Origin: a virus
Virus record (IMG/VR): IMGVR_UViG_3300044833_000060
Coordinates: 1 to 64,000 of that record
Reading direction: 5' to 3' (one strand)
DNA length: 64,000 nt
This document shows positions 1-64,000 of this stretch, piece by piece. A program made the position numbers and the translations under genes. The notes below the pieces were generated by a model. That model was not told the origin of the DNA. It did no database searches and saw only the letters and a program-made list of their open reading frames with translations. Positions within the stretch are counted from its first letter, which is position 1. The number at the start of each line of letters is the position of its first letter.

Positions 1-127
1 TCTCAGCGATTCATCTACGAAGCACGTCTCCGAACTTTGACCCGAAGTTTTGTGCTGCCTCATCCCGCGAAGCAGCACACTCAGGTTTTATGGCACGGTG
101 CAAGCTGAAGCCGTGCTGTCGGGTGCT
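1..127. repeat. 127-bp direct repeat, copy 1
   Basis: Bases 1-127 are identical to 63236-63362 and the two copies diverge immediately afterwards. Copy 1 covers the 3' end of the minus-strand gene at 88-765 plus 87 bases downstream of it. The repeat lies at the very start of the sequence, so its left boundary cannot be judged. Confidence 0.97.
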
Positions 128-765
128 GTGTGATCTATGGTTGTGGCGGTTTGGAATTGTCCAGTCCGGTCGTCGCCGTCCTTGAAAAACAGAACGTAAA
201 CCAATCCTGCATCCCAATCCTTCGCGGCCCGGTTTCGCAAAACTCCTATGATGCGGCCGTTCTCGAAGTCTTGCGTCACCACGTTGGGCTCCGTGCCACA
301 CTGCCACTCCCTGCCGCCGAGTTTCGAGTAGTGATCCGGGTTGTGCGCCCACAGGTAGGCGAGAGTTCCGAACGGCGGACCCTTTGGGCGATCAAATGCG
401 TGGTATGGCTTAAACTTATCTTCTAGGGCCTTTTCATCCTGCCAGTCGCCATCCGGCGTCCAGTTCTCAACTTCTTTCTCGAAGTGGCCATCCGCGAACA
501 TCACATAGAAGCCATTCAGCGACCAGACATGAGTTCCGTTCTCGAATACTCCCTGGTAAGTGACATTCTTTGGAGAAGGTTGATAGTTTCCTACTGGCGC
601 ACCCAATCGCCGCCCGAAGTGATCAGCGTAGATATGTTGAAATGGTCCGTAGATGGGGGCGCTGGCTGACTTCGCCGCCAAAAACGCAAACGCTCCCAAA
701 ACTCCCAAAAGTACCGGAATCACTAACGCCCATAAATTCCAGTATCGTGCAGCAGTTTGATTCAT
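88..765 (-). CDS. membrane-anchored protein of unknown function, 225 aa
   Basis: One membrane segment near residues 12-31 is followed by a soluble domain of about 190 residues. The domain has two related-looking halves: 'LGAPVGN...FENGTHVW...YVMF' and 'LGGREWQCGTE...DFENGRIIG...YVLF'. The LG-x-P and F-x-x-G-x-I/H pattern resembles LGFP-type repeats, but I cannot assign a family. A strong ribosome site (GGAGG, 8 bases before ATG) supports the start. Its last codons lie in the 127-bp repeat. It is probably exported and anchored on the outer face of the inner membrane. Confidence 0.8.
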   Translation of the reverse strand: MNQTAARYWNLWALVIPVLLGVLGAFAFLAAKSASAPIYGPFQHIYADHFGRRLGAPVGNYQPSPKNVTYQGVFENGTHVWSLNGFYVMFADGHFEKEVENWTPDGDWQDEKALEDKFKPYHAFDRPKGPPFGTLAYLWAHNPDHYSKLGGREWQCGTEPNVVTQDFENGRIIGVLRNRAAKDWDAGLVYVLFFKDGDDRTGQFQTATTIDHTAPDSTASACTVP

Positions 766-891
766 TGTTATTCCTCCGTAAAAAGGTTCTTTTGCTCCTG
801 GTCAAGTCTCACCGAAAGCCATCTTCCGCAGAACAAATCTAAAAGTCTCGGCACTTGCTCACCATTCTTCCTCTCAAGACTCCGCCCCTAT
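766..891. repeat. intergenic spacer with gene-end remnant
   Basis: No gene is seen here. Bases 793-827 resemble two other places: 63216-63240 (shared 'ttgctcctggtca') and about 63851-63864 (shared 'caccgaaagccatc', the end of the gene at 63838). Read on the minus strand it contains Met-Ala-Phe-Gly-Glu, as does the tail of that gene, so it looks like a duplicated 3' gene fragment. Confidence 0.5.
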
Positions 892-1638
892 TTAACTCTT
901 TAGAGCTGCCAAATCCGCTTGCAAGGTTGCCAAATCAAATCCGCTCGGCGTTAACTGTGTGGCTTTGTCGAGCCAGTCTTCAGTGATCACGACGTAGGCT
1001 TCGTCCGCGAATTTAGTGAACCACTCCCACGTCATTCCTTGCCGCTGGCCCCAGGTGATGCAATTGGTTCCTTCTGACCCGTAGCCGAAGTTTGGAATGC
1101 TGTGGCCGCCTTCGATGGTGTTGTCTTCGTGTAGCGAGACGCTCCAAGGCTGGTGACCGGCGAACTGATCCATGGCCGATTTGGGTAATCGGACTCCGAG
1201 ATTCACCGCACCGAACATCCAAATGGCTTGCTTAATGGTCTGCTGGCTTGGCCCAACCGAGGCCCAGCCGAGTATTTTATGGCCTGCAATTCCGTTCGAT
1301 TGCCAGTAGGCCAGCACGTCTGTAATCGCCGCGCCGTTGTCGTTCGCGCCGCTTATTTGGTCGAAGCCGCTTACGGCACTGTAGGCATTGAGCACATCGA
1401 GGTTGGTCGGTACTACCATTGGCCCGGTATGCGATGTAACCAGCATCAGCATGTGAGCGATCGCGGCACAGGTGCAATCCCCGTACTCATCGTTATCAAA
1501 CATGCCCCAGAGCGAAGGTGGAACTTTGTATTCGCGCCAAACCTTCCTCGGCACATCACGGCGTACCATTTCCGTCGTATACTTCGCCATCATTAGCGTT
1601 TTCTGGTGCTGTTTCGGTGCCAGTTTGCCGAACTTCAT
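892..1638 (-). CDS. papain-like cysteine peptidase-fold protein
   Basis: 248 residues. The pattern fits a C1/C39-like cysteine peptidase. A Cys-containing helix start 'YGDCTCAAIAHML' at about residues 52-64 would hold the nucleophile. 'IEGGHSIPNFGYG' near residue 175 would hold the His, followed by 'NCITWGQRQGMTW'. No signal peptide is visible. Similar proteins are common as unnamed phage and bacterial genes, and the substrate is unknown. GGGAG lies 7 bases before the ATG. It could act on host proteins or peptidoglycan cross-bridges; I cannot tell which. Confidence 0.65.
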   Translation of the reverse strand: MKFGKLAPKQHQKTLMMAKYTTEMVRRDVPRKVWREYKVPPSLWGMFDNDEYGDCTCAAIAHMLMLVTSHTGPMVVPTNLDVLNAYSAVSGFDQISGANDNGAAITDVLAYWQSNGIAGHKILGWASVGPSQQTIKQAIWMFGAVNLGVRLPKSAMDQFAGHQPWSVSLHEDNTIEGGHSIPNFGYGSEGTNCITWGQRQGMTWEWFTKFADEAYVVITEDWLDKATQLTPSGFDLATLQADLAALKS

Positions 1639-1710
1639 TTGATGATCTCCCGTTCGATACTGGCTGCAATCAGTACCGGACGCGAGGCCATCCCCGCGCG
1701 CTCTTTCTAC

Positions 1711-2256
1711 TTACCCTCCGACCTTAACCAAATTCCCGCACGACGTATCCCCTAAGCACACATTCTTGAGCCATTGATCATGCAGTGCGCTCGGACTGGG
1801 TAGACTTGCTGCCGCTTTTGCCATCCGGCTTTTCGTGGATGCTGCATTCACTTGGGGCCATGCCGCTGCCATAGCGCCGACAGTTGTCGTTACCAGATTC
1901 ACCCATGCGGTCGTCTTTTGAACTACAGTCGGATCGGAGATGTGCGCCGCTGCTAGGTTTTGTGGCAGGTTGGTTTGAAGTGACTGACAGGCCGCCACGA
2001 GCTTTTGCAGATCGCTAGTTGAGCCCGACGCCTTCCATGTGTCGTAGTCTTTCTGGATGACGTTCAGTCCTGCTGTGGCTAGTCCGGTAATAACCTGCAG
2101 CGCAGCAGAGTCGGCTGGCGAGATTACCCCCAGAGCGGTTTCCAAACTTGCCGCTGTTTGCAGACATAAATTGATGTCCGCGAGCACCTGGTCTACTGTG
2201 CAAGCGAAGGTAAATACCGTACAGATGAGCAGAACTGCTGTGAACTTATGCTTCAT
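1711..2256 (-). CDS. putative lipoprotein, 181 aa
   Basis: The N-terminus is Met-Lys-His-Lys, then a hydrophobic stretch, then 'FTFAC' at residues 15-19. This reads as a type II signal peptide with the lipidated Cys at residue 19. The mature part is Ala/Thr-rich and helical, with two Cys near the end. GGAG lies 8 bases before the ATG. Phage lipoproteins often alter host surface receptors (superinfection exclusion), but nothing here proves that role. Confidence 0.7.
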   Translation of the reverse strand: MKHKFTAVLLICTVFTFACTVDQVLADINLCLQTAASLETALGVISPADSAALQVITGLATAGLNVIQKDYDTWKASGSTSDLQKLVAACQSLQTNLPQNLAAAHISDPTVVQKTTAWVNLVTTTVGAMAAAWPQVNAASTKSRMAKAAASLPSPSALHDQWLKNVCLGDTSCGNLVKVGG

Positions 2257-2288
2257 TGATTGCTCCTTTTAGTTTTCTGAGTGCGAAT

Positions 2289-2708
2289 TCAAATTCTTGC
2301 CCTGCAATGTGATGGCTTCCAGTCGGAAGCCATGTATTCCGTAAATTCGCGTGAGCCTTGCGCTCGATTCGCGCCAACGTGGAGTAGAAGGCAGAGATTC
2401 TTGTCTGAATCGTCTCGCTTCCACCCGTTCATTCCGGTGCTCCTGATGTGTCCCAACTCAATCTCGCGATAGTCATCGAATGGTTCGCCGCACGCCGCGC
2501 ACGCATTGCACTTTCTTAGCAGTTCGTCCTTCCTTCGGCGCTTCGCTGCTGGCGTTCTCTCAATATGCCCATCCGGATACTGCCGAACTCCCGCTCCCAC
2601 GTATCGCCATCTTGGTTCTGACTTCTTTCCTCTTTCTGGCCTCTCTCCTCTACCGCAACAGGTAGTAGAGTTTTTGTGGCCCGGAATTGGGCAAGGGCGA
2701 GAATTCAT
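2289..2708 (-). CDS. HNH-type endonuclease, small
   Basis: 139 residues. A Cys-rich N-terminus is followed by 'CNACAACGEPFDDYREIELGHI' (about residues 68-89) and 'DKNLCLLLHVGAN'. These are the zinc-knuckle, His-containing beta hairpin and helix of an HNH (beta-beta-alpha metal) nuclease. The first catalytic position reads Glu-Leu-Gly-His. Its ATG overlaps the stop of the upstream small gene (ATGA), so it is in the operon. It may be a free-standing homing endonuclease or a packaging-type nuclease. Confidence 0.7.
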   Translation of the reverse strand: MNSRPCPIPGHKNSTTCCGRGERPERGKKSEPRWRYVGAGVRQYPDGHIERTPAAKRRRKDELLRKCNACAACGEPFDDYREIELGHIRSTGMNGWKRDDSDKNLCLLLHVGANRAQGSREFTEYMASDWKPSHCRARI

Positions 2709-2848
2709 TTCTTATCCCTGATTGTGGTCCCGCACAGCAATATTCCGACGAGCACGAATCCCATGATGTAGTGATCGCGCCAAATCAGAAGTCCGCTAAT
2801 CGTGCCGACTCCGAGCCACACTAAGATGAAAGCCGTTAGATTCTTCAT
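2705..2848 (-). CDS. small two-span membrane protein, 47 aa
   Basis: It starts 'MKNLTAFILVWLGVGTISG', followed by a short basic/aromatic loop and a second hydrophobic stretch. The start at 2848 is chosen because its ATG overlaps the stop of the 38-residue gene upstream (ATGA). An in-frame extension to 3016 would overlap that gene. Function unknown. Confidence 0.7.
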   Translation of the reverse strand: MKNLTAFILVWLGVGTISGLLIWRDHYIMGFVLVGILLCGTTIRDKK

Positions 2849-2961
2849 GCTTGACTCATTCCACTTTGAACGGTAAAGTACTTCGTATGAGCGTATTGGA
2901 CCATATCGCGTATTCCAACGAGCGGTACGTTCAATCCCCAGCGCCGATTTATCGTGCTCAT
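2845..2961 (-). CDS. small protein, 38 aa
   Basis: A short reading frame starts 'MSTINRRWGLNVPLVGIRD' and ends in the ATGA overlap with the next gene. GGAGG lies about 12 bases upstream. The overlap and ribosome site are the evidence that it is real. No family recognised. Confidence 0.55.
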   Translation of the reverse strand: MSTINRRWGLNVPLVGIRDMVQYAHTKYFTVQSGMSQA

Positions 2962-3040
2962 TGCCACGACTTCCTCCCCATGCCTTCGTTCTCCCTCGAT
3001 CCAGAAAATATTCCACTACTGCGGGATGACGAAGTCGAAG

Positions 3041-3355
3041 TCATTTTCCTTTGCCGCTGCGGGGAAGTCGCGCCTTAATTAGTCGATAGAACTTATGCCC
3101 CTGTCCGCGATAGTCGGGCTTGCCCATCTTCCATTCTGGATGCATTTCGTTAATCACTTTCAACTGGCGCATGTATTCCTTGAGCGTGGCGGGGCGCACG
3201 ACGCGCAGAGGAAACGGCGATGGGCATGCGAAACATTCCGTAAGCAATTGCCCCATAACATATGCGTTTAATTTGAGTCCGACGATGACATGCTTGCGTT
3301 TTTCGATGAGATCCGCTGTCAACTTCATAACTTCATCTGCATGGATTCTTTTCAC
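3041..3355 (-). CDS. hypothetical protein, 104 aa
   Basis: A basic, helical protein that opens with a GTG overlapping the stop of the DUF1064 gene (GTGA). There is an internal ATG at residue 10. No recognisable domain. It sits in the cluster of nuclease and DNA-binding genes, so a DNA-related role is possible. Confidence 0.65.
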   Translation of the reverse strand: MKRIHADEVMKLTADLIEKRKHVIVGLKLNAYVMGQLLTECFACPSPFPLRVVRPATLKEYMRQLKVINEMHPEWKMGKPDYRGQGHKFYRLIKARLPRSGKGK

Positions 3356-3729
3356 AGTTCCTCAATCTCTATCCCGTAAACCGACTTCATCAGCTTGCGT
3401 TTCAGGATGTACGTCTTCGTCTTGGCGCCCTTCGCGTCCACTACATGCAACTTCCCGCCTACCTGCGCGTCTAAATAAGTGAAATCGGCGACATAGGCCA
3501 GTTGATTCTCGTTCCTGAGTGTCCCTTTCTGCGCTGGCACCAAAACAAATCTCACTTGCTTCTGTAGGTCGAAAATCTTTCCCCGCGATGCCAGGATGTC
3601 TAACCCTGCTCCTACATTCGCCTCGCGCTTGGACGCGTACCCGTTGGTCGGCTCGTTCTTGTATTTCCGGCCGTAGAGAGCGCGATTTACTTCGGCCACC
3701 GTAGCCTTACTCATACCGAAGTCAGTCAT
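3352..3729 (-). CDS. DUF1064 family, PD-(D/E)XK-like nuclease candidate
   Basis: 125 residues. The central part 'LAYVADFTYLDAQ' and then 'HVVDAKGAKTKTYILKRKL' match the DUF1064 layout: an Asp, a beta strand, then Asp-x-Lys-Gly. DUF1064 is a phage/prophage family with a restriction-endonuclease-like fold. The two Asp and the Lys are candidate metal and catalytic residues. The start at 3729 overlaps the stop of the upstream gene (ATGA). A junction-resolvase or end-processing job would fit the ERF/YqaJ recombination genes further upstream. Confidence 0.75.
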   Translation of the reverse strand: MTDFGMSKATVAEVNRALYGRKYKNEPTNGYASKREANVGAGLDILASRGKIFDLQKQVRFVLVPAQKGTLRNENQLAYVADFTYLDAQVGGKLHVVDAKGAKTKTYILKRKLMKSVYGIEIEEL

Positions 3730-3872
3730 GCCGCTTTCCTCTGCCCACACTGGGCCACAAATTCTAAAATTAACTTCCACAATTCAGGACGCTCATTCCG
3801 AATTCGCCCTAATAACTGCAAAGCCTTCCAAGCTCTGAGCCTCATCGAAAATACGTCGTAGAGATCAGTCAT
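3726..3872 (-). CDS. small helical protein, 48 aa
   Basis: It starts 'MTDLYDVFSMRLRAWKALQ' and is rich in Leu, Arg and Trp, probably a helical hairpin. Both ends use ATGA overlaps, with the 120-residue gene before it and DUF1064 after it. That is strong evidence of a real, translationally coupled gene. Function unknown. Confidence 0.65.
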   Translation of the reverse strand: MTDLYDVFSMRLRAWKALQLLGRIRNERPELWKLILEFVAQCGQRKAA

Positions 3873-4231
3873 CGACTCATTCCGCGAAAAAGTTTCGAGC
3901 GCCAGACCCGATGCAAATTTCCCTTTTTCCCCGCTAACTTCGAGCGCTTCACATTCTCAGTAGCTTCCATGTAGCCCAAAGTCTTTGCGACTTCCTTCAT
4001 GCGAGGCCCGAGGGCCGCCAAATTATGCGTAGCAACCTCTGACGAAACTTTCGCAAGCTCGGTGAGCACTTCATCGACCGTGAAATATTCAAGTCGTCGG
4101 GCCACGGCCAAAATGCAGCCATCGATATATCTGCGCCAAACCGGATCGGCATGCGCATCAGCAGCTTCCATTCCGATCTGAGCTTCGGGCGGAAGCTTCT
4201 GCTCAAAGTCGATTTGAAACTGGAGAGTCAT
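3869..4231 (-). CDS. predicted winged-helix protein, 120 aa
   Basis: Residues about 30-105 form a helical segment, then 'FTVDEVLTELAK' and 'HNLAALGPRMKEVAKTLGY', then a basic wing with 'KRSKLAGKKGNLHRVWRS'. This layout (short winged helix, then R/K-rich strand pair ending in V-W-x-S) is common in small phage proteins near replication genes. DNA binding is inferred. Start chosen by the ATGA overlap with the gene at 4228. Confidence 0.65.
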   Translation of the reverse strand: MTLQFQIDFEQKLPPEAQIGMEAADAHADPVWRRYIDGCILAVARRLEYFTVDEVLTELAKVSSEVATHNLAALGPRMKEVAKTLGYMEATENVKRSKLAGKKGNLHRVWRSKLFRGMSR

Positions 4232-4440
4232 GCGACTTTCTTCCACGCCTGCTTCTTGATCCATTCCAGTCCCGAGAAACTCCAGCGCTCTATCACTGCT
4301 TCATTGACCTGCTGCCAGTCAGTCGGGTCGGACGAGCGGAGCGCCAGAGCATAGGTCACCGCAATATCCTTGCGGTGCATTTCTTTACTTGCGATCTCAC
4401 GCAAGAGTGTTGCAGTCGTGTTTACGAGTTCGAATGTCAT
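4228..4440 (-). CDS. hypothetical protein, 70 aa
   Basis: A helical protein starting 'MTFELVNTTATLLREIASK'. It ends in an ATGA overlap with the next gene and begins directly after the stop of the zinc protein upstream. No family recognised. Confidence 0.65.
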   Translation of the reverse strand: MTFELVNTTATLLREIASKEMHRKDIAVTYALALRSSDPTDWQQVNEAVIERWSFSGLEWIKKQAWKKVA

Positions 4441-4629
4441 TTACGCTCCTGCCAAACTTGCCAAGTAGTGATCCTGTTGCGCTGCTGAAAGTAAGTGAAC
4501 GTTCCAACATGCCGAGCAGAGAATGTGACCTCGCCCACACTTCCCACACCAGCAATTCGCCGCCGGATGAGAGTTAAATAATTCTCGGCAGTCTTCGCAG
4601 ATGTAAGTTTCTATTTCAGTAAGGGGCAT
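4441..4629 (-). CDS. zinc-ribbon protein, 62 aa
   Basis: Cys pairs occur in 'CEDC', 'CWCGKCGRGHILCSAC', with His residues following. This is enough for two zinc sites, a double zinc ribbon or RING-like fold. AGGAGA lies 6 bases before ATG. It is the first of many tiny zinc-binding proteins in this operon. Confidence 0.7.
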   Translation of the reverse strand: MPLTEIETYICEDCRELFNSHPAANCWCGKCGRGHILCSACWNVHLLSAAQQDHYLASLAGA

Positions 4630-4705
4630 TTACTCTCCTGCTGCCTTAGCTTTCCTAACTACAAATCTTTTTTATCTACTACGCATCTTCGCTGTGAAGT
4701 CTCTA

Positions 4706-4740
4706 CCGGGTCCCTGCCCTCCATCGACAGTGGACCCGGT
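4706..4740. other. intergenic hairpin
   Basis: 'accgggtcc' and 'ggacccggt' form a 9-bp perfect stem. No U-run follows on the minus strand, so this is not a standard terminator. It may be an mRNA-processing or stability element between the genes at 4747 and 4441. The loop side 4708-4721 is also an exact 14-base inverted match to 5085-5098. Confidence 0.5.
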
Positions 4741-4746
4741 TGAGAG

Positions 4747-5154
4747 TCAGTACCCCGAAGCCCTAGCCTTCAAGGCATTTGTCGCTCCAGGCACGCCCGC
4801 AACGTCTCCCCTGCAGCCGATCCGCGACATCAATCGCGCGATGTTGCTTTCGATGCTTTCGATGATTGGGTAGAGTTCCCACAGGCGACCATCCAAATGT
4901 GCGGACGGTACGGCCTCAGGAACGTCCTGCGCCTCTCCTTCTCCCACTACGTCGCTGCGAAGTAGGTCTGTGCGACGCTTGATATCTTTCAGGCGATTCC
5001 GAATCTCGCCCATTGCGTTCAAGATGTCCGTTCGCTCTCCCTTTTGCGCTTGCGTTTCCATACTCACCACCTTCTTCCCTGATTGAGGGCAGGGACCCCG
5101 AATACTTTCACCAACAAAACTGCTTAGTAGACTATGAGATTTATTTTCATTCAC
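4747..5154 (-). CDS. hypothetical protein with central coiled coil, 135 aa
   Basis: The central region is charged and helical ('RNRLKDIKRRTDLLRSD'). The start is uncertain: GTG at 5154 follows a GGGAG site, and an ATG at 5061 would give 104 residues. The C-terminal half is conserved-looking and helical. No family recognised. Confidence 0.6.
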   Translation of the reverse strand: MNENKSHSLLSSFVGESIRGPCPQSGKKVVSMETQAQKGERTDILNAMGEIRNRLKDIKRRTDLLRSDVVGEGEAQDVPEAVPSAHLDGRLWELYPIIESIESNIARLMSRIGCRGDVAGVPGATNALKARASGY

Positions 5155-5350
5155 TCCCTACAGACTTCAATTTCCCATCTCTCAAAACTTTTACTTTTGA
5201 TCTAACATCTCCCGAGCTCCATCTCCACCAACAGTTGCAACGAGTCACTGCTGTATTCCCATTTTCAGTTACTACTTTTTTCCATCCTGATCCGCTGCAG
5301 CTTTCACAACTTCTGTTTGGATACCAGCGAACTCGAATCGGGTCAGGCAT
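5147..5350 (-). CDS. DnaJ-type zinc-finger protein, 67 aa
   Basis: 'CESCSGSGWKKV' then, 15 residues on, 'CNCWWRW'. The CxxCxGxG motif is the zinc-binding repeat of DnaJ Cys-rich domains, here once and free-standing. It overlaps both neighbours by a few bases. It could bind RNA or protein. Confidence 0.65.
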   Translation of the reverse strand: MPDPIRVRWYPNRSCESCSGSGWKKVVTENGNTAVTRCNCWWRWSSGDVRSKVKVLRDGKLKSVGSE

Positions 5351-5594
5351 TGGCGGCGCTCGTGAGTTTCTTCAGGAGTTCCTCGTCGTACTGTTTCGCG
5401 CAATCGAAGCAGAGCCAGCCGACGATTTTCTCGAAACTGCGCTCTTTCAGGTGAATCACCTTGCACTCTTGGCAGCGAATCCCACGACCCTCTGAATCTA
5501 AGAAATCTTTGAAACATCGGCGGCACCAGCCATCCCGTGCGCCGTCATCCCTCAACAAGTCTTTGGCTGTCGTCGCTGTGTCACATTTCGCCAT
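5343..5594 (-). CDS. zinc-finger protein, 83 aa
   Basis: Three Cys pairs (CRRC, CQEC, CFDC) spaced across the protein indicate at least one and perhaps two zinc sites. It is followed at once by the DnaJ-type zinc protein in the same operon. Function unknown. Confidence 0.65.
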   Translation of the reverse strand: MAKCDTATTAKDLLRDDGARDGWCRRCFKDFLDSEGRGIRCQECKVIHLKERSFEKIVGWLCFDCAKQYDEELLKKLTSAANA

Positions 5595-5596
5595 AA

Positions 5597-5797
5597 CTAT
5601 TTCGCTCTCTGACGTTTCACAATCTCAACCATCTGACTCTGTAATAATTCCTTGCGCTCTCGGTAGTAAGAATTCGGCCAGGGTTCCAAAACTTTCGCTT
5701 GCGACAACTTTGCGAACGCTTGCCGCAAATCAGCCGGAAGATTCGAGATTTCCACACTTTCCTTCCGACTGCTGTTAATAGATTCTTTTAAGTTCAT
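5597..5797 (-). CDS. hypothetical protein, 66 aa
   Basis: A basic helical protein ending 'QMVEIVKRQRAK'. It sits 2 bases before the zinc protein and 6 bases after the HNH gene. No family recognised. Confidence 0.6.
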   Translation of the reverse strand: MNLKESINSSRKESVEISNLPADLRQAFAKLSQAKVLEPWPNSYYRERKELLQSQMVEIVKRQRAK

Positions 5798-5803
5798 AAG
5801 TAC

Positions 5804-6331
5804 CTAGTAGCCGTAGAAGGGGGCACTATCGTCTGTGGATTTAAGCGCCGCTGCCAACGCCTTCTGCTCCAAGCGGCTGCGAAATTCGGCGGCTGTTTGT
5901 GAACCCTTACTGGAGTTACATGGTCTGCAAGACGGCACCAAATTATCAATTGAATTACTACCTCCCCTTGACAGCGGTTGAAGATGGTCCTTGGTGATAT
6001 TCCGGCCGCTCAATTCCAACTCGCACCAGTAGCAGAGGTAGCGAGCAAGTACAAGTTTCATAAGCCATTCCCGTTTAGTGTGCGTCCCCGGAAATGCGTA
6101 CAAGACAACTCGATTAGTCCTATCCTTAATCCACTCAAGTCTCCCATCCACCACCCGGTAGTACTGCTTTCTGCACTTAGCGGAGTGCCAAAGAACCCGC
6201 TTACTCCGCGTTATAAACTGCACCCCACATGGGCATGTCAGGATCTTCGCGAGGGAGTCTTTCACGTTCCATCGCTTCATCAGGGCAACCGCCTCCGGAA
6301 TGATCACGACCCTGTTATTGTCTCTGTACAT
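5804..6331 (-). CDS. HNH endonuclease, 175 aa
   Basis: The C-terminal half holds a full HNH motif: 'CYWCELELSG' zinc knuckle, 'ITKDHLQPLSRGGSNSIDN' with the catalytic His, and 'LVPSCRPCNSSKG'. The N-terminal half has a second Cys cluster (CPCG...CRKQYY), a likely DNA-contact zinc finger. The protein ends in Pro-Phe-Tyr-Gly-Tyr, like several late proteins (see findings). It may be a homing endonuclease or a functional nicking nuclease. Confidence 0.9.
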   Translation of the reverse strand: MYRDNNRVVIIPEAVALMKRWNVKDSLAKILTCPCGVQFITRSKRVLWHSAKCRKQYYRVVDGRLEWIKDRTNRVVLYAFPGTHTKREWLMKLVLARYLCYWCELELSGRNITKDHLQPLSRGGSNSIDNLVPSCRPCNSSKGSQTAAEFRSRLEQKALAAALKSTDDSAPFYGY

Positions 6332-6401
6332 AACCTGTTAATCCCCCTGCGGTTTCGGTGGCCAAAAAACTTTCCACACAATTGACAACCTTTTCCACAA
6401 C

Positions 6402-6587
6402 CTACCTTCGCATCCCAAAACTCAACGACCTAGCCGGAATTTCCATCACACACATAGCCGCTGTAGTTCCTAATGGTGACTCACTTCGTACTGTGTCACT
6501 CAAACAAGCTCGACATAAGCCCATGGTGAATTCTGGGTAAGGGCAGCCTGGAGTTACACACTTGACGCTGAGAATTACTGTTTCCAT
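6402..6587 (-). CDS. small zinc-binding protein, 61 aa
   Basis: 'CVTPGCPYPEFTMGLCRAC' is a compact four-Cys zinc site. The ATG at 6587 follows a GAGAGG site; a GTG at 6614 is an alternative. The C-terminus is hydrophobic and basic. Function unknown. Confidence 0.6.
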   Translation of the reverse strand: METVILSVKCVTPGCPYPEFTMGLCRACLSDTVRSESPLGTTAAMCVMEIPARSLSFGMRR

Positions 6588-6614
6588 CGTTTTCCTCTCG
6601 GCAAATTCTTCCAC

Positions 6615-6781
6615 CGTCCGACTAACCGCAGTTCCTCCCGGAGTACTTTAAAAAACCTCGTTCGCGGCGTCATGCTTCTAATAAGCCGTCGAAGTTGGCT
6701 TTCGTTAAACCGTAATTGCCTACCGTAAAGAGTCACTTTGGCTCGACTAACTCACCTTTGTTCCCGTAGGAACATTCATAC
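6615..6781. other. gap without a convincing gene
   Basis: 167 bases hold no good reading frame. A 6-bp perfect hairpin (TGTTCC-CGTA-GGAACA) lies about 6760-6775, just upstream of the start region of the downstream gene. No U-run follows, so it is not an obvious terminator. Confidence 0.4.
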
Positions 6782-7030
6782 CTAAGCGATCCGCCATACT
6801 CGTATCCCGCCTGGTATCCGCCGCATTGTGAATCTCCAACCCGTTTTGTAACTGGCATGTGCAATAGAGGCCGTCAGGCAATTGGACAATCTCCTCCACT
6901 CCTCATCGCTGCACGGCACAAGAAAACTCATGCCAACCTGTTTCAATAACCGAAATGAATACTTGCGCTTGTAATCGCCCTTTTCTGGGATCGGGATGTT
7001 GTACTCGACCGGGAAGTCGTAGTGCCTCAT
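6782..7030 (-). CDS. conserved small phage protein, 82 aa
   Basis: Pattern: 'GIPIP'-like start ('YNIPIPEKGDYKRKYSF'), then 'VGMSFLVPCSDEE', then 'KTGWRFTMRRIPGGIRVWR'. This three-part layout is shared by a family of short phage proteins of unknown function. The basic C-terminal beta hairpin suggests nucleic-acid or protein binding. ATGA overlap with the gene upstream. Confidence 0.65.
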   Translation of the reverse strand: MRHYDFPVEYNIPIPEKGDYKRKYSFRLLKQVGMSFLVPCSDEEWRRLSNCLTASIAHASYKTGWRFTMRRIPGGIRVWRIA

Positions 7031-7236
7031 GCTCGCTTCCCTTCGCGGTAGCTTTCCTCGCGCTCAGACCTCTGCTGTGCCCTCCTGGTAGCCTCTGCTG
7101 CGCATTCCCAAGCGATCTGCGCGGCGAATACGGCACAGTAGTCAATTCCTGCCACACCTAGAATCTGCTTCGCTATATGCCTTCGTGGATCGTTTATTGC
7201 GTCCCGAGCTCTAGTGAGACATTCTTCAAAACTCAT
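7027..7236 (-). CDS. hypothetical helical protein, 69 aa
   Basis: It starts 'MSFEECLTRARDAINDPRR'. The start at 7236 is chosen because ATG overlaps the stop of the Fis-type gene (ATGA); an upstream ATG at 7254 would overlap it more. Helical, Arg- and Glu-rich C-terminus. No family recognised. Confidence 0.6.
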   Translation of the reverse strand: MSFEECLTRARDAINDPRRHIAKQILGVAGIDYCAVFAAQIAWECAAEATRRAQQRSEREESYREGKRA

Positions 7237-7493
7237 GAAGTCTTCGATAACCATGCTTGCGGTCGCCTCCCTTGTGGTCTTGGAATATTGAATTCATCCA
7301 TGTGGCGGGAGATTGTGTTTCGGTGATGACCGAGACGCGCCGCCGCTTTGACTTGATTCCCGCCTTCTAACGCCAAAGCGGTAATGAGAATGCGTTTCTC
7401 TAACTGCCTGACAATTTCTTGCGGATCGGCTTTATTCTCTAAGGCATGATCGGCAAGGCGGTCGAGAGTGTCTTTCAATTCAATCGCTTTCAC
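7233..7493 (-). CDS. Fis-type helix-turn-helix protein, 86 aa
   Basis: 'LEKRILITALALEGGNQV' followed by 'KAAARLGHHRNTISRHMDE' is the HTH_8/Fis C-terminal DNA-binding domain, with the recognition helix at the second segment (about residues 48-66). The N-terminal 28 residues are helical and could dimerise. It probably regulates transcription of the early operon or shapes DNA for recombination. Confidence 0.8.
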   Translation of the reverse strand: MKAIELKDTLDRLADHALENKADPQEIVRQLEKRILITALALEGGNQVKAAARLGHHRNTISRHMDEFNIPRPQGRRPQAWLSKTS

Positions 7494-7711
7494 TTCTTTT
7501 CGGCCTCCATCTGGTGCGGCGTGTGCGCGACTCGCTCACTCAATCGTTTGTAAAGCCCGGAGCCGCCAAAAAAGCTAGCCAGCAGGAATGCGGGGACGAA
7601 CCACCAGCCAGAATGACCTCTCCAGAAAACGATGTAACCGCATCCGGCAAAGATCGCTAGACTCACAAGCACATCTCCCACGAACCAAACGATGAGAACG
7701 ATATCGCTCAA
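7490..7711 (-). CDS. two-span membrane protein, 73 aa
   Basis: Two hydrophobic segments (about residues 4-27 and 36-50) with 'FWRGHSGWW' between them. The start overlaps the stop of the preceding gene (ATGA). Function unknown. Confidence 0.65.
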   Translation of the reverse strand: MSDIVLIVWFVGDVLVSLAIFAGCGYIVFWRGHSGWWFVPAFLLASFFGGSGLYKRLSERVAHTPHQMEAEKK

Positions 7712-7917
7712 GACTTTTCTCCTGCCTGGTGCGGCGTGTAGTTGAGGTTCCAGGAGTTCAAACGGTTGAGCAGTTCAATCATTTCTGTTAATGCGGGGCC
7801 GTTCCCCGCACGCAGCTCGATTCCACCGGTGTAATACCAGAGTGCGATCCAGAGCCTGTCGTAATCTTCCCGGCTCATGGTGAGGATCACCGAATCGCCC
7901 TTCTCTTCGTAGCTCAT
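7708..7917 (-). CDS. hypothetical protein, 69 aa, paralogue of next gene
   Basis: It starts 'MSYEEKGDSVILTMSREDY'. The ATG overlaps the stop of the gene at 7914. That gene starts in the same way ('MSYSEVDGQVILTEA'), so the two look like a tandem duplication that has diverged. No family recognised. Confidence 0.65.
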   Translation of the reverse strand: MSYEEKGDSVILTMSREDYDRLWIALWYYTGGIELRAGNGPALTEMIELLNRLNSWNLNYTPHQAGEKS

Positions 7918-8138
7918 AAGCGCAGCCCCGTCCATTTGCCCCTCTTCGGTTTCGCAGCGGGAAGCTGAAGCACGTCATTCCGGCTCGCGATAAAACGAAA
8001 GAGCGCTTGCCCGAGTGCCTTCTGCCTCGGCAGAAGGGATAAAGGTGTTTGAGTGAGACGATAGAGAAGAATTTCTGCCATCGGCTCTATTACTGCCTCG
8101 GTGAGGATCACTTGCCCGTCCACTTCGGAGTAGCTCAT
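7914..8138 (-). CDS. hypothetical protein, 74 aa, paralogue of previous gene
   Basis: It starts 'MSYSEVDGQVILTEAVIEP', sharing the M-S-Y-x-E/x-x-x-VILT opening with its neighbour. Both then continue as a helix of similar length. Its ATG forms a TGATG overlap with the stop of the gene at 8138. Function unknown. Confidence 0.65.
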   Translation of the reverse strand: MSYSEVDGQVILTEAVIEPMAEILLYRLTQTPLSLLPRQKALGQALFRFIASRNDVLQLPAAKPKRGKWTGLRL

Positions 8139-8350
8139 CAGACAAGTCCTTCCTTCGCTGCTTCCATCGCGCCCTGATGCAATTCCTGCGCTTGTTCGAG
8201 CGTCCATTCGTGCATCTCCATGCAGGCATCGTGCATTCGACTACCGATTATTGAGGCGATATCCCCCATCGGGATAGTTCCACCCAAGTCGGAGTGAATT
8301 TCCCGGAACAGCGGGATGCATATCTTGCGTGCTTTTTCGTCAGCGTTCAT
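8138..8350 (-). CDS. hypothetical helical protein, 70 aa
   Basis: It starts 'MNADEKARKICIPLFREIH' and ends in an acidic/Gln-rich helix. The start at 8350 lies 4 bases after the stop of the upstream gene. No family recognised. Confidence 0.6.
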   Translation of the reverse strand: MNADEKARKICIPLFREIHSDLGGTIPMGDIASIIGSRMHDACMEMHEWTLEQAQELHQGAMEAAKEGLV

Positions 8351-8354
8351 GGTC

Positions 8355-8579
8355 TCAACTCTCCTCCTCCAGCCGAACAATCTTGACCCTTCCCATGAGT
8401 ACCCGACCTTCTAATTCAGAAGCGATTCTTGCTAAAGCCTCTTCATTGACTAAGATGATTACTTTGCAGTCCGACTCATCCAATAGATAGAGAACTTCTC
8501 GCGCGAGAGCTGTCGGCGTGGTAAAATTCCTAGCTTCGAGTTGAAGTTCTTCGCGTTCCATAAAATGTTTAAGCCTCAT
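8355..8579 (-). CDS. hypothetical protein, 74 aa
   Basis: It starts 'MRLKHFMEREELQLEARNF', followed by an alpha/beta region 'CKVIILVNEEALARIA'. A longer frame up to 8720 exists but would overlap the exonuclease gene by 89 bases, so I prefer 8579. No strong ribosome site is seen. Confidence 0.5.
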   Translation of the reverse strand: MRLKHFMEREELQLEARNFTTPTALAREVLYLLDESDCKVIILVNEEALARIASELEGRVLMGRVKIVRLEEES

Positions 8580-8631
8580 TTCGGGATGCAAGCCCCAGAA
8601 AGCCTTGCATCCCGATTCCGCCCCGGCTCGG

Positions 8632-9312
8632 CTAGGACCGTATTTGTTGCGCCAGGGAAGCTCCAGCCAATTGCTCCAACGGGATAAAAATACTTCCCCG
8701 CAAACTGCGCACAATCTCATCTACTTCTGCGAGAAAGAACCCGATCTGCTGTTCCATTTTGGCGATCTGATCCTCGTTCCGATGGAATCGGCGGACGAAC
8801 AATTGACACTCTTTCGGTAGGCGCGGATCGAAGCTCACAAAGTCGCACCACTGACGCCCGGTACATGCCATTTGCGCGAGCATTTGCGGCTTGTATTCGA
8901 GCGGAACTTCGCCTTCCAAGACGTAACTGATGTGAGTTGCCGTGGCGGGACACTTGACCTCCAGTAGCCCATCCTTGCCGATAAGCCCGTCTGGCGAAGC
9001 GCCGAATCGTTCAACTTTGTCGTGGATGACAAATCCGACCGCATCCACGGTTGTGTCGCAGATCAGTTCATAAGCTGCGCGGGCAAACTGTTCCGTCTCT
9101 GCCCGCCATTCCATCTCGCGGCCCAGGTATCTTGCGTCGGCAGGTCGGCCTGTCATGGTTTCCGCAACCAACTCTGCCCGATAGTTACGTCGTGGAGCGG
9201 CTTCGCCTTTCTTGATCTCCGCCGTGGCGTCTCCCACCCGAGAAGCTGTGACCTTCCCGCATCGTGCCTCGTACCACTCAGGGGTTCGTTGTTCGCAGTT
9301 AATGATGGTCAT
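8632..9312 (-). CDS. YqaJ-like viral recombinase (lambda-type exonuclease)
   Basis: 226 residues. 'QRTPEWYEARCGKVTASR' near the N-terminus and 'GASPDGLIGKDGLLEVKCP' in the middle are hallmarks of the YqaJ/lambda-exonuclease family. The second gives the metal-binding Asp and the Glu-x-Lys of the PD-(D/E)XK core. It would resect double-strand DNA ends 5'-3' to leave 3' tails. The ERF annealing protein lies immediately upstream with a TGATG overlap. The pair forms a complete two-protein recombination system. Confidence 0.93.
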   Translation of the reverse strand: MTIINCEQRTPEWYEARCGKVTASRVGDATAEIKKGEAAPRRNYRAELVAETMTGRPADARYLGREMEWRAETEQFARAAYELICDTTVDAVGFVIHDKVERFGASPDGLIGKDGLLEVKCPATATHISYVLEGEVPLEYKPQMLAQMACTGRQWCDFVSFDPRLPKECQLFVRRFHRNEDQIAKMEQQIGFFLAEVDEIVRSLRGSIFIPLEQLAGASLAQQIRS

Positions 9313-10052
9313 CAGAGTTCCCGCTTTCTGCGGTCCTTCGCTTTAATTAGGCACTCTTGAGCGTTTCGGTCGTTGGCTTTACTAGCTTCCGCATAAGCCG
9401 CCTTGAAAAGCTTGTCGAGTTCAATGGGGGTGCTGGCACTGGCAAGCCATTCGCAGCGTTCTTGCAACCAGTCCGACGCCACAGATACCGTCTGAGCGTT
9501 GTTTCCGTTCTTGTTCACGTGTGGCGCTCGTCCGTCCGTATCCGTGTTTGCGGCCGCTAACCCAGTAGCAGCTAGCAGGGTGTACCGCTCAAGGTAGGTC
9601 ACCGTAGAACTGATAGCTTGAATCGCATTCTTACTACCTGAGTTATCAGGCGGACCGATGAGGGATGTTTCTTCGCAATGGCCTAGATCGTGCATCAGGA
9701 TGCAGGTAATCTTCACCCAGCCATCGCCTTGCTCGGGCCTCCAGCGATGCGAAATGCCGTGCTGACTTAATCCCTCAATTACCGCACGGCATACCGCGTC
9801 GAGCGTGGCATGGTCGTATTCCGTCTGCCCAAACTTGACGTGCTTATTCTTGATAATTTCCGGCGGGTTTTGTTTGAACGCGTTCATGGCTGCTACAAAG
9901 GCTTTACGTGCCTCATTCGCTTCCCATTCCCGCTGAAGCGCCATTAGCTTCTCCAGTTTGTCGATGTCGAAATTCTGCGACACCGCCATTCGGAGCAGAT
10001 CCATTGGCGTTAATGCTTGTGACGGTTGTACTGCGAGTGCTTCTGTGTCCAC
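9312..10052 (-). CDS. erf: ERF-family single-strand annealing protein
   Basis: 246 residues. Family signature 'YDHATLDAVCRAVIEGLSQ' and 'GSKNAIQAISSTVTYLERY' followed by 'TLLAATGLA' match the ERF core (about residues 75-165). ERF proteins anneal complementary single strands and are partners of phage exonucleases. In P22 the protein helps circularise the genome. The C-terminal 60 residues are charged and helical. The start is GTG with AGGAGG 8 bases upstream. Confidence 0.92.
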   Translation of the reverse strand: MDTEALAVQPSQALTPMDLLRMAVSQNFDIDKLEKLMALQREWEANEARKAFVAAMNAFKQNPPEIIKNKHVKFGQTEYDHATLDAVCRAVIEGLSQHGISHRWRPEQGDGWVKITCILMHDLGHCEETSLIGPPDNSGSKNAIQAISSTVTYLERYTLLAATGLAAANTDTDGRAPHVNKNGNNAQTVSVASDWLQERCEWLASASTPIELDKLFKAAYAEASKANDRNAQECLIKAKDRRKREL

Positions 10053-10086
10053 GGGGTTGGCCTCCTAGAGCCGATTTAAATTTGAG

Positions 10087-10257
10087 TTATGCTGCTTTTC
10101 TTTCCTCACACAGCACCCATTGATACAAAGTGCCGCGTCCTTCGCATTCCAGTTCCAAATTGCTATCTCTAGCTTCCGAAGCGGTTAATGCAAGGCAATC
10201 CAAAGTCTGCCCGCCCGGACCGATCAGAACGTAATCCCGGACTGTTTCGTATTCCAT
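10087..10257 (-). CDS. hypothetical protein, 56 aa
   Basis: It starts 'MEYETVRDYVLIGPGGQTL' and looks like a small beta-rich protein. A longer start at 10287 would overlap the LexA-like gene. Between recombination genes and a regulator; function unknown. Confidence 0.55.
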   Translation of the reverse strand: MEYETVRDYVLIGPGGQTLDCLALTASEARDSNLELECEGRGTLYQWVLCEERKAA

Positions 10258-10277
10258 AAGCGCTTCCTTTCTTCGAT

Positions 10278-10568
10278 CTACCGACATGAGATAACCTTCG
10301 CCAGTGCCAGAGCTTGCACGAGAACGTGAGGCTTTACTCGTTGCAAACTTTTGTATCCGCGTTCTGTGATCTGAATAGATCGTGAACAGTTATAGTCGTG
10401 GCCCAGCACACCTTTTCTGCGGAGATTCGTCACATGCTTGTGCACCGTTGAAACAGAGTTCAAGCCGACTCCCACTGCAATTTCCGTGAAGCTGGGTGCA
10501 TAGCCATCTTCCTCAATCCGGTGCGCGATCCACGCGAGAACTCCGAATTGACGCTTCGTTAAAGTCAT
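10278..10568 (-). CDS. LexA-type winged-helix DNA-binding protein, no protease domain
   Basis: 96 residues. 'LTKRQFGVLAWIAHRIEED' then 'YAPSFTEIAVGVGLNSVSTV' then 'HVTNLRRKGVLGHD' is the LexA N-terminal DNA-binding domain in full (about residues 3-65). The Ser/Lys autoprotease domain of LexA is absent. It may bind LexA-like operators in the host or phage genome without being cleavable. ATGA overlap with the 31-residue gene upstream. Confidence 0.85.
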   Translation of the reverse strand: MTLTKRQFGVLAWIAHRIEEDGYAPSFTEIAVGVGLNSVSTVHKHVTNLRRKGVLGHDYNCSRSIQITERGYKSLQRVKPHVLVQALALAKVISCR

Positions 10569-10660
10569 TTCAAAATCTCCACCAAGGAAATAACTGCTAA
10601 AGCGGCGACAACTAAAACTGCTGACTCTCCGACGTAGTAGCGAAACCACCAGGAATTCAT
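10565..10660 (-). CDS. tiny membrane protein, 31 aa
   Basis: It starts 'MNSWWFRYYVGESAVLVVAA' and is a single hydrophobic span ending in Glu-Ile-Leu-Lys. It is coupled by ATGA at both ends, to the 65-residue membrane gene and to the LexA-like gene. That is good evidence it is expressed. Function unknown. Confidence 0.65.
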   Translation of the reverse strand: MNSWWFRYYVGESAVLVVAALAVISLVEILK

Positions 10661-10854
10661 CGCGCTATCCTGATCACCAAGAGAATCACTCGATACCCCA
10701 CTGCCGCCCAGAACACAGAGCAAGCAATTACAACTACTGCGAATGCTCGATTAATCTGGAGGTGCTCTTTGACTCGAACGTGTCCGCGATAGGGAACGTA
10801 GACCGTATCTTCGAAGCGGACACGAACGTTGATGGGAGTTACTTTGGTGTTCAT
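10657..10854 (-). CDS. single-span membrane protein, 65 aa
   Basis: The N-terminal half is soluble and beta-like ('VRVRFEDTVYVPYRGHVRV'); the C-terminal half is a membrane span ending Arg-Ile-Ala-Arg. It overlaps both neighbours by 4 bases. Function unknown. Confidence 0.65.
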   Translation of the reverse strand: MNTKVTPINVRVRFEDTVYVPYRGHVRVKEHLQINRAFAVVVIACSVFWAAVGYRVILLVIRIAR

Positions 10855-11099
10855 ATATCCCCTCCATTCATGATCGAGAATCCTTTCGATAATCGGCAGC
10901 CAATCGTGTATCTCGCTTGCTCAAACGCATCTCGCTGCGGATTCTGAGGTGAACTGCGCCGAGGGCCAGACGGCGTGACGAGATTGCAATGCGTTCCACA
11001 GTTACGCGACTTACAGAACGGGCAGCGCATCTCAATTAACAGAGCGCCATCACGCTGCTCGTCTGTAAATGTGTGGTGGCAATCTCGGCAGTAGTTCAT
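10851..11099 (-). CDS. zinc-ribbon protein, 82 aa
   Basis: 'CRDCHHTF' then 'MRCPFCKSRNCGTHC' supply two Cys pairs and extra Cys/His for zinc binding. The tail is basic. Start at 11099 is set by the ATGA overlap with the gene at 11096. Likely nucleic-acid or protein binding. Confidence 0.65.
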   Translation of the reverse strand: MNYCRDCHHTFTDEQRDGALLIEMRCPFCKSRNCGTHCNLVTPSGPRRSSPQNPQRDAFEQARYTIGCRLSKGFSIMNGGDI

Positions 11100-11368
11100 G
11101 CGAGTAAGTGTCCCTTCTGGTGGCTGACCAAGCAAAACGGGCAGTACGTATCCACGCAGCAGACCTTGGCGCAGGGCTTGCACAATTCCATACTGCAATC
11201 TCCGCAGAACGTAATCGCCTTGCGTGCCGAGAATTCCGTTTCACAATTCGCGCAATAAGTTCCCCAGGCGATGTTGGCTTTCATGGCCGCGCGGCGTTCC
11301 ATGCGCTCCACAATTTCTAAAGCTGTTTCTGAGCGGTAGGAATCGAGGTGAAAGGTTTGAGTAGTCAT
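11096..11368 (-). CDS. B-box-like zinc-finger protein, 90 aa
   Basis: Residues about 38-90 carry nine Cys plus His in pairs: 'YCANCETEF', 'TFCGDCSMELCKPCAKVCC', 'CPFCLVSHQKGH'. The cross-brace spacing resembles B-box or RING-like fingers. The N-terminus is helical. It overlaps the Cys-Ser repeat gene upstream and another zinc protein downstream. Confidence 0.65.
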   Translation of the reverse strand: MTTQTFHLDSYRSETALEIVERMERRAAMKANIAWGTYCANCETEFSARKAITFCGDCSMELCKPCAKVCCVDTYCPFCLVSHQKGHLLA

Positions 11369-12048
11369 TCCGCCTCCGCCAACTTCTTCATATCTTCCAG
11401 TGCGGCTTCGTTGTCATCAAAGAATCGGCATGGATTGATCTTGAAGTTCGGGTCGCTGGCGTCGTAAATCTTCATTGCGGCCAGCAAGGTATCGAATCGG
11501 GCTTCGAGTTTCTTCCCCTCTACTCCCGCCAAAGTTACGACCCATCCCGCACGGCAGTGCTTCTTCTCGCAGGTGTGCCATGTTTCCATTCGTAACGCCT
11601 CAGGCTGCGATGCGGCAGCGTAGACGGCTTTGTGGATGTCAGGGATTATCGGGACCGTAATCGGCTTGGCAATCCCAGCCACAGGTGCGGCATTTTCTAA
11701 ATCGGAGCAACGGGAGCAACGGGAGCAACGGGAGCAACGGGAGCAACCGTAGCAATCGGAGCAACCGGAGCAACCGGAGCAATCGGAGCAATCGGAGCAA
11801 TCGGAGCAACCGGAGCAACCGGAGCAATCGGAGCAATCGGAGCAACGGGAGCAACGGGAGCAACCGGAGCAACGGGAGCAACCGGAGCAATCGGAGCAAT
11901 CGGAGCAACCGGAGCAATCGGAGCAATCGGAGCAATCGGAGCAACCGGAGCAACGGGAGCAACTATCAAGAGCCTTTTTTGCCGCCTCTTCCGAACCCCA
12001 GCGCTCAACTGAACAGCGATTACCGCGATCGTCTTTTATCCAAGTCAT
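11365..12048 (-). CDS. Cys-Ser-x repeat protein, 227 aa
   Basis: Residues about 29-115 are 29 nearly perfect tripeptides Cys-Ser-(Asp/Gly/Arg), with one Cys-Tyr-Gly. They are encoded by 9-bp units TGC-TCC-(GAT/GGT/CGT). The N-terminal 28 residues ('[19 protein letters not shown]') and the C-terminal 110 residues are ordinary globular sequence; the C-terminal part includes '[16 protein letters not shown]'. A Cys every third residue could give a left-handed polyproline-II-like helix or solenoid with a thiol ladder binding metals. Function unknown. Confidence 0.8.
11702..11962. repeat. 9-bp tandem repeat array inside a gene
   Basis: About 29 copies of a 9-base unit (plus strand: gagcaaccg, gagcaatcg or gagcaacgg). 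Nearly all variation lies in two bases, corresponding to the third codon of the Cys-Ser-x unit. No spacers, so it is not a CRISPR array. The copy number is likely to change by slippage. Confidence 0.95.
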
Positions 12049-13424
12049 GCGATTTCCTCTTTCTTAACTTGCGGGGTGGATTGGCTCGGCTTCTTGGGGG
12101 AGTCGGGAGAGGGAATTAAGACAGGATTGTGCGAGGCTTCCACTCGCGTCCTCGGCGCGCCCGAGTTTGTCAGATCATCCACCCGCCTCTGAGCTGTGCG
12201 CGTTGGGCTGACCCGGTTACCATTCGTTTCTTCCCGTCGATCTTCTGACCGAGTTGCGTGCCCAAATCCGCCGAATGGCCTAAGCGACGGACCAATCGTG
12301 TCCGCCGCAGTGGGTATGTCAATCTTCTTCGTCAGTCCATTTAGTTCCGCAATTGATGCAGTCGTGCTGTCCTTCATGATTTTGGCGCTTCTGACACTGC
12401 GCACCGCACGCGGGACAGTGACTTTCTCCGCAGAGCATCCTTCCGTCGTCCATACTTCCTCCTTTACTCGGCGTGAAGCGCCTGAATTACCGCTGAGTTG
12501 ATTGTGTTCAGATCGGCCTCCGTCGCTTTGCGCAACGTCACCCACTGGCCGTCTGGGTGTTTGTATAGAATCCATCCCGCTAGGTAATGGCCCGAGTACA
12601 CGAGCTTCATTCGGCGCTTCGACTTGTTGTCGTAGAAGTTCAGCCCCGCCGGATCGCTGTTCATCACTTCCAGTTCCGACGATGCTTTCATGCGCTTCTC
12701 CTGCGCTCGTCGTCGAAGCGTTCCCACTTCGCGTCGTTGGCTCCAGCCTTGTAGCCTTCGTCGTAGTCGAAGTCGGCGAAAGGCTTGATGTATTCAGGCT
12801 TGACTTCACAGAACGGCGCGCGCCCTGCGTTGCCATCGCGATATCCACGGCGATAGGCAACTGAGACACGTTCGAGTGTTTGGTTGCTGAGCATACTGCC
12901 TCCATTTCTGACGGTCTTAAATTGTCTCTTTCGTCATAGAAGCGCGAAGGAATTGGTTCAGGTGGACGAAGCTCACCATTGGGAAAGCAGAAGTTATTGA
13001 ACAGCGTGCCGAATTTCAGCTTTTGGGTGTGAATGAGTTCGGCTTGCGCCTGAGCCGCCGTGATTTCCTTTTTCGTCTTAAGGAGCGGCGCGATGGCTGG
13101 CTTGCACTTTTGGCAGCGCCGCCGCGTGGCAGTGATGGGCAGTTCTTGGCAGCGGCTATCAAACTGGCTGAAGGTTATGGAATCATGGCCGCACTCCAGT
13201 TTTTCTTTCCAGATGCCTTTTTCAACCTGGGCACGCTCGACAACCAACCGCAACGGGGACTTTCCCAAGAGCCGCTCCATTAACTCGGAATGAAGCGATA
13301 GGGGGAAGCTCGGGGATTGTACTAGACCGAACGGAGCGACCGGCGCGGCTTTACATAACACTTCTAATCGCTTGTTATCGGAAGCTGAGTCGGGTTTGGC
13401 GCGTAGATTCATGGAGTTATGCAC
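12045..13424 (-). CDS. uncertain long frame; N-terminal zinc-binding part likely real
   Basis: A frame of 459 codons opens at a GTG and ends in an ATGA overlap with the Cys-Ser repeat gene. Residues 1-177 (12894-13424) have no competing gene and include 'KLECGHDSITF' and 'RRRCQKCKPA', a likely zinc site, so this part is credible. From 12894 down to 12319 three good small genes with their own ribosome sites lie in other frames. There the long frame is Ser/Thr/Arg-rich and looks like a shadow. The last ~45-110 codons may be a separate gene. Confidence 0.45.
   Translation of the reverse strand: MHNSMNLRAKPDSASDNKRLEVLCKAAPVAPFGLVQSPSFPLSLHSELMERLLGKSPLRLVVERAQVEKGIWKEKLECGHDSITFSQFDSRCQELPITATRRRCQKCKPAIAPLLKTKKEITAAQAQAELIHTQKLKFGTLFNNFCFPNGELRPPEPIPSRFYDERDNLRPSEMEAVCSATKHSNVSQLPIAVDIAMATQGARRSVKSSLNTSSLSPTSTTTKATRLEPTTRSGNASTTSAGEAHESIVGTGSDEQRSGGAELLRQQVEAPNEARVLGPLPSGMDSIQTPRRPVGDVAQSDGGRSEHNQLSGNSGASRRVKEEVWTTEGCSAEKVTVPRAVRSVRSAKIMKDSTTASIAELNGLTKKIDIPTAADTIGPSLRPFGGFGHATRSEDRREETNGNRVSPTRTAQRRVDDLTNSGAPRTRVEASHNPVLIPSPDSPKKPSQSTPQVKKEEIA
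12319..12453 (-). CDS. zinc-ribbon microprotein, 44 aa
   Basis: It starts 'MDDGRMLCGESHCPACGAQC' and continues to 'CINCGTKWTDEED'. Two CxxC knuckles form a rubredoxin-type zinc ribbon. AAAGGAGG sits 4 bases before ATG, the best ribosome site in the area. It overlaps the long frame at 12045-13424. Confidence 0.7.
   Translation of the reverse strand: MDDGRMLCGESHCPACGAQCQKRQNHEGQHDCINCGTKWTDEED
12464..12691 (-). CDS. conserved small phage protein, 75 aa
   Basis: It starts 'MKASSELEVMNSDPAG' and contains 'GHYLAGWILYKHPDGQWVT' and 'LRKATEADLNTINSAV'. The 'YKHPDGQWV-x-LR-x-A' core looks like a small beta-sheet protein seen in other phages. ATGA overlap with the gene at 12688. Function unknown. 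Confidence 0.7.
   Translation of the reverse strand: MKASSELEVMNSDPAGLNFYDNKSKRRMKLVYSGHYLAGWILYKHPDGQWVTLRKATEADLNTINSAVIQALHAE
12688..12894 (-). CDS. conserved small phage protein, 68 aa
   Basis: Two Gly-Tyr motifs: 'AYRRGYRDGNAGR' and 'DFDYDEGYKAGANDAKWE'. This R-G-Y-x-D-G ... E-G-Y-x-A-G layout is typical of a short phage family of unknown function. GGAGGC lies 3 bases before the ATG. Confidence 0.7.
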   Translation of the reverse strand: MLSNQTLERVSVAYRRGYRDGNAGRAPFCEVKPEYIKPFADFDYDEGYKAGANDAKWERFDDERRRSA

Positions 13425-13433
13425 TTTACGTAA

Positions 13434-13595
13434 TCAGGCGGCAACGCCTTCTTTTGTGGCCAAAGCGCGGAGACCGAGCCTGATGATCTGAGACTCGCCG
13501 ACTCCGAGTTTCTTCATTAAGCGGATAAGCAACTGCATATCGTCCTCGGTTGGCCTGAGTCCGACCAGCGTTTTACCCTGCTTAATTTTCTTCAT
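13434..13595 (-). CDS. ribbon-helix-helix (CopG/Arc-like) regulator, 53 aa
   Basis: 'GKTLVGLRPTEDDMQLLIRL' forms the strand and first helix, then 'GVGESQIIRLGLRALA' the second helix. This is a complete RHH DNA-binding unit that would act as a dimer. It is the promoter-proximal gene of the leftward operon, preceded by a TTGACA and an extended -10. It is therefore likely an autoregulator of early transcription. The ATG at 13595 lies 8 bases from the -10, so the message may be leaderless. Confidence 0.8.
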   Translation of the reverse strand: MKKIKQGKTLVGLRPTEDDMQLLIRLMKKLGVGESQIIRLGLRALATKEGVAA

Positions 13596-13759
13596 GGCAT
13601 GAATGTATAGCAGCGCTAAACAGGTGTCAAGATAATTCTTCAACTTTATTCGCTCTACAGTCAATCACTTAGCGGGAATGCCGGGAAAGGGAATTAACGG
13701 GACACGATATCCACAGAAACTTGCATCGGTGTGCTACACAGTGTTTACGGGGTGAGTGA
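13596..13759. promoter_or_regulatory. divergent control region
   Basis: 164 bases separate the leftward early operon from the rightward genes. The leftward promoter is clear (next entry). For the rightward direction I see only weak candidates, for example TTGCAT near 13722. Operators for the RHH regulator probably lie here, but I find no perfect palindrome. Confidence 0.6.
13604..13630 (-). promoter_or_regulatory. leftward early promoter, extended -10
   Basis: On the minus strand TTGACA (13630-13625), a 15-base spacer ending in TGC, and TATACA (13609-13604). The TGn before the -10 compensates for the short spacer. Eight bases separate the -10 from the ATG of the RHH gene, the same distance as at two other minus-strand promoters in the window. 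Confidence 0.7.
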
Positions 13760-14404
13760 ATGCAGAGATTGCTTTTGGTTCTGATGATCTGTGTCGCGGC
13801 GCGAGCGCAAGTATCGACGTCGGGCGGGTGCGAGTTATCCGAGGGCGCCACTACATGTGGTAGTCATAAAATCTCCCCGGGCATAACACCGCTAGATATA
13901 GTTGACGTCGGGCGGCCTTCGGAACAGTCGGGCGGCACCGTCGAACTTCCTAACAGCCCCGGCTATGAGCGCCACTGCTACACCAACACTGAAGCGAAAA
14001 CGATGATCGAGATTGCCTGCGATCAAGTTCCAAAGGTCAGCAAGGTGCGGGACTGGGCTCCAATCGTCGTCATTCCGCCAAAGCATACGTCGTTTTGGGA
14101 AGGGAGTAAGTATCCGGAAGCGATCCGGAGTAATCACGAAGTCTTTCACAGTAAGAGCTTCATTGCGCTGAATGTCGGCATATGGGCATCGGTCGGCGCG
14201 AATCTGGCGCGGAACTGGGGCAATTACAAACACGATCAGCCCCACGGTGGAGAACTCTTGCTGGACGACATGCTACCAGCGGCAGTGAACTCGGCAATGG
14301 TATGGGGGTCATACCGGTTCATTTGGGCTCCGATCGGCGTAGGGACGGCAGGGTACGGAATTTATCGAAACACCGAGTCCACAATCAGTGGCGTTTACTT
14401 CTAG
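13760..14404 (+). CDS. secreted protein of unknown function, 214 aa
   Basis: 'MQRLLLVLMICVAARAQ' is a Sec signal peptide cleaved after Ala-Arg-Ala or Ala-Gln. The mature part has several Cys, a region 'DWAPIVVIPPKHTSFW', and a C-terminal half with small hydrophobic Gly/Ala stretches that may associate with membranes. It is the first rightward gene. No family recognised. Confidence 0.75.
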   Translation: MQRLLLVLMICVAARAQVSTSGGCELSEGATTCGSHKISPGITPLDIVDVGRPSEQSGGTVELPNSPGYERHCYTNTEAKTMIEIACDQVPKVSKVRDWAPIVVIPPKHTSFWEGSKYPEAIRSNHEVFHSKSFIALNVGIWASVGANLARNWGNYKHDQPHGGELLLDDMLPAAVNSAMVWGSYRFIWAPIGVGTAGYGIYRNTESTISGVYF

Positions 14405-14469
14405 ACCACAAGGAGTAAACACTCTAAACGTAAATACGTTGAATACCTGACTAAGTTGAGATACAGATT

Positions 14470-14847
14470 GTGGTGAGCATCCCCTCAGACACTTGCAGTT
14501 CGGTCAGCGGCCCGCACAAAGCCTCACCAACCTCACAACTAGACGTGTCGAAAAACGATTTAGTTCCCACCTATTTTGACGGCGAAGATAGAAGCCGTCC
14601 CTCGTCCGAATTGAAGTCGCGTTCTGAAATAAAAGAGCGGCGGAAAGCCGGGCTCTTGCATGGCGGATATGTCTCGAATGGCGCGATATTCATCATTTTC
14701 CGCCCATTTTCCGCCAAGCCTGAAGCGGATCGCGAACGGCTGATAGCGTCAGGAAATATGTCAGATGCCTGGATTCAAATGCAGTCTGGATATGCAGGGC
14801 CGATGGTGTTGCAGATGCCTCCCCTTGAAATCCCTGCAATGCAATGA
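14470..14847 (+). CDS. hypothetical protein, 125 aa
   Basis: It starts at GTG (two in a row). The N-terminal 45 residues are Ser/Pro-rich; the rest contains 'HGGYVSNGAIFIIFRPF' and ends 'VLQMPPLEIPAMQ'. Its stop overlaps the ATG of the Xre regulator. No family recognised. Confidence 0.55.
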   Translation: MVSIPSDTCSSVSGPHKASPTSQLDVSKNDLVPTYFDGEDRSRPSSELKSRSEIKERRKAGLLHGGYVSNGAIFIIFRPFSAKPEADRERLIASGNMSDAWIQMQSGYAGPMVLQMPPLEIPAMQ

Positions 14848-15248
14848 GCGCGATTCGCCTACCTGATCTTTCTAAGCTCCATTGCAAACCAGTAGTACGG
14901 TGTGAATGCCATTTAGTTCAATTTGAAAATAGAGAAACGTGCCGCCGGTGCAAAATTCCGTTTGCCGTCGAAGAACCTGAGCCGACGGTAATTGTGAAAG
15001 AAGTGATTCCGTTTAAGCTCGTCAATATCACCTTGGATGGTCGGATAGCCCTGGCGTTGAAAATAGTGCGATGTGCTCAAGGTCTCTCTCAGAAGGATAT
15101 GGCGCGGCGCATTGGCAAGTTTAGAACGCATATCTCAAAAGTAGAGCGCGGACTTAATCAGCCTAGACTTCGAGTGTTTGGGGAATATGCACGCGCCTTG
15201 GGTGTGACACCTTACGGACTAATGCTGATTGCTGAGGCAATTGATTGA
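14844..15248 (+). CDS. zinc-ribbon plus Xre-type helix-turn-helix regulator
   Basis: 134 residues. 'CECHLVQFENRETCRRC' (about residues 19-35) is a zinc knuckle. Residues 70-130 are a cro/C1-type HTH: 'ALKIVRCAQGLSQKDMARRI' then 'THISKVERGLNQPRLRVF'. The fusion of a Cys4 site with an Xre domain is uncommon. It is probably a transcription regulator placed at the head of the late region. Confidence 0.8.
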   Translation: MSAIRLPDLSKLHCKPVVRCECHLVQFENRETCRRCKIPFAVEEPEPTVIVKEVIPFKLVNITLDGRIALALKIVRCAQGLSQKDMARRIGKFRTHISKVERGLNQPRLRVFGEYARALGVTPYGLMLIAEAID

Positions 15249-15275
15249 CTTTGCGGATCAGCTAAACCGATCTGC

Positions 15276-15332
15276 AAGAGGGGCGTGTTGGAAAATGCAG
15301 CGAACATCGCTCGAACCCAAAGAGCCCCTCTT
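15276..15332. other. inverted repeat after the regulator gene
   Basis: 'aagaggggc' (15276-15284) and 'gcccctctt' (15324-15332) are a 9-base perfect inverted repeat with a 39-base loop. It lies between the Xre gene and the hydrolase gene. It could attenuate transcription or be a protein-binding site; the long loop and lack of a T-run argue against a simple terminator. Confidence 0.4.
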
Positions 15333-15343
15333 AAATATTGGAT

Positions 15344-15826
15344 ATGGCAGAATTTAAGATCCGGTTCATCAACTCTCCTGGCTTCATTTCGGAAGCAATC
15401 GACCTGGTAACCAACTCGCTCTGGGACCATGCCGAGATTGAGACGGAAACCGGTACCTGGATCGGGGCGCACGCTTCTGGTGGCGTGGAAGAGAGGCCAG
15501 CTAATTACTGTACCCCGACACGTGAGCGGCGTTACGCGATACCGTGCAGCGACAAGCAATTGGCTTCAATGATGACATACGCACGCTCGAAGATCGGGGT
15601 TACTGAATACGACTACGAAGACATTGGCGGGTTGCTGTTCCGCAACCGCAAACTGCACACTGATGGGCGCACTATCTGTAGTGCCTTTGTGCTGCTCACC
15701 GCGTCCACTGGCGGCATCTGGATGCTCAACGTGGAACCGGGATGGGAATATCTGGTCACGCCCGAAACACTGCATTTAAGCCCATTGCTCCGTGGGCACT
15801 GCACCTATAAGTTTGAAAAGTCTTAA
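15344..15826 (+). CDS. YiiX/NlpC-P60-like (permuted papain-fold) hydrolase
   Basis: 160 residues. 'SLWDHAEIETETGTWIGAH' carries the His and acidic residues; 'KIGVTEYDYEDIGGLLF' follows; 'TICSAFVLL' carries a candidate nucleophilic Cys. The order His first, Cys later is that of permuted NlpC/P60 enzymes such as YiiX. It may cut peptidoglycan peptides or a lipid/amide bond. It opens a run of small membrane proteins and a second cell-wall enzyme, so a lysis role is plausible. No signal peptide. Confidence 0.65.
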   Translation: MAEFKIRFINSPGFISEAIDLVTNSLWDHAEIETETGTWIGAHASGGVEERPANYCTPTRERRYAIPCSDKQLASMMTYARSKIGVTEYDYEDIGGLLFRNRKLHTDGRTICSAFVLLTASTGGIWMLNVEPGWEYLVTPETLHLSPLLRGHCTYKFEKS

Positions 15827-15991
15827 ATGCCTACCTTCCTCTTGGTGCTAAGTATTATTGGCACGACGGTCGCCGCTACACAGAATGCGACCTACATAGT
15901 CAGCGCAATCAAGGCGGTTCACCACCACACGACTCACCCAATGTACAAGCATGTTTTAAAGCCAATCGGCAAGGCTGTCACCGCCTCTTGA
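15827..15991 (+). CDS. small single-span protein, 54 aa
   Basis: It starts 'MPTFLLVLSIIGTTVAATQN', a hydrophobic N-terminus that could be a signal sequence or anchor. A His-rich stretch 'VHHHTTHPMYKH' follows. It begins directly after the hydrolase stop codon. Possibly part of the lysis module. Confidence 0.55.
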   Translation: MPTFLLVLSIIGTTVAATQNATYIVSAIKAVHHHTTHPMYKHVLKPIGKAVTAS

Positions 15992-15994
15992 GTC

Positions 15995-16120
15995 ATGCAA
16001 TACGTTTACTTTCTGCTCGCCTCGGCTGCAATTATCGCGGTCATTCTTCTCGCCAAACGCGAGAATCGAAAGGAGAAGGAACGCGATGAACGAACTGATG
16101 AGCAAGATTTTGGGTGCTAG
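15995..16120 (+). CDS. small membrane protein with charged tail, 41 aa
   Basis: It starts 'MQYVYFLLASAAIIAVILLA', then 'KRENRKEKERDERTDEQD'. One membrane span followed by a highly charged helix resembles short inner-membrane spanins or holin partners. It overlaps the next gene by 35 bases. Confidence 0.5.
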   Translation: MQYVYFLLASAAIIAVILLAKRENRKEKERDERTDEQDFGC

Positions 16121-16385
16121 CTGGCGGACCACGCTGGCGGGAATTGCGGCGTTTCTTTCTGGCGTGCCGGGATTCATAACGGCTCTGAGTTCATGGGCCG
16201 CGCATCAGCCAGTGAACTGGCGCGAAGTGGGAGTCTCGGCGGCGCTAGCAGCTCTCGGCGCCGGATTGGCCAATGCTAAAGATGCCCAGGTGCATTCCAC
16301 TCTACTTCAGGTGGAGACTTCAACAGTCAAAGCAGCGGACGCTAAGAATCCAGCAGGCAACGCTGTGGAGGTTACAAAATTATGA
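16086..16385 (+). CDS. holin-like protein, 99 aa
   Basis: Two hydrophobic segments, 'TLAGIAAFLSGVPGFITAL' (about 15-33) and 'VGVSAALAALGAGLAN' (about 48-63), with a short loop containing Trp. The layout and size fit class II holin-like phage proteins. The soluble tail is Ala/Val-rich. Flanked by other small membrane proteins. The role as holin is inferred from context. Confidence 0.6.
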   Translation: MNELMSKILGASWRTTLAGIAAFLSGVPGFITALSSWAAHQPVNWREVGVSAALAALGAGLANAKDAQVHSTLLQVETSTVKAADAKNPAGNAVEVTKL

Positions 16386-16540
16386 TCTCTCTTATCCTGT
16401 TAGTTTTTGCATTCGTCTTGGCTTGCTTGGCCGCGCGCAACATTGGTGCTCCGAGTTGGTCGTTAGGATGGGCTGCGATGGCCTGTTACTTTCTCAGCCT
16501 GCTGCTAGGGAGTGCAGGGCTGGCTACTCACTGGCGCTAA
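16382..16540 (+). CDS. small two-span membrane protein, 52 aa
   Basis: It starts 'MISLILLVFAFVLACLAARN' with a second span 'WAAMACYFLSLLLGSAGL'. Its ATG overlaps the stop of the holin-like gene (ATGA). It is a second holin or antiholin candidate. Confidence 0.6.
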   Translation: MISLILLVFAFVLACLAARNIGAPSWSLGWAAMACYFLSLLLGSAGLATHWR

Positions 16541-16544
16541 CGCG

Positions 16545-16940
16545 ATGGCTGACAAAATTTCGCCGATTGACCCGACCGCGAATGTTCTTAGCCTAGTAGC
16601 GGCGGCGATGAAGCGGCAGGATGATCTCAGGGAGCAGTCTGAGAAGTTTTACGAAAAGCTGATGGTGCAACGCGCCGATTTCGAACGGGAAGCGAAACGC
16701 GCGGAGGCTAGTCGCATTGATGCTTTGTTAGCGGCGAATACAAACAATGTGGCGCTAGCCCTAGAGAAGCAGGGAACGCAAGCGGCAGCGCAAGACAAGA
16801 GAATCGCGGCCGTGGAACAGAACCAATACCAAGGAGTGGGGGCGACCGGACAACGATCAGAGGGACGCCAGCAGTATCAATGGGCCATTGGCCTAATCGG
16901 CGGTTTGGCACTTGCAATTGTGCTGCATTTTTGGAAGTGA
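16545..16940 (+). CDS. coiled-coil protein with C-terminal membrane anchor, 131 aa
   Basis: Residues about 20-90 form a charged helix ('FYEKLMVQRADFEREAKRAE'). The last 20 residues are a membrane span ('WAIGLIGGLALAIVLHFWK'). A tail-anchored coiled coil between holin-like genes could be an assembly or lysis-timing factor. Confidence 0.65.
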   Translation: MADKISPIDPTANVLSLVAAAMKRQDDLREQSEKFYEKLMVQRADFEREAKRAEASRIDALLAANTNNVALALEKQGTQAAAQDKRIAAVEQNQYQGVGATGQRSEGRQQYQWAIGLIGGLALAIVLHFWK

Positions 16941-16948
16941 AATGACCA

Positions 16949-17095
16949 ATGCAGCCAGACCGCCAGAAGTTAGAAGAGGAGATCAAGACGCTGCAGGAAT
17001 ACCGAGGGCAATGCGATGAGGGTTTATGGCTGCAAAAAGTCATTGACGCATGGATTTCCGTACTGCAAGCACGGCTGACGAAAGATGGAATGTAG
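16949..17095 (+). CDS. small helical protein, 48 aa
   Basis: It starts 'MQPDRQKLEEEIKTLQEYRG', an amphipathic coiled-coil sequence. No family recognised. It lies between two membrane-protein genes of the lysis-like module. Confidence 0.5.
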   Translation: MQPDRQKLEEEIKTLQEYRGQCDEGLWLQKVIDAWISVLQARLTKDGM

Positions 17096-17110
17096 CGTGA
17101 ATTGGATAAC

Positions 17111-17380
17111 ATGGAATGGCTCCCTCTTTCATTTGGCGCACTATTTTCTCTTCTTTCTGGGTCTTTACTTTTTCTTCTTAAGCGTCGTTACATTCACGAA
17201 GATCGAGTTGAAGCGGCACGCAACCTTAAAATTGAAGCAATCCGCGAAGGCCTCGAAGCCCATAAGCATCGCTCCGGCCTGCAAACCAATAACATCCAGT
17301 ACCGCATGGGGATCATGGCGGCACAGATTCAGCGGGTTATCCCCGAAGTGGACATTCCAGACTGGCCAAGCGGCGGATGA
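17111..17380 (+). CDS. small membrane protein with coiled coil, 89 aa
   Basis: The N-terminal span 'PLSFGALFSLLSGSLLFLL' is followed by a charged helix (about 30-60). The ATG at 17111 is preferred over a TTG at 17102. Similar in plan to the protein at 16545 but reversed in order. Possible lysis accessory. Confidence 0.6.
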   Translation: MEWLPLSFGALFSLLSGSLLFLLKRRYIHEDRVEAARNLKIEAIREGLEAHKHRSGLQTNNIQYRMGIMAAQIQRVIPEVDIPDWPSGG

Positions 17381-17422
17381 GTTGGTCAGGCTGATTGCGA
17401 TCAAGTCAATTCATGGCGACTG

Positions 17423-17977
17423 ATGAGAACCTACCGCCAGGCATCCGGGATTTTACAAGATTCCATAGGCAAGACCATCGGCGTTGGTTACTCAGGCCAG
17501 CCGCCTCACACCAACAATCCTGCAGACGAGGGATTAGATGGCTTAGGGCCAATTCCTTGCGGCATCTGGAAAATGACATCTTTGGAATTGACGACTGAGA
17601 AACACGGCCCGGATGTAATCGTGCTTGTGCCTGACTTTGTAACCCGCATAAGAATTATCGCTTCTGGCCGCGATCCGGATTCTTTTCGAATGCATGGCGA
17701 GCGCACAAAGCCGCCGGCCGGATTTGCCTCGGATGGCTGCATCATCATGCCGCGGCAAGTTCGAATGGAATGCTGGAACTCAAATGACCATGATTTGCAG
17801 GTAATACACCAACAGCCCCAACTGCCAGTTAATTTCGACTGGCCCACGCCGCCCGTTGATCAATGCGGGGTCGGGGCTGCACTGATCAATTTGTGGCAAG
17901 CTCAAATTGAATGGATTGGCAAAGTGGGGATCGGTCCGGTGCCCAACGTGCCTAAGCCGCCTACTGAAGAAGAATAG
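17423..17977 (+). CDS. DUF2778 / L,D-transpeptidase-like protein
   Basis: 184 residues. 'GLDGLGPIPCGIWKM' and, later, 'FRMHGERTKPPAGFASDGCI' followed by 'IMPRQVR' match the DUF2778 (Tlde1) pattern. Its catalytic His lies in HG and its Cys in S-x-GCI, both at about residues 93-108. Tlde1-type enzymes cut or exchange D-amino acids in peptidoglycan. Placed after holin-like genes, it is the best candidate for the endolysin or a cell-wall-modifying enzyme. No signal peptide, so it would need the holin for export. Confidence 0.75.
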   Translation: MRTYRQASGILQDSIGKTIGVGYSGQPPHTNNPADEGLDGLGPIPCGIWKMTSLELTTEKHGPDVIVLVPDFVTRIRIIASGRDPDSFRMHGERTKPPAGFASDGCIIMPRQVRMECWNSNDHDLQVIHQQPQLPVNFDWPTPPVDQCGVGAALINLWQAQIEWIGKVGIGPVPNVPKPPTEEE

Positions 17978-17992
17978 CAGTCTGGGGAGCAA

Positions 17993-18556
17993 GTGAGTTC
18001 GCCACTAAGCAGGAAACAAAAACGCGCTCGATTTGTTGCGGAGTACCTAGTCGATGGAAACGCTACAAGAGCCGCGCAGGCAGCAGGTTACAGCAAAAAG
18101 ACCGCTTACTCGGCTGGTGGCCGCCTGTTGAAAGATGTTGAAATTAAGCAATTACTTGTTGAAAAGAATGCTGCAATTAACAAGAAATTAGAAGTTTCTG
18201 TTGAGAGAGTTCGCGATGAGTTAGCGCGGCTTGCCTTCTTTGACCCTCGCAAGTTCTTCAAAGAGGACGGTTCGCTTGTGCCAATCACGGAACTCGATTC
18301 CGATACTGCAATGTGCTTGGCGGGCATGGAAGTCAATGAATTGTATGAGGGGCGCGGCGAAGACAGAGAACTAATCGGCTATGCGAAGAAATTCAAACTA
18401 GCCGACAAGGGACAAAATCTTGAGCGCCTCGGGCGATACCTGAAGATGTTTACGGATCGCGTGGAGGTTGTACCTGACGCCGACTCTACAGAGCGTCTTG
18501 CAAGCCTACTCACCCGAGCGGCTGGCAGGGCTAGTCAAGCATCTTCACCCCGATGA
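17993..18556 (+). CDS. terS: terminase small subunit
   Basis: 187 residues. 'LSRKQKRARFVAEYLVDGNA' then 'TRAAQAAGYSKKTAYSAGGR' is the N-terminal HTH that recognises packaging DNA. 'VERVRDELARLAFFDPRKFF' then gives the typical linker and beta region of Terminase_2 small subunits. GTG start. It overlaps the large-subunit gene by 89 bases. Confidence 0.9.
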   Translation: MSSPLSRKQKRARFVAEYLVDGNATRAAQAAGYSKKTAYSAGGRLLKDVEIKQLLVEKNAAINKKLEVSVERVRDELARLAFFDPRKFFKEDGSLVPITELDSDTAMCLAGMEVNELYEGRGEDRELIGYAKKFKLADKGQNLERLGRYLKMFTDRVEVVPDADSTERLASLLTRAAGRASQASSPR

Positions 18557-19211
18557 ACAGCGTGAACTGGCGGACATTCTTGAGCAGGAAGAAAACCGCA
18601 CGGTTTGGGATGACATTGGAATCAGGGAAGCATCTTGGGAACGCGGTCCATTACTGTGGCTGACACAGCATACCAAAACCGAAGATACCCACTGGATGGA
18701 TACGGGAACGGAATTCCGCGTGCCGTTTCCCCGGAAGTCTTATTTGCGGGTAGTCATGCAGTATCTGTTGAGCGACAAAGTTGTCTTCCTGCAGAAGTCG
18801 CGCGAGATGCTCATGAGTTGGCTGGTATGCGGATTTATTACATGGGAATGTCAATGGTATCCGGTCTTCTGGCTGGCGCAAACCGGCAAAGAGGACAAGG
18901 TCGCGGAGTTGATTCAATATGCCCGGACTTTATATCAGAACCAGCCGGAATGGATGCGCAAGCGGAATCCGTTAGTTGTAGACAACGAATTGGAATTAAC
19001 TTGGCGCGCCGGCGGACGTTTTCTGGGAGTGCCGAAGGGAATGGATCAGGCAAGAATTCACCATCCCAAAGGCTACTTCCAGGACGAATCGGCGTTTCTG
19101 CCGGAAGCTCAGCAAGCCTTTGACGCTGTACGGCCAGTCTGCCGGCAAGTGGTATGTGTGAGTACGGATGAGATTGGATGGTTTCACAATGAATGCAAAT
19201 TGGAGGGTTAA
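18468..19211 (+). CDS. terL: terminase large subunit, ATPase half
   Basis: 247 residues, opening 'YSPERLAGLVKHLHPDEQRE'. The Walker-A-like segment is 'VVFLQKSREMLMSW' (about 105-118) and the Walker B 'GYFQDESAFLPEAQ'. The coupling motif 'VVCVST' is followed by 'GWFHNECKLEG' and a stop. Complete terminases continue into a nuclease domain. Here that domain is a separate gene 2.2 kb downstream (21448). TTG is the likely start. No frameshift or intein motif is seen at the break. Confidence 0.85.
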   Translation: MYLTPTLQSVLQAYSPERLAGLVKHLHPDEQRELADILEQEENRTVWDDIGIREASWERGPLLWLTQHTKTEDTHWMDTGTEFRVPFPRKSYLRVVMQYLLSDKVVFLQKSREMLMSWLVCGFITWECQWYPVFWLAQTGKEDKVAELIQYARTLYQNQPEWMRKRNPLVVDNELELTWRAGGRFLGVPKGMDQARIHHPKGYFQDESAFLPEAQQAFDAVRPVCRQVVCVSTDEIGWFHNECKLEG

Positions 19212-19212
19212 G

Positions 19213-19815
19213 ATGCGAAGCAATCGACTGATTGGTTTTACGATAGCGCTGCTTGTATTTTCCGGCGTGGCGGCTTTGGCGCAGTGGGGCGCGGGCGGAG
19301 TTTGGACCGTCCCGTCTGGCGGACTCTATTTGAACTGTCCAGCAAATTCTTGCTCGGTCACAGGGCAGACATTGAACTTTCCCGGACTCAGCGCCAAAAG
19401 CCAACTGCTGGCGGATTCGGCTGGTTCTGCTACGACGGCGCTTGTGAATAGCGGCATTTCCTTCCCGCTAGCGGCTGGCGAAACAGGCACTCTCGATTGC
19501 GAGGTCTTATTCACCAACGGCAGCGGTGGTGGTTTGACTTTGGCCATCAATGGTCCAGGAACGCCGACTCAGGTCAGTATTCATGGTTCGATTGTGTCGG
19601 CGGTCACGACTACAAACCAATACTACTCACAAGGCGCGACCTGGGCCGTGGCTCTCGGTGCTGCCACGAGTACGGTAACCACAATTCAATCCGCTAGGAT
19701 TACGGCGGGTATTGAGAACGGCACTACGGCAGGAACGCTGGCTCTCCAGTTTTCCGATGTCAATACGACCGGATCAACGGTGATCAAGCGCGACTCTTGG
19801 TGCTCGTTCCCGTAG
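19213..19815 (+). CDS. secreted protein with fibre-tip-like domain, 200 aa
   Basis: 'MRSNRLIGFTIALLVF' and 'SGVAALAQ' form a Sec signal peptide. The C-terminal ~120 residues start 'FPLAAGETGTLDCEVLF' and end 'STVIKRDSWCSF'. They resemble the C-terminal domain of the fibre-like protein at 50265 ('FTLPLLATNWTMDCDLV...LTIYRGASC'), a beta-rich jelly-roll type tip. First gene of the cassette that separates the two terminase halves. Confidence 0.75.
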   Translation: MRSNRLIGFTIALLVFSGVAALAQWGAGGVWTVPSGGLYLNCPANSCSVTGQTLNFPGLSAKSQLLADSAGSATTALVNSGISFPLAAGETGTLDCEVLFTNGSGGGLTLAINGPGTPTQVSIHGSIVSAVTTTNQYYSQGATWAVALGAATSTVTTIQSARITAGIENGTTAGTLALQFSDVNTTGSTVIKRDSWCSFP

Positions 19816-19833
19816 AAAGGAACTGTTTTATAT

Positions 19834-20022
19834 ATGAAGGCAAAGATAAAGACAACACAGTACACAGGTTTCTCTATTGGCGACACTGTCCGCCTAAATA
19901 GTGGAAGTCCGACTCTCACTGTCGTGGCTATCCATGACGGTGATCTGTCAGTCGGCTGGATCGATGTTAATGGGCTTCAGCGCCTAAGTTTGCCTGCTGC
20001 TTGCTTTAATAAGATTCTGTGA
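19834..20022 (+). CDS. DUF2158 (YodC-like) small protein, 62 aa
   Basis: 'FSIGDTVRLNSGSPTLTVV' then 'GWIDVNGLQRLSLPAACF' follow the DUF2158 pattern: G-D-x-V-x-L-x-S-G-x-P-x-M/L-T-V, then a Trp/Cys-containing strand. The role of the family is unknown. It overlaps the methyltransferase gene (GTGA). Confidence 0.75.
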   Translation: MKAKIKTTQYTGFSIGDTVRLNSGSPTLTVVAIHDGDLSVGWIDVNGLQRLSLPAACFNKIL

Positions 20023-20525
20023 TTGACCGCTGCCTCTTCACGCCGAACGGCGACAATCCTCCCTCTCCAGTTCCCTTGGATGATCTTTGCACTGTTCCAA
20101 CAGAGGAAATGGCGCACCTGTTAGCCGATCTAATCACGGCCAATATGCCATTGGATGTTCTGGAGATCGGGACAGGCTCTGGCTATCAAGCGGCGATTCT
20201 CGCGCAGCGCTGCAGAAGTCTTGTGTCCGTGGACGTAAAACTCCAACCTGGCGTAGCGGAGAAACTCCCAAGCAATGTGGCCATCGTGATTGCGGACGGC
20301 TACGAGTTCGACAGTGGCGAGCAATTCGACGCGGTGCTAGTGACGTTCGCCGCCAGCCGCTTGGCATCATCGTGGGTCCAGCAAACGAAGATTGGCGGCC
20401 GATTAGTAGTCCCCATGCAAATGGCTACAGGCTGTCGCATCTCAGTCTACGAGCGAACGGAAGTAGGCGTGAACCTGCTTGACGTGGCGGCCTATGCACC
20501 ATTTACGCCGGGAGCGGAAGCGTGA
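20019..20525 (+). CDS. protein-L-isoaspartate O-methyltransferase-like enzyme
   Basis: 168 residues. 'VLEIGTGSGYQAAILAQRC' is SAM-binding motif I of PCMT. 'LVSVDVK' (motif II-like), 'AIVIADGYE' and 'FDAVLVTFAAS' follow in order. Host enzymes are ~208 residues; this one lacks part of the N-terminal substrate cap, and 'CTVPTEEMAHLL' replaces the usual S-A-P-H-M segment. It may repair aged Asn/Asp in virion proteins, or methylate another target. GTG start. Confidence 0.85.
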   Translation: MIDRCLFTPNGDNPPSPVPLDDLCTVPTEEMAHLLADLITANMPLDVLEIGTGSGYQAAILAQRCRSLVSVDVKLQPGVAEKLPSNVAIVIADGYEFDSGEQFDAVLVTFAASRLASSWVQQTKIGGRLVVPMQMATGCRISVYERTEVGVNLLDVAAYAPFTPGAEA

Positions 20526-21100
20526 GTTTCTCGCATCCGGCGCAACGCTCTCATAAGTTTGCAGGTATGGCCGCGGCGGCAAATTCACCCAACACTCCCG
20601 CACATCTTCGAGCACATCTTCATAAGCGAGTCAAGGAGGCAGGTATGGCAGGACGCGTGGACAACCTTCGCAGACCATCAGGCAAGGTTCCAGTACAAAC
20701 GACTCTAAAAACTACTGACGCGGCTGATGAATCTTTGCAGACGGCAACCGATCCTTCCCCGTTTCGGGACACCAATAACTCGACCGCAATGCCGCGCATG
20801 GGAACTACCACGAAACAGCCCTCGCCTGCCGGCACCAGGCCGATGAGCGTTAGCGCCACAGTGAAGACTCCCAAAGCGCCAGGACTCGTGACGTCGCAGG
20901 GAGCGGTGCGCAATAGCCGCCCCGCCGCCAAAGGATTGAATCAGAGCCTGAACGTGGATCGTCGGCAGCCGCGCGCATCCGGTCTGAATGTCACGGTAAG
21001 TCCAGTGCTCAAGACTCATAAAATGACCGCCGTTCCAGCGCAGTCGAATCGCAATGTGCGCAAAGGCAGCGCGAACCCAGCCTTCTACGGCGATTTCTAA
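20522..21100 (+). CDS. disordered basic protein ending in PAFYGDF, 192 aa
   Basis: Low-complexity, rich in Pro, Ser, Thr, Arg and Ala, with an N-terminal helix 'TPAHLRAHLHKRVKEAGMAG'. The C-terminus 'NPAFYGDF' matches the P-x-FYG endings of proteins at 37761 and 42147. GTG start overlapping the methyltransferase stop. Probably a virion-associated or scaffold-type protein; function unknown. Confidence 0.65.
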   Translation: MSFSHPAQRSHKFAGMAAAANSPNTPAHLRAHLHKRVKEAGMAGRVDNLRRPSGKVPVQTTLKTTDAADESLQTATDPSPFRDTNNSTAMPRMGTTTKQPSPAGTRPMSVSATVKTPKAPGLVTSQGAVRNSRPAAKGLNQSLNVDRRQPRASGLNVTVSPVLKTHKMTAVPAQSNRNVRKGSANPAFYGDF

Positions 21101-21106
21101 CGTCTG

Positions 21107-21448
21107 ATGTTGTACCTGATTGCAGTCCTATTACTCGCATCTCTCTATCTCATCCTTAAGGGGAAATTCAATATGCAGGCAAAGTTCACTATCACATTTA
21201 CGGATTCCGCTGCGCCTCCGCCTCCCATTCAGCTTGCAACCACGAGCTTCAATGGTGTGGTCGGGGTTCCGGAAAGCGGCAGCCTCGGGCCGAGCGGCGG
21301 CAATGGCGGACCATTCGTTGTCACGGTTGATCCGACTACCCCACTTCCGGATGGAGTGACGATTGACGCACAAGGGACTGTCGCGGGAACTCCAACGGTT
21401 GCCGGCAGCACTTCAGTGAATGTCATAGTGGCCGATTCGCAAGGCTAA
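21107..21448 (+). CDS. membrane-anchored Ig-like (He_PIG type) protein, 113 aa
   Basis: The hydrophobic N-terminus 'MLYLIAVLLLASLYLIL' is followed by one Ig-like domain with 'PLPDGVTIDAQGTVAGTP' and 'AGSTSVNVIVADSQG'. This matches the putative-Ig (He_PIG) signature L-P-x-G-x-x-x-x-x-x-G-x-x-x-G-T-P. A second possible start at 21173 would give a soluble protein. Its TAA overlaps the ATG of the terminase nuclease half (TAATG). Confidence 0.7.
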   Translation: MLYLIAVLLLASLYLILKGKFNMQAKFTITFTDSAAPPPPIQLATTSFNGVVGVPESGSLGPSGGNGGPFVVTVDPTTPLPDGVTIDAQGTVAGTPTVAGSTSVNVIVADSQG

Positions 21449-22518
21449 TGTCTAGCAGTCCAATCACCGCTTGCGTTCCGACCTTCCCTCATCCGGGGAT
21501 TCGTGTGCATACCAACCGGCACGGCAATACCGTGTTGCGGCTGCATTACGAAGCGGATGAGGACAAGGGACGCGGGGACAAACTATTAGTTCCTGAAATC
21601 AATCGTATGTTGTCGCCGTGGGCCTTTGGGCAGTTCGGGCAAATGACTGACCCTAACGCTTACCTTCGGGAATACGAGATTGAGGCTGAAGCCGCGCTTG
21701 GTCGCCTAATCTTCAATTTAGACGAAGAGGCCACCTGCGAAGAATCTTTCCCGATTCCTCCAAAATGGACGCGGCGCATGGCGCTCGATCCCCATCCGAG
21801 CGTTCCCCACGCAATGCTATGGGCGGCAACCGACCCGTGGGGAGACCGATGGTATTACCGGGAACTATGGCCATCGCGCGCGTGTTATCGCTATGACGGA
21901 GGCCGTCTCTATGGAATCCCCGGCGCCTGTCCTGACGATGAAGCGGTAATGCGCATCAAGGATTATGTCGAAACCATTCAATGGCTCGAATCGGCGAAGA
22001 ACCCACAGAACGTGGACAATACTGTGCCATTCGATGAAAAGATTTCTGCGCGCGTCATTGATTATGCGGCGAGAGCTTTCGGACAAGGCACCAACGACGA
22101 CCCCGACCAGCCCAATTTTCAACGCAGATTTGAGCAGTACATGTGCTCCCCGGAATTGCGCGTATCCTGTCCGGTATTTCAGGACGCAAAAAAGGATCAT
22201 GATGTGGGCTTTGAGATGGTCAATGCTGGGCTCAAGGCACGAGAAGTACAAGGGCCTAGGGATACGAAGATCAGGCGCAGCCGCATTCATATCTTTCGCG
22301 ATCAGTGCCCAGAACTGATCTTCCAATTGAAAAACAACCGTCGCCAGCAATTGTCTCCAGCGCAAATGCTAACCAAAGATCCAACTGGTAAGCCAGTCGA
22401 TGTGCGTCGGCACATGACAGACAACCTTCGCTATTTGGAAATGGCAAACCCGGTCTACTTAAATCCCTCGGCCCCGAAGAGTACCTGGAAACCTTTGGCG
22501 GATGGAATCGCTTATTAA
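21448..22518 (+). CDS. terL: terminase large subunit, nuclease half
   Basis: 356 residues. 'GIRVHTNRHGNTVLRLHYEA' is the segment that normally follows the ATPase domain. 'RRMALDPHPSVPHAMLWAAT' carries the first metal-binding Asp of the RNase H-like nuclease, 'RVIDYAARAFG' a second, and 'RRHMTDNLRYLEM' the likely third. Together with the upstream half this gives 603 residues, the length of an undivided enzyme. It has its own ATG, translationally coupled to the preceding gene. Confidence 0.85.
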   Translation: MSSSPITACVPTFPHPGIRVHTNRHGNTVLRLHYEADEDKGRGDKLLVPEINRMLSPWAFGQFGQMTDPNAYLREYEIEAEAALGRLIFNLDEEATCEESFPIPPKWTRRMALDPHPSVPHAMLWAATDPWGDRWYYRELWPSRACYRYDGGRLYGIPGACPDDEAVMRIKDYVETIQWLESAKNPQNVDNTVPFDEKISARVIDYAARAFGQGTNDDPDQPNFQRRFEQYMCSPELRVSCPVFQDAKKDHDVGFEMVNAGLKAREVQGPRDTKIRRSRIHIFRDQCPELIFQLKNNRRQQLSPAQMLTKDPTGKPVDVRRHMTDNLRYLEMANPVYLNPSAPKSTWKPLADGIAY

Positions 22519-24750
22519 ATGCCTGAAGTAACCGATCAACAGTCAGCCTCGCGCGGGTCTGAGACTGGCGTGGTCTCTGACATCATCATGCGCCGCGATG
22601 AGTCCAAGAAATGGCTGCGTCTCAACTACTGGGATGAGTGGATTGACACCTGGCGGATGATTAAGTGCCGCACCAAACCTATTCATAAAGTCGATTCCGC
22701 CGGCAAGGACACCAATGAAGAGGATAAATCCCGCACGAATGTGGAAAGCGGTCTGGCGAACCTGATCTTCCGCAAGAACGTCGCGCGATTATCAGCTCAG
22801 CCATACACCCTGCGCGTGCGCGGCGGCAGTGATCCCACACGGGCAGCGCGCCTGAGTTCCTTACTAGGTCAGCAATACGACCAATCCCAAGAGCGCGCGG
22901 AAGATGTTCGGGTGCGCATGGCCTCGGAATCGTTAGGTATCGGGATTTCCAAACTCTACTGGGACTTTGTTTCCCGAACGATGGTTTTTCGCAAGGCCGT
23001 CTTACATAACGGGAAAGTCGTATTTCGCGACCGTTCACAGTTCATGAAGTCTGCGGGCGCGAACGATACCGAGACCCAGCAGGCGGTCAAAGAATTAGGC
23101 CCCGATATGTCGGATGATGAAGTCCAGGACTTCATGGGGAAAAGTGGGACAGAAATTACAGTTCCGCAGTCGGTCGAGAAGTATGAAGGCCCACGGGTTA
23201 AGGCCTGCTTCCCTGGGGATGTGTATTGGGAGCCGTTTGCGAGAACCTTACGCCAATCCAGCTTCGTTATTGAAGCCTACCGCGAAACCGATCTCTGGTT
23301 AAAGAAGATGCTGGGCTTGAAATATAAAGATCCGGAAACCGGGCAAATGCTGAAGGCGTTTGATGCCGAGGCCGTGGCTGGCCTCATGCGTCTCGACCCC
23401 GAGCCAGTTGTGATGAAAGGCGAATTCCAGGAGCTTAAGGATTTGTTCCGCACGGCGATTGGCAAGCAGGATCAGGTGCAATACCAATTCCCCCGCAACC
23501 TGCGCGTGCGCAAACTCTACGACATTTTAGAAGAGCACAAGCAGGATGACGAAGGTCGCATGTGGATTACATGGGTATCGGAAAACTACCGAGACAGGGT
23601 TCTGGGAAAGATGCCGTATCCATTCGAGTTTTACGGAGACACGGCGTTTACCGACGAAGTACCGCTGCCTGACCTGAACGATGCAATTGGGGATTCGACA
23701 CCGCGCCTTCTGCGATTCATGTTTCAGTTGTTCAATCTTCAGCACTGCCAGAACTTTGATTACATCACGCAACTAATTCGCAGGCATTTCTTCGCTCCCG
23801 CCGGCATGGAGTTCTCCGAAGAGACGATCGAGCGCGGGAATATGAGAATCACTCGCGTAGCCAATGGGCGTCCGGGTGACCTTCAGCCGGATCAGACTCC
23901 TCCGATTCCCGAGGGCGCGATGGAGCGAGGGGCTGCTCTCATGCAACTGATTGGCATGTTTGAGCCGTCCTTGAACACCACGACGGACGGAACGTCGTTC
24001 AATCCTCAAGCCTCAAAAACCGCAACCACTGCGGTATTGCAGGCGAAGGCCGCTGACGTATTACTGGCATTCAAGATTGATGGCCGTGATCTGTATCTCT
24101 ATCAATTAGGCATGAAGAAAATCTGGATGAACCAGCAAATGGCCGATATGGATCGAGACTGGGAAATTCAATCGAAATATTTCGGCCCACAATTAAACGA
24201 CGCACTAAAAGGACAACCGCAAGGAGAGGAAAAGCCGCAGTGGATCACTACCGATCAGTCCGGTAAAATCGCCTCGGTGAAGTTAAGTCCTACGGAAATT
24301 CAGGAAGATTTTGAATGTGAACCCGAGTCCGGTTCCTACATGGCTGTCGATGATGACCTGCGCCGCCAGGCAGCGGTTGAATTGGATCAGGTAGCAATGC
24401 AATCCGGCGGGTTGCTCGATATGGCGAAGGTTCTGACCAATCATCTGAAAACGATAAAGGGCATAGATGATCCGGAATCGTTCTTCGCGCCGCCGAAGCC
24501 TCCAAGTCCGCCGCCGCCTAAAATTAACGTCTCGCTGACCGGAAAACTTGAAGACATGCCGGAAGTCACTGCTGTCCTTCTTCAGGAGATGGGAATTGTG
24601 CCCCCTCCTGCTCTCGCGCAAGAGTCGCAGTTAAATACGCTTGGCCGAGTCAGTCAAGCTGCCGACCATGCCTCGAATCTTTTAAGTCCCGCCGATCCGC
24701 ACGCGGAAGGCGGACCCTTAGGAACGGCTGAAAGTGAAGTAGGTGCTTAG
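22519..24750 (+). CDS. portal protein, 743 aa
   Basis: Begins one base after the terminase stop. The N-terminal third ('WLRLNYWDEWIDTWRMI', 'TNVESGLANLIFRKNVARLS'), the long helical middle and the acidic/Pro-rich C-terminus fit large P22-type portals (~725 residues). The segment 'FDYITQLIRRHFFAPAGMEF' resembles the stem/crown region. It would form the dodecameric ring at the capsid vertex. Position between terminase and scaffold supports the call. Confidence 0.88.
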   Translation: MPEVTDQQSASRGSETGVVSDIIMRRDESKKWLRLNYWDEWIDTWRMIKCRTKPIHKVDSAGKDTNEEDKSRTNVESGLANLIFRKNVARLSAQPYTLRVRGGSDPTRAARLSSLLGQQYDQSQERAEDVRVRMASESLGIGISKLYWDFVSRTMVFRKAVLHNGKVVFRDRSQFMKSAGANDTETQQAVKELGPDMSDDEVQDFMGKSGTEITVPQSVEKYEGPRVKACFPGDVYWEPFARTLRQSSFVIEAYRETDLWLKKMLGLKYKDPETGQMLKAFDAEAVAGLMRLDPEPVVMKGEFQELKDLFRTAIGKQDQVQYQFPRNLRVRKLYDILEEHKQDDEGRMWITWVSENYRDRVLGKMPYPFEFYGDTAFTDEVPLPDLNDAIGDSTPRLLRFMFQLFNLQHCQNFDYITQLIRRHFFAPAGMEFSEETIERGNMRITRVANGRPGDLQPDQTPPIPEGAMERGAALMQLIGMFEPSLNTTTDGTSFNPQASKTATTAVLQAKAADVLLAFKIDGRDLYLYQLGMKKIWMNQQMADMDRDWEIQSKYFGPQLNDALKGQPQGEEKPQWITTDQSGKIASVKLSPTEIQEDFECEPESGSYMAVDDDLRRQAAVELDQVAMQSGGLLDMAKVLTNHLKTIKGIDDPESFFAPPKPPSPPPPKINVSLTGKLEDMPEVTAVLLQEMGIVPPPALAQESQLNTLGRVSQAADHASNLLSPADPHAEGGPLGTAESEVGA

Positions 24751-24982
24751 AGAACTGAGTGACATTGAGCGCGGATCGTTGCGGGACTTGTTGGCTCATC
24801 CCACTCCGCTGCGTTCGGCAATCGAGAAATTTTCCAGCGCACGCAAGCAGGCAATGGACTCGAGTGCGGCGGAATGTTTACGCACACTTCCCCGGCAATT
24901 TGAGGAAGCAGCCGATTATGCGGCGAAAGCGGAAGTGTACTTACAGTTCCTCAAGGATTTAGAGCGCTTCGCGGAGAAATAG
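24743..24982 (+). CDS. small helical protein after portal, 79 aa
   Basis: All-helical sequence starting 'VLRELSDIERGSLRDLLAH' and ending 'YLQFLKDLERFAEK'. GTG start overlapping the end of the portal gene. Small helical proteins here are common between portal and scaffold genes; function unknown. Confidence 0.65.
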   Translation: MLRELSDIERGSLRDLLAHPTPLRSAIEKFSSARKQAMDSSAAECLRTLPRQFEEAADYAAKAEVYLQFLKDLERFAEK

Positions 24983-24991
24983 GAGACATTC

Positions 24992-25309
24992 ATGAAAACA
25001 GGACGCTTGGAACATATCCACGTAAAGCCGGACACGGAAAAGGGTTCGCGCGGCGCATCCGTAACGTGGCGCAAGAAAGAAGGCGAAGGCAAGAATGCCG
25101 GCGCATGGCTGCGCACCGAAACGGAACAGCAGAAATCCCATACCAGCCCAGAGGAAACTGGGGCGCACGTAACCCAGTTACTTCATGAGCACTTTGGCGG
25201 TGGCGGAAACAAGAACGCGCCAACTCCTGGAGTCAAGGAAGGCAAGCCCGCCACAGCGAAGGAGTCGCATCCTTCAGACGATGATGGACCACAGGCGGAG
25301 TACGCCTAA
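24992..25309 (+). CDS. hypothetical charged protein, 105 aa
   Basis: Starts 'MKTGRLEHIHVKPDTEKGSR'. The N-terminal 60 residues look folded; the tail is Gly/Lys/Asp-rich and disordered. A GGAGA site lies 6 bases before ATG. Function unknown; within the head module. Confidence 0.65.
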   Translation: MKTGRLEHIHVKPDTEKGSRGASVTWRKKEGEGKNAGAWLRTETEQQKSHTSPEETGAHVTQLLHEHFGGGGNKNAPTPGVKEGKPATAKESHPSDDDGPQAEYA

Positions 25310-25315
25310 AGTTTC

Positions 25316-25406
25316 GCCGGGAACCACCCCGGCATAGCAGTGAACTGAAAGGAAATCATGCCTCCAGAAATTGATAGCGCCCCAGTATCGGGAACCACCC
25401 CGGCAT
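25316..25406. repeat. 17-bp repeat with hairpin before and inside the scaffold gene
   Basis: 'gggaaccaccccggcat' occurs at 25319-25335 (intergenic) and 25390-25406 (codons of the next gene), with a partial third copy near 25420. The intergenic copy forms a perfect 6-bp hairpin (GCCGGG-AACCAC-CCCGGC). The coding copies read Gly-Thr-Thr-Pro. This suggests local duplication, with possible translational control of the scaffold gene. Confidence 0.7.
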
Positions 25407-26725
25407 CTGCGGCACCGACCGGAACCACCCCGTCGGCGACTGAGTTTGGTTCGTTTCTTGGCGTTGAAGCCAGCGATCTACCTTCTCTCCGTCCCGCTCA
25501 GAACCCCGAACCATCGGGAACCGAAGCTACTGGGGAAGAGCCAGCAGTTGCGGCAGGAGAAGAGATAGGTACTGAAGAAACGCTCGAAGCGGCACCCGAA
25601 GGCGAAGAGCAACTCGAAGCAGAAGCCTCCCCGGAAGCGGACGACAACTGGCTCCCACAAGAGCAGGCGAAGGAGTTTCCAGAGGCCACACTTAAGGAGT
25701 ATGCGGAGCGTCGGGGATACAAATGGGACCCGCAAGACGAGAGCCAGATGCGGCTCTTGCGCGACAAGCTGAACACTGACATTTACGTTGAGCAGTTGCG
25801 TCAGGATCTGGATAACCAAGGCTTCGAGGAAACCACCGCCGCCGAAGCAGCGGAGCCAAGCACTGAAGCAGCAGTTTCGACAACGACTGATCCAAAGGCC
25901 CAGCACTACAGCCAAGTGGATGCAGTCGTCTCGCAGATCGACAAGCAGGCCACGGAAGAATTAGGCCGTAGCTTGCTTGGAGCCATGGGAGTGAACGCCG
26001 ATGCTCAACACTTGCAACAGCTACAAACTGCGCTGAGAAATCCACAAACGACGCCCGCACAACGGGCAGAGATCCAGCAGCATCTTGATCTGGTGCAAAA
26101 TGCAGGGAAAATCGGCAGCACGTTGGCGCGCGGAGCGGTTGACGTGATTATGACGACCATCCCAAATCTGCTGCCTCAGATTCTTGAGTCAGTGGCTCCG
26201 GGCATGGTGAGCGCATACAAAGGTGCGGTGCAGGTGCAGGAAGCGGGTGCGGCTTGGGAGCGGGTGGGAAAAGCCACCAATCAAACCGGTCAGCCCGTCT
26301 ATCAAAACTTGCCTGTATATCGCAGCAAGGAATATTTTGCGGCGGTAGCAAAAACCGAACGCGAACTGGGATTGAATGTCGGCAGCGGCATCGACAAGAT
26401 GCAATTGTTTGACGATAAAGGTCAGCCATTATCTCCACAGGCGCAATATGAAGCCAAGATGCGAATGATTGCGCGCGTGGCCAGTGGACTGAATCCCCAG
26501 CCAGCAGCTCCAGCGATCGAGCGAGCAGTAAATGCCGGCAGACAGCAGGAGAGAACGCAGAATCAGCGGCGCGCCGTGGGGCGTGCTTTGGGTGCGGGGG
26601 CAACCAGCCAGCGGTTTGAGCAAGAAGAGCCGAAGGATGAAGTGCGCGATGCGCTGAAAAAAGCGATTGCCGAGCAGAATTCGCAAGGCAATCCGTTTGC
26701 GGGCGCAGTCTCGCGCGGCGCTTAA
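25358..26725 (+). CDS. scaffolding-like protein, 455 aa
   Basis: Residues 1-95 are extremely Glu/Ala/Pro-rich and disordered. The rest is helical with Gln-rich stretches and ends in a basic helix-turn. Acidic, helical proteins placed directly before the capsid gene are typically internal scaffolds that direct shell assembly. No protease signature is visible. Call rests on composition and position. Confidence 0.75.
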   Translation: MPPEIDSAPVSGTTPASAAPTGTTPSATEFGSFLGVEASDLPSLRPAQNPEPSGTEATGEEPAVAAGEEIGTEETLEAAPEGEEQLEAEASPEADDNWLPQEQAKEFPEATLKEYAERRGYKWDPQDESQMRLLRDKLNTDIYVEQLRQDLDNQGFEETTAAEAAEPSTEAAVSTTTDPKAQHYSQVDAVVSQIDKQATEELGRSLLGAMGVNADAQHLQQLQTALRNPQTTPAQRAEIQQHLDLVQNAGKIGSTLARGAVDVIMTTIPNLLPQILESVAPGMVSAYKGAVQVQEAGAAWERVGKATNQTGQPVYQNLPVYRSKEYFAAVAKTERELGLNVGSGIDKMQLFDDKGQPLSPQAQYEAKMRMIARVASGLNPQPAAPAIERAVNAGRQQERTQNQRRAVGRALGAGATSQRFEQEEPKDEVRDALKKAIAEQNSQGNPFAGAVSRGA

Positions 26726-26758
26726 TTCTCAGATCGGCCAGGCCGAGGACAACGATCA

Positions 26759-28003
26759 ATGGCAGAGCAGGCAATCCGAACATTTCAGGACTATCAGACG
26801 GAAGGCACTCTGGTACGAGATGTCAGCGTAGACATGCTGCTTCTTGAGCCAGATCGCACTCCGCTATATGTTCTCACCAATAATTCCAAACGCAAGAAGA
26901 GCGTTTATAACCCCATCTTCGAATGGCCGGAGGATCAGGATTTGCCGATGCTGGGAACGGTTTCTAACGGAACCACCGCCTTGTCTTCGGTAGCCACGGC
27001 CATTCCGGTGCAGGATGTCACCATCTTCGGCGTCAATGATATGGTGCAGGCTCCGACCACCGGCAGCATTGGCACTGGAATTGAAGAACTCATGCTTGTG
27101 ACCGCCGTCACCTTGGGCGCGGGCACTCCCTCCACTACGGCTTACCAGATCGGCGCTGTGGCGGGGACCATCACGGTCACCCGAGGCTTCGCGGCGACCA
27201 CCGCAGGCACAGTTGGGGCTACGCAAAGCCTTCGCATCCTGGCGACGGCCGCAACGGAAGGCGGGGCAATTCAACCGCCTCGGGCTCCTTACGTGACGCT
27301 GAAGACTTCGGCTTGCCAGATTTTTGAGCAACCGATTCAGATCACGCTAATGGCCGCAGCTAGCCGAACTTACTATGACCGCAACGAGCGCGCGAGATTG
27401 CAAATGCTTGCCATGCGGCGCGCCAAGCTGGAAATTGAGGATGCTGGAATCTTTGGCGTCTTTTCGCAATCGGTCAATGGAACCAGCACGCGCCTGACCT
27501 CTATGGGCTTGCGCTCCATCATCTCGCCATTTGTCACTGACATGGGCGGGACGGCAACCTATCAGTCGTTCCTGCAGGCGAATGAGTTCACCTTTCGGTT
27601 CGGCTCTCCGCAGAAGTTGCTGATTGCCTCGCCGCTGGTGAAAACCGCTCTGGATTATTTCGCCGCCGCTAAACAGTTGGTGAAACCGGACATTGATTTG
27701 TTCGGAGTTAGCCTGAAGAAGTTCGTGACCTCTAACGGAACGTTCCTTCTGGCTAACAACTTCAATATGGGCGACTACAACGCATCGACCAACTACTCGT
27801 ATGAGGCGTTGGCCATCGACCTTCCGTCACTCGAATTCTGTCCGCTTTCGGACAACGGAATTTCCTGCGATACCCAGTTGAAGACCAACTACGACACCAC
27901 CAACCCGAAACTCATCAAGGATCTGGTGTACACGCAAGCCGGATGGAGAGTCCGTCATCCTGCCCGTCACGCCCGATTCACGAACTGGACGGCATTCCAG
28001 TAA
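26759..28003 (+). CDS. major capsid protein (SU10 / DUF5309 family)
   Basis: 414 residues. 'DRTPLYVLTNNSKRKKSVYN' and 'IFEWPEDQDLPM' match the start of the SU10-type HK97-fold capsid family. The middle 'CQIFEQPIQITLMAAASRTY' and 'RAKLEIEDAGIFGVFS' is the spine helix/P-domain region, and 'PQKLLIASPLVKTALDYF' follows. The Ala/Thr-rich insertion at residues 85-165 is a likely surface loop or I-domain. A strong terminator follows the gene. Confidence 0.9.
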   Translation: MAEQAIRTFQDYQTEGTLVRDVSVDMLLLEPDRTPLYVLTNNSKRKKSVYNPIFEWPEDQDLPMLGTVSNGTTALSSVATAIPVQDVTIFGVNDMVQAPTTGSIGTGIEELMLVTAVTLGAGTPSTTAYQIGAVAGTITVTRGFAATTAGTVGATQSLRILATAATEGGAIQPPRAPYVTLKTSACQIFEQPIQITLMAAASRTYYDRNERARLQMLAMRRAKLEIEDAGIFGVFSQSVNGTSTRLTSMGLRSIISPFVTDMGGTATYQSFLQANEFTFRFGSPQKLLIASPLVKTALDYFAAAKQLVKPDIDLFGVSLKKFVTSNGTFLLANNFNMGDYNASTNYSYEALAIDLPSLEFCPLSDNGISCDTQLKTNYDTTNPKLIKDLVYTQAGWRVRHPARHARFTNWTAFQ

Positions 28004-28011
28004 CCCTATAA

Positions 28012-28051
28012 CCGTCAGCCGCGCTTCGCATGGGCGGCTGACGGACCTTTT
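28012..28051 (+). terminator. rho-independent terminator after capsid gene
   Basis: An 11-bp perfect stem (ccgtcagccgc / gcggctgacgg, 28012-28022 with 28034-28044) with an 11-base loop is followed by 'acctttt'. It would partly end transcripts here, boosting capsid messages relative to downstream genes. Confidence 0.85.
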
Positions 28052-28068
28052 CAACCGAAGGAGTGCTT

Positions 28069-28575
28069 ATGTACGTTGCAGCAGAAGACTGGAAAGCAAA
28101 GTGCCGAGTGTGCAAGGAAGATGTAACGTTTCCAAACTGGAAGTGCTCAAAGCTACCCGGACATCACAAAGTTAACGAGCAGACTTACTTCCATTTGGGA
28201 GGGAGTCATATCCAGAATCCGCGAGAACGCCGGGGCTGGTCTCCGCAAATCATTCTTCGCGCCGGCTCGGAAGCAACCGACACGCGCACGGGAGAGAAAT
28301 ACTTAGTCCCGACGATTCGCGTTGTATTTGGTGGGCAGCAGGTCGCAACCGAAGACCCTGAGATCCAGTTCTATCTCGAAACCAAGAACGACAATTCCAT
28401 CGCTTGGGGAACGGAAGGGATTAAGTCGTGGGATCGCATCTATCTCACATCCGAACAGCAGTCTGAGCTTGCCAAGCGCGAGCTCGACCGCATTCACAAG
28501 GAAATTGACGATGGCAACGCCTTGCTGAAACAGACGCAAGCAAGGGTAGCTGGAAAAGTAGGGGCAAGCGCGTGA
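28069..28575 (+). CDS. hypothetical protein with N-terminal zinc site, 168 aa
   Basis: 'CRVCKEDVTFPNWKCSKLPG' followed by His residues suggests a zinc site at residues 12-35. The middle is beta-rich, the C-terminal 40 residues are helical. ATG at 28069 is preferred to the GTG six bases upstream. First gene after the capsid terminator. Function unknown; possible head-decoration or glycosylation accessory protein. Confidence 0.65.
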   Translation: MYVAAEDWKAKCRVCKEDVTFPNWKCSKLPGHHKVNEQTYFHLGGSHIQNPRERRGWSPQIILRAGSEATDTRTGEKYLVPTIRVVFGGQQVATEDPEIQFYLETKNDNSIAWGTEGIKSWDRIYLTSEQQSELAKRELDRIHKEIDDGNALLKQTQARVAGKVGASA

Positions 28576-28964
28576 GTGTCTGCAGGGGATGCGGGGCAGA
28601 GGCATTGCGAACCTCTGCCCGTTATGTAGGAGTGGAACTGTTGAGTGAAGTGTGTCCATCCTGCGAGCCGGATCAGTTTCAAGGCGTAAAGGTAACCGAC
28701 CCGACTGACCGGCGCATCTGGGCTGGACATGAAGTCGAGCCAGAACGCTATTACTCCGCTGACGACCAAGGCGTGAAGCGCGCAAAAGATGAACTTCGTG
28801 CGGATACATGGGATCTGATGAATGTGGACGAAGACGAACAACGGCGCGAGCAGAAGCGGCGTATGAGGCGGACGGAGCCAATGACGCAAAACGAGATTGC
28901 GGCAGCGGAGCATTACGGACGAACGGTTCTCCGTCCAGTCATTGAAGAGGCGAAGCGCGCATGA
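28572..28964 (+). CDS. zinc-binding protein, 130 aa
   Basis: 'SVCRGCGAEALRTS' and 'EVCPSCEPDQF' form a four-Cys zinc ribbon in the first 37 residues. The rest is highly charged and helical. GTG start overlapping the previous stop (GTGA), ATGA overlap with the next gene. Confidence 0.65.
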   Translation: MSVCRGCGAEALRTSARYVGVELLSEVCPSCEPDQFQGVKVTDPTDRRIWAGHEVEPERYYSADDQGVKRAKDELRADTWDLMNVDEDEQRREQKRRMRRTEPMTQNEIAAAEHYGRTVLRPVIEEAKRA

Positions 28965-29122
28965 AGATAGGTCTAGTCTGGAGAGATTTTGGCACGGGCT
29001 TGTATCGCTGGGTCGCCTACTGGAAGCCGTTTTCGGAAACCATGTCAGCACATCATGGCCAATCCTTCGCAGGCGTGATTGAAGCAATGCGCAAAACATA
29101 TCAAAAACACTATGCGTCCTGA
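28961..29122 (+). CDS. small protein, 53 aa
   Basis: It starts 'MKIGLVWRDFGTGLYRWVAY', aromatic-rich. It is coupled by ATGA to the zinc gene and overlaps the glycosyltransferase start. No family recognised. Confidence 0.6.
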   Translation: MKIGLVWRDFGTGLYRWVAYWKPFSETMSAHHGQSFAGVIEAMRKTYQKHYAS

Positions 29123-30158
29123 CAACCTAGACATCCGGGACACTTCGCGATTACTGGATGATCTCAAGCGAGAAGGCGCACGCTCACGCGATATTAACCC
29201 TCTTGACCTGATCGACGCTGAGAAGAAACTGTCTCACATCCTGAAAACGGCAGAGGGAAAGGAAGCCTTTCGGCGAGTCACCGGATTGCGTGAGGCTGTG
29301 TTCGCTGGCGAAGTACAAGAGCGACAAGAGCCGTTACCGATCGTTGCCATCCTGATGCCAAGCTATAGATTGCCCGCTCCGCAAGCCTGGGAAGGCGTGA
29401 ACCGGATGATGCGGGCAAGTCTGAATGTATGTCAGCCGTTCATGGAGCCAACAATTCGACAATCGGTGGTCCACTGGACGCGCAATTTCGCGCTTAGCTT
29501 ATTGCTAAAGAGCATGAAGCCGTGGGATTACGTTCTCTTTATTGATGACGATATTGTCATGCCGGATGACGGGTTGGCGAAGATGCTGGCGCACAAAGTG
29601 GATCTAGTAGCGGCGGCTTGTACGGTTCGCGTCGATCCGCCGATGCCGAACTTCCGCGTCTACGATCCCGACACGCGACTGTTTATGACTTGCATGGACT
29701 GGAATCGGGAAGGATTGGTGGGAGGAAAGTATTTCGGGGTCGGCACTGGAGCCGCATTGTTCTCTCGTAAGTGTCTAGAACGAGTGGCCGAGTATCACAT
29801 CAATTGCGAGTATGAAAAGAAATACTACGGGCTCTCGGGAGATGTGCTCGACACACTCCAGACCGGGCGTCAGAAGAAAGCGAAAGAGACATCGGATTTC
29901 TGGTGGTTTGAGTTCCTGAAGCAACCGGACGGCCAAGGGGAATTCGGCGAAGATATCTCCTTCTGCTTCAAGTGCATTGAGCTTGGAATTCCGGTCTATG
30001 TTGATACGACCGTAAGACCAAAACACATGGGAGATTACGGATTTAACCTAGATGACTTTGTAGATATCCGCAACAGTCGCCGCGAGTTAATTGATCCGTA
30101 TTCACAGCCGGTCAGCGACCCATTAGTGGGTGCGCCGATGCAAGAGGTAACTGCATGA
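29112..30158 (+). CDS. GT-A-fold glycosyltransferase, 348 aa
   Basis: 'ILMPSYRLPAPQAWEGVNRM' opens the Rossmann-like core. 'DYVLFIDDDIVMPDDGLAKM' contains the Asp-x-Asp metal motif. 'GVGTGAALFSRKCLERV' and 'GEDISFCFKCIELGIPVYVD' match the acceptor and catalytic regions of family-2-like enzymes. It would transfer a sugar from a nucleotide donor in the cytoplasm. It forms a unit with the next two genes. The target (DNA, virion or host glycan) is not shown by sequence. Confidence 0.85.
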   Translation: MRPDNLDIRDTSRLLDDLKREGARSRDINPLDLIDAEKKLSHILKTAEGKEAFRRVTGLREAVFAGEVQERQEPLPIVAILMPSYRLPAPQAWEGVNRMMRASLNVCQPFMEPTIRQSVVHWTRNFALSLLLKSMKPWDYVLFIDDDIVMPDDGLAKMLAHKVDLVAAACTVRVDPPMPNFRVYDPDTRLFMTCMDWNREGLVGGKYFGVGTGAALFSRKCLERVAEYHINCEYEKKYYGLSGDVLDTLQTGRQKKAKETSDFWWFEFLKQPDGQGEFGEDISFCFKCIELGIPVYVDTTVRPKHMGDYGFNLDDFVDIRNSRRELIDPYSQPVSDPLVGAPMQEVTA

Positions 30159-31039
30159 AGCTAGCCGTCTTCTTTCCCGCATCTTTGTTCTCCGCATGGG
30201 CCTGTTCTTATGGGCTGGTCGATACGCTGCGGAGGATGGGGCATAAAGTAACCGCCTTGCCGGTTCATCCCGACAATCAGAATCCGCCGATAGGAGCTGT
30301 TGAAAGTGGACTTGGCGGGTACGATGGCATGATTATTTCCGGCCCTGAACACATCGCGAAAAGTGAGCGTTGCGTAGTTCTCGGGAAAAAACTGCCCACT
30401 GTCGCATGGCTGCACGAAACCGTTGAGCGTGAAGACTACGGCAAACTCGACGTGGAAGCCTTGAAGCGGAGCGCTGATATTATTTTCTGCCCCGGCATTC
30501 AGGATGAGAAGTACGGATTCCGCTACCTTCCGTTCGGAGTAGACACGGAAATCTTCAAGCCAGCCAAGACTGAGAAGACCATCGACGCTAGCTTCATCGG
30601 CTTGCTGTATCCGAAGCGCCAAGCGTTCCTGAAAGAATTAAAGCAGCACGGAATAAGTATAACTACCGGCAATGTGCAAGTGTTGGAACTCGGTGGCGTG
30701 AATCCACGGAAGACCGCCGAACTCTATGCGGAGAATATCCGGAAGATCAAAGTGTTTGTGAATCTGCCGACGCTGTCGCAATTGGCGGTGACGAAGATTT
30801 ATGAAGTAGCGGCATGCGGCACTCCCCTTCTAACGCCGGAAGTGGCGGACATGCGCAATCTGGAGTCTCTTCCAGTGTTGACCTATAAAGACGCGAAGGA
30901 ATGTGCGGCAAAGATGGACTGGGTGTTTAGCGGAAGTGCGTCCAAGGAGATGCACGATAACCATCGTCTCGAACTGCGCTGCGAAGTCTTGGTGAATGCC
31001 CTGAAAGAGATCGGCGTTCGGGAAAGCGTGTGCGCCTGA
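30155..31039 (+). CDS. GT-B-fold glycosyltransferase, 294 aa
   Basis: The C-terminal half has 'FIGLLYPKRQAFLKELKQHG' and 'VFVNLPTLSQLAVTKIYEVA' followed by 'ACGTPLLTPEVADM'. These form the donor-binding E-x7-E type region of GT4-like glycosyltransferases. The N-terminal Rossmann half begins 'MKLAVFFPASLFSAW'. ATGA overlap with the GT-A gene. Confidence 0.83.
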   Translation: MKLAVFFPASLFSAWACSYGLVDTLRRMGHKVTALPVHPDNQNPPIGAVESGLGGYDGMIISGPEHIAKSERCVVLGKKLPTVAWLHETVEREDYGKLDVEALKRSADIIFCPGIQDEKYGFRYLPFGVDTEIFKPAKTEKTIDASFIGLLYPKRQAFLKELKQHGISITTGNVQVLELGGVNPRKTAELYAENIRKIKVFVNLPTLSQLAVTKIYEVAACGTPLLTPEVADMRNLESLPVLTYKDAKECAAKMDWVFSGSASKEMHDNHRLELRCEVLVNALKEIGVRESVCA

Positions 31040-31920
31040 AAGCACTGGTTACAGGTTCAGCGGGATTCGTGGGGCGGCATCTCGTCCCGAAGTTGGAGGC
31101 GGCCGGTTACATAGTTAGTCGCAGCGATCTAACGCCAGATACCTCTCCACTTGCGCGATATGTAGAAGTTAGCGAAGCACGGTTCGGATGGGGCAATGAA
31201 CTACTTAACGGCAAAGGCCAGCGAGTTCTAGCGGAGTTTGATCTCGTCGTCCACCTCGCCGCGAACATCGTCAACGTGGATGCCCGCATGAATGGCGGCA
31301 TGGAGATGTACTCTGACATTGACATTGATCTCGCGATGTGCCGTTGGCTGGAAAAGAATCCACCAAAGCAGTGCGCCGTGCTGATGAGTTCCTGCGCTGT
31401 TGATTATCCATCCGATCCTTACTGCATTGTGAAGCGCAATCTGGAATCCTTCGCGCAGACCTTGCACAAGAAAGGCGTGCCAGTCGTCGTGTTACGCCCC
31501 TTCTCAGGCTATGGAGAAAATCAGAGCGAAGAGTATCCCTTCCGCGCAATTCTGGAGCGAGTCAAGCGCGGCGACAATCCGGTCACCGTGTGGGGCGGCT
31601 CTCAGGTGCGCGACTGGATTCATATTGACGATCTGACAGACGCGATCCTGTTTGCAATTAAGGAACTGCCGCGCCGACCGGAGCCCGTAGAGGTTGGGAC
31701 GCGGCGTGGAATCTCCTTGCGGGATGTCGCGAGCGCGATGCTGCGCACTGCGGGAAGCGATGCCGCGATTGTATGTGATGAAACCAAGCCTGCTTCGTCC
31801 GCACGGCGCGTGGCCGGGGAAAATGGCAACGCGATCTTACAGACATGGGGGTGGACTCCGAAGATTAGCCTGGAAGCTGCGATCTCCCGAGCACTGGAAG
31901 GAGTTTCATGCCGCCAGTAG
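31030..31920 (+). CDS. NAD-dependent sugar epimerase/dehydratase (extended SDR)
   Basis: 296 residues. 'VTGSAGFVGRHL' is the NAD-binding Gly motif and 'VVHLAANI' the next strand. 'MSSCAVDY' and 'YCIVKRN' give the catalytic Ser and Tyr-x3-Lys, and 'RPFSGYG' and 'RDWIHIDDLTDAI' the sugar-binding region. It converts a nucleotide sugar (GalE/RmlB-like class), presumably for the two transferases upstream. GTG start. Confidence 0.9.
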   Translation: MRLKALVTGSAGFVGRHLVPKLEAAGYIVSRSDLTPDTSPLARYVEVSEARFGWGNELLNGKGQRVLAEFDLVVHLAANIVNVDARMNGGMEMYSDIDIDLAMCRWLEKNPPKQCAVLMSSCAVDYPSDPYCIVKRNLESFAQTLHKKGVPVVVLRPFSGYGENQSEEYPFRAILERVKRGDNPVTVWGGSQVRDWIHIDDLTDAILFAIKELPRRPEPVEVGTRRGISLRDVASAMLRTAGSDAAIVCDETKPASSARRVAGENGNAILQTWGWTPKISLEAAISRALEGVSCRQ

Positions 31921-32636
31921 GAGGGGGATTCAGTTGGGACCAGGTCATTCAATTCGCCAATCGCCGCACCGAACAACGCGGAACATCTCTTGATCTTGAT
32001 GGTGAACTATTTACAGCCATACAGGAAGTATGTCTTGAGCAGCGCTGGTGGTGGCGTCGTCGCATTAGCCTCTTTAATTTAGTGGCGGGACAAGCGTTGT
32101 ATGATCTCACCGCGACGTCGGCTGGAGCCATCAATGCGCCAGACCTCCAGCAGATCGCCAAGAATGGCTTCAAGATTTATACTCCTGGCACTTCCTGCTA
32201 TGGATGTCCGGACCCGGTCTTTGACGTGGATCAGCAAGACAATATTTTGGCTACGCAATCGCTATATCCGCCAGCTATGCCGTGTCGCTTCTTTATTCTG
32301 GCTGGCCAAACCTCGACTCTAATCGTTGACCCGGTTCCTGACCAGAATTACTCATGTGCGCTTGGTTACTGGGCGATCCCGAATTACACCGACGACGACC
32401 AAGATCTAAGCATTCCTTTACTCCCAGTCTGGATGCAGCCAGTCCTCATTAAAAAACTGGAAGCGCAGATTGAACGCTATTCCCAGAGCGAAGAAGGCCC
32501 GCAGAAATACGAAATGGTCATGAGTGAGTATCAGCGGCTTCTTGAGAAAGCCTCACTCTATCGGCAATTTGCTGATGGATTAGTGGAAGATCTCCGCGTT
32601 CGCTCGCATACCGACTCGGTACAAAGCACCAGCTAA
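31908..32636 (+). CDS. head-tail adaptor-like protein, 242 aa
   Basis: The N-terminal helices ('WDQVIQFANRRTEQRGTS', 'EVCLEQRWWWRRRISLF') and the C-terminal helices ('LLPVWMQPVLIKKLEAQIE', 'YQRLLEKASLYRQFADGL') frame a beta-rich middle. This plan and the position just before the gp10-like gene fit podovirus adaptors that seal the portal (P22 gp4-like role). Call rests mainly on layout. Confidence 0.6.
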   Translation: MPPVGGGFSWDQVIQFANRRTEQRGTSLDLDGELFTAIQEVCLEQRWWWRRRISLFNLVAGQALYDLTATSAGAINAPDLQQIAKNGFKIYTPGTSCYGCPDPVFDVDQQDNILATQSLYPPAMPCRFFILAGQTSTLIVDPVPDQNYSCALGYWAIPNYTDDDQDLSIPLLPVWMQPVLIKKLEAQIERYSQSEEGPQKYEMVMSEYQRLLEKASLYRQFADGLVEDLRVRSHTDSVQSTS

Positions 32637-32644
32637 AACCTTTC

Positions 32645-35335
32645 ATGCCTCTCAAGCCAGCAGAAACTTATCCCGCAGGCGGCGTAGATTCGCGCTCGAA
32701 TCCTATCGCCATGCCTCCGGATCGGTGTCTTATGGTGCATGACTTTTGGCCGCAGCAAGACGGCAGCTATCGGCTCCGAGATGGATACACACTGTATGCA
32801 ACCGGTTTGCAAGCGGGCCTGCCAATTCATTCTGTAGTGAGCGTGACCGGCCCTGCTCCCTCATTCACTCCATTGGTAGTCTTCTGGCAGGGAAAGGTGC
32901 CTTACGTTATCGATCAGGCGATGAACGTGGTTACCACGCCCACGATTCGCGGCACGGCAATTCAATCAAGTTCGCGCTTTTCTTATTTTTATACCAACGG
33001 ACACTTACACGCCTTCAACGGCACAGATGCCAAATGGTTTGATGGGACGGCGTGGAGAGATATCGGCCTTCCATCCTTAACCTCAGCCCAAGCGGCGGCG
33101 GTAATAATGCAGCCTGGGCTCGAAGCCATTACCCCAACGCAGGCCACAGCCGTTGTGATGACCGCTGCCTCTGGCGGGGCGTGGATTGGCCCTGCCACGG
33201 TTAACTGCTGGCTAGCTTTTTTTGATACGGCTACCAACATCCTCGCCGCCTCTGCACTCAGCTTGGGATCTGGACCGCTCAGCATCGCCGCCGGACAGAA
33301 GATCAATCTGACTAATCTACCGTCGAGCGGAATCACTACGGCGGTGGCGTTACTTGCATTTCAGAACGGCGCGCCGGCCTTGGGTTTGCCGGGTGCCGTG
33401 TTTGCGGCGTCGGGTTTCAAAACCCTTGCCTCGGTGTCGGTAGACGGCGCGACCGTCACCCTAAAGATCGTTGCCCACGGTTGGAGTACCGGAGCGGTGA
33501 TTGCTTTCAATAACAGCAATGGCCCAGCTGGTTTTAGCGATGGACCATTCGCCGTCACGGTGATTGATGCCGACCACGTTGCCTTCACCACACCGCGCGC
33601 GCAACTCTATACTGGAGTTCTAGCAGGGACGGCAATCTTCGCTTTAATTTCAGTGCCTAACGGGACCACGTCTGGATCTATTTCGCAGACGGTAGGAGCA
33701 TCCGCTCAGGGAATCTCTTTCGATGTTAACGGCGGGAATATGTTTCCCTATGCTAACGATCCCACGCAAATTTCCGGCTTAGCAGCATCCTCGATTGGAG
33801 GATCGCAGCCGGGATATCTGTTCTTTGGGTCGATTTACAATCTTGTGACTGGTCACGTGGGAAATAGAACGCAGTTAGGTTTGCGCTTAAACAATACCGC
33901 AACGCTTGCCTCCATTCTCCTCACTGGCCTGCCGACATTTACGGACAGCGAATGGGTCCTGCTCCTTGGAAGAACGGGAGACGGAGCGGAGATTCCGTAT
34001 GCCATCATCGACAACAATGCTAACTGGCAGTTTGCGCCAAACGACCAAACTACACTTACCCTTTTACCGTATGGGATTGATGGGAATTCAGAACTGCCGT
34101 CTCGCAACTACCCCCCTCCCGGAACGCTCGATTCTAACTATCAATATTCGCTTTTGCCGGGAGGCGCGGCGCAGAATCCTCCCATCATCGGAACCTTCGT
34201 CAATGTATGGGTAGAGAGTGATCATTGCTGCGGAACTTTGGCCGGAAGTCCAACCATTTACCGTTCCGGCTCCGCCTTAGACTTTAGGGAAGGCGTGTTT
34301 GTCGGACTCCCAGAGCAATCTTGGGACCCAGGTGATATAGAGACGTTCCCCACAGGAAGTCCGGTGGTCGCGGGGCATAGTTACCAGCAAGAGTCCTGGT
34401 GTTTCACTCGCCAGGATTGCGCGATTCTCATGGAACTGGCGGGGGAGACCTCGTGGCAAGGCCCTTACAACATCGGCGGCGCGGGACAACACGCATGGAC
34501 AAGAGGCTGGCAAAACCTACCATTTTGGGTCACTGGAGAAAAGGAATTAGCCACAGTGTCGCTCGGTGGTTGGCAGCAATTAGCCGGTACCACGTCTTCG
34601 GCGAATGCCGGACCGGTCATTATTTCCAGCGAATACGAGGCTGCTTTACTGTCCAAAATCGGTGACGCTTATCTTAGTCAGACGGAAGTTTCGTACATCC
34701 GGCAGCCGCTAAAGATGGTCGAAGTGCTTCGCATCAAGTGCTTCGATGCCAACGGAAATCCTTTTACCATCATCCACGACTTCAATATGCGTGATGAGCG
34801 GTCCCCATACGGGCAAGCCTATCAGGAAACATTTCTGGGAGAGTTGGGGACGGCCTTTACTCAGGCCACAATTCGCGATCAGAACGAGAAATCGCAAGTG
34901 ATTTGCGGCGGAGCCGATGGCAACCTCTACCTGCTTTATTCTGGTGGGAATGATAACGGAGTGGAATTCCTAGCGCGAGCTCTACGCTTGGTAAACCTTG
35001 GCCCGCAACGAACAGCGGTTAAGTTTTTGGAATGGTATGGCGACGGCAAAGCGCACTGGTACATTAGCCGCAAATTAAACACTCCTTTCAATGTGGAGCA
35101 GATGACCGACCTCTGTCAGGAAGCTCCGCAGGAAGTACAGGGCGAGGAGGGGGACAACCGCTGGATCGTGGATATTCCTACTCCAGAGATGGTGCACGCT
35201 TATATTCTGTTGCAACTTACATCACACTCGACGGACGGAAGTTCGGATTTAAATTCCCCGCCTCACATGCCAGTAGAAAGCTACGGACGGGTCTGGTTGG
35301 TGGCGCCGCAACTCGGGGCAAGCCGCCCTCGGTAA
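32645..35335 (+). CDS. tail/stabilisation protein, P22 gp10-like, 896 aa
   Basis: The N-terminus 'GGVDSRSNPIAMPPDRCLMV' and 'RLRDGYTLYATG' is characteristic of large phage tail-nozzle or DNA-stabilisation proteins. 'FSYFYTNGHLHAFNG' and 'WFDGTAWRDIGLP' read like beta-propeller blades. A central Ala/Gly-rich block (residues ~145-360) looks like inserted Ig-type domains. It would extend the portal-adaptor tube. Confidence 0.7.
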   Translation: MPLKPAETYPAGGVDSRSNPIAMPPDRCLMVHDFWPQQDGSYRLRDGYTLYATGLQAGLPIHSVVSVTGPAPSFTPLVVFWQGKVPYVIDQAMNVVTTPTIRGTAIQSSSRFSYFYTNGHLHAFNGTDAKWFDGTAWRDIGLPSLTSAQAAAVIMQPGLEAITPTQATAVVMTAASGGAWIGPATVNCWLAFFDTATNILAASALSLGSGPLSIAAGQKINLTNLPSSGITTAVALLAFQNGAPALGLPGAVFAASGFKTLASVSVDGATVTLKIVAHGWSTGAVIAFNNSNGPAGFSDGPFAVTVIDADHVAFTTPRAQLYTGVLAGTAIFALISVPNGTTSGSISQTVGASAQGISFDVNGGNMFPYANDPTQISGLAASSIGGSQPGYLFFGSIYNLVTGHVGNRTQLGLRLNNTATLASILLTGLPTFTDSEWVLLLGRTGDGAEIPYAIIDNNANWQFAPNDQTTLTLLPYGIDGNSELPSRNYPPPGTLDSNYQYSLLPGGAAQNPPIIGTFVNVWVESDHCCGTLAGSPTIYRSGSALDFREGVFVGLPEQSWDPGDIETFPTGSPVVAGHSYQQESWCFTRQDCAILMELAGETSWQGPYNIGGAGQHAWTRGWQNLPFWVTGEKELATVSLGGWQQLAGTTSSANAGPVIISSEYEAALLSKIGDAYLSQTEVSYIRQPLKMVEVLRIKCFDANGNPFTIIHDFNMRDERSPYGQAYQETFLGELGTAFTQATIRDQNEKSQVICGGADGNLYLLYSGGNDNGVEFLARALRLVNLGPQRTAVKFLEWYGDGKAHWYISRKLNTPFNVEQMTDLCQEAPQEVQGEEGDNRWIVDIPTPEMVHAYILLQLTSHSTDGSSDLNSPPHMPVESYGRVWLVAPQLGASRPR

Positions 35336-35339
35336 CTAT

Positions 35340-35840
35340 ATGGGGAAATCACTGGTGGCGACTTTAGCAGGCGGTAATTACCTTCAGCGAGCGATTGAAA
35401 AGCAGAACGTCACGAATTTTCTGCGGGTACATGGAACGGCGGCCTCGCCCAGCGCGCCTAGGGATGTTCAGATCCAATCAGCGGCGGGCGGTGTTCTGGT
35501 CTCGTGGAAATTGCCGACGCAGCACGATAGTGTGGCTGGCTGGCGTGTCTACGTGAATACCGAAACCAATTTAGCCGCACAGATACGCGACAAAGGAACT
35601 CGGCAACTCTTTATTCCACTAAGTTCTGGCGCGAACCCAGCTTCGGTCAATGTCATGGTTTCCTCGTTCACCACTCTTGGCCGCGAATCGGCGAAGGTTG
35701 TTAAACAAGCAACTCCGGCTCCGCAAACGACAACCACGGTCGTTCCCACGGTTCCTCCTGGATATCAACAGGAGTCAGCCGGCGGCAGTAATCGGGGTTT
35801 GGTGCGTTTCAACGGGGAATCGCAATACGTTCATCCATGA
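35340..35840 (+). CDS. fibronectin-III-like domain protein, 166 aa
   Basis: 'SAPRDVQIQSAAGGVLVSWK' and 'AGWRVYVNTETN' are the start of a single FN3 domain (about residues 38-125). A Thr/Pro linker and a Gly/Asn-rich tail follow. FN3 domains are usual on phage virion surfaces, where they bind carbohydrate weakly. Confidence 0.75.
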   Translation: MGKSLVATLAGGNYLQRAIEKQNVTNFLRVHGTAASPSAPRDVQIQSAAGGVLVSWKLPTQHDSVAGWRVYVNTETNLAAQIRDKGTRQLFIPLSSGANPASVNVMVSSFTTLGRESAKVVKQATPAPQTTTTVVPTVPPGYQQESAGGSNRGLVRFNGESQYVHP

Positions 35841-36271
35841 GTCTTCGCGCAATCGCATTGGATTTTAACCGGGCTGGCGGATATGCCATGCCACAAGACC
35901 GGGAACTACATCGGATGGCAATTGAATTTGCTAAGAAGGACATGGCCGAGATTCCGGATTATTCCAGTTTCGCAAAGGTGTGGGTTGTGACGGAATGTGG
36001 GCCGGATGACAAGCCTGTCGAGATCCATGGGGCGCTAGGTTTTACGATGCGGCCGGACTTCACGTTAGTGCGTTTCAAAAGCAAGCAAGCTCTCATAACG
36101 GGATACAGTCGAGCCAATGCATACCTTGCTGACAACGGATGCCGAGGCAGTGAATCGTTGGTATTTGTCGATTCCAAAGAGGGTCCAGAGCAAAGGTGTC
36201 CGCAGTGGGAAGAATCACTCGCTGCCCTTAACGCCAAAGCAGCCGATCGCTGGCTGATCAAGATTCGATGA
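35837..36271 (+). CDS. hypothetical protein, possible acetyltransferase-like fold, 144 aa
   Basis: 'FAKVWVVTECGPDDKPVEIH' and 'LGFTMRPDFTLVRF' form strands, then a helix 'ALITGYSRANAYLADNGCRG' and a strand 'LVFVDSK'. The order resembles a GNAT-type fold but no acetyl-CoA motif is obvious. ATGA overlap with the FN3 gene. Within the tail module. Confidence 0.55.
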   Translation: MSLRAIALDFNRAGGYAMPQDRELHRMAIEFAKKDMAEIPDYSSFAKVWVVTECGPDDKPVEIHGALGFTMRPDFTLVRFKSKQALITGYSRANAYLADNGCRGSESLVFVDSKEGPEQRCPQWEESLAALNAKAADRWLIKIR

Positions 36272-36281
36272 GGAACAATAA

Positions 36282-36527
36282 ATGAGCTTTACGACTCTCG
36301 GAGATGTTTACGAAGTAGTCTTCCGCGTCAGCAAAAAAGTAGGCGGAGTGTGGGTAGCCGATCCACAGAATTCCGGCCAGCAAGGGAAGCATAACGTGGT
36401 TGCAGCCAGCGAAGCGAATGCAGCCTCAATCGTTCAAGCGTACATGGGACACGACAATGTTGCGACGCGGGTCGAGTGCCACGGCGGAGTGCGCAAGATT
36501 ATGACGAGCGTCATCATCGCAGCGTAA
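36282..36527 (+). CDS. small beta-rich protein, 81 aa
   Basis: Starts 'MSFTTLGDVYEVVFRVSKK' and contains 'HNVVAASEANAASIVQAY'. Folded-looking but unassigned. The opposite-strand HNH gene ends one base after its stop. Confidence 0.6.
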   Translation: MSFTTLGDVYEVVFRVSKKVGGVWVADPQNSGQQGKHNVVAASEANAASIVQAYMGHDNVATRVECHGGVRKIMTSVIIAA

Positions 36528-36528
36528 T

Positions 36529-37017
36529 CTAAATGACGTGTTTCCAGTCAATTCGTTTGACGATGCCTCTTATCGTGGCACGACACACACCGTATTTATT
36601 CGAGAGACTTCTATAACCATGCCCACGAGAACCGGCAATATATTCGCTGCGAATCTGGCGAACGACGGAGGCAGTAAGAACAGCATCATGGTTTTGTTCT
36701 CCAGAATGTGCGCCACGCTGTCGATTCTTTCGTATCTTATCCTCCATGTTGTCTTGGCGCGTCCCTTCGAACAAATGACGCGGGTTAAAGCATGGCGGAT
36801 TATCGCATCGGTGGAGCGCACATGGGGTGGGGTAATGGCCGTAAGTCAGTTGGAACGCCAGCCTATGCACGGCAGTGGTTATGCCGTGAACGTTCACAAT
36901 GCCGTAACCTCCAACATCGCGGCAATACGGCCAAATGAGGCATTCATTAGAGGCGTGGGATTCGAGAACTTCCTTGACCCACTCAAGAAGAGTTTTATTG
37001 CTAAACTTAGACGGCAT
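36529..37017 (-). CDS. HNH homing endonuclease (HNH_3 type), antisense insertion
   Basis: 162 residues. 'AVHRLAFQLTYGHYP' then 'CALHRCDNPPCFNPRHLFEG' then 'TRQDNMEDKIRKNRQRG' is the HNH_3 core. 'LTASVVRQIRSEYIAG' and 'SLSNKYGVCRATIRGIVK' form the C-terminal DNA-binding helix-turn-helix typical of this family. It lies head-to-tail against late genes of the opposite strand. That marks it as a selfish insertion between the genes at 36282 and 37113. Confidence 0.92.
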   Translation of the reverse strand: MPSKFSNKTLLEWVKEVLESHASNECLIWPYCRDVGGYGIVNVHGITTAVHRLAFQLTYGHYPTPCALHRCDNPPCFNPRHLFEGTRQDNMEDKIRKNRQRGAHSGEQNHDAVLTASVVRQIRSEYIAGSRGHGYRSLSNKYGVCRATIRGIVKRIDWKHVI

Positions 37018-37112
37018 CGTTGCTCCTCAAAAGCATCGGTGTTAGGGCGTTCGTCACTCCGCAAGAGTGCGAGCGCCCATCTCATCTTAGCATCGACCCA
37101 ATTGGTAACGAT

Positions 37113-37748
37113 ATGAAAATCACTACCAAGGCTGTCTTTGATATCGCGACCAGTGACCTCATTGAGTGGCATGGATACGAATATGAAGGACCACTGGAAT
37201 TGGCCGGAGGAGGCCCGTCTAGCAGTCAGCAAGCTGCGCAGCAACAAACATTGCAAAACTCGCAGCAAGAAGGCGCTCTGGCGAACCAGAGCGCACAAAA
37301 GTTCAACGCTCTCGGGAGCAGCGTCTCTCCTTTCTATCAGAATGAAATGACGAATGGACTTCCTTTTTATAATTCGCTTACCGATTTCACTTCGGGCACG
37401 ACGGCGCAGGCATTCAATCCCGCCAAGGCAGCATTCCTGCGCACGCAAGGAACTATGGGAGCGTTGCCGTCCGGCTCCAAAGCGGCGGGAATGAATGACA
37501 TTAACGAGAATCAAGCGAAGACCTTCGACAGTGGATTAGTGAACAGCATGTTTGCGCAGCAGCAGGCTAAGCAACAGGGCGCGGCTGGCACTGCTGGACT
37601 CATGCAGGCCTATAACCCGGCAGCTTTTTACGGTGGCTCAAGTTCGGCTGGGAGTTCGGCCAGCCAGCCATTGCAGCCCGCCTATAACCCATGGATGGGG
37701 GTACTCGGCGGAGCTGTCCAAGGCGCAACATCAAAAATCCCGTTCTAG
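37113..37748 (+). CDS. internal virion / ejection-type protein, 211 aa
   Basis: The start 'MKITTKAVFDIATSDLIEWH' followed by 'GYEYEGPLELAGG' is a recurrent N-terminus in podovirus ejection-protein genes. The rest is Gln/Ala/Ser/Gly-rich, helical then disordered, with 'YNPAAFYGGSSS'. It probably sits inside the capsid or tail and enters the cell with the DNA. Confidence 0.65.
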   Translation: MKITTKAVFDIATSDLIEWHGYEYEGPLELAGGGPSSSQQAAQQQTLQNSQQEGALANQSAQKFNALGSSVSPFYQNEMTNGLPFYNSLTDFTSGTTAQAFNPAKAAFLRTQGTMGALPSGSKAAGMNDINENQAKTFDSGLVNSMFAQQQAKQQGAAGTAGLMQAYNPAAFYGGSSSAGSSASQPLQPAYNPWMGVLGGAVQGATSKIPF

Positions 37749-37760
37749 GGGAAGAAGACT

Positions 37761-38057
37761 ATGGGTGGATCACTTGGCGGCATCTTCAGTAACGAGGGGC
37801 AGGGCGATGACTTTAACAGCGCCACAGGCCAGTACGGCCCATCGACTATGCAAAAGCTCGTGCAAGGCATGGCCAAGGGTGCAGGGCAAGATGTCGGTAA
37901 AGCCATGCAGCAACCTGCGGGGCAGGGCGGCGGCGGCGCTGGCATACCGGGCGCTCCACCAGCCTCTCCGGTGGATGCCGGATACTTTGCCCCTTCGGCA
38001 CTTCCACAGCGCCAAGCGATGCCTCCTGGATCTCCATCACCGTTCTACGGACAGTAA
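37761..38057 (+). CDS. Gly/Pro-rich virion-type protein, 98 aa, ends PFYGQ
   Basis: It starts 'MGGSLGGIFSNEGQGDDF' and ends 'PPGSPSPFYGQ'. The N-terminal M-G-G-x-L-G is shared with the gene at 38629, and the P-x-FYG end with genes at 20522 and 42147. Disordered. The HNH gene on the other strand overlaps its last 13 bases. Confidence 0.65.
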   Translation: MGGSLGGIFSNEGQGDDFNSATGQYGPSTMQKLVQGMAKGAGQDVGKAMQQPAGQGGGGAGIPGAPPASPVDAGYFAPSALPQRQAMPPGSPSPFYGQ

Positions 38058-38599
38058 ATTATGGGTGATTTGCGGCTCAAGATCCGAGATTGTTCTGATC
38101 GCACGCCACTCCTTAGCATTTCTTGATGAAGGCAACCACAACTTTTGGTACGACCGTGCCGCAGTTTCGAGCCGATAGCGATAACGGTGTTGCCGCACTC
38201 GCATTTGCACAACCAGACCAACTCCTTATGGCGCGCACCGTAACCAGCAAACTCGATTACACGCAGCCGTCCGAACGCCTTCTTCTTCATCTCGTCTGGC
38301 GTTATCACGTTTCTCCGGTTGCGCATCTGAACTGTGCGAAGAACCCAGCGACAATTGCCGGGTTCATAATTGCCGTCATTATTCATTCGATCAATCATAT
38401 GCAAAGCAGATGGACGGAGCCCCATATCGGCCAAGAAATTTTCAAAGAGATGCCATGTTTCACAAACGGCAATGCCGCGCCCGCCGTAATTTTTGAAGCT
38501 TTTGTTCTTTGGCTTTTCGCAGCGTTGCAACATATTATGCCATGCGGCGGATTCTGGACTTCGCAAACCTCCGACCCTGTGTCCATGCGTTGGTTTCAT
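38045..38599 (-). CDS. HNH homing endonuclease-like protein, antisense insertion
   Basis: 184 residues. 'YGGRGIAVCETWHLFENFLA', 'LHMIDRMNNDGNYEPGNCRW' and 'QMRNRRN' are the conserved core of a phage HNH/homing family (D-R-I/M-x-N-D-G-x-Y-E-P-G-N-C-R-W). The C-terminal region 'LVWLCKCECGNTVIAI' and 'SCGC' is a zinc finger often attached to these nucleases. It faces the late genes, so it is a second selfish insertion 1 kb from the first. Start at 38599. Confidence 0.88.
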   Translation of the reverse strand: MKPTHGHRVGGLRSPESAAWHNMLQRCEKPKNKSFKNYGGRGIAVCETWHLFENFLADMGLRPSALHMIDRMNNDGNYEPGNCRWVLRTVQMRNRRNVITPDEMKKKAFGRLRVIEFAGYGARHKELVWLCKCECGNTVIAIGSKLRHGRTKSCGCLHQEMLRSGVRSEQSRILSRKSPIIYCP

Positions 38600-38628
38600 A
38601 GCCCAAATATATCGCAAATTCCGCTTTT

Positions 38629-40314
38629 ATGGGAGGGAAATTGGGCAGCCTAACCAATCCCGGACTCGCATACGATCAAGGTCAAGGAACCGATCCCTCT
38701 TCCGGGATGCAGGTCCAACTTCCGCCTATCGTCAAGTACTTCAAGAATGCTGCGCTTCGCGGACATCAGGCAGCGTTGGACGAAATGGCCACTGTCCAGC
38801 CGGGGACTTCAACCGTTAGCGGACCGAACGGCGGAGCGCCGCAAATTCCAAACCCCGGCGAGCCGGATCAGAACACGGCAACCGATAATGCCCCGCCCCG
38901 TAGTTCGATGCCGAAGATATTCAAGCCGAGCTTCGCGCAAACCACTACAGACGCTCAAGGACTGCCAGCACCCATCAATCCCGCGCAAACCAAACTCGGG
39001 AAGTTACTTACGATATTGGGCGCAGCGGCGCACGGAGCGGCGGCAGGATGGGGAACAGGGAATCCGGCGGCGGGAGCAGACAGAGCGCGAGAGATTCCTC
39101 TCCAGATGGCGCAACAGAGACAGCAACTTGCTCAAGGTCAGGCGCAGACAGAACTTCTGAAGCAGCAAGCGACGATGGTCCAGACGCCTCTCGGCCCCAT
39201 GACGGCTGCAATGGCGAAGGTCGTCTATCCATCACTTATTAGCGCTGGAGCGAAGACAAGCTCGGCGCAGATTGGAGCAACCAGCCGAGAGAACGTGCAA
39301 GGGATGAAGGGCGACACTGCGGAAAATATACAAGGGCAAAAATCGCAGACGGCCACCGATGTGGCGGGAATTAATAAGCGCTTCATGGCAGTTCCGGGAG
39401 TCGGGCTGCTGGACACGCAAGATCCTTCCGGGAAACCATCGCTAATTCCAGGATCAGCGCAAGGCATAACCTTAACCCAACAGCATTTGAACGATTACGG
39501 GCTACCACAAGAATTTCTAGGCAAGACGATGACGCTACAGCAACTCGCACAACTGGAGCGCGTCCAAAATCAGCAAACTACCACGGTGCAAGGCGCGTCA
39601 GGTCCAGCTCTCGTAAACAAGAAAACAGGAAAAACGACCGGGCTTGGCCTCGGCAACCCGGCGATGGGCAAGCCGCTACAGGTTGGCGATGTCAATAACC
39701 CCGGCAACACGACATTCGTTACCGGTCAGCAAGCCATTACTCAAGGGCTACCTGGAACGCAATCGGCCAGTGTGCAAGTTCCAAAAGCGGCCGCAAAATC
39801 AGAAGTGCCGACGAAGATTGGCGACCAGAAAGTCGCGTTCAATACAGCGATCCAGCATGCCGATCTACTGCGAACTGCCGTGAAAGCATTGGGTAACGGG
39901 GACCAGCAGACTCTCAATGGCCTAAAGAATCGTTTCGCCAATGAATTCGGAGCAACGGGACCGATCACCGCTCAAGTCATCGCCGACGCCTACGGAAGAG
40001 AAGTGACGGCGATGCTCTCAAAGGGTCACATGACCGACAGCGAGATTGCCACAGTCGGAAGTACAGTTAACCCGTTGAAACAGAACTTCAAGCAAATCGA
40101 CAGCGTATTGAATGGCTATCAGGCTCTCGCGAAGTCGAAGATGACGCAATTGAACGCGCAAAAACAGAGCGCTATTGCGCAATCACAGACGCAGGGAAAA
40201 TCTGCTTCGAGTGCGGCATTTCCTCAGGGTGCAACCCACATCGTTCCCGGCCCGGACGGACGTAATCACTATACGAATCAGGCTGGCACCATTGATCTTG
40301 GAATAGCTCCATAA
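38629..40314 (+). CDS. large ejection-type virion protein, 561 aa
   Basis: It starts 'MGGKLGSLTNPGLAYDQGQ'. Long helical, Gln/Ala-rich segments (about 175-330 and 400-530) are separated by Pro/Gly linkers. Podovirus internal proteins of this type refold into a DNA channel. No enzymatic motif is visible. It ends with a TAATG overlap with the next gene. Confidence 0.65.
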   Translation: MGGKLGSLTNPGLAYDQGQGTDPSSGMQVQLPPIVKYFKNAALRGHQAALDEMATVQPGTSTVSGPNGGAPQIPNPGEPDQNTATDNAPPRSSMPKIFKPSFAQTTTDAQGLPAPINPAQTKLGKLLTILGAAAHGAAAGWGTGNPAAGADRAREIPLQMAQQRQQLAQGQAQTELLKQQATMVQTPLGPMTAAMAKVVYPSLISAGAKTSSAQIGATSRENVQGMKGDTAENIQGQKSQTATDVAGINKRFMAVPGVGLLDTQDPSGKPSLIPGSAQGITLTQQHLNDYGLPQEFLGKTMTLQQLAQLERVQNQQTTTVQGASGPALVNKKTGKTTGLGLGNPAMGKPLQVGDVNNPGNTTFVTGQQAITQGLPGTQSASVQVPKAAAKSEVPTKIGDQKVAFNTAIQHADLLRTAVKALGNGDQQTLNGLKNRFANEFGATGPITAQVIADAYGREVTAMLSKGHMTDSEIATVGSTVNPLKQNFKQIDSVLNGYQALAKSKMTQLNAQKQSAIAQSQTQGKSASSAAFPQGATHIVPGPDGRNHYTNQAGTIDLGIAP

Positions 40315-41921
40315 TGAGCACTCAGCCACTTTTCGATATGTCGAAGGCCACGCCGATCCCCGGCGCAGCGCAGCCCTTATTTGACATGAGTAAGGCTATG
40401 CCGATTGATCAGTCGCTACTCGCTGGTCAGGGCTCAGGCACGCCTGCAAAACAACCTTCCGTCTGGCAAACTCTCACGCAACCGACTGATAAGACTGACA
40501 AGGAATATCTCGGCTACACAGGACCAGCAGGCGTAGCAGGCGCAACCGTCCACGGCCTCAGTGATGTAGCGCGTAGCACGATTGGGACTGCAAAGGGCGC
40601 GGTGAAAATGTTCGATCCGCATACGCAGCCCGGAGAAAACGCTTTTACCAGTCTGCCAATTGTGCGCGCACTCCGTCCATTTGTAGATGCGGCGAAGCAG
40701 ATTCCGGAAATTCCGCAAGCGATCCGCGACATCAATGCCTCACCAGATCCAACCGGAGCCTACCTTAACGCCGCACAAGATACCGCTTCGCAGGGAGCTG
40801 GGCAAGCATTGACGGCGATTGGAGCAGAGGCACTTCCGAAGGCTCTACCGGGAGCGGCAGAGATTGTAAAACGAACTGTGCCGCCAGTAGTAAGAGGGGT
40901 GGCAAAAGGAGCGAACACAGTTCTGGCGAAAGCGCCAGGTGGTATCGGCCTTGCAGCAGGCGGCGCACTCGGCCACCTTACTAAGATTCCTTACGCGCCT
41001 GAAATTGGCGCGACTATTGGGTATGGATTAGGACAAGAGTTACTGCCGAAATTGAAGGTTCCCGGTGAGAACTTTGGCCTCCCGAAGCCGATCTACCGTG
41101 GTGCGCCATTGCCTGCATCTCCACCGACTGGCGAATTCGTAGACTCGCCGCCACAAGCAACAAATCAGCCTCGGGTCGCACCGTCGCAGGTAGTCGAACC
41201 TAAACTGCTTCCGGCAACGGCTTCAGGTGCGAGTCGGAGAGTACCGGGAGATATCGCACCAGAAGACGTGAGCACGCCCGACACATCTACACTGGCAGGG
41301 AAAAAAGGCATTCGCATTGTCCTGCCGGGTACGCCGAAACAACTTCCAGCAGCGACAGCAGAGGCTACTGCGGAAACTCCAACTACCACTTCCGCAGCGC
41401 CTAAACCTGCAACGTCGTCATTGGTTAGCGACCTTCTCAATCGCGGACTAGGGAACGAGCCACCGCCCAAGCCGATTCCTGGAAAGCCTATCTACATGCG
41501 GCCTTCTCCTCTGAAATCTCCCGCGCCTGAGGCATCGCCTGTTCCAGAAGGCATGACTCCGGTGCAATCTTCAGGGATGAGAGCCTACAGTTACGACGAA
41601 CCAAGTAAGACGTTCGCGGCGCAATGGCCTGACGGCTCGATTCATAAATATGGGGAAGTGACACCGGAAGAAGTTCAAGACTTCGAAGCTTCCGACAGCA
41701 AAGGGAGGGCGCTGCTAAAACTTAAAAATAATCACGTTCACGTCGCGGCGAATTACGGGCATGGATGGGTAAACAAAGCTTCGGCGATTCGTTCGGCTAC
41801 ACCAGAGCTAGCGACTAGCGCACCAGTTCCGAACTCGCCAACATCGGATGATCTGACCGGACTCCTTCAGCAATCCTTGGAGGCGGCGAAGAGTGGGAAA
41901 GGGAAGACGGTACGGCCTTGA
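40314..41921 (+). CDS. ejection-type virion protein with KTSC-like domain, 535 aa
   Basis: The N-terminus repeats 'QPLFDMSKAxPI' twice (residues 4-15 and 20-31). A Gly/Ala-rich hydrophobic middle (about 195-240) could cross or disturb a membrane. A Pro/Thr-rich disordered stretch follows. Near the C-terminus, 'SSGMRAYSYDEPSKTFAAQW' and 'GSIHKYGEVTPEEVQDFEAS' match the KTSC domain. It probably belongs with the proteins at 37113 and 38629. Confidence 0.7.
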   Translation: MSTQPLFDMSKATPIPGAAQPLFDMSKAMPIDQSLLAGQGSGTPAKQPSVWQTLTQPTDKTDKEYLGYTGPAGVAGATVHGLSDVARSTIGTAKGAVKMFDPHTQPGENAFTSLPIVRALRPFVDAAKQIPEIPQAIRDINASPDPTGAYLNAAQDTASQGAGQALTAIGAEALPKALPGAAEIVKRTVPPVVRGVAKGANTVLAKAPGGIGLAAGGALGHLTKIPYAPEIGATIGYGLGQELLPKLKVPGENFGLPKPIYRGAPLPASPPTGEFVDSPPQATNQPRVAPSQVVEPKLLPATASGASRRVPGDIAPEDVSTPDTSTLAGKKGIRIVLPGTPKQLPAATAEATAETPTTTSAAPKPATSSLVSDLLNRGLGNEPPPKPIPGKPIYMRPSPLKSPAPEASPVPEGMTPVQSSGMRAYSYDEPSKTFAAQWPDGSIHKYGEVTPEEVQDFEASDSKGRALLKLKNNHVHVAANYGHGWVNKASAIRSATPELATSAPVPNSPTSDDLTGLLQQSLEAAKSGKGKTVRP

Positions 41922-42030
41922 GTTTGGTGGCTTGCTTGAGTAATCTGCGCTTCTTGAGCCATGGTGCGACGGCAACTTCCCAGATACCTACGAATACAGC
42001 AAGCAACATAACGGTTTGCATTTCTGTCAT
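41815..42030 (-). CDS. possible antisense small membrane protein, 71 aa
   Basis: It starts 'MTEMQTVMLLAVFVGIWEVA', with one membrane span and a basic, Ser/Pro-rich tail. GAGG lies 5 bases before ATG. It overlaps the end of the plus-strand gene by 107 bases and fills an otherwise empty 225-base gap. It could be a small moron gene, or chance. Confidence 0.35.
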   Translation of the reverse strand: MTEMQTVMLLAVFVGIWEVAVAPWLKKRRLLKQATKLKAVPSSLSHSSPPPRIAEGVRSDHPMLASSELVR

Positions 42031-42146
42031 ACGAACCTCATTCCACACTACAAGGCAAGCGTTTGGCATGTTCCTCTATTTCCCGATGTCTGACAAGTCA
42101 CTTCCAAGCCAAGAGACGAAAAGGCGAAAGGTAAGGGCTTAGCTCC

Positions 42147-42380
42147 GTGGGAGGTATTCCAGCTCGCAACTTTCCCTTCCCCTCAGCCATTGGGAACTCG
42201 CAGAACGTTTCACCCTTGGTTACTCCCCAAGCGCCTACACCGAATGGTTCGGGAATGAATGCGGCTCAAGCATCACCTGGAATTCCTTCGACTCCGAACG
42301 CGCCAACCATGCCAATTGCTTCACCAGTGCGAAATCCAATTAGTCCGGTGCGCATGCCGTCGCCTGTTTTCTACGGATAG
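42147..42380 (+). CDS. Pro-rich virion-type protein, 77 aa, ends PVFYG
   Basis: It starts (GTG) 'MGGIPARNFPFPSAIGN' and ends 'RMPSPVFYG'. Disordered, Pro/Asn/Ser-rich. Shares the M-G-G start with genes at 37761 and 38629 and the P-x-FYG end with 20522 and 37761. Function unknown. Confidence 0.6.
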   Translation: MGGIPARNFPFPSAIGNSQNVSPLVTPQAPTPNGSGMNAAQASPGIPSTPNAPTMPIASPVRNPISPVRMPSPVFYG

Positions 42381-42405
42381 ATAAAACTCCGATCCCACAA
42401 TTCTC

Positions 42406-43161
42406 ATGAAACTTAAACGCATCCTTGCAGTCATTGCGCTGTCGTCCGTCTCCTTATGTTGGGCGGCTGGACCATCTCCATTACCTGCTGGTTTAGTTTC
42501 GCCATTTCCCCAGCCGCCAAATTCTACACTTTCAAATGGACTGATGATTGATTCCTCGGGGAACATCATCATTGCGGCGGCAGGCGGTACTCCTAACATC
42601 ATTACCAGTCTCGGATTCCCGCTGGACTCGTCGGGCAGGTTGCTTGTTAACTGTGCGACCGGGTGCGGCGTTAGCTTCACTCCTCTTTATCCAGAAGGCT
42701 ACCTTTCGTGGCAGCCGGGTACTCTGTACCCTCAGGCGCTTTCTGGAACGTGCGTGTTCGCAGCAGCGACGACTTGCACTATCGCCTACCCAACCACATT
42801 CGCATCAGTTCCCGTCGTCAACATCACGCCTGTCAATCCGGGCGCGGTGACCTTCACAGTCACAACGAGCAGCACGACCCAGATCGTAATTACAGGTAGC
42901 GGATCAAATTCGCTCACGGTTAATTATTCAGCCACCCTGCCATCAGGAATCAACTGCTCCACAAATACCTTTACTCTGACCGGCGCTCGACAGAATCTCG
43001 ACTTTGTGACCCCGCTGTGGCCGTCCGCGCTTCCCGCAAATCTGTCTGCAATAATGCGTGCCTCTGCCAGCGACACTATCGAAGTTCGTCTATGTAATCC
43101 CACTGCGGCGACCATAACTTTCAGCGCAGCACTGACCTTTGGAGCGAAATTATTCCGATGA
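42406..43161 (+). CDS. secreted fibre-like protein, 251 aa
   Basis: 'MKLKRILAVIALSSVSLCWA' is a Sec signal peptide. The mature part is a beta-rich, Thr/Ser/Asn-rich protein. Its C-terminal segment 'TCTIAYPTTFASVPVVNITP' and the rest to the end resemble fibre or receptor-binding tips. First gene of a run of eight with signal peptides. ATGA overlap with the next gene. Confidence 0.7.
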   Translation: MKLKRILAVIALSSVSLCWAAGPSPLPAGLVSPFPQPPNSTLSNGLMIDSSGNIIIAAAGGTPNIITSLGFPLDSSGRLLVNCATGCGVSFTPLYPEGYLSWQPGTLYPQALSGTCVFAAATTCTIAYPTTFASVPVVNITPVNPGAVTFTVTTSSTTQIVITGSGSNSLTVNYSATLPSGINCSTNTFTLTGARQNLDFVTPLWPSALPANLSAIMRASASDTIEVRLCNPTAATITFSAALTFGAKLFR

Positions 43162-44882
43162 GAAAATCCCTTATTGTATTCGCAACACTGTTGCTGTCAG
43201 GCGTGCTTCAGGCGCAGCTCCCGACCGCTGGATTAGTCGCACAGTACGACATGCTGACCGCTGTTAGTACGTCACTGACCGACCTTTCCGGAAACGGAAA
43301 TAACGGAACCATTGTCGGCACGACGACTACGGCGCAAGGTCGCGTGTGTAACGGCTCGTCAGATTACGTTTCGATGCCGCTTTTAATTGCGAACTCTGAT
43401 TTCACTGTTATTGTCGCGGCTACTGGCAACAACCCCAGCACCGGCGGCGCGACCTGGGGGGAGAGTAATGCATCGGCTAGCCAGTTCGTGCGCTTTGGAA
43501 CGTCTGCGGGCACCTGGACCGCATTAAAAGGGAACAGTGCGACCACGAATCTCACGGTCACGGTTCCAGATAAACGACCTGACTGGGATATGTTCTTCGC
43601 GTCCCGATCTCAAAGCCAAATAAGTGGGGGGATGCTGAGTCGAGCGAACGCTACCCAAACTGCCGTCAATGCGGTCCTCGGAACAGTTACGGTCAGCGGC
43701 GGCGGTGCGGCTATTTGCGCACTGAATGAAGGCGCGTCTCGCGTCAATTTCTGGGCAGGCACGATTGGTTATTTCGTGCTCTACAACCGGCACTTGAGCA
43801 CAACCGAATTGCAGGCGGCTTATGTTGCCGTAGCAACCGCGGTTTATTCACGCAGCGTTTTCGTTCACCCCTGGCCGCCGAGCGTCCTTCCTGTATACAC
43901 AAATCCGGTCTGGCAGAGACAGGGCGTCGTATTCAGTCTCGCAACCTCCGGCGCTGGTTTCACGACTGGAGAGCCATTGGCTCTCTATGACACCACTTGT
44001 CCGCAACTCTCGATATCTACCTGTTTCCGTCTGTGGTACTCAACGGCTGGCGAAACCACCATCGGGTACGCGGAATCACCGGACGGTTTCAAGTGGACCA
44101 ATCATGGTGCGGCGGGAAGTTCGGTCTTGACTAGCTGCGTTGCAGCAAGCGTTTTAAAAGTGGCATCCACCTACCACATGTACTGTGGCCGAGCGCAAAA
44201 CACCGGGCCGATTGACCACTACACATCGCCCGATGGAATTACTTGGACCATCGCAGATTCTGGCGTAATCGCGCTCGGTTCAGCAGCGGCTTGGGACGAC
44301 CTTGGCGTCGCCAATGCTTCGGTTCAGTACAGCCCCGATGGAAGCGGGACTTGGTACATGCTATACGGCGGCGACTCGGATGGGACGGGCATCTGGACTG
44401 GATTTGGAGGTTGGAGAACCGGCGGCGCGACATCGCCTGATGGCCACACCTGGACCAAACTGGCGGCGAACCCCACGATTGGACAAGCCGACGTGTTCTA
44501 TCCATCCCATGCAGGATTCGCTTGTTGCGGCAATCCCAACTTCTTTTACATCAATGGCGGGTGGTGGGATTGGGATGGCTCTTACGGAATCGTGCGCTTT
44601 GCCTCGCCAGTCTTCAACGGACTGTGGATCTGGAGCCAGCCCCATGCCTCTCTGCTGGAGGCTTCTGCCGATGAGTCGAACCAGTTGGCAGACCCCTCTC
44701 TCCTGCAAGCCGCGTGCCCCAGTGCGATCAACTCCGTTACGGGATCGCAATGCACGTTCATGTTTTATACGAGCTACTCGACTAACAGCGTGGGGACATC
44801 CGTCATTAAGCTCGCTATCGCCAACATGCCGATGTCTCAGCTAGTGACCACGGCGGAAGGGGCAACGACGGACTGGCCATGA
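43158..44882 (+). CDS. secreted LamG plus GH43/GH32-like beta-propeller protein, 574 aa
   Basis: The signal peptide 'MRKSLIVFATLLLSGVLQAQ' is followed by a LamG/concanavalin-type domain ('LVAQYDMLTAVSTSLTDLSG', 'GNNGTIVGT', 'YNRHLSTTELQAAY'). A second domain has repeats of the form Y-x-x-S-P-D-G-x-x-W-T ('YAESPDGFKWTNHG', 'YTSPDGITWTIADS', 'TSPDGHTWTKLA'), typical of five-bladed glycosidase propellers. This suggests a polysaccharide-binding and perhaps depolymerising protein. Catalytic acids are not certain. Confidence 0.8.
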   Translation: MRKSLIVFATLLLSGVLQAQLPTAGLVAQYDMLTAVSTSLTDLSGNGNNGTIVGTTTTAQGRVCNGSSDYVSMPLLIANSDFTVIVAATGNNPSTGGATWGESNASASQFVRFGTSAGTWTALKGNSATTNLTVTVPDKRPDWDMFFASRSQSQISGGMLSRANATQTAVNAVLGTVTVSGGGAAICALNEGASRVNFWAGTIGYFVLYNRHLSTTELQAAYVAVATAVYSRSVFVHPWPPSVLPVYTNPVWQRQGVVFSLATSGAGFTTGEPLALYDTTCPQLSISTCFRLWYSTAGETTIGYAESPDGFKWTNHGAAGSSVLTSCVAASVLKVASTYHMYCGRAQNTGPIDHYTSPDGITWTIADSGVIALGSAAAWDDLGVANASVQYSPDGSGTWYMLYGGDSDGTGIWTGFGGWRTGGATSPDGHTWTKLAANPTIGQADVFYPSHAGFACCGNPNFFYINGGWWDWDGSYGIVRFASPVFNGLWIWSQPHASLLEASADESNQLADPSLLQAACPSAINSVTGSQCTFMFYTSYSTNSVGTSVIKLAIANMPMSQLVTTAEGATTDWP

Positions 44883-45031
44883 CACTCATGCCGGAAGAAA
44901 ATCGCCGCGCTGTACACAACGGCACTCGCGGTGTCTCGTTTGACGAGAAACTCTCCACACTTCGCGCAGTGGACTTTAAAGGTCCCGTCGCGCTGTTTGT
45001 AGACGTTGTAGTTGTTCTCGGTGCCCATCAT
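44837..45031 (-). CDS. small zinc-finger protein with own promoter, 64 aa
   Basis: It starts 'MMGTENNYNVYKQRDGTFKV', then 'HCAKCGEFLVKRD' and a later His-x-x-Cys-His. An extended -10 (TGTTATACT) lies 8 bases before the first ATG. It overlaps the ends of two other genes. Its promoter and start resemble those of the acyltransferase gene. Confidence 0.55.
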   Translation of the reverse strand: MMGTENNYNVYKQRDGTFKVHCAKCGEFLVKRDTASAVVYSAAIFFRHECHGQSVVAPSAVVTS

Positions 45032-46070
45032 GGCCTGAAAGTATAACACGCTGGCCCATGACCCAATCTCGCACCCATCGGCTCGGAGTTTCGATCAGGT
45101 ACCACGACAACAAGGCGCACGCAAAAGCGGCTATCAGTGCGGGGATTACCCTGTGCGTTGATTCGGACAGGAAAGGTTGCTGCCAGAGATACAGACTGTA
45201 AGAAATCGTTCCCAGATAGGCGATGGGCTTCCAGTTTAAAACCCGCCCCGCCGAACAGTCTGGATTGCGAATTACGTAGAACATGATGTAAGCGATGGCG
45301 AAGTTTTCAAGCGACAAGCCGAGCGGTAAGGAATACCAGCCGCGAAAGCGCAGCGCGATCGCAGGGGAAAGCAGAAACAGGAATGCAACGCAACCAAAAG
45401 CAGTCCAGCCACTCTCGGCTTTTCGCCAGAATGCTTGGAACGATTGCTTCGGTTGCAGAAGCGCCAACAATGAACCCGTCATCAATCCGTCCACGCGAAA
45501 GTGAAACATGTAGTTGTCGAACGGGCCGTGATTCCAAACGCCATGGCTGATCGTGCGGATTACTGGAATGCTGGCGATGAGTACTATTGCTACCTTCAAC
45601 CCTTTGTGTCGTCCTAGCATCGCGAGTGCAAATGGCCACAGCAAATAAAACTGTTCCTCAATCGAGAGCGACCAACTGTGTCCAGTGGCCCAATCCCATG
45701 GAACCGGCGCATAGTCACGAACAAACAATAACGAAGCCAGCCACGGTCCCCAATGCGAAGTCAGCCAGCCGAGGTGCGACACCAGAAGAACGACGAACAA
45801 GTACACATAAAACGGCGGGACGATACGAAACAACCGGCGCACATAGAAATCACGAAGGCTTATATGTCCGGACTTGTCTTCTTCGCGGAGAAGCAGACTT
45901 GTGATTAAGAACCCGCTAATGACAAAGAAAATGGAAACACCGAGATCACCCCGTCCGACGAAATTCCAAAGATGTGTTTTGGTGATCGGCACTCCAGCCA
46001 TCGCATGCGAGAACACCACAAGGGCAATTGACGCTGCTCGAAGGCCATCTAGCGATGGGATACGCATCAT
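44976..46070 (-). CDS. OafA/YrhL-like membrane acyltransferase, 364 aa
   Basis: 'IPSLDGLRAASIALVVFSHA' opens the acyltransferase-3 family, with the catalytic His in the first span. 'FFVISGFLITSLLL', 'FYVRRLFRIVPPFYVYL' and 'SWSLSIEEQFYLLWP' are further family signatures, and about ten membrane spans follow. Such enzymes O-acetylate cell-surface polysaccharide and are known serotype-converting phage genes. It is on the opposite strand to the late genes and has its own promoter, so it is a moron-type insertion. Confidence 0.92.
   Translation of the reverse strand: MMRIPSLDGLRAASIALVVFSHAMAGVPITKTHLWNFVGRGDLGVSIFFVISGFLITSLLLREEDKSGHISLRDFYVRRLFRIVPPFYVYLFVVLLVSHLGWLTSHWGPWLASLLFVRDYAPVPWDWATGHSWSLSIEEQFYLLWPFALAMLGRHKGLKVAIVLIASIPVIRTISHGVWNHGPFDNYMFHFRVDGLMTGSLLALLQPKQSFQAFWRKAESGWTAFGCVAFLFLLSPAIALRFRGWYSLPLGLSLENFAIAYIMFYVIRNPDCSAGRVLNWKPIAYLGTISYSLYLWQQPFLSESTHRVIPALIAAFACALLSWYLIETPSRWVRDWVMGQRVILSGHDGHREQLQRLQTARRDL
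45040..45049 (-). promoter_or_regulatory. extended -10 promoter for zinc-finger gene
   Basis: On the minus strand TG-T-TATACT (-10 at 45045-45040), 8 bases before ATGATG. The surrounding bases (gTGyTATACTTT, then CCATGATG) match the promoter at 46079-46088. A -35 is weak (TTGGGT at 15 bases). Confidence 0.6.
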
Positions 46071-46078
46071 GGCGGAAA

Positions 46079-46088
46079 AGTATAGCAC
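46079..46088 (-). promoter_or_regulatory. extended -10 promoter for acyltransferase gene
   Basis: On the minus strand TG-C-TATACT (-10 at 46084-46079), 8 bases before ATGATG. No good -35. The transcript would begin at or next to the ATG, so the message is probably leaderless. Confidence 0.6.
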
Positions 46089-46120
46089 TCCTCAGTTCTC
46101 CTAAACCAATTCCACATTCC

Positions 46121-48736
46121 ATGCGAAAACTCTTTAGCATCTTCCTGCTCTTGTGGGCCGCTTCAGCCTGCGCGCAAACAGTCCCCGTCACGGCCAAATT
46201 GACGGATGGCAGCGGCAATCCAGTACCGGGAGCTTATCTTCATTTTGAACTCTACAACTGCGGAAATAACTACCCCTCCGTTCGCAGTGCTGGATTAGTG
46301 GTAGTCCAGAGATCGTTCGACCTACAGCCGAACTCCGCTGGAATAGTTTCGGGTGTCATCACACCCAATGATCTGATCCTATGCGGAAATGTGACTTCCA
46401 CTTTGTGGACCGTAACGCTCATGAAGAGTGGGGCCATTCCTCTAAATGCAGCGCAGCGCTACAACATCTGCTCGTCTACCGAAAGCGGTCCGCCTTGCGC
46501 GCAATCTAGTCGCGGCGCGGCTTTTGACCCTTCTTCGGCTCAGCCGGCGCAGGTCGTTTCTGGACTTGTAAATTACATTCCTCAGCCCCCCGGCTACATC
46601 CTGCTGTTCGCTAATCCAAATAACAATCAAACGTGGCAGCAGCCTCTTGGCACAACTGGATACTTCAAGGGGATGTTTGATTTCTCGGGAGCCACAGTAA
46701 CCGGATTGCCGAGTGGCGGTGGCGGTGGTGGTGGAAGTTCTACCCCGAATCCTTATGTCTCTTTCACCAATGCTCTAAGCGTTAATCTAGCAACTGGCCT
46801 GAATACTCCAGCGCTGATTCCGGCTTGCTGGGATTCCAATAACAACTGGTTCTTTCCCGCCAGCGCTCATCAGAACCCATCGACCTCGGTAGTTACCTTC
46901 ACCTTCGCTACCAATCAAAGCGGGATCTGTGGAGTGAATGGGACAGGCGGCGGTAGCGGTGGGGGAGGAAGTGGGCCACTTTTAAACGGCACGCAATATG
47001 TCGGACTCGGGACTAACAGCAATATTGCCACGACCGTCGTAAATGCTGGGACGAACAACGACATTGTAATTCCAGCGAATTATTTAGGAACTGACAGTTT
47101 CCCTTATGTCAATACCTTCAATGCGCCGATCCGGGACAATCGTTTCGGCGTAGCCTCAAATCCTGCTAATCACCTCAGTTACGCGAACAATAGCGAATTC
47201 TTCCAGTTGTTCGATGCTTCTCCGGTCAGCAATGACAACTGCTGCGGATGGGGCGGGCCTCCGGGAGTGGGGAATGCGGCTCCAATGGTCCACTACCATC
47301 TGACGGAATCAGGCGCTGCGAACGCAATGCCTTTAATGGTGGAGAGTGAGTGGGCTTCAGGTGCAACTGGGTTTCAGATTGGTTTTGACTTCGCAACAAT
47401 TGCTGACAGCGGCTCTCTTCCTCAGCAATTTTCAAATGTTTTCGTGTTGGCTGACAACTCGGGCTGGACGATTAACTCCTGCACGCTCGTGACTGGAGTC
47501 GATACCTGTTCGCTATTGGGCGCGACCCTTACGGCTGGGCAGCAGGCTGCTCTCGCGGGTAACGGCGTATATGTTTCCGGAAATTCAGCGGCGAACACGG
47601 GCGGGGTAACAGGCGTGATTACGGGAACGACTGGCACGACTATTACCTTTACAAATGCAAATCAAGTGGGATCTGGCGGCCCCGTGTCTGGCGGAACTAT
47701 CGCGCCCAATCACTTAGCCTGGGGAACGGAATGGAATATCTTCAACAACAATCACGATCCTGGGGCAACCACGCCCACCAGCGCACAGAACGTTTTCCCC
47801 TTCCATGGATTGACGGTTACTCCGAGTGGCACTTTTCCGCTGTCAGAAGCTTTTTACGGCGGCGGCGGTGCTTACGCGACCTTCCGCAGCGACAACGCTA
47901 TTACGGCGGACTTTATGGCTGGCACGCCAGTCGTAGGTGGGCCGCTGCTTTCAATCGTCGGTTTTGAAGCTCGGCCGCGGCAAGTAGCGACCGCAGGGAA
48001 CAATTACCCTAGCAAAGCTATTGCGCTCGACATGAGCGGGTGGAACGGATCTAGTTACTCAGAATCACAGAACCTAATCAAGCGCACTCCGCAGTCGAGC
48101 GCGACCAATTCAGCCGGACAGTTGTCCTTTATTACTCCACTTACCACCGTCAATCTATTAGACAGCGGCCAATGGCTACCTCCGAATCAGACAGTAGCCG
48201 CTCCCGCCTATTCGTTTGCCGGGAACCCAACTTCAGGATTTGGCATTGATGTCGGAGCCCAGCCGGAAGTATCAGTGAATGGTGTGGAAGTTGCGAGTTT
48301 CTCTGGGGTTGGTATGAACGCACTGTCCATTTCCACTGGCAGCGGGGCGGGCGGAACAGTCAACCTCGGCTACCTCCTAATGAACGGCTCGGCCCCGACC
48401 TGCACATTTACCTCGGGTGGCGGAACTTCTCCTACCTGCACGCTTGATACGGGATCGGCAAACGGTGCAGGGATCATCATCGCAACGACCGGTACGGGTT
48501 CGCCGGCAGCTACCGGCACAATCACGCTGTTCTTCAACGGCACCATGGGCAACCACAATCCGGTCTGTCAGTACGAAGCGAGCGACAACGTAGGCGCATG
48601 GCAAGCCCTAGCTGTGTTCAAGGACAAGGGACCGAGTACATCAAGCGACCTTTTCACTTGGACGAATGGTGTGACTCCCACCGCTCTGACTGCTTCTACC
48701 GCCTACTGGATCAATTATCAATGCGTAGCCAAATAA
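46121..48736 (+). CDS. secreted tail-fibre-like protein, 871 aa
   Basis: The signal peptide 'MRKLFSIFLLLWAASACAQ' is followed by an Ig/transthyretin-like start 'TAKLTDGSGNPVPGAYLHFE', as in many tail-fibre N-domains. Two poly-Gly hinges occur (residues ~202-213 and ~295-305). Later come beta-rich segments ('AYSFAGNPTSGFGIDVGAQP'). The C-terminal domain 'GTGSPAATGTITLFF' is common on phage fibre ends. The Sec signal on a fibre-like protein is unusual. Confidence 0.75.
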   Translation: MRKLFSIFLLLWAASACAQTVPVTAKLTDGSGNPVPGAYLHFELYNCGNNYPSVRSAGLVVVQRSFDLQPNSAGIVSGVITPNDLILCGNVTSTLWTVTLMKSGAIPLNAAQRYNICSSTESGPPCAQSSRGAAFDPSSAQPAQVVSGLVNYIPQPPGYILLFANPNNNQTWQQPLGTTGYFKGMFDFSGATVTGLPSGGGGGGGSSTPNPYVSFTNALSVNLATGLNTPALIPACWDSNNNWFFPASAHQNPSTSVVTFTFATNQSGICGVNGTGGGSGGGGSGPLLNGTQYVGLGTNSNIATTVVNAGTNNDIVIPANYLGTDSFPYVNTFNAPIRDNRFGVASNPANHLSYANNSEFFQLFDASPVSNDNCCGWGGPPGVGNAAPMVHYHLTESGAANAMPLMVESEWASGATGFQIGFDFATIADSGSLPQQFSNVFVLADNSGWTINSCTLVTGVDTCSLLGATLTAGQQAALAGNGVYVSGNSAANTGGVTGVITGTTGTTITFTNANQVGSGGPVSGGTIAPNHLAWGTEWNIFNNNHDPGATTPTSAQNVFPFHGLTVTPSGTFPLSEAFYGGGGAYATFRSDNAITADFMAGTPVVGGPLLSIVGFEARPRQVATAGNNYPSKAIALDMSGWNGSSYSESQNLIKRTPQSSATNSAGQLSFITPLTTVNLLDSGQWLPPNQTVAAPAYSFAGNPTSGFGIDVGAQPEVSVNGVEVASFSGVGMNALSISTGSGAGGTVNLGYLLMNGSAPTCTFTSGGGTSPTCTLDTGSANGAGIIIATTGTGSPAATGTITLFFNGTMGNHNPVCQYEASDNVGAWQALAVFKDKGPSTSSDLFTWTNGVTPTALTASTAYWINYQCVAK

Positions 48737-50265
48737 TCCTCATCATCGCGAGTCTCGTCTTAGTAGGCTCAGCTTTCGGGCAGCACACGAACAACAATAC
48801 CTCGTCGTGCGCAGATTCGACTTCGCCCTGTAATGGAGTGGGCGTACAGCCATTCCTGAGTAACCCCGCTGATACCGGAGACGAAACCCCAACCGTTAAC
48901 CCATTAGCGAGCTTCGTTTCTACCCTTCCAATTAAGTCCTTGCTCTACCCGAGCGCAACTACTCGGGTTGCTTGCGAAGACCAGCCGTGGTTCTTGAACA
49001 CTGGCGGCTTTAACGGCCACAAAAACATAGGCATGGACGAAAGCAACCTCGCGCAGAGATTAGAGCAAGCAACAGCCATGAAGACGGCTGGCTGCGACTT
49101 GATGATCGAAGATTATTACGGTTGCGCAGGCTCCTGTGGCCAGCCTCCCGCGCACAACTTTGAACTCTCGGCGACGACGGGATTCGTTGCTGGCATCGCC
49201 GCCAATCCCACTACTACCCCGAAGTTTGCCATCATGATCGACGGAGGAGCGATCAGCGGCTCTGGCACTGGTCAGTGTCCAAGTTCCAGTTCGCCTTCGG
49301 AAACCTGCATAGAAGCCGCGCTTAACGCACAGCTTGACTACATGTGCGTGAACTGGCTCTATCAACCCTACTACGAGACGAATGTGAACAATGGTCATCC
49401 CATTGTTCTTTACTTCCTAAGTCAGTCGGCAACCTGGTCAGGCACGAACTTCAATACCGTCTTTGGAGTAGTAGCGGCACACGCCACTGCCGGAAACTCT
49501 TGCGGCTCTGGCCACACTTACACCGCGACCGTAGATTTCCTCGACGAGAATTCAGGAGCATTTAGCGAGACTGGCATCGCTGGCGGGTATGCTTGGCCCC
49601 AGCCGAATACCTACTCGATCACGAATCAGTTTCACTGGCAAGGGCCGGGGTCGTTCGATTACCTCGCTGACTTTTATTCTCATGCCCGGTCGAATCCAAC
49701 AAAGATCGCGATGGGCGTTCTCTATAAAGGATTCAATGACCACGGGGCGAGTTGGGGATCGAATCGGACAATTGCCCAACAGTGCGGCGGGGTTCTCGGC
49801 CTAACTGCGGCCAAGATTGGCGCTTCGGGCTATAACTCATCCAGTCAGTTGCAATACGTTCAAGTGGCCACATGGAACGACTACGAAGAGGGAACGGAAA
49901 TAGAAACCGGACTCGACAACTGCATAACCATCGGAACGCCAACTATTGCTGGTGGAACGATATCGTGGCCGCTTATCAAAAGCGACACGACCTACGCATC
50001 GACCTCAACCATCAGCAGCTTTCAAATCTGGACCGGAACGACAATCCCGACCACTCTCTTCGCTTCGGGAATCTCTCCGTCAGTTACCTCAATCACCTCC
50101 CCTACCTTGTCCACTGGACAAAGTGCATGGGTCTATGCGGTCGGCGGACCATTGATCCAGAACCGGTTATCGCTCCCATCGGCAGCACCAAGCGGAGTTT
50201 GTAAAGGCGTCACCTTTACCGGGGGAATCACTACTACCGGCGGAATCATAATCCCATGCATGTAA
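48721..50265 (+). CDS. secreted GH71/GH99-like glycosidase, 514 aa
   Basis: 'MRSQIILIIASLVLVGSAFG' is a signal peptide. The TIM-barrel part includes 'RLEQATAMKTAGCDLMIEDY' and 'GHPIVLYFLS', then 'VQVATWNDYEEGTEIETGLD', the hallmark W-N-D-Y-x-E-G-T of GH71 (alpha-1,3-glucanase) and GH99-like enzymes. A C-terminal FN3-like domain follows. It likely acts on a host polysaccharide in the periplasm or outside. Confidence 0.78.
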   Translation: MRSQIILIIASLVLVGSAFGQHTNNNTSSCADSTSPCNGVGVQPFLSNPADTGDETPTVNPLASFVSTLPIKSLLYPSATTRVACEDQPWFLNTGGFNGHKNIGMDESNLAQRLEQATAMKTAGCDLMIEDYYGCAGSCGQPPAHNFELSATTGFVAGIAANPTTTPKFAIMIDGGAISGSGTGQCPSSSSPSETCIEAALNAQLDYMCVNWLYQPYYETNVNNGHPIVLYFLSQSATWSGTNFNTVFGVVAAHATAGNSCGSGHTYTATVDFLDENSGAFSETGIAGGYAWPQPNTYSITNQFHWQGPGSFDYLADFYSHARSNPTKIAMGVLYKGFNDHGASWGSNRTIAQQCGGVLGLTAAKIGASGYNSSSQLQYVQVATWNDYEEGTEIETGLDNCITIGTPTIAGGTISWPLIKSDTTYASTSTISSFQIWTGTTIPTTLFASGISPSVTSITSPTLSTGQSAWVYAVGGPLIQNRLSLPSAAPSGVCKGVTFTGGITTTGGIIIPCM

Positions 50266-51935
50266 TGAAAGCTATCTTCGCGGGTCTCTTATTTGTGTCG
50301 ATTGCTTCGGCGCAGATGATTTTCAATGGTGCGCCCGGATTCTCCGTGCCCAACGATCCCACGGTTGGCACCACGTTAAATGGCACAGCAATCATCGGTT
50401 CGACTGGGGCCATCGGAGCGACCACGACCGCAGCCCAACAAATCTACATCGTGGTAGACAATGCTGGAACGACTGGCAGTGCAACCTTAGCTTATTCCGG
50501 GATCGCTAAATGTACCTTCGACACCTCAGTTCCTAATGCAGCGAACTACTTCGTCATTGAATCTCCTTCGTTCAATGGTCAGTGTCATGCGCAACCAACC
50601 GCTCCCACCAGTGGATGGGTTATCGGTTTCCTTTACGATTCCTTAACGACCATCGGACAGACTTCGCGCGTCATCGTCTCCCCATTCCCGATCAGCGGTG
50701 TTGGTTCTATCCCTGTGCCTCTTATGGTGGGCGGCACATCGTTCATCGGGTTCACGGAAGATCCGTTTTGCGCCATCAATTCTCCCTTAGATATTCTCTG
50801 CGACCTGAATGTCGGAGGAGGAAATTCAGAACTTGTTTTCAATGCGAACGGCGCGAATCAAATCCTCGCCTATACCAACGTTCCCCAAGGCTTTACCGCA
50901 TTACAAACATTCATCGCCGGCCTTACCGCAACTGGGCCGATAAATGCGAACGGTGGATTGAGTACAACGACACTGAGTGCGACTGGACCCGTCACCGCTA
51001 GCGCAGGGATCACCACAACGACACTCGGAACTACGGGGCCAGGGGCTGGCGGAAATGCTGAAACGCAGGGAGCAGTTCCGAATTTGGCCGCGTCCCCGAA
51101 CAGCATCATCGTTAACGGTGCCCCGAACTCTGTCACTTCGCCTTACTTTCAATATTGGCCGGGTGCGCCGGGGACGGGATTGTTTCTCGGTACAGCCTCA
51201 GCCGCGGCTACTTTCGGAACTTGCGTGTTTAGTGCTGGTGCAGTTACTTCGTGTCCCGTCAGTTCTGGTGGCACCTATGGCGAGACGCCTGGATGCTGGT
51301 TAACTGGCGGCGGCGGTACTGGGGCTCTCTGCACGTTCACGATGTCCGGTACTGCAATCGCTACAGTGGTGATATCTCCCGGCGGCGTTGCATACACTTC
51401 GGCTCCAACGGTGAACGCGACCAAGGAAGTCGCAGTCTCTCAAGTTCCCTTGCCAATTAGCGGCGCGGTCACGGCGGCGGATGTAACCTGCGGCACTGGC
51501 GGAACGATTTCTTCCTGCGCGTCGGCCACAACAATTCCGGGACTGAGTTTCACCCTGCCCTTACTGGCTACGAACTGGACGATGGACTGTGATTTAGTCG
51601 TAGGTCAGGCCACGGCGGCAACGGCAAATCAGTGGCTCATTCAAACCGCAACCAACGGCGTAACTAATACCACTGCCTCCTACACAATGGCCACCGCAGC
51701 TACGGCAGCTATGGCGGTTGGCGCGGTCACCGATCAAGCCTCGACTACCACAGCCTTTCAAATCTCGCCATCGTGGACGCTGGGCGGCACTGCGACCAAG
51801 ATGCCGGTGCACATCCACGCGCTACTTGAAGGGGTTTCGGTATCTGGAACCGTGGTCAATCTGCAGGTGCTCGCGCCGACCGTGGCCGACCTGCTCACCA
51901 TTTACCGAGGGGCTTCGTGCTCACTGCATCAGTGA
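50265..51935 (+). CDS. secreted fibre-like protein with short repeats, 556 aa
   Basis: The signal peptide 'MKAIFAGLLFVSIASAQ' is followed by a beta-rich region. Short stalk repeats around residues 225-265 read T-x-x-A/T-T-G-P ('TATGPINANGGLSTTTLS', 'ATGPVTASAGITTTTLG'). The C-terminal tip domain ends 'DLLTIYRGASCSLHQ' and resembles that of the protein at 19213. The start forms a TAATG overlap with the glycosidase stop. Confidence 0.75.
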   Translation: MKAIFAGLLFVSIASAQMIFNGAPGFSVPNDPTVGTTLNGTAIIGSTGAIGATTTAAQQIYIVVDNAGTTGSATLAYSGIAKCTFDTSVPNAANYFVIESPSFNGQCHAQPTAPTSGWVIGFLYDSLTTIGQTSRVIVSPFPISGVGSIPVPLMVGGTSFIGFTEDPFCAINSPLDILCDLNVGGGNSELVFNANGANQILAYTNVPQGFTALQTFIAGLTATGPINANGGLSTTTLSATGPVTASAGITTTTLGTTGPGAGGNAETQGAVPNLAASPNSIIVNGAPNSVTSPYFQYWPGAPGTGLFLGTASAAATFGTCVFSAGAVTSCPVSSGGTYGETPGCWLTGGGGTGALCTFTMSGTAIATVVISPGGVAYTSAPTVNATKEVAVSQVPLPISGAVTAADVTCGTGGTISSCASATTIPGLSFTLPLLATNWTMDCDLVVGQATAATANQWLIQTATNGVTNTTASYTMATAATAAMAVGAVTDQASTTTAFQISPSWTLGGTATKMPVHIHALLEGVSVSGTVVNLQVLAPTVADLLTIYRGASCSLHQ

Positions 51936-53791
51936 TGACTTACGTAAGACAGATTCTCGTAGCCGTGCTGCTCTGTGGCCTGAGTTACGCCCAGATCGGC
52001 CTCAACACTCCCGTGCAGATGAATGTGTGGGCCGTCCCCTATACGACATCCACTTATAGTCCAGATGGCCTCAACGTAGCCTGCCCGAACGGTGGAGGGG
52101 CGGTCGATACCTTTTTAGCGGCCAATGCTAGAGCAACCATCCTTCCGGGAACGGCGCGATGTGTCGATCAGACTCCTTCCGCAGGACCGTACTCAAGTCC
52201 GACCTACTCGTGGACCGGCTTCGACGCGATGGCGTTGAACTATCTGAATTCTTCGACCGGGCTTGCGGGAACCAGCGCCAATGCGACCGGACATCTTGCA
52301 TTCGTGGTTCAGCATCAGGCGAATCCATCGCTCTCGCCTCCCGGCTACACCCCGCCCTACATCGTTACCCAAGGCTGGGCCGATGCCGCAATCTGCGGAA
52401 CGGTGAATTCTCCCATCGGCTTTCTGTGGGCGGCAAATCAGATTTATCAAGCAGGCTGGCAAACCTGTTTCAAGATCAGCGGCACGAATTACTACTTTCA
52501 GACCACCAATGCTATTTCCTGCCTAACCGGATCGTCCACGCCCGCATTTACCATCGGCGGCACCAATATTTCGGATGGGGGATGCGTCTGGAACTACGTT
52601 GGGATCCATGCTCTACCTCAGGATGTAGTGACCAATGGGTGCTCCTCGACTGGCACTTACGGATTTGTGGCGCCGTGGCAAGCCGGTCAGCCTTATTCTC
52701 TCGGAAATCAGGTTACAGCCGCAACGCTGGTCACGGGAGGAGTTTGCTACAAAGTCACAACCGCTGGCACCAGTGGCGGCAGTCAGCCGGCTTGTATCAC
52801 TACGAACACCTGCGGCGCGACCGTTACCGACAATACGGTGACTTGGACCAAGGAAACCTCCAACGTCGTTCTCAATGCCACCACTGAGACGGGAGCGCCG
52901 GATTCTACTTGCACGGGATGCGGAACGGCCGGGTCGGCGAGCGTCTTAGCGCAAAGTTTCTTAGTGCCATTTGAGCAACCGTACATGGTGTGGGTGGCGC
53001 GGCTCAATCGCGATGTCATGATCCATACCTTAGCGGCGAACTATGGCCAGTATGTGGACTACGAGCGCTTTGGCTGGTCTCTGGGCGGAGAACATTCCCC
53101 CGAACTGATGACCATTGTCGAAACCGTTCTGCCTGTCGCCTTTCAAGATGACGAATCCCTGGAAGCGGAATGGGTGGGTGGGGCGGAAGTCATGATGCGA
53201 TTGAATTCGGCCTGGTGGGTGAATCATTGCCAAGGGACCGGCGGCTGCAATTTCAAAATGGTGGCGGCGGTGAATTGTGGTGCGGGACTTCCGAATACTC
53301 CCGGCGGGGTGGATTGTACTTGGGCTGCGGACGAAGCTCTCTATGCCGCCAGTTTGCCGGGTTACATCGTCGGATCGAATGGGGTAGCAGGGTTTCAATG
53401 CAATGGCTGCACTCAGCCTGGCGACCTTACGGCCAACGCCTCAGGCGCGCCAACCTCAAACGGAAATAGCCTCTGGCATCCGCTTCTCTACGGCAAAACC
53501 ACAATCATTGAGCAGATGGCGAATTGCTCGACTCCGGTCTCGACCTGCCCACAAGCCTCATCCGGAACGGCGGTCGGGGATCTACGAGTGATCTTGCCGT
53601 TCGCTACTCAGTCTGGAGTAAACATTTTGGAGATTTACGAGAAAGACTGGAAATGTGCGTTTCTCGGCACCAGTTGTTCAACGCAAGCCAGTTACTTACA
53701 AGCCTTCATCAATGCTTCGCAGGGAATCCCTACAGCCACCGGACAGACGGTTGGATCGGGAAATAGTGTTGGCGCGGGGACCATGCAATGA
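51935..53791 (+). CDS. secreted protein with carbohydrate-binding-like modules, 618 aa
   Basis: The signal peptide 'MTYVRQILVAVLLCGLSYAQ' is followed by a probable barrel-type enzyme domain in two parts. Between them are two copies of a ~60-residue module. The clearer one contains 'WQAGQPYSLGNQVTAATLV', 'CYKVTTAGTSGGSQP' and 'DNTVTWTKE'. This module resembles chitin-binding-like modules on phage tail proteins. 'GQYVDYERFGWSLGGEHSPE' could be an active-site region. Catalytic function not proven. Confidence 0.65.
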   Translation: MTYVRQILVAVLLCGLSYAQIGLNTPVQMNVWAVPYTTSTYSPDGLNVACPNGGGAVDTFLAANARATILPGTARCVDQTPSAGPYSSPTYSWTGFDAMALNYLNSSTGLAGTSANATGHLAFVVQHQANPSLSPPGYTPPYIVTQGWADAAICGTVNSPIGFLWAANQIYQAGWQTCFKISGTNYYFQTTNAISCLTGSSTPAFTIGGTNISDGGCVWNYVGIHALPQDVVTNGCSSTGTYGFVAPWQAGQPYSLGNQVTAATLVTGGVCYKVTTAGTSGGSQPACITTNTCGATVTDNTVTWTKETSNVVLNATTETGAPDSTCTGCGTAGSASVLAQSFLVPFEQPYMVWVARLNRDVMIHTLAANYGQYVDYERFGWSLGGEHSPELMTIVETVLPVAFQDDESLEAEWVGGAEVMMRLNSAWWVNHCQGTGGCNFKMVAAVNCGAGLPNTPGGVDCTWAADEALYAASLPGYIVGSNGVAGFQCNGCTQPGDLTANASGAPTSNGNSLWHPLLYGKTTIIEQMANCSTPVSTCPQASSGTAVGDLRVILPFATQSGVNILEIYEKDWKCAFLGTSCSTQASYLQAFINASQGIPTATGQTVGSGNSVGAGTMQ

Positions 53792-56100
53792 AAAAACTCT
53801 TACTGATCTTCCTTTCGATAGCCGGCCTCGCTGCGGCGCAGACCCAAATCAATTCGACTCCTAATCCGGTGACCGCCTTAGTGCTACCCGCTCTCACCGT
53901 GCCCCTGAGCGCCGTTCCTGTGACCATGCAATGCCTGACCGTACTGACGGATGGTACACAGAGCACCCCAGCGCTCTTGGCCGTATGGTCCAGTTCCAAT
54001 CCTGCAGTAGCCACCATCGTCTCTGGGCTGAATGGAGTGGCAACCATTGGCCTAGTTGCAGCGGGTACTACCACGATTTCCTGCTTCATGAGCGGGAAGA
54101 CCGGATCAAATACTCTGACGGTTACTGCCACCCCGACTATCACCGCTCCGAGCTGTGGAACGCCGCCCTGCGCTTTGCCGGGTGGAAGCAATGGCGCGGC
54201 ATATACCAGTTCACTGGCTGCGACGGGTGGCGTGTTGCCTTATACCTGGACTTGCCCGACCACATGCAGTAAGCCAGCATGGTTAAGCATCAATGCTTCC
54301 ACGGGCGCTTTGACCGGCACAGCAGCTACCGGCAGCACGACTTTTACCATTCAGGTGTGCGATAGCACCAGCCCTACTCCATCCTGCAATACGCTTTCGG
54401 TCACTCTTGCGGTGACTAGCAGTTGTGGACCTCCGACATACAGTTGCTCACGAACCGACACTTCACCCCTATCTTATGCCGCTTCCCTTGTTCCTCCTCA
54501 AATGGGAGCGAATTCCTGTAGCGCGGGAAGTTTGGCAGCCTGCGGAAACCTGGTCGGAGCTGGAACCTTAGTCAACGACCCGTTCTTGTCGAATCCGGTC
54601 ATGCGCCTTACCGATAACACTACGAGTCGGGCGGACCAGCCGAACGTCACCAACGTTGCCGATATCAGCGGATCGGGCGATGAGATGCATTTCAGTTGCG
54701 ACTCGTCCATGGTTACCGTGGGAAGTATTAATAGTTGGGCCTTCCCCATGAATTTCACCTGGGGTTCGGCACCCACGAAGATGTACGCCACCTCGTTCGG
54801 AAATGGCGGACTCTACTTCTCGGGTGCGAATGGCGGCATGGCATGGGGCCACGTATGTCCGAGCAATGCCAACGTTCTATACATCCTGAATGGCACCGTG
54901 TTGGGGCATTATAACCTTGCGGGAAATTGCCCGACGTGTACCGCGCCATCCGTGGTTACCGACTTTGACTTCGCCAGTTCCGCGAATTGCTTGGGAACCT
55001 ATACGTCCACTTGGGCGGATTTTGGTGGAGGCGATCAGTTTGATACGGACTATGCTGTTGGCTTTTCAAAAACCGGTGGACAGGGTACAGGAACGAAATT
55101 AGCGGTCTGGCGCAAAGGCTTTGGCTGTCGCGTACTCGATACTTCCACGGATACCGTGACTGGCGATTGGGGTCCGACCGGCGTCATTCCCGGCACGCCC
55201 TGCACCGGAACCATTCACAACGACAAGATTGCCAAGGTTGGCGGGAGCGCCGGATCTGTTCTCTGGGCAATCACGGGCGCATCGGCGGGATGTGGAACGT
55301 CAGCGGCAACCCAACCGTGGCAGTGGAATTATGCCAGCTCTACCTTGACCGGAAGCATTTCTTCGGCCTGCACCGGAGTTCATTGTTCTGGCCATTGGAC
55401 CGAGGGATTATCCACCTTCGCGAACAATCCTGGCGATGTTGCTCCGAATGCACTGACGGTCAGACCTTTAACCACTCCCGGAACAGGAACTGGCATCACT
55501 CCGGTTTATCCCGTGGTTGCGCCAACGGACTCCCATTTCGGCTGGAACCAACTCATCGACTCGCAACCATTCTTAGGAACCTTTTCGCGCTTTACCGGCT
55601 TACCTCCCGTGGCCGCATGGGAAAACGAGGTAGTCGGCTTCCAGCCCATTTCGAGCGGCAAGCAGTATCGCTTCGCCTCCACCTATAACACTGGAGTGAG
55701 TCCCTATTTCTCTACCCAATACGCGATCGGCAGCGTTTCCCAGGACGGCAAGTATTTCATATTCTCTTCCGACTGGATGAACACACTGGGCTCCATCAGC
55801 GGCGGAAGTACCTGCGTTCCTCACGGCCCGAATTGGGCAGCTTCCACTGTCTACGCGGCTACGCCCTACTTGTCGAGTTTCCCTGCCAATGGCGGGGTCA
55901 TCAAGCCGACTTCAGGAAATGCTGGTGGATATTCCTACAAAGCCTCCACTGCCGGTACGAGTGGATTAGCGCCTCCTACGTGGCCACAGACAGTTGGTGG
56001 AACCGTTGCCGATGGCAGCACCTTGGTCTGGACAAACGTTGACGCCGAAGGGACAACGAAAGCCTGTCGCGGTGATGTATTTGTCGTCCTCTTGCAGTAA
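53788..56100 (+). CDS. secreted multi-domain Ig / propeller protein, 770 aa
   Basis: The signal peptide 'MKKLLLIFLSIAGLAAAQ' is followed by a Big2-type Ig domain ('LLAVWSSSNPAVATIVSGLN') and a He_PIG-type Ig domain ('YTWTCPTTC...LSINASTGALTGTA'). A large beta-propeller-like region follows. At the C-terminus is one copy of the module also present in the gene at 51935 ('YSYKASTAGTSGLAPPTW', 'DGSTLVWTN'). Probably a large adhesin-like or polysaccharide-binding protein. Confidence 0.75.
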   Translation: MKKLLLIFLSIAGLAAAQTQINSTPNPVTALVLPALTVPLSAVPVTMQCLTVLTDGTQSTPALLAVWSSSNPAVATIVSGLNGVATIGLVAAGTTTISCFMSGKTGSNTLTVTATPTITAPSCGTPPCALPGGSNGAAYTSSLAATGGVLPYTWTCPTTCSKPAWLSINASTGALTGTAATGSTTFTIQVCDSTSPTPSCNTLSVTLAVTSSCGPPTYSCSRTDTSPLSYAASLVPPQMGANSCSAGSLAACGNLVGAGTLVNDPFLSNPVMRLTDNTTSRADQPNVTNVADISGSGDEMHFSCDSSMVTVGSINSWAFPMNFTWGSAPTKMYATSFGNGGLYFSGANGGMAWGHVCPSNANVLYILNGTVLGHYNLAGNCPTCTAPSVVTDFDFASSANCLGTYTSTWADFGGGDQFDTDYAVGFSKTGGQGTGTKLAVWRKGFGCRVLDTSTDTVTGDWGPTGVIPGTPCTGTIHNDKIAKVGGSAGSVLWAITGASAGCGTSAATQPWQWNYASSTLTGSISSACTGVHCSGHWTEGLSTFANNPGDVAPNALTVRPLTTPGTGTGITPVYPVVAPTDSHFGWNQLIDSQPFLGTFSRFTGLPPVAAWENEVVGFQPISSGKQYRFASTYNTGVSPYFSTQYAIGSVSQDGKYFIFSSDWMNTLGSISGGSTCVPHGPNWAASTVYAATPYLSSFPANGGVIKPTSGNAGGYSYKASTAGTSGLAPPTWPQTVGGTVADGSTLVWTNVDAEGTTKACRGDVFVVLLQ

Positions 56101-56122
56101 TTGAAAAGAAGGAGTTTCTCAA

Positions 56123-56482
56123 ATGAAAACTGTACACACACTGATCATCGCAGGGGCAATCATTATAGCCGGAGCGCTGGCTGGACTCGCGCAAAGCTAT
56201 GGCGGATTCACCTTCGGCCCGATTGCCCCAGCCGTGGCGAATTGCCCCATTGGTCAGGCAAATTACGCCACATTGTGCTCCGTGGGAACGTCACCAACGA
56301 GCTACGCGACCTACGTCAGTTACAACTTGGGAGCATACCAACCCCTGATCCCGCCTCCTGCTCCAGTAGGCGTGACTTCCTTCAATAAGCGCACTGGAGA
56401 CATTCAATTGACGGATCTGGACGTGCAACAGGCTGGCGTAAAAGTCTCTACGACCGTGACGGCAGTTTCTACCGTTCAGTAA
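56123..56482 (+). CDS. secreted short fibre-like protein, 119 aa
   Basis: 'MKTVHTLIIAGAIIIAGALA' and 'GLAQ' form a signal peptide. The motif 'GVTSFNKRTGDIQLTDLDVQ' is the S-F-N-G/K-R-T-G-x-V/I-x-L repeat of phage tail fibres and collar proteins. AAGGAG lies 11 bases upstream. Last rightward gene. Confidence 0.75.
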   Translation: MKTVHTLIIAGAIIIAGALAGLAQSYGGFTFGPIAPAVANCPIGQANYATLCSVGTSPTSYATYVSYNLGAYQPLIPPPAPVGVTSFNKRTGDIQLTDLDVQQAGVKVSTTVTAVSTVQ

Positions 56483-56657
56483 GAGCGTGGTGGTCTAGTT
56501 GGTCCTGAGGTTTGTGGCACCAGAATTTAGGCGGCGTTTGTTCATCATGCTCTAGGATTCGAGTCGGATCGGCGCACGTGGTTACCTCTTCGTTCTCCAA
56601 TTTACCCAAGCAATTGCATTCGGTATGGGGATCGCCAATTTCTCCAGAACACGTCAT
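56469..56657 (-). CDS. Cys-rich small protein or frame-shifted tail, 62 aa
   Basis: It contains 'CSGEIGDPHTECNCLG' and two further Cys. It overlaps the end of the secreted gene at 56602 by 56 bases in another frame. Either it is a separate Cys-rich protein, or it is the original C-terminus of that protein displaced by a frameshift. It runs against the last late gene. Confidence 0.45.
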   Translation of the reverse strand: MTCSGEIGDPHTECNCLGKLENEEVTTCADPTRILEHDEQTPPKFWCHKPQDQLDHHALTER

Positions 56658-56964
56658 TGCGTAAGCGCATCTCCGTCTTGCGGGTCACCTTGACGGCTGG
56701 CACGTCGGGCGGCTCGGGCGCGTCGCATGACGGAATTTTTGGCACAATACCTACTTGCTGAAGGCTGCCTGTATAGCAAGCTACTGACTCCACTTTTTCA
56801 CCGCATTCGTCTGGGAAGATGTCTTTGATAGCCTTCGTGGATTTCCCGAAGGTGATTGTTTTGTCACAACTATCGGTTGTCGTCGGCAGAATGGTATGGT
56901 TTTCGGTTGTTTGCCCTACTGCTGTACCCACCAAAACCAGCAATGCTAAAAAGTAAGGTCTCAT
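56602..56964 (-). CDS. small secreted protein, 120 aa
   Basis: 'MRPYFLALLVLVGTAVGQ' is a signal peptide nearly the same as that of the next gene ('MKTYFLALLVLCLG'). Mature part has four Cys and is Lys/Glu-rich. ATGA overlap with the gene at 56961. Function unknown. Confidence 0.6.
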   Translation of the reverse strand: MRPYFLALLVLVGTAVGQTTENHTILPTTTDSCDKTITFGKSTKAIKDIFPDECGEKVESVACYTGSLQQVGIVPKIPSCDAPEPPDVPAVKVTRKTEMRLRNDVFWRNWRSPYRMQLLG

Positions 56965-57284
56965 CGTCCAACCTCGTCTTTCCTTGGCAGCCGACATGAT
57001 GGCTTGTGTTTATGATCTTCAGAGCCGCCCGAGATTTCCCCATTCTTCGACGCGCCCATGACACCGCCGTCAGGTAAGACTTGCACATATCCTACCGGGC
57101 ATTGCCAAAATCCTGGCATTGCATATTTATCCCAGTACGGGTGGGCAATCCACAATGGGTCTGGGTTTTCTCCAGTCGCGTGCGGCACAGGATAAGTCCC
57201 GTGAGTCTGGGTACGCTGCGTCTGACTTTCGCATCGTGCCAGTCCCAAGCAAAGTACCAGTAGTGCCAAAAAGTAAGTTTTCAT
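56961..57284 (-). CDS. small secreted protein, 107 aa
   Basis: The signal peptide 'MKTYFLALLVLCLGLARC' is followed by 'WIAHPYWDKYAMPGFWQCPV' and a basic tail. GGAGGAG lies directly before ATG. Signal peptide shared with the gene at 56602, suggesting duplication of the leader. Function unknown. Confidence 0.6.
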   Translation of the reverse strand: MKTYFLALLVLCLGLARCESQTQRTQTHGTYPVPHATGENPDPLWIAHPYWDKYAMPGFWQCPVGYVQVLPDGGVMGASKNGEISGGSEDHKHKPSCRLPRKDEVGR

Positions 57285-57326
57285 TTCTCCTCCAATACTT
57301 TCTTTACAGCGGGATCGCCTCCTCTT

Positions 57327-57491
57327 TCAAATACAGCATTTTCCGCAGTGATTTGAGGGGTCTGGACAGTGGCACTCACAAGCGCATAAGTGCGGCCACA
57401 TGATCTCAATTCCTGAGTAGGTGCGACTGCGCCGAATCGTCAACCTTGGCAAATAGCGCCAAAACTTCCAAAGTTTCAGTCTCAGTTTCAT
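57327..57491 (-). CDS. small zinc-ribbon protein, 54 aa
   Basis: A basic N-terminus 'MKLRLKLWKFWRYLPRLTI' is followed by 'CACECHCPDPSNHCGKCC', a dense Cys/His cluster. A purine-rich ribosome site precedes the ATG. Function unknown. Confidence 0.6.
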   Translation of the reverse strand: MKLRLKLWKFWRYLPRLTIRRSRTYSGIEIMWPHLCACECHCPDPSNHCGKCCI

Positions 57492-57560
57492 TTCCCTTTT
57501 TCCCTTTCGTCGCACCTGTTTCAATCCTTCGTAGATTCTTTACTTGGGAGAGCCGGGCTT

Positions 57561-57701
57561 TCACCTCGAAAGATGCTGAATTGCCTGTAATATCTGGTCG
57601 AGCATCAAACACAATCCAACGGAGGTTACGCAAAGCACCGCAAATATCCCCAGTAGTAATTTCTCGTTCATATCGGAGCGTTCCTCTTCCTGCGTTGCCA
57701 T
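57561..57701 (-). CDS. small membrane protein, 46 aa
   Basis: It starts 'MATQEEERSDMNEKLLLGIF' and has a single membrane span ('LLLGIFAVLCVTSVGLCLML'). AGGAG lies 7 bases before ATG. A second in-frame ATG at 57671 is possible. Confidence 0.6.
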   Translation of the reverse strand: MATQEEERSDMNEKLLLGIFAVLCVTSVGLCLMLDQILQAIQHLSR

Positions 57702-57797
57702 TCACTTCTCCTCTTTCTTCCTTGTTTGATCTCGGAAGTTCAGCCGCGTGGTAACCTCTCCCTCTCGATACGCGGCCTATGAGCGGAGTCAATCAGT

Positions 57798-57896
57798 TCA
57801 AAACGGCCAACGGTAGTAAGCGCAAATTATCCAGAGCAGCCCAAGGACGATAAGGAGGAAGCCTGGGAACATGTCGGAATTTATAAAATTAAACAT
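57798..57896 (-). CDS. tiny membrane protein, 32 aa
   Basis: It starts 'MFNFINSDMFPGFLLIVLGL' and ends 'CAYYRWPF'. Single span. No clear ribosome site. Reported because hydrophobic microproteins recur in this operon. Confidence 0.45.
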   Translation of the reverse strand: MFNFINSDMFPGFLLIVLGLLWIICAYYRWPF

Positions 57897-58024
57897 TGGA
57901 ATCAGGAGTACTAAACGTTTAATAATGTTCAACAGTCTCTGGAAGTTTGTCAATTTTCACTTCCTGTTCTGCTCGTTCTTCTGAGCGATTGGCGTTGATC
58001 CGCAGACTTCACGGTGTTTGATTT

Positions 58025-58294
58025 CTACTCGAAATCTGCTCGATCAATATTTGGCCATCTGGCGTGAAAGGCTTTCCAGCGCTCCTCCACGGTTAACGGA
58101 CGTGTGCGCCAATGACCGCCAAAGATCAATGCCGCTGGCACCGTGAAGGGACCACCTGCGGAAAACACTACTGACGCCATAAGAACGTCGTGGGTTGGGG
58201 CGCGATACGTAAAACCGCCCAATAACATGCCGTAATTGAAGTAGCTGCATATGAGCCAAATTGCCGCAAGCCTGAACCAATTAATTCTTTTCAT
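58025..58294 (-). CDS. membrane protein, 89 aa
   Basis: Start 'MKRINWFRLAAIWLICSYFN' with two to three hydrophobic segments. The tail 'RPLTVEERWKAFHARWPN' is soluble. Start at 58294 is chosen over 58387 because it overlaps the upstream gene less. Function unknown. Confidence 0.6.
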   Translation of the reverse strand: MKRINWFRLAAIWLICSYFNYGMLLGGFTYRAPTHDVLMASVVFSAGGPFTVPAALIFGGHWRTRPLTVEERWKAFHARWPNIDRADFE

Positions 58295-58532
58295 ACTTCT
58301 CCTTTGTTTGATCTGGGACGGGAGGGGCTGGGAGTTCGCGCTCGGCACGCTGGCGATCCACAATCCTGTCGGATTTATACATAACAAATAGACACAGCAA
58401 ACCTATTGCCGCTATCATCTCTTCGAATTGTCCGCTATACATCAAAACACCCACCACAAAAAGTAAAGCCATGGGTGCGATCAGACCAAAAAGTAAGGTG
58501 ATGCCCTCTACGATATTCCGCAGTCGTCTCAT
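58281..58532 (-). CDS. two-span membrane protein, 83 aa
   Basis: 'ITLLFGLIAPMALLFVVGVL' and 'MIAAIGLLCLFVMY' are membrane spans, followed by a charged cytoplasmic tail. Second of three consecutive small membrane-protein genes. Confidence 0.65.
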   Translation of the reverse strand: MRRLRNIVEGITLLFGLIAPMALLFVVGVLMYSGQFEEMIAAIGLLCLFVMYKSDRIVDRQRAERELPAPPVPDQTKEKYEKN

Positions 58533-58536
58533 GGTC

Positions 58537-58764
58537 TCAACTCTCTTTCTCTTTCGTTTCTTCTGATGAGGGGACGGACGCGGCCACTTTTACGTCTTTC
58601 CGCAAATCTTCATCCATCCACTCAGCTAGGTGCCAGAACACTACGCCAAGAGGGCATAGACCATATACAAATTGCAGTATTGAAATGCTAGGGTCTTTTA
58701 CGCCTCCCAAAAGCATAGCTACGGCTGCTATCCGCATAATCATAGGAGGTATTTTCAACATCAT
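58537..58764 (-). CDS. membrane protein, 75 aa
   Basis: Two hydrophobic stretches (residues 7-21 and 28-45) followed by 'LAEWMDEDLRKDVKVAASV' and a charged tail. ATGA overlap with the gene upstream. Function unknown. Confidence 0.65.
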   Translation of the reverse strand: MMLKIPPMIMRIAAVAMLLGGVKDPSISILQFVYGLCPLGVVFWHLAEWMDEDLRKDVKVAASVPSSEETKEKES

Positions 58765-59438
58765 GTCGATTCCTTTCGTGTTGGCGTTGAGGGGAGAGCC
58801 GCCACACCCGCCAACGGGGGAAGAGGTATTGAACGTTGCCCCGCTTCGTAGGCTTCTGCCAAACCTACCGCGAGTAATGGGATTGCGTCCTCTGGAGCCC
58901 AGCCAATTTCCACGCCGCCCATATTGACGAGCGCTGCGGCCTCATGGACCTGATCGTGAAGCTCACCTGCTAACCTAGTGAACTTCTTGACTGTTTCGTC
59001 GCGCACTGTAATTAAATCAGACTTTTCAGGTCGGGGAGCCACTACGACGGATCGGGCTCCAGCGTCGGCACGGGGCCATCTGAAGAATGTCCAGCACATT
59101 GAGGTTTGTTTGGACATGTAGCAGCCTAATTCATCCCGCTGAAGTTTGAGCTCAAACATTCGCGCCGGACCATTCTCGAATACTAGGCGAAGTTCTTCGT
59201 CAGGCATCAGCGTTTCTTCTCTTGCTGGTGAGGGCGCGTCAGTAACGAAGTGTTTCAATTTTAAGACGGCATCTTTCTGCGCTTCGTTCAGGTCGATCCA
59301 AATAGATGCATGATGTTCGTTCTTGGTGGGGCTGCTTTCTTCGAAGCCAATAGCGGCGCACGCGACCACGGCCAGATGCAATCTTTCCAGTGAACGATAC
59401 AGCGATATTGACATTCTTTCTTCGGCGTTCATTTCCAT
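58761..59438 (-). CDS. hypothetical protein, 225 aa
   Basis: Alpha-helical start 'LYRSLERLHLAVVACAAIGF', central beta region around 'GPARMFELKLQRDELGCYM', helical end with 'LLAVGLAEAYEAGQRS'. No family recognised. Its position at the head of the three membrane genes suggests a shared role. Confidence 0.65.
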   Translation of the reverse strand: MEMNAEERMSISLYRSLERLHLAVVACAAIGFEESSPTKNEHHASIWIDLNEAQKDAVLKLKHFVTDAPSPAREETLMPDEELRLVFENGPARMFELKLQRDELGCYMSKQTSMCWTFFRWPRADAGARSVVVAPRPEKSDLITVRDETVKKFTRLAGELHDQVHEAAALVNMGGVEIGWAPEDAIPLLAVGLAEAYEAGQRSIPLPPLAGVAALPSTPTRKEST

Positions 59439-59489
59439 TCCCTTCCTGTCTCTTTTACTACCGCACCCTTGTGGACGCGCATTCTCCCG

Positions 59490-60290
59490 CTAATCTCGAA
59501 AAACCGCAGACTCCATATATCGCAGGTATGCCTGTGTCATTTGATACGTTTGTTGCTGTTCAGTTAAAAGTCCCCACCAATCTAAAGCGAGTTGTTCATT
59601 CGTGGTTGCTGGTGAGGGCGTAGCCTCCGCGCCGATCAATGGTTGCCAGTGTGTGACGTGTAATGGTTCGTCGGGGCCGAAGCTCGAATAGAAACCCTCT
59701 TCGCCGGGATTAGCGTCCCAATAGTGCGCTACGTCTTGCCAAAGCGACTGCCGCTTGCCTCCGCACTCTCCGAAACCAATCTTGTTGTCAAAGTTTGCGA
59801 CGATGATGTGCTCACCCGTTTTCGGCGCACTCTCAATCGGCATCCACCCTGAATGTGTCGTCGCAGCTTCCTTAGAGTAAGCCGCAACCCGCGATTGGCG
59901 TAAGTAGTCAGTCAATACGATATCGTCGTCATCCGCGTTTGCTGGGATTGAGCAGCGCGCTTTGTCGGGCTTGTTGAAGTGTGAGTTGATGAGCCGCCGC
60001 GCCGCTTCAAGCGCACGCTCTACCGATACCTTTCTCGCAAATAATCCCTTATGCGGTTCCGGCGTGTTCCCGGCTGTCTCAGGTTTCGTCAACGTCATCT
60101 CCGTCTCCGCAATGAATCGCTTGGTTTCGTCGTCGCACCATTGAGACTCAAGGAGCATAACTTTTCCCTTAATTGCGACTAGGCGGCGATGTACGTAAAC
60201 TGTACCGTTATCGAAGATTGGTTCGCCGCAGTGAATGCAAATCGCATTTGACGGCGTGTTCCCGGCTGTAGAGACTGGCTCGGATTTCAT
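59490..60290 (-). CDS. zinc-site plus DUF551 protein, 266 aa
   Basis: The N-terminus 'NAICIHCGEPIFDNGTVYVH' is a Cys/His zinc knuckle. Residues about 148-215 carry a DUF551 domain: 'GWMPIESAPKTGEHIIVANF' to 'VAHYWDANPGEEGF' and 'VTHWQPLIGAE'. DUF551 is common in phage genes of unknown role and is often fused to other small domains. The C-terminal helix has many Gln and Tyr. Start 60290. Confidence 0.75.
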   Translation of the reverse strand: MKSEPVSTAGNTPSNAICIHCGEPIFDNGTVYVHRRLVAIKGKVMLLESQWCDDETKRFIAETEMTLTKPETAGNTPEPHKGLFARKVSVERALEAARRLINSHFNKPDKARCSIPANADDDDIVLTDYLRQSRVAAYSKEAATTHSGWMPIESAPKTGEHIIVANFDNKIGFGECGGKRQSLWQDVAHYWDANPGEEGFYSSFGPDEPLHVTHWQPLIGAEATPSPATTNEQLALDWWGLLTEQQQTYQMTQAYLRYMESAVFRD

Positions 60291-60300
60291 AAATCCCCCC

Positions 60301-60471
60301 TTACTGAACTGCATGTTTGTGTTGATAGAACCATTGCATGATCTTTCGCCGCTCGTCGGCTGTTGAAGGATTCACGCCACAGGTGCAATTGATGGGTAGC
60401 GAGTCATCCCACACCCGGAGCAGCCAGTACCGATACTTGCGATCATCTGACAGGTAGGCGTCACTTCTCAT
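60301..60471 (-). CDS. truncated DUF1643 protein, 56 aa
   Basis: 'YRYWLLRVWDDSLPINC' then 'GVNPSTADERRKIMQWFY' matches the first part of DUF1643 (YRY-x-L-x-R-x-W, then G/L-N-P-S-T-A-D). Full members are about 150 residues; here the frame stops after ~25 more residues. It may be a degraded or reduced gene. Confidence 0.6.
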   Translation of the reverse strand: MRSDAYLSDDRKYRYWLLRVWDDSLPINCTCGVNPSTADERRKIMQWFYQHKHAVQ

Positions 60472-60517
60472 TATTTCCTCCAAGAACGCGACCGCTAGCT
60501 TCGGACAGGCTCGGATT

Positions 60518-60826
60518 TCATGATTGTTCTCCCATCACTTTGCGGATGGCGGATTCCGCAGAATCAATCAGGCCACCCGCAACCATGATCCATGTCTGCC
60601 CCGGCTCATTGCCGTTGTGGGCGGAAGTCACAAGCGCCTCTAACGCTTCTAGTAGTTCTGGCGCGGCGGCGATTAACCGAGCATTGGCGGCATTCTCTGG
60701 AGTGCGTGTGGCCTTATTGTTGGCCGTGTCGCAGATATACACTCCAAAACCTTCTCTCGGCTTCGACATGACGCGATATCCCCACGACACTACTTCCCAC
60801 GGCCCCGGAGTATGCTTTGTTGTCAT
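60518..60826 (-). CDS. conserved small phage protein (HTPGPW family), 102 aa
   Basis: 'HTPGPWEVVSWG' near the N-terminus and 'NAANARLIAAAPELLEALEA' in the middle are diagnostic of a widespread phage protein family of unknown function. ATGA overlap with the 21-residue gene upstream. Confidence 0.85.
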   Translation of the reverse strand: MTTKHTPGPWEVVSWGYRVMSKPREGFGVYICDTANNKATRTPENAANARLIAAAPELLEALEALVTSAHNGNEPGQTWIMVAGGLIDSAESAIRKVMGEQS

Positions 60827-60888
60827 GGCTGTCCCTTCTTCAACTCAGACTCAACCTGTTCCAGCGTATCGCTTCCCTTATCGGTCAT
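60823..60888 (-). CDS. 21-residue microprotein
   Basis: It begins 'MTDKGSDTLEQVESEL' and ends Lys-Lys-Gly-Gln-Pro. It is coupled by ATGA overlaps to genes on both sides and has an AAGGGA site. Without it the two flanking genes would be separated by an unusual gap. Confidence 0.55.
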   Translation of the reverse strand: MTDKGSDTLEQVESELKKGQP

Positions 60889-61364
60889 CGCGGTCCCTTT
60901 TCTGGTGCTGGTCTCCAAATAAAATCACCTTTGTTCTCGCTGACGATTGGCTCCGTTGCCTTGCAAGCGCACTCCTCGCCGATTAGCGGCTCTGCGACGG
61001 TCCGCCAGAAGTTGCGCACCATGCCGTAAGGGACGTGGTTATCTTCCTCTGCTCCGAATAGGCCGAATTGTTCGAGCACCCACTTGGCTTCGTTCGAGTC
61101 GCAGCGCCGAGGCCCCATGGACATAGTTTGCTTCGAGATGCTCAGGTGATATTCCGGCCCCTTGTTTTCGTCGGCCATTACCTCAACGGCGCTGAGCACG
61201 GCAAGGCTCGATTCATTATGGAAGAACGCGCGGATCGGATAGCCCATTGAAGGAGTGCGGCTCGTAGGGATTTCGCGCCAACCTGCGCGGTTAGGAATCA
61301 GCACCTTCACGATGCTCAAAGTGCCATCCGAAAACGTATCCGGCGTTCCCTTATCGTTGGGCAT
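60885..61364 (-). CDS. conserved hypothetical phage protein, 159 aa
   Basis: 'WREIPTSRTPSMGYPIRAFF' and 'LAVLSAVEVMADENKGPEYH', then 'PRRCDSNEAKWVLEQFG' and 'AEEDNHVPYGMVRNFWR'. These conserved-looking blocks recur in phage hypothetical proteins. The Cys at 'ECACK' near the end may bind metal. Function unknown. Confidence 0.75.
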   Translation of the reverse strand: MPNDKGTPDTFSDGTLSIVKVLIPNRAGWREIPTSRTPSMGYPIRAFFHNESSLAVLSAVEVMADENKGPEYHLSISKQTMSMGPRRCDSNEAKWVLEQFGLFGAEEDNHVPYGMVRNFWRTVAEPLIGEECACKATEPIVSENKGDFIWRPAPEKGPR

Positions 61365-61800
61365 TGGTTAGCTCCCCTACCACACAACCTAGATGATCCT
61401 TTGCGTATTGCTTTGAAACGGTCTGCTTGCGAGTTTTGGAGAATGTTGCGGGTCCGCCGTGACATCTTCCGCACAAAATGGCGCTTGGCTCTGGCATTGC
61501 ACAAGTGTGGGCGCGTCCCGGTTCTATGAATTTTGATTGATTGCAGGCCGTTCGCGCGATCATGCGAGGCTTATCCAAGCGGACGAGGCGCTCTCCTCCA
61601 TCCACAGGCGCCCACCAATGAAGTTCCACGCTCGCAATCTTGTGCATCAAGAGACCCATCTTGTTCGCCGAGTAAACATGCGTTGGAAATCCCTTCGCCT
61701 CCGTGATTCCGAACCTCTTCCAACCGGGAAAGTCTGGCCGACCATCTGTATAAATCGACTCATCGCACGGCCTTCCTGCTTTGCTGGGTTCACTCGGCAT
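61351..61800 (-). CDS. hypothetical protein with zinc knuckle, 149 aa
   Basis: The N-terminal 'PSEPSKAGRPCDESIYTDG' recurs in part at 63316-63411. The middle includes 'IASVELHWWAPVDGG'. 'HTCAMPEPSAILCGRCHG' near the end is a Cys/His zinc site. AAGGAG lies 9 bases before ATG. Confidence 0.65.
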   Translation of the reverse strand: MPSEPSKAGRPCDESIYTDGRPDFPGWKRFGITEAKGFPTHVYSANKMGLLMHKIASVELHWWAPVDGGERLVRLDKPRMIARTACNQSKFIEPGRAHTCAMPEPSAILCGRCHGGPATFSKTRKQTVSKQYAKDHLGCVVGELTNAQR

Positions 61801-61910
61801 CTAATAAACTCCTTTTCATCTACGTGTCCCCTCTTCTTGGTAAGGGGCTTCCGGGTAACCTACCCACCGTCATGCTTGCTCGTGGCTAGATTCACCGACT
61901 GCCAACAGTT
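61785..61910. repeat. intergenic repeat, copy A
   Basis: Two repeated blocks. 61785-61815 (gene start region, 'ctttgctgggttcactcgg') recurs at 63377-63418. 61851-61903 ('gggtaacctaccc', 'ccgtcatgcttgct') recurs near 63811-63864. The second block ends in a decayed gene tail reading Gly-Glu-x-x-x-x-Gln-Ala-stop on the minus strand. Confidence 0.65.
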
Positions 61911-62330
61911 TCAACTTCTTATAGCCAGTTGTTTTGAAATCGTTCGCGCGTAAGTCACGCCAGCGCCAAGGTTCGTATATTGCACCGTACTGAATCGCTT
62001 GAGCCACGGACTCATCGGGTGCGGAGCCACGACGATTACGGATTTGTGCAACATCTCGAATGCGTGGTAGATTTCCATGCTGGTCCCGCAACTCGGCTTT
62101 GGACAGTTTGCGAAGATTACGTCGGACGCATAGATGTCCTGCATGTCATTGCCAACGATTTCTTCCGCCACTCCAGGTTCCAGTTCGCGGCCTCGGTAGT
62201 CGTGGCGCATTGGATCGAGGAATTCGTATATGTCGGACAATCGTTCGCGCACTTCCGCCCGCCAATCATTTGCTTCGGAATCACTGCAAGCGTTGATCGG
62301 TCCCGCTAAATAGATCGTCGGTTTCGCCAA
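61911..62330 (-). CDS. nucleoside 2-deoxyribosyltransferase-like protein, 139 aa
   Basis: 'TIYLAGPINACSDSEANDWR' opens the family. 'FLDPMRHDYRG', 'DMQDIYASDVIFANCPKPS' and 'GTSMEIYHAFEML' complete the binding site; the Glu in the last motif is the usual nucleophile. Such enzymes exchange or remove bases from deoxynucleosides. It starts at TTG with AGGAGG 7 bases upstream, and overlaps the DpdA-like gene by 50 bases. It could salvage or protect nucleotides, or feed a base-modification pathway. Confidence 0.82.
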   Translation of the reverse strand: MAKPTIYLAGPINACSDSEANDWRAEVRERLSDIYEFLDPMRHDYRGRELEPGVAEEIVGNDMQDIYASDVIFANCPKPSCGTSMEIYHAFEMLHKSVIVVAPHPMSPWLKRFSTVQYTNLGAGVTYARTISKQLAIRS

Positions 62331-63063
62331 AAAATTCCTCCTGTATCGGCCCGCCTATCCAAGACGGGGATGAATTGTGAGACTCGATGCGATGAGTCAA
62401 GATGGCTGCTCTCATCGCCTTATTCTGCGGTTTGTAGGTTCCTGTCCAGCGGTTGTCTAGTCCAACGTTTCGCGCTACATTGGTGCTGTCGGCGCTCGAC
62501 AGTGGCAGATGCCGATAGACTTCGACGTTCAGCATTCGCAGCCCATGAAGCCTAGCCATCGGCCTACCCTGAATCGTGCAAGCCTCCATCGCTCGCGCCA
62601 TTCGCTGCCACCATGAATCGTTGCCCACCGTGGCCCATGCTCCACTGCTGCCAAGAGCTACTCGCGGCCATTCTGTGCAAAGTCTGGTTAGCCGCTCAAG
62701 CGATTCGTGGAGATGCCATACCGGAACTCCCGCAACGTCGCCAAACGGCCATTCCTTCAACATCGCGTCATTGACAGATTCATCTCCGTCGATCACGTCT
62801 GGGATCACGGCCCAATCGAAGCCGGGATGACAAAGCCACTCGTCAACAAAGGCGTAATAATCGGCCCATTTCGCTTCCGTCTTAGCCTTCCACATCGAAA
62901 ACGCGCCATTGTCCAGCATGAATGATTGACAGACTTCCGCAGCGATTGGAAGTTGATCTGGAGCGGCAAACGAGATGCACGCATGGCGACCCTGCCAGCA
63001 GGCTAAGGCTGCTTCTTGTGGCGTAATCGGCCCTCCGTGGTAGTGGATCAAATCTCTCACCAT
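62281..63063 (-). CDS. DpdA-like (tRNA-guanine transglycosylase-related) protein, 260 aa
   Basis: Conserved blocks: 'IHYHGGPITPQEAALACWQG', 'QSFMLDNGAFSMWK', 'PGFDWAVIPDVIDGDE', 'GVPVWHLHESLERLTRL', 'WPRVALGSSGAWATVG', 'RLHGLRMLNVEVYRHLPL' and 'SADSTNVARNVG'. They match a phage family related to TGT/DpdA enzymes, which swap guanine for 7-deazaguanines in nucleic acid; the Asp in D-S-T-N is a likely nucleophile. No preQ0 synthesis genes are seen in this window, so the substrate would come from the host. Confidence 0.65.
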   Translation of the reverse strand: MVRDLIHYHGGPITPQEAALACWQGRHACISFAAPDQLPIAAEVCQSFMLDNGAFSMWKAKTEAKWADYYAFVDEWLCHPGFDWAVIPDVIDGDESVNDAMLKEWPFGDVAGVPVWHLHESLERLTRLCTEWPRVALGSSGAWATVGNDSWWQRMARAMEACTIQGRPMARLHGLRMLNVEVYRHLPLSSADSTNVARNVGLDNRWTGTYKPQNKAMRAAILTHRIESHNSSPSWIGGPIQEEFFGETDDLFSGTDQRLQ

Positions 63064-63131
63064 CTCCTCAAAACGCCAGTAACAACCCACACTAAAAGGG
63101 CTATTCCGATGCCTATAGCTAAACACCACAT
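63057..63131 (-). CDS. tiny membrane peptide, 24 aa
   Basis: It starts 'MWCLAIGIGIALLVWVVTG' and ends 'VLRRW'. GAGGAG lies about 8 bases upstream, and the frame overlaps the start of the DpdA-like gene. May be a leader or coupling peptide. Weakly supported. Confidence 0.35.
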   Translation of the reverse strand: MWCLAIGIGIALLVWVVTGVLRRW

Positions 63132-63315
63132 CTCACCATCTCCTCTCAGTTTGTAGGCAGGTACCTATCCCACTGAACTATTTATTTCCACTGCTTAGTA
63201 GACTCGTAAGACTCAAAGCGCTTGCTCCTGGTCAGTCTCAGCGATTCATCTACGAAGCACGTCTCCGAACTTTGACCCGAAGTTTTGTGCTGCCTCATCC
63301 CGCGAAGCAGCACAC
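63132..63315. other. gap mostly filled by the direct repeat
   Basis: No gene seen. 63190-63203 shares 'ctgcttagtagact' with 5120-5133, and 63236-63315 is within the 127-bp repeat. Confidence 0.5.
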
Positions 63316-63362
63316 TCAGGTTTTATGGCACGGTGCAAGCTGAAGCCGTGCTGTCGGGTGCT
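63236..63362. repeat. 127-bp direct repeat, copy 2
   Basis: Exact copy of bases 1-127. Here it is preceded by unrelated sequence and followed by the start of a chimeric small frame. The length, 127, equals a common assembler word size, which matters for interpretation (see findings). Confidence 0.97.
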
Positions 63363-63411
63363 CGCACCGCTTTCCTGCTTTGCTGGGTTCACTCGGTTTC
63401 TCATTTGCCAT
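63316..63411 (-). pseudogene. chimeric short frame, 31 aa
   Basis: The first half ('MANEKPSEPSKAGKRC') copies the N-terminus of the gene at 61351-61800. The second half comes from the direct repeat read in a different frame from the gene at 88-765. GAGGAG lies 8 bases before ATG, so it may be translated. It looks like a recombination product of two gene ends. Confidence 0.5.
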
Positions 63412-63438
63412 TCAATAAACTCCTCATCGTCTACGAAA

Positions 63439-63789
63439 CTACTTCTCTATAAGGGGCTGCCGAGTCAGGTCAGACTTGCTTCGAGTTCGTCGCCGTGCCG
63501 TTTTCGGGTGATCCGCAAATGCCTCCACAAATCGCCAAGAGAGCTTGCTGCAAAATTGCCCGATACCTGAGTGAATGTTCATAACGACGATCCCTTGCGG
63601 CATGATCGCCATGTACCAGTCACAGCCGGAACTCCATGCGGCGGAACACTTTGCGCGATGGAAAGCCTCGCCTATCACAGAAATTCCGACTTCTTCTATG
63701 TCTTGGTCGTTGATCGGAATGTCGCTCAATTGATGCTCCGCCCCAAAGACTGGAAAGCTACCGTTGCCATCAGCGATGAAAAATTCCAC
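63439..63789 (-). CDS. hypothetical protein, 116 aa
   Basis: Starts at GTG (AGGAG 7 bases upstream) as 'VEFFIADGNGSFPVFGAEH'. It contains 'DWYMAIMPQGIVVMNIHSG' and ends in a basic tail. No family recognised. Confidence 0.6.
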   Translation of the reverse strand: MEFFIADGNGSFPVFGAEHQLSDIPINDQDIEEVGISVIGEAFHRAKCSAAWSSGCDWYMAIMPQGIVVMNIHSGIGQFCSKLSWRFVEAFADHPKTARRRTRSKSDLTRQPLIEK

Positions 63790-63837
63790 TTTCAACTCCT
63801 TTGTGCTTCGGGGTAACCTACCCTCCGTCAGGCTTGC

Positions 63838-64000
63838 TGTTGGTTAGCTTCACCGAAAGCCATCACTCCCTGGGTTCGTAGTTCTTGATTCATCCACAAC
63901 ACTTCCGTCCTGTCGAGCGCTCCGTCCGCGAGTGCTGCTCTTTCGACGCGATGCCAGTCCGGGAATAACTGTTCGTCGTAGAGCTGGCACGCATAGCCGG
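63838..64000 (-). CDS. partial gene, C-terminal 53 codons
   Basis: The gene continues beyond the window. The visible part reads 'GYACQLYDEQLFPDWHRVER' and ends 'VMAFGEANQQQA'. The last codons and the sequence after the stop belong to a repeat family also found at 61851-61903 and 793-827. Confidence 0.6.

Follow-up and report, generated by a model that had tools for sequence, protein, structure and literature searches.

A family of phage proteins with Cys-Ser-x arrays that probably form a narrow beta-solenoid

Background

The beetle antifreeze protein is a beta-helix with 12-residue turns, in which the residues at positions 2, 5, 8 and 11 point inward (PMC8038014). Pentapeptide-repeat proteins follow the consensus [STAV][DN][LF][STR][G], where the core positions accept several residues, and MfpA and Qnr act by DNA mimicry (PMC8145042). 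The PHROGs families phrog_31265 and phrog_15341, to which the protein described here is related, have no assigned function or fold. Here we describe a phage protein built around a tandem array of Cys-Ser-x (CSx) tripeptides. If such a chain were laid on the 12-residue antifreeze turn, all its Cys would lie inside.

The CSx gene

The window, i.e. the stretch of 64 kb that was analysed, covers most of a virus record of 64,917 bases, in which the CSx gene is present in one copy. The gene and its parts are as follows.

11365..12048, minus strand: CSx gene, whole open reading frame, 227 aa with ATG start; N-terminal cap, CSx array, linker and C-terminal domain
12055..12061, minus strand: Shine-Dalgarno-like AAGAGGA, read from the sequence, 6 nt 5' of the ATG of the CSx gene
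11962..12048, minus strand: N-terminal cap, residues 1-29, conserved among relatives; predicted beta hairpin and helix
11701..11961, minus strand: CSx array, residues 30-116, 29 units of 9 nt
11653..11700, minus strand: variable linker, residues 117-132, differing in length and sequence among relatives
11368..11652, minus strand: C-terminal helical domain with the invariant motif H-x-C-x3-H-C-R-[AG]-G-W at residues 158-169

In brief, the cap has the consensus WIxDxxGNxxSVExxGSxEAAxxALDS, the tail after the array is 111 residues long, and the C-terminal domain has the signature WHTCxTTHCRAGW across the family. The array contains four types of 9-nt unit only, TGCTCCGAT (12 copies), TGCTCCCGT (8), TGCTCCGGT (8) and TGCTACGGT (1). 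The sequence-only reading had counted 29 Cys-Ser-x tripeptides with variation confined to the third residue. There are 29 in-phase triplets led by Cys, and x is limited to Asp, Gly and Arg, but one triplet is CYG, which leaves 28 CSx units and one that differs at the second residue. In Tandem Repeats Finder the CSx array reaches a score of 382 (period 9, 29.0 copies, 92% matches); the program finds two arrays in the 64-kb window, and the CSx array is by far the stronger.

Reading frame

All six frames are long across the array (CSx, VAP/IAP and LLR; antisense GAT, EQR and SNR), so the coding frame needed proof. Other C-S-x arrays, which the sequence-only reading had suggested looking for in phages, exist at no fewer than 148 viral loci: a search of viral contigs found at least that many, and the cap, the array pattern and the C-terminal domain recur in their translations. 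Among the family arrays, Ser is encoded by TCG, TCC, TCT, TCA, AGC or AGT, Cys by TGC or TGT, and the x codon ends in C or T, depending on the phage. These loci keep the flanking parts as well as the CSx pattern despite different synonymous codons, which establishes CSx as the coding frame. The antisense Gly-Ala-Thr reading, which is collagen-like, arises solely where Ser is TCC, and the antisense GAx frame is interrupted by stops in arrays with TCA. The cap and the C-terminal domain are joined in the CSx frame only. An earlier worry that the frame might be untranslated is met by these codon changes, which the CSx reading alone survives across relatives. Judged from the sequence comparisons, the array is real and the CSx frame is translated.

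It had also been feared that the array is an assembly artefact. The family occurs in isolate genomes too, including that of the isolated Flavobacterium phage FL-1, which answers the worry for the family, but the exact copy number in the present contig depends on the assembly. Numerous viral contigs stop within the array gene, indicating that the repeat breaks short-read assemblies and that copy numbers are uncertain. A contig edge cuts 17 of 72 CSx loci among the viral contigs with the C-terminal domain (L396-L475), and in four records (G045, G046, G049 and G050) the cap and the tail are found at opposite contig ends.

The closest deposited phage is FL-1 (KY421186.2; L001:3548-4364), and no other was found. 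Its deposited annotation calls the Val-Ala-Pro frame as a gene (locus 3660-4004). When the array is read in the family frame, CSx, the C-terminal domain falls into two parts at a frame break of the deposited sequence.

Extent of the family

By its sequence, the window protein belongs to a large phage family without previous description. Its C-terminal domain is present in more than 400 viral loci. In PHROGs v4, phrog_31265 matches this domain (9.8e-31) and phrog_15341 matches the cap and array (8.9e-20). The features that mark members of the family, the N-terminal cap, the CSx array and the WHTCxTTHCRAGW domain, are all present in the window protein. Arrays range from 3 to 59 whole units across the family, and those as short as 3-6 units occur in apparently intact genes.

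PHROGs thus contains both families without a function, and neither is recognised by Pfam, NCBIfam or PADLOC. Pfam gave no match in the window protein or in 66 aligned members, NCBIfam no usable match in the same 66 members, and PADLOC no usable match for the family; metallothionein and metal-storage families in Pfam and NCBIfam did not match either. Among the open-licence papers searched, none on CSx arrays was found.

Some members are built differently. Three separate open reading frames in L077 and L078 share a common cap and carry different CSx arrays, all without the C-terminal domain. Tandem full-length paralogues in L022 (4107-4955 and 4989-5900) have CRG, CSL and CRD units besides CSD. 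In L182, L117 and L478, CSx arrays are placed on a third, short C-terminal segment, [GN]LKYAIxxVxLxxxxYExKMKEI, and the N-terminus is different.

Evolution of the array

In 111 arrays of relatives, Cys is kept at 3497 of 3508 in-phase positions (99.7%, 11 non-Cys), a rate that is somewhat inflated because the array search favours Cys-containing sequences, so that the count of losses is a lower bound. Ser is kept at about 81-85% of the in-phase positions. Within the same 111 arrays, synonymous sites have a mean heterozygosity of approximately 0.02 and codon positions 1 and 2 of x one of 0.45, and x exceeds the synonymous sites in 110 of them. The low synonymous value indicates that the repeat copies are homogenised within each phage. 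Drift alone would flatten x in the same way, so what keeps the mixture must be either selection or biased mutation at x.

Overall, x is Asp in 37%, Gly in 29% and Arg in 20% of the units, with Asn, Tyr and His rarer, and Asp, Gly and Arg all occur in 133 of 170 arrays. The share of Asp is unrelated to GC content, and those of Gly and Arg are weakly related. Family arrays have a net charge of about -0.17 per unit and contain many Arg.

Arrays change quickly in length. L030 and L041 have identical C-terminal DNA (255 nt) and carry 28 and 25 units, with one D/G/R change; a comparison of copy numbers, as proposed earlier, thus reveals a difference of three units between near relatives within the family range given above. 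The two tandem paralogues in L022/L326 are 97.6% alike in their C-terminal DNA and have quite different arrays. Duplication of a segment is recognisable in 26 of the 111 arrays.

Codon-diverse arrays that keep Cys and mostly Ser, together with synonymous uniformity and diverse x, point to selection at the protein level, fast turnover of whole units and maintained diversity of x. The sequence-only reading had proposed that selection fixes Cys and Ser, and the family arrays bear this out, with the third residue kept diverse. It had further proposed a charged/neutral pattern along one face, of which the pooled arrays show no sign: between lags 1 and 20, none stands out when x identity, x charge or Ser replacement is tested for autocorrelation, and the order of x looks random.

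Genomic neighbourhood

The following neighbours of the CSx gene are relevant.

8632..9312, minus strand: YqaJ exonuclease of the recombination region (Pfam PF09588, 3.6e-25)
9312..10052, minus strand: ERF single-strand annealing protein (Pfam PF04404, 3.6e-16)
11096..11368, minus strand: 90-aa Cys-rich protein directly downstream of the CSx gene, with a weak B-box match below the cut-off

The CSx gene often lies within the phage recombination region. In the window it is found approximately 1.3 kb from ERF and 2 kb from YqaJ. Among 50 records of relatives, 14 encode YqaJ and 9 encode ERF, and 13 of the 14 have YqaJ at most about 6 kb from the array gene (one record was treated as circular). YqaJ is the commonest recognisable neighbour (15 of 81 loci), and ERF and a helicase-like protein are also among the most frequent. 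We found no obligate partner gene among the neighbours of the 81 loci, no shared modifying enzyme in their flanks, and no conserved partner that would deliver metal or assemble clusters. The zinc-finger microproteins that had been noticed nearby are real in the window but are not conserved as neighbours in relatives.

Also encoded in the early region of the window is a small protein that has the DNA-binding domain of LexA but lacks the protease part (10278-10649, minus strand). Just upstream of the CSx gene is an open frame of 459 aa (12045-13424, minus strand), which overlaps smaller open reading frames at 12319-12453, 12464-12727 and 12688-12894. Much of this frame looks non-coding, although its end forms an ATGA overlap with the start of the CSx gene.

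Domain swapping

The C-terminal domain of the window protein is also found on pentapeptide repeats, in bacterial genomes, on a Bordetella plasmid and in phages. In GTDB genomes it is preceded by such repeats in about 10 proteins (PF00805 confirmed), and on the Bordetella plasmid the pentapeptide protein is encoded approximately 1.8 kb from YqaJ genes. Among 80 viral loci with this domain, CSx arrays are present in 72 and pentapeptide repeats in 5 (and 1 partial), and a contig end truncates 2. Members of phrog_31265 itself, such as L216, have pentapeptide repeats in place of CSx.

A second, unrelated C-terminal domain, phrog_20532, follows the CSx arrays of L158 (2e-12) and L173 (1e-4), both of which carry the same kind of cap as the family of the window protein. 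In deposited phages, phrog_20532 follows either pentapeptide repeats (L480 and L482) or hexapeptide/YdcK beta-solenoid repeats (L479 and L481). Two unrelated C-terminal domains thus carry either CSx or a known beta-solenoid at the same place, which is our main reason for reading the array as a beta-solenoid. It should be noted that swapping demonstrates equal position, not equal fold. Pentapeptide repeats are present in 0 of the 50 CSx phage records, a count without a matched control that is suggestive at most.

In one GTDB protein (L232:5542-6219), the THCRAGW domain stands after an Ala-rich stretch of triplet-like Ala-Ala-[W/R/D] repeats, which could be helical.

Fold of the array

Structure prediction, suggested earlier as a check, succeeded for the ends of the protein and largely failed for the array. 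AF2 gave pLDDT values of about 86-96 for the cap and mostly above 90 for the C-terminal domain, but 30-40 over most of the array, where no fold is predicted. The exception is the region of the first two predicted turns, with isolated bridges at residues 31/34/37 and 43/46/49 in two runs that have most of their input in common. The block-mean pLDDT is 57-87 at the bridges and below 50 past residue 52. The bridges read as Ser pairing with the Ser at i+12, the partners being assigned from their spacing at low to moderate confidence.

In a profile search against PDB sequences, the antifreeze protein 1ezg ranks first, with Cys aligned on Cys (E 2e-4 for the full profile, 0.011 for the cap-array profile), a match that low-complexity composition can produce. 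The models matched no solenoid in the PDB with Foldseek (best E 3.9) or with VIA-align (best Z 2.2), and the cap-array model had no match in the fold libraries. The sole good matches in a viral structure library were the FL-1 fragment and a protein of Campylobacter phage CP20, and these apparently concern the C-terminal domain.

A register of four units in array length was also considered. The first 121 arrays gave p=0.001, for modulo 4 only. The prediction, stated beforehand, was rejected on 57 new complete arrays (counts 15, 8, 14 and 20; p=0.16), and all 144 arrays gave p=0.56. In the pooled arrays, neither x nor the Ser replacements recur with a period of four units. After this failure, the 12-residue turn is argued from the AF2 bridges and the antifreeze analogy.

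Proposed structure and alternatives

We suggest, with a probability of roughly 0.6, that the CSx protein is a cytosolic phage accessory protein composed of a cap, a rod and a head, in which the 29 units form a narrow beta-solenoid with probably four units per turn. The array is most likely a narrow beta-solenoid with Cys inside and Ser and x outside, and we hold this fold to be rather probable in its own right. Each Cys would face inward and pack the core, short strands bearing Ser would pair from one turn to the next, and the outward corners would be occupied by x (Asp, Gly and Arg, more rarely Asn, Tyr and His). One turn would probably be four units (12 residues) as in the beetle antifreeze protein, a tentative geometry that fits the AF2 bridges and that of the Tenebrio protein.

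The rod takes the slot of the pentapeptide-repeat or hexapeptide beta-solenoids of related proteins and would present the conserved His/Cys C-terminal domain as its head, the His/Cys motif of which presumably does conserved work. Its length changes by whole units, and its outer residues, kept diverse as for a binding surface under changing selection, may form a contact surface. A binding rod facing the host or its defences would fit the early-region location and the diversity of x. DNA mimicry as in MfpA/Qnr looks unlikely, as about one fifth of x is Arg. The disulfide-rich solenoid of the sequence-only reading survives as a solenoid, which domain swapping favours; disulfide-rich was a guess and fits poorly with a cytosolic protein that has no signal.

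A loaded ladder, in which every turn carries one metal ion or Fe-S cluster on its inward set of Cys, the fold depends on this load, and the protein serves metal storage, thiol buffering or electron conduction, is unlikely in our judgement. The conservation of Cys (11 non-Cys in 3508) seems to go beyond the need for a merely small buried residue, and the C-terminal domain has extra invariant His and Cys. The flanks, however, contain no conserved partner that would supply metal or build clusters, arrays of 3-6 units occur in apparently intact genes, and the Cys rate is somewhat inflated by the search. A broader version, a new class of beta-solenoid with a continuous thiol-column core that carries metal or clusters, outer corners diversified in an arms race with the host, and a swappable hypervariable rod, we regard as doubtful.

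An unfolded array could instead act as a flexible tether between the cap and the C-terminal domain, kept in frame through 9-nt slippage. The free variation in length (3-59 units) and the low AF2 confidence in the array would suit such a spacer, but in a mere spacer Cys would not stay at 99.7% in differing codon contexts, nor would synonymous sites be uniform with x diverse, and relatives carry folded solenoids in the same slot; we consider it improbable.

It is very improbable that the protein is a RiPP-like precursor with cross-linked or enzyme-modified Cys and Ser, as proposed for His-Xaa-Ser repeat proteins. NCBIfam HxsA4 matches 21 of the 66 members weakly (best 6.6e-5), a match of short-period composition; the flanks have no conserved modifying enzyme, and the conserved part is a folded C-terminal domain, not a leader. 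Hardly credible is a 9-nt minisatellite that matters as DNA or in another frame, with the CSx reading incidental: six long frames that are open or nearly open and the VAP frame called by the FL-1 annotators speak for it, but it is largely refuted already, since the CSx reading survives changes of the nucleotide unit from phage to phage, the antisense GAx frame runs into stops in TCA arrays, and the CSx frame alone connects cap and C-terminal domain.

Comparison with known systems

Like the solenoid proposed for CSx, TmAFP (PDB 1ezg) is a Cys-rich narrow beta-helix with an inward residue at every third position. It differs in being a disulfide-bonded haemolymph protein, with a single disulfide in each turn and a 12-residue unit, TCTxSxNCxxAx. 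This repeat is absent from the CSx array, which has a three-residue unit and no excess at a lag of four units; the phage arrays have neither a 12-residue sequence period nor a Thr ladder for an ice face.

Dedicated maturation enzymes, as expected next to a RiPP precursor, do not adjoin the CSx genes, where the top neighbours are YqaJ, ERF and the helicase-like protein. In collagen-like proteins every third residue of the translated product is Gly, whereas Gly-Ala-Thr is found here in the antisense only. Annotators should be aware that array DNA reads as collagen-like or as VAP repeats in other frames.

Pentapeptide-repeat proteins (PF00805; MfpA, Qnr) occupy the same slot before the same C-terminal domain and likewise consist of tandem short repeats with a small cap, a rod and a C-terminal element. 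Their fold is a right-handed four-sided beta-helix; for the CSx array, AF2 models are of low confidence. The CSx protein differs in its three-residue rather than five-residue unit, its Cys core and a charge unlike that of a DNA mimic, and neither the window protein nor the 66 aligned members contain eight or more tandem A[DN]LXX repeats (PF00805). Phage proteins with hexapeptide/YdcK beta-solenoids (PF00132, PF18836) have the phrog_20532 domain in common with L158 and L173; their repeat is different, and the window protein has another C-terminal domain.

If the proposed reading is right, an abundant unannotated gene is explained, and it offers protein designers a minimal solenoid unit as well as an example from nature of rapid change in length by whole units, in which diversity is confined to surface positions. 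CSx, with units of three residues and a core made almost entirely of Cys, would then join the pentapeptide and hexapeptide repeats as a third interchangeable beta-solenoid module of phages, one that is absent from Pfam.

What the first reader, a model, noticed from the sequence alone, without database searches (positions are those of the whole stretch)
18468..22518. Large terminase split into ATPase and nuclease genes by a five-gene cassette
The ATPase half (18468-19211) ends right after the coupling motif. The nuclease half (21448-22518) starts at the segment that normally follows. Together they make 603 residues, the size of an intact enzyme. Between them are five complete, translationally coupled genes: secreted fibre-tip-like protein, DUF2158, PCMT-like methyltransferase, a disordered P-x-FYG protein and a membrane Ig-like protein. 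No intein, intron or homing nuclease is visible in the cassette. Both halves have proper start codons and intact motifs, so this looks like a working two-chain terminase rather than decay. Motifs and order are seen; function of the split enzyme is inferred.
Basis: partly seen in the sequence, partly recalled or inferred. Interest (0 to 1): 0.9.

Follow-up and report, generated by a model that had tools for sequence, protein, structure and literature searches.

The report
Two-gene phage DNA-packaging motor
A large group of uncultured soil-type phages makes the enzyme that pumps DNA into the phage head as two separate proteins, cut inside its engine domain, and in many of them other genes have moved into the gap.

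Summary
The window (an IMG/VR phage contig) encodes its large terminase as two chains: 18468-19211 and 21448-22518, with five unrelated genes between. It is neither decay nor an assembly error. About 20 related contigs show the same break at the same residue, with 1.2-5.6 kb between the halves. Two further clades share the break: one with the genes directly adjacent (gap -4 to +23 nt, all three reading frames), including Acidobacteriota MAG contigs; one with unrelated cassettes. Nearest outgroups are intact (575-588 aa). Both halves are under strong purifying selection, each occurs once per genome, and catalytic residues are conserved. One correction: the cut is not at the ATPase/nuclease hinge. 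Chain 1 is only the P-loop core (T4 gp17 99-303); chain 2 carries the ATPase lid, linker and nuclease. ATP hydrolysis on one polypeptide must therefore move a lid on another. A second finding: in the window's clade the cassettes encode at least ten unrelated small proteins sharing a C-terminal F[F/Y]G tag (Fisher p about 8e-19). A precedent exists (Gordonia phage Nyceirae, split at the hinge), so this is a new variant of a known kind. That the two chains work as one motor is inferred.

The parts
17993..18556 (+). Terminase small subunit (TerS), overlaps chain 1
   Evidence: Pfam Terminase_2 E 1.2e-30; phrog_51 E 1.2e-29
18468..19211 (+). Terminase chain 1: ASCE (P-loop) core of the ATPase only; TTG start (18498 TTG also possible)
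   Evidence: AF2 model pLDDT 90; VIA Z 21.8 to T4 gp17 residues 99-303 and aligned to D6E 9-188; K110, R112, D206, E207, S232 invariant in 23 relatives
19213..19815 (+). Cassette gene 1: secreted protein, N-terminal signal peptide; homologue first in the L035 cassette
   Evidence: Shine-Dalgarno GGAGGG lies in the last codons of chain 1
19834..20022 (+). Cassette gene 2: small protein, DUF2158-like (weak)
   Evidence: Pfam PF09926 E 8.4e-4, under cut-off; phrog_3261 E 2e-6
20019..20525 (+). Cassette gene 3: PCMT-like methyltransferase; family found in 10 cassettes
   Evidence: Pfam PCMT E 4.3e-16; family F1
20522..21100 (+). Cassette gene 4: conserved N-terminal block, disordered variable middle, C-terminal tag AFYGDF; the one cassette gene found in 18 loci of the clade
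   Evidence: family F0, alignment A8
21107..21448 (+). Cassette gene 5: N-terminal hydrophobic segment plus Ig-like domain (weak)
   Evidence: Pfam Ig_SIBA-E_2nd E 0.014
21448..22518 (+). Terminase chain 2: lid subdomain and linker (about residues 1-84) plus RNase H-like nuclease (82-338)
   Evidence: AF2 pLDDT 80; VIA Z 18.6 to D6E 234-416, Z 12.7 to T4 gp17 361-562; D114 and D325 invariant in 25 rows, D205 invariant in the window clade
22519..24750 (+). Portal protein (SU10-like), directly after chain 2
   Evidence: Pfam SU10_portal E 8e-5, phrog_1216 portal E 2.4e-5
26759..28003 (+). Major capsid protein (SU10-like)
   Evidence: Pfam SU10_MCP E 1.7e-26
37761..38057 (+). Gly/Pro-rich protein with the same C-terminal tag (SPFYGQ), outside the cassette; homologues in relatives

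Best explanation
This is a two-chain large terminase. Chain 1 is the ASCE ATPase core; chain 2 is the ATPase lid, linker and RNase H-like nuclease. The two chains most likely bind each other after translation, at the core-lid face that is intramolecular in ordinary terminases, and five such pairs form the motor on the portal; ATP hydrolysis in chain 1 then moves the lid of chain 2 and through it the DNA-gripping nuclease domain. Shown: the split, its position, its conservation, selection on both halves, single copy, intact motifs. Inferred: assembly, stoichiometry and activity. The split is old and independent of the cassettes: once the two genes lay stop-to-start, the junction became a landing place for other genes, filled separately in at least three lineages.
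For: Same break in all relatives holding both halves. Sister clade with adjacent genes, gap -4 to +23 nt, own start codons, all three relative frames; same in Acidobacteriota MAG contigs. Intact homologues of 575-588 aa with the same parts in order. Complementary, non-overlapping structural matches: T4 gp17 99-303 and 361-562, leaving the 304-360 segment to chain 2; lid and linker positions from PMC5727402. dN/dS 0.04-0.15 for chain 1 and 0.03-0.09 for chain 2 in pairs where dS is not saturated. One match of each chain per genome in 20 contigs. TerS upstream and portal downstream. L122: one inserted Mom gene exactly at the junction, with an 11-nt repeat TGAGCGACGAG.
Against: No experiment. Sequence profiles of the halves hit known terminases only weakly (phrogs E 0.035 and 0.0038, PDB E 0.0076); the family call rests on folds, motifs and context. 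The lid itself is the low-confidence part of the chain 2 model. A rejoined product made by some unknown recoding cannot be excluded in the cassette clades.
Confidence: 0.88

Rival explanations
1. The halves are rejoined at RNA or protein level (self-splicing intron, trans-splicing or split intein), so the working enzyme is one chain.
For: Split genes in phages are often introns or inteins (general knowledge); the herpesvirus terminase gene UL15 is spliced across other genes (recalled, not checked here).
Against: No Rfam match in 17500-23500; chain 1 stops within a few residues of the GWF motif in relatives, leaving no room for an intein half; the sister clade has almost no DNA between the halves; inserts share no common element.
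Confidence: 0.03
2. Programmed frameshift or read-through makes a full-length protein, the split being only apparent.
For: A -1 frameshift was proposed for terL of Microbacterium phage vB_MoxS-R1 (PMC9030533); two adjacent-gene members are in the same frame.
Against: All three relative frames occur in the adjacent clade, each with its own start codon at the stop; not possible across kilobases of cassette.
Confidence: 0.03
3. Terminase decay or misassembly; another packaging enzyme does the work.
For: The contig is not known to be complete.
Against: About 40 independent contigs; dN/dS far below 1; catalytic residues invariant; no Terminase_6N, TerL_ATPase or Terminase_3 elsewhere in the record.
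Confidence: 0.02
4. The chains do not form a one-to-one composite motor: chain 1 is the motor and chain 2 a separate, exchangeable lid-nuclease used only for cutting.
For: Separate chains would allow it; the cassette could change the ratio of the two products.
Against: Chain 2 carries the lid, which in ordinary terminases pairs with the P-loop arginine of the same unit (D6E R44-Y213, PMC5727402), so the core probably needs it in every cycle.
Confidence: 0.12

Closest known systems
T4 gp17 / phage D6E large terminase (TerL)
   Same: ASCE core and RNase H-like nuclease folds, Walker B, coupling motif, genome position between TerS and portal
   Different: One chain there; here two chains divided between core and lid; deviant Walker A with lysine at its front (lambda gpA type, recalled)
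Gordonia phage Nyceirae terminase (KX557282)
   Same: Annotated as two genes, 'ATPase domain' and 'nuclease domain'
   Different: Genes overlap by 20 nt, no cassette; chain 1 (347 aa) keeps the lid and chain 2 (215 aa) starts just before the first nuclease motif, so by length and motif reading the cut is at the hinge; the other listed relatives carry one terminase large subunit gene (25 of 1721 records listed)
Microbacterium phage vB_MoxS-R1 terL
   Same: terL in two ORFs (PMC9030533)
   Different: Authors propose a -1 frameshift; here relative frames vary and kilobases can intervene
Herpesvirus terminase gene UL15 (recalled)
   Same: A terminase gene interrupted by other genes
   Different: There splicing restores one protein; no splicing signal was found here
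Phage phi29-type packaging ATPase (PMC7672431)
   Same: The usual link between the motor and an active nuclease has changed
   Different: phi29 keeps one chain with a vestigial nuclease; here both are intact but unlinked

Membership tests
Large terminase (TerL) | ASCE ATPase with Walker A, Walker B and catalytic glutamate | tested here: met
   Fold Z 21.8 to T4 gp17; K110, R112, D206, E207 invariant in 23 relatives; Walker A is deviant
Large terminase (TerL) | RNase H-like nuclease with acidic triad | tested here: met
   Fold Z 18.6 to D6E nuclease; D114 and D325 invariant in 25 rows, D205 invariant in 18 rows and matching the ADPS segment of intact L085 by eye
Large terminase (TerL) | Lid subdomain between ASCE core and nuclease | tested here: inconclusive
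   Chain 2 residues 1-84 fill the right place and align by sequence with intact L085 and L173-L180, but that part of the model is low confidence
Large terminase (TerL) | Both domains on one polypeptide | tested here: not met
   Two ORFs with separate starts and stops
Large terminase (TerL) | Gene sits between small terminase and portal | tested here: met
Large terminase (TerL) | ATP-driven DNA packaging activity | not testable with these tools
   needs bench work
Intron-interrupted phage gene | Group I or II intron structure or homing nuclease in the insert | tested here: not met
   No Rfam hit; cassette genes are PCMT, DUF2158-like and others
Split intein gene | N- and C-intein sequences at the break | tested here: not met
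   Chain 1 stops at the conserved end; chain 2 starts about 14 residues before conserved GIxVH
Frameshifted terL | Fixed relative frame and overlapping frames | tested here: not met
   Frames 0, 1 and 2 all occur

The most novel reading that the evidence does not exclude
The packaging motor is a hetero-oligomer whose power stroke passes between polypeptides, and the junction genes are not passengers: the F[F/Y]G-tailed proteins form a set recruited through one C-terminal tag by a common partner (motor, portal or prohead), perhaps as cargo packaged into the head or as tethers between the two chains.
Probability: 0.2. Interest if true: 0.9.

Novelty: new variant of a known kind. Interest (0 to 1): 0.77.

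Why it matters
[quoted passage not shown] A whole phage lineage divides it, and at the very joint (P-loop core to lid) on which the competing packaging models turn. It gives a natural test of whether covalent linkage of core, lid and nuclease is needed for translocation, and lets core and lid be supplied separately in vitro. Marker-gene surveys that use TerL profiles may miss or mis-score these phages: the sequence profiles barely reach them, and no named phage matched the window's chains.

Tried and rejected
Named phages: no tblastn match for either chain, the portal or the tagged gene 4 and no DNA match. Genome contigs with the nuclease profile found nothing. Introns: Rfam none. Promoters or terminators in the cassette: not above shuffles. 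Literature: no paper found for a 'split terminase' or a core/lid split; the library is open-access only. The idea that the GE of the tag is only a Shine-Dalgarno sequence (GGAGAG before the next ATG) explains part of the last codons, but not F[F/Y]G: F, Y and G codons are mixed (TTC 24, TTT 23; TAC 14, TAT 10; GGA 22, GGC 12, GGG 7, GGT 6). A single origin of the split excluding intact L085 is rejected by AU test (p 0.010 with near outgroups; 0.007 with T4-like outgroups), but L085 is a long branch; re-fusion and repeated splitting remain open. The first tree held one mis-framed row (L122) and was redone. 'No other terminase' rests on this family's own profiles and three Pfam families only.

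Full report
What is there. The window is 64,000 of 64,917 bases of an IMG/VR virus record. The order is TerS (17993-18556), chain 1 (18468-19211), five other ORFs, chain 2 (21448-22518), SU10-like portal (22519-24750) and, further on, SU10-like major capsid protein (26759-28003). The stated coordinates, lengths (247 + 356 = 603 aa) and motifs are right.

Is it conserved? A scan of IMG/VR with chain 2 gave 25 contigs, and the profile gave 36. Every contig found that holds both halves has them apart, with chain 1 ending a few residues after the GWF motif (...GWFHNECKR*) and chain 2 starting about 14 residues before GIxVHxN. This is group A: the window and about 20 distinct relatives, 46-85% identical in chain 2, with 1.2 to 5.6 kb between the halves.

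Two further clades share the split. Group B (L084, L111, L112, L118, L120, L123, L124, L127, L129) has the two genes side by side, with gaps of -4 to +23 nt, separate start codons (ATGA overlaps in three) and all three relative frames. The second genome-contig scan found five relatives, all in Acidobacteriota MAG contigs. Four of them show the same adjacent pair; the fifth (L160) has chain 1 in fragments. Group C (L086, L089, L134, L164, L166-L170) has 0.76 to 3.3 kb between the halves. Intact relatives exist: L085 (575 aa) and L173, L177, L179, L180 (575-588 aa open frames).

Tree. Rooted on the four near intact genes, the order is (C,(A,(L085 intact, B))) with starred branches. The split is therefore old. 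L085 is either a re-fusion, or the split happened more than once at the same joint; holding all split rows together without L085 is rejected at p = 0.010, but L085 is a long branch.

Cassettes came after the split. Group B shows that the split needs no insert. Within B, L122 alone carries one gene at the junction, a Mom protein (Pfam E 1.5e-19), and an 11-nt repeat TGAGCGACGAG stands at the start of the insert and at the start of chain 2. Cassettes of C share no gene detectably with those of A. Glycosyltransferase and epimerase genes that sit in the cassette in L006, L007 and L027 lie after the capsid gene in the window (30155-31920). So the junction is a landing place, filled separately in A, C and L122.

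Where is the cut? Chain 1 was predicted at pLDDT 90 and matches T4 gp17 residues 99-303 (Z 21.8, rmsd 2.5-2.6, 195-197 aligned) and D6E 9-188. Chain 2 residues 82-338 match D6E 232-416 (Z 18.6) and gp17 361-562 (Z 12.7). In D6E the ATPase domain is an ASCE core plus a lid, followed by a linker at 230-241, and the P-loop arginine R44 bonds lid Y213 (PMC5727402). The lid thus belongs to chain 2, on its first 84 residues, which also align by sequence with the segment between core and nuclease in intact L085 and L173-L180. The lid part of the model has low confidence, so its fold is inferred.

Is it functional? Invariant residues include K110, R112, D206, E207 (chain 1) and D114, D325 (chain 2), with D205 invariant in 18 rows. 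dN/dS is 0.04-0.15 (chain 1) and 0.03-0.09 (chain 2) in pairs with unsaturated dS. Each of 20 contigs has one chain 1 and one chain 2 (in two contigs the chain 2 match is reported in two pieces of one frame), and Terminase_6N, TerL_ATPase and Terminase_3 find nothing else in the record. Introns, inteins and frameshifts are excluded as far as sequence can.

Mechanism. Most likely the chains bind after translation at the core-lid face, and the motor is a ring of such pairs on the portal. Hydrolysis by chain 1 would move the lid of chain 2, so the stroke passes between polypeptides. Assembly, ratio and activity are inferred.

A second pattern. In group A, cassette proteins of at least ten unrelated families end in the same tail, K/R-rich then xF[F/Y]G(E/G/Q), for example four different proteins in L018 and in L021. 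In 11 group A contigs, 21 of 286 six-frame cassette ORFs carry it against 11 of 4,462 elsewhere (Fisher 8e-19); none of 1,826 ORFs in three group B contigs and the L085 contig do; a reversed control gives 0 in the cassettes and 1 outside. Codons are mixed, so selection is on the peptide. Most of the hits elsewhere are Gly/Pro-rich proteins, about one per genome and related to each other (window 37761-38057). The one gene present in nearly every group A cassette (window 20522-21100) has a conserved N-terminal block, a variable disordered middle and the tag, which looks like a tether. The function is unknown; the guess is recruitment to a shared partner in head assembly or packaging.

Known or new? 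Two-gene terL has been seen: Gordonia phage Nyceirae is annotated so, but there chain 1 keeps the lid, and a frameshift is proposed in vB_MoxS-R1 (PMC9030533). No report of a core/lid split, of a lineage-wide split or of gene cassettes at the joint was found in the open-access library. I file it as a new variant of a known kind.

Noticed in passing
window 20522-21100; L018:3185-4457; L021:5707-6999; L027:10888-12964: Unrelated small proteins share a C-terminal F[F/Y]G tag, clustered between the terminase halves; families include DUF6496 and a weak DUF3008 match.
   Followed up: partly
window 37761-38057; 42147-42380; 5804-6331 (minus strand): Three ORFs outside the cassette also end in FYG-type tails; the first has homologues in relatives.
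   Followed up: partly
window 30155-31920: Glycosyltransferase and epimerase genes lie after the capsid gene here but inside the terminase cassette in L006, L007 and L027: genes move in and out of the junction.
   Followed up: partly
L122:4896-5468: A Mom (DNA modification) gene inserted exactly between the two terminase genes, with an 11-nt direct repeat at its start and at the start of chain 2.
   Followed up: yes
L085:5914-7641: Intact terminase nested among split ones in the tree: possible natural re-fusion.
   Followed up: partly
L084:31-5373: A 1780-aa ORF upstream of the small terminase that reads like a helicase-type N-terminal part joined to other segments; group B member L112 has a long ORF in the same place.
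   Followed up: no
L156-L160: Group B terminases sit in Acidobacteriota MAG contigs, which points to Acidobacteriota hosts.
   Followed up: partly
window 19806-19823: Terminator-like hairpin at the end of cassette gene 1; the count in the region is no higher than in shuffles.
   Followed up: no

Follow-up and report, generated by a model that had tools for sequence, protein, structure and literature searches.

Sec-type leaders on a run of fibre-type late proteins in a tailed phage with an SU10-type head, and a possible export route to the virion

Fibres of known tailed phages are assembled in the cytoplasm, which is a reducing compartment, and we know of no tailed phage with a periplasmic attachment step. 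How, then, should a run of large fibre-type late genes be read when their products appear to begin with Sec signal peptides? The question is raised by IMG/VR record IMGVR_UViG_3300044833_000060, 64,917 bases long, of which the first 64,000 were analysed (the window, to which all positions refer unless another locus is named). The original prediction had been that eight consecutive genes, and two more elsewhere, encode such leaders, and it had left two options: that the proteins are exported to remodel the host surface, or that the particle is finished in the periplasm or outside the cell.

The terminal repeats suggest that the record is a complete, circularly mapping genome. An exact repeat of 127 nt is present in the record and in two of its relatives, G018 and G022, and the ends of a third, G007 (57 kb), overlap over 176 nt with 99.4% identity; all four are probably complete circular maps on this account. 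The virion genes of the window lie on the plus strand and lack leaders. They encode a portal protein (22519–24750; PF23899, 21.7 bits against a cut-off of 30), a major capsid protein (SU10_MCP, 26759–28003; PF17236, 1.7e-26), an adaptor (SU10_adaptor, 31908–32636; PF24175, 3.1e-08) and, directly 3' of the adaptor, an 896-aa tail protein (32645–35335) that is probably the nozzle. Since the capsid and adaptor exceed the Pfam SU10 cut-offs, with the portal matching weakly, we regard this as a tailed phage whose head is of the SU10 type. Two further large leaderless proteins (38629–41921, plus strand), with a KTSC domain in the second and zero cysteine, are encoded upstream of the run and are probably ejection proteins. 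Also within the virion module, a glycosyltransferase-like gene and an NAD-dependent epimerase occupy 30155–31920; the start of the former is present in G003 and G008, and the matches of the latter come from mixed taxa.

The SU10/Kuravirus-type podoviruses thus provide the closest comparison, with a similar capsid and adaptor, a weakly similar portal and a similar order of virion genes. In SU10 the long fibres gp12 and gp13 are encoded between the adaptor and the nozzle (PMC9509320), whereas in the window there are no fibre genes between the adaptor and the 896-aa gene, and the fibre-type genes, all with leaders, end the module. None of the genes in the 50 kb of SU10 examined passes our leader test.

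All ten genes are open reading frames at the predicted starts, and each product has an n-region, an h-region and a signal peptidase I (SPI) site. The run, on the plus strand, opens with a predicted exported protein of fibre type (251 aa, 42406–43161; leader MKLKRILAVIALSSVSLCWA^AGPS, six mature cysteines), followed by one of 574 aa (43158–44882; ...GVLQA^QLPT, ten cysteines), for which the sole match is phrog_22373, of unknown function. The third product is a putative modular fibre of 871 aa (46121–48736; MRKLFSIFLLLWAASACA^QTVP, 14 cysteines), the fourth a protein of 514 aa (48721–50265; ...GSAFG^QHTN, 14 cysteines) and the fifth a putative fibre of 556 aa with a C-terminal tip domain (50265–51935; MKAIFAGLLFVSIASA^QMIF, 12 cysteines). 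Proteins of 618 aa (51935–53791; ...GLSYA^QIGL, 22 cysteines) and 770 aa (53788–56100; MKKLLLIFLSIAGLAAA^QTQI, 24 cysteines) and a small one of 119 aa (56123–56482; ...AGLA^QSYG, two cysteines) complete the run. The two outliers, also on the plus strand, are of 214 aa (13760–14404; ...CVAARA^QVST) and 200 aa (19213–19815; ...VAALA^QWGA), each with four mature cysteines. Directly ahead of the run is a small ORF with a GTG start and the motif NFPFPSAIG (approximately 42147–42380, plus strand), which could encode an adaptor or chaperone; a short ORF resembling it (FPWPS.IGGS) precedes the first leader-bearing gene of G007 and of G004. Directly 3' of the run, on the minus strand, are two small overlapping genes (56602–57284) with leaders that resemble each other (YFLALLVL...), which look like a tandem duplication.

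Two details of the original prediction had to be amended. The eight genes are not strictly consecutive; a minus-strand gene for an OafA-type membrane acyltransferase (Acyl_transf_3, 44976–46088) lies between the second and third. It is possible that this enzyme modifies surface sugars; its best plasmid relative, a weak match of 39% identity, is on a Paludibaculum (Acidobacteriota) plasmid. The domain labels fared unevenly. An Ig domain was recovered (He_PIG in the 53788 protein), but searches of the named genes against Pfam, NCBIfam and PDB sequences found none of the LamG, propeller or GH71-like domains, with no LamG match in the 43158 protein.

That the leaders usually end before a glutamine was borne out. 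By inspection this residue occupies position +1 in nine of the ten proteins, for example at ACA^QTVP (46121), ASA^QMIF (50265) and AAA^QTQI (53788), and the exception is the 42406 protein, with CWA^AGPS; for 13760, 48721 and 56123 our script placed the cut two to three residues earlier than inspection did. Glutamine at +1 after SPI cleavage, the Q-rule, has been called Bacteroidetes-specific (PMC5837995). The likeness extends to about half of all the leader-bearing proteins (23/45); a sample from Acidobacteriota plasmids gave four of 13, which is too small for comparison. We considered lipoproteins and rejected them, as the run has no lipobox except for a pattern match in the 46121 protein, whose leader is better accounted for by the ^QTVP site. 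Leaders of lipoprotein type occur in the window only outside the run, as in a small protein encoded on the minus strand at 1711–2256 (TFA^CTVD).

Leaders were called with a home-made physical test of n-region, h-region and SPI site, not with SignalP. When applied to 45 coding sequences of E. coli K-12 the test flagged 12, none of them annotated as cytoplasmic, with one clear miss (elfG). Among genes for products of at least 400 aa, six of 13 in the window are leader-bearing compared with none of 53 in six control phages, namely SU10, lambda, T7, P22, crAss001 and B124-14 (Fisher p = 2e-5).

It had been proposed to check whether related phages share the leaders, and they do. Relatives by portal or capsid number about 15 IMG/VR contigs, the leader trait recurs in at least a dozen contigs, and synteny is conserved. 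G007 has the same pair of large leaderless genes, and after them come genes for two leader-bearing proteins, of 1458 and 863 aa. The gene that comes next in G004 and G008 encodes a leader-bearing relative of the 46121 protein (the QTVPV family) and is cut by the contig end; in G011 and G016 there are several leader-bearing proteins, the largest of 1829 aa. The capsid and portal of G018 are SU10-like, and G019 and G021 match the phrog_9953 capsid family, so that leaders of this kind span two capsid lineages or more; G011, G020 and G022 match neither family. The small proteins recur as well. The 19213 protein has a homologue in G007 and same-leader copies in G005, G013 and G015, and relatives of the 56123 protein in two further contigs retain ^QSYG although their leaders differ. 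At the place of 19213, upstream of the terminase region, G002 has a distinct leader-bearing small protein (L025:7331–7978), as if tips had been swapped behind the leader. Scans with the 40314 protein and with the 53788 protein found no relatives. No relative of the portal, the capsid, the 46121, 50265 or 19213 proteins or the G018 spike was present among 50,697 cultured-phage records, and 84,980 GTDB species genomes held none by alignment of either the portal or the QTVPV domain. From the kind of relatives found, we read this as a phage from soil.

Such recurrence bears on the possibility that the leaders are a product of chance or annotation, through wrong starts or contaminating host DNA. 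The 46121 and 48721 genes do have longer in-frame openings upstream, which would suit misplaced starts, but chance and wrong starts are ruled out by the rates in the control phages, the E. coli calibration and the recurrence in at least a dozen contigs, and host contamination by the conserved synteny and the terminal repeats. We give an artefact of this kind a vanishingly small probability.

The mature parts of the leader-bearing proteins are rich in cysteine, and in a first hand-picked set the count was even in 27 of 28. The parity had been spotted after the fact and the count was therefore rerun with automatic calls, pooled over 13 related contigs, with the leaderless proteins of the same genomes for comparison. 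An even number of mature cysteines was found in 40 of 44 leader-bearing proteins, and in all 23 of those with at least 300 aa, against 112 of 251 and 46 of 94, respectively, for leaderless proteins (Fisher p = 5e-9, the parity p-values being somewhat optimistic because proteins that share a tip domain are not fully independent). Of the four leader-bearing proteins with odd counts, one probably comes from a spurious ORF and two could be lipoproteins, given a cysteine at the cut or directly beyond it; the fourth is unexplained. In a held-out replication 11 of 12 were even, the odd one having a lipobox-like LAGC site. When the cysteines of the leader are included in the count, the even fraction falls to 31 of 46. 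Even counts are expected of extracytoplasmic proteins in which cysteines are paired in disulfides, and a preference for them is a property of the extracytoplasmic proteins of Gram-negative bacteria (PMC7678975). As judged from sequence, nothing speaks more strongly for working leaders than this parity.

The family of the 46121 protein adds a second line of evidence. Its N-terminal 190 or so residues are conserved in five other phages and its C-terminus is variable. From the cleavage site onward the domain (the QTVPV domain, 46175–46690, plus strand) shows about 50% identity among family members, and in a six-row alignment there are no invariant columns upstream of the cleavage-site glutamine and 39 from it onward; in alignment A5 one leader position, L4, is also invariant. 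Alignments A1 and A3, in which the G008 row is without an internal stretch, served as search queries and conservation alignments, and A5, with the unedited G008 locus, was the basis of the model of the domain. The parity of the cysteines, the conserved cleavage sites behind unconserved leaders and the recurrence in many phages together support export well, and we hold it to be almost certain that the proteins of the run are exported; they would then also be cleaved and oxidized.

Two of these observations weigh against the suggestion that the leaders, though genuine, work poorly or are bypassed, so that each protein remains wholly or partly in the cytoplasm and is assembled there as an ordinary fibre, the leader serving perhaps as a virion anchor. 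Cytoplasmic assembly is the norm, and the support for fibre identity set out below would fit such proteins equally. The cysteine content and parity, however, indicate an oxidizing compartment for the mature chain, and the leader varies freely in sequence ahead of a fixed cleavage site. We consider a bypassed leader unlikely.

If the proteins are exported, are they fibres? The QTVPV proteins of the window, G007, G011 and G016 match one another over about the first 190–235 residues; beyond residue 235 or so there are only two short matching patches, common to G007 and G011. A conserved N-terminal domain with a variable C-terminus is, on these alignments, the usual layout of a phage receptor-binding protein, here with a leader in front. 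The QTVPV domain, a candidate attachment domain, was modelled as a β-sandwich (pLDDT 57); the best PDB match of the model is weak (E 3e-3) and is to one chain from the tail tip of Ur-lambda. Homology to the N-terminus of lambda Stf was also tried; the hhalign comparison was not significant.

The C-terminal tip domain of the 50265 protein (51531–51932, plus strand), with two invariant cysteines, was used alone as an IMG/VR query; the leader was left out and therefore could not bias the matches. Seven loci in seven contigs were found, those in G007 and G011 already known and five new, and in all seven a leader is present on the same ORF. The model of the tip has a pLDDT of 74.5, and in BFVD it best matches proteins of collagen-repeat and side-tail-fibre type from uncultured Caudovirales (E 1e-6). 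PHROG structural matches of the exported proteins of the window are weak, and in G018 a leader-bearing protein with PHROG tail-spike matches (1.3e-7) is encoded between the portal and capsid genes. The tip of this spike (L064:2986–3381) is 88% identical to the window tip, the spike otherwise belonging to a distant phage, from which a recent exchange of tips follows.

Do these phages also encode fibres without leaders? A screen for fibre-type composition covered all proteins of at least 250 aa in the four genomes with terminal repeats (the window, G007, G018 and G022), and no large fibre-type protein without a leader was found among them; the G022 protein 49428 falls just under the threshold, its leader nonetheless being evident. 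Taking together the modular layout, the tip fold, the tail-spike relative and the absence of a leaderless fibre candidate from four genomes, we regard it as highly probable that the proteins of the run are receptor-binding fibres or spikes.

The evidence for export would fit equally well if the proteins never joined virions and remained periplasmic, bound to the outer surface or within the matrix, where they might act as superinfection receptor blockers, as matrix-degrading enzymes or in remodelling the host surface. The acyltransferase within the run belongs to a family with which other phages modify sugars of the surface; the leader test is passed by lambda lom, whose product is exported to the outer membrane and whose gene adjoins the tail-fibre genes; and G018 carries integrase-type genes. 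Yet this would leave four complete genomes without a large fibre-type virion protein, and the architecture and tip fold of the proteins are fibre-like; in G018 a leader-bearing tail-spike-like protein is encoded between the portal and capsid genes. Lysogenic-conversion morons would call for a temperate phage with an integrase, and a PF00589 match is present only in G018, with none in the window record. We treat a purely cellular role as a possibility of the second rank. Export itself is well supported, and the choice between the two original alternatives, host remodelling and finishing outside the cytoplasm, lies beyond sequence alone; we lean towards the latter.

We propose that the run encodes a receptor-binding fibre and spike set made as Sec precursors, an explanation to which, as a whole, we give an even chance. 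Each chain would cross the inner membrane unfolded and lose its leader to signal peptidase I, usually exposing a glutamine, and the mature chain would fold in the periplasm with every cysteine paired in a disulfide. Heads and tail cores would form in the usual way, inside the cytoplasm. Once lysis opens the inner membrane, the tail core would come into contact with a periplasmic pool of finished fibres and bind these by way of N-terminal domains, the QTVPV domain among them, the particle being completed outside the cytoplasm. Two points tell against this explanation: a single tail would have to carry a large number of exported proteins, seven to ten, and the fold match of the candidate attachment domain is weak. 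We infer the trimerization in the periplasm, the attachment to the virion and the timing of the steps; attachment after export seems to us evenly poised. That in a group of tailed phages the whole receptor-binding apparatus passes through Sec, acquires its disulfides in the periplasm and is docked onto tails either during lysis or once these are released is plausible, if a little short of an even prospect.

How does this compare with known systems? The proteins resemble the fibres and spikes of tailed phages (lambda Stf, P22 gp9, T7 gp17) in their conserved N-terminal domain and variable C-terminus, their richness in G, S, T and N and the jelly-roll fold of the tip, but they carry a Sec leader, their median cysteine content is about four times as high and their cysteines are paired by count. 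Among DNA phages, the inovirus virion proteins pVIII and pIII are Sec-exported and are assembled in the inner membrane during extrusion. The window phage shares with inoviruses the use of Sec-exported proteins but it is tailed, and genes for a capsid, a portal and an adaptor are present. Secreted and SAR endolysins are phage proteins that use the host Sec system (PMC6116005). Exported lysis and conversion proteins such as these and lambda Lom use host Sec too, whereas the window would export a whole large fibre-type set. A literature search, with subscription journals mostly outside its coverage, returned reports of exported endolysins and no Sec-exported tail fibres.

Predicted leaders on every large fibre-type protein are contrary to the accepted account of how tailed-phage fibres are made. 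If the proteins stay on the host instead, about 13 kb would be devoted to late remodelling of the cell surface, which would be equally unexpected. If this group of soil phages, a widespread one, does send its fibres through Sec, then fibre folding would depend on periplasmic oxidation and chaperones, and a last assembly step during lysis or outside the cell would constitute a separate assembly route. It would also explain why standard expression in the cytoplasm may not work for such fibres, and would amount to a host-dependent barrier to infection.
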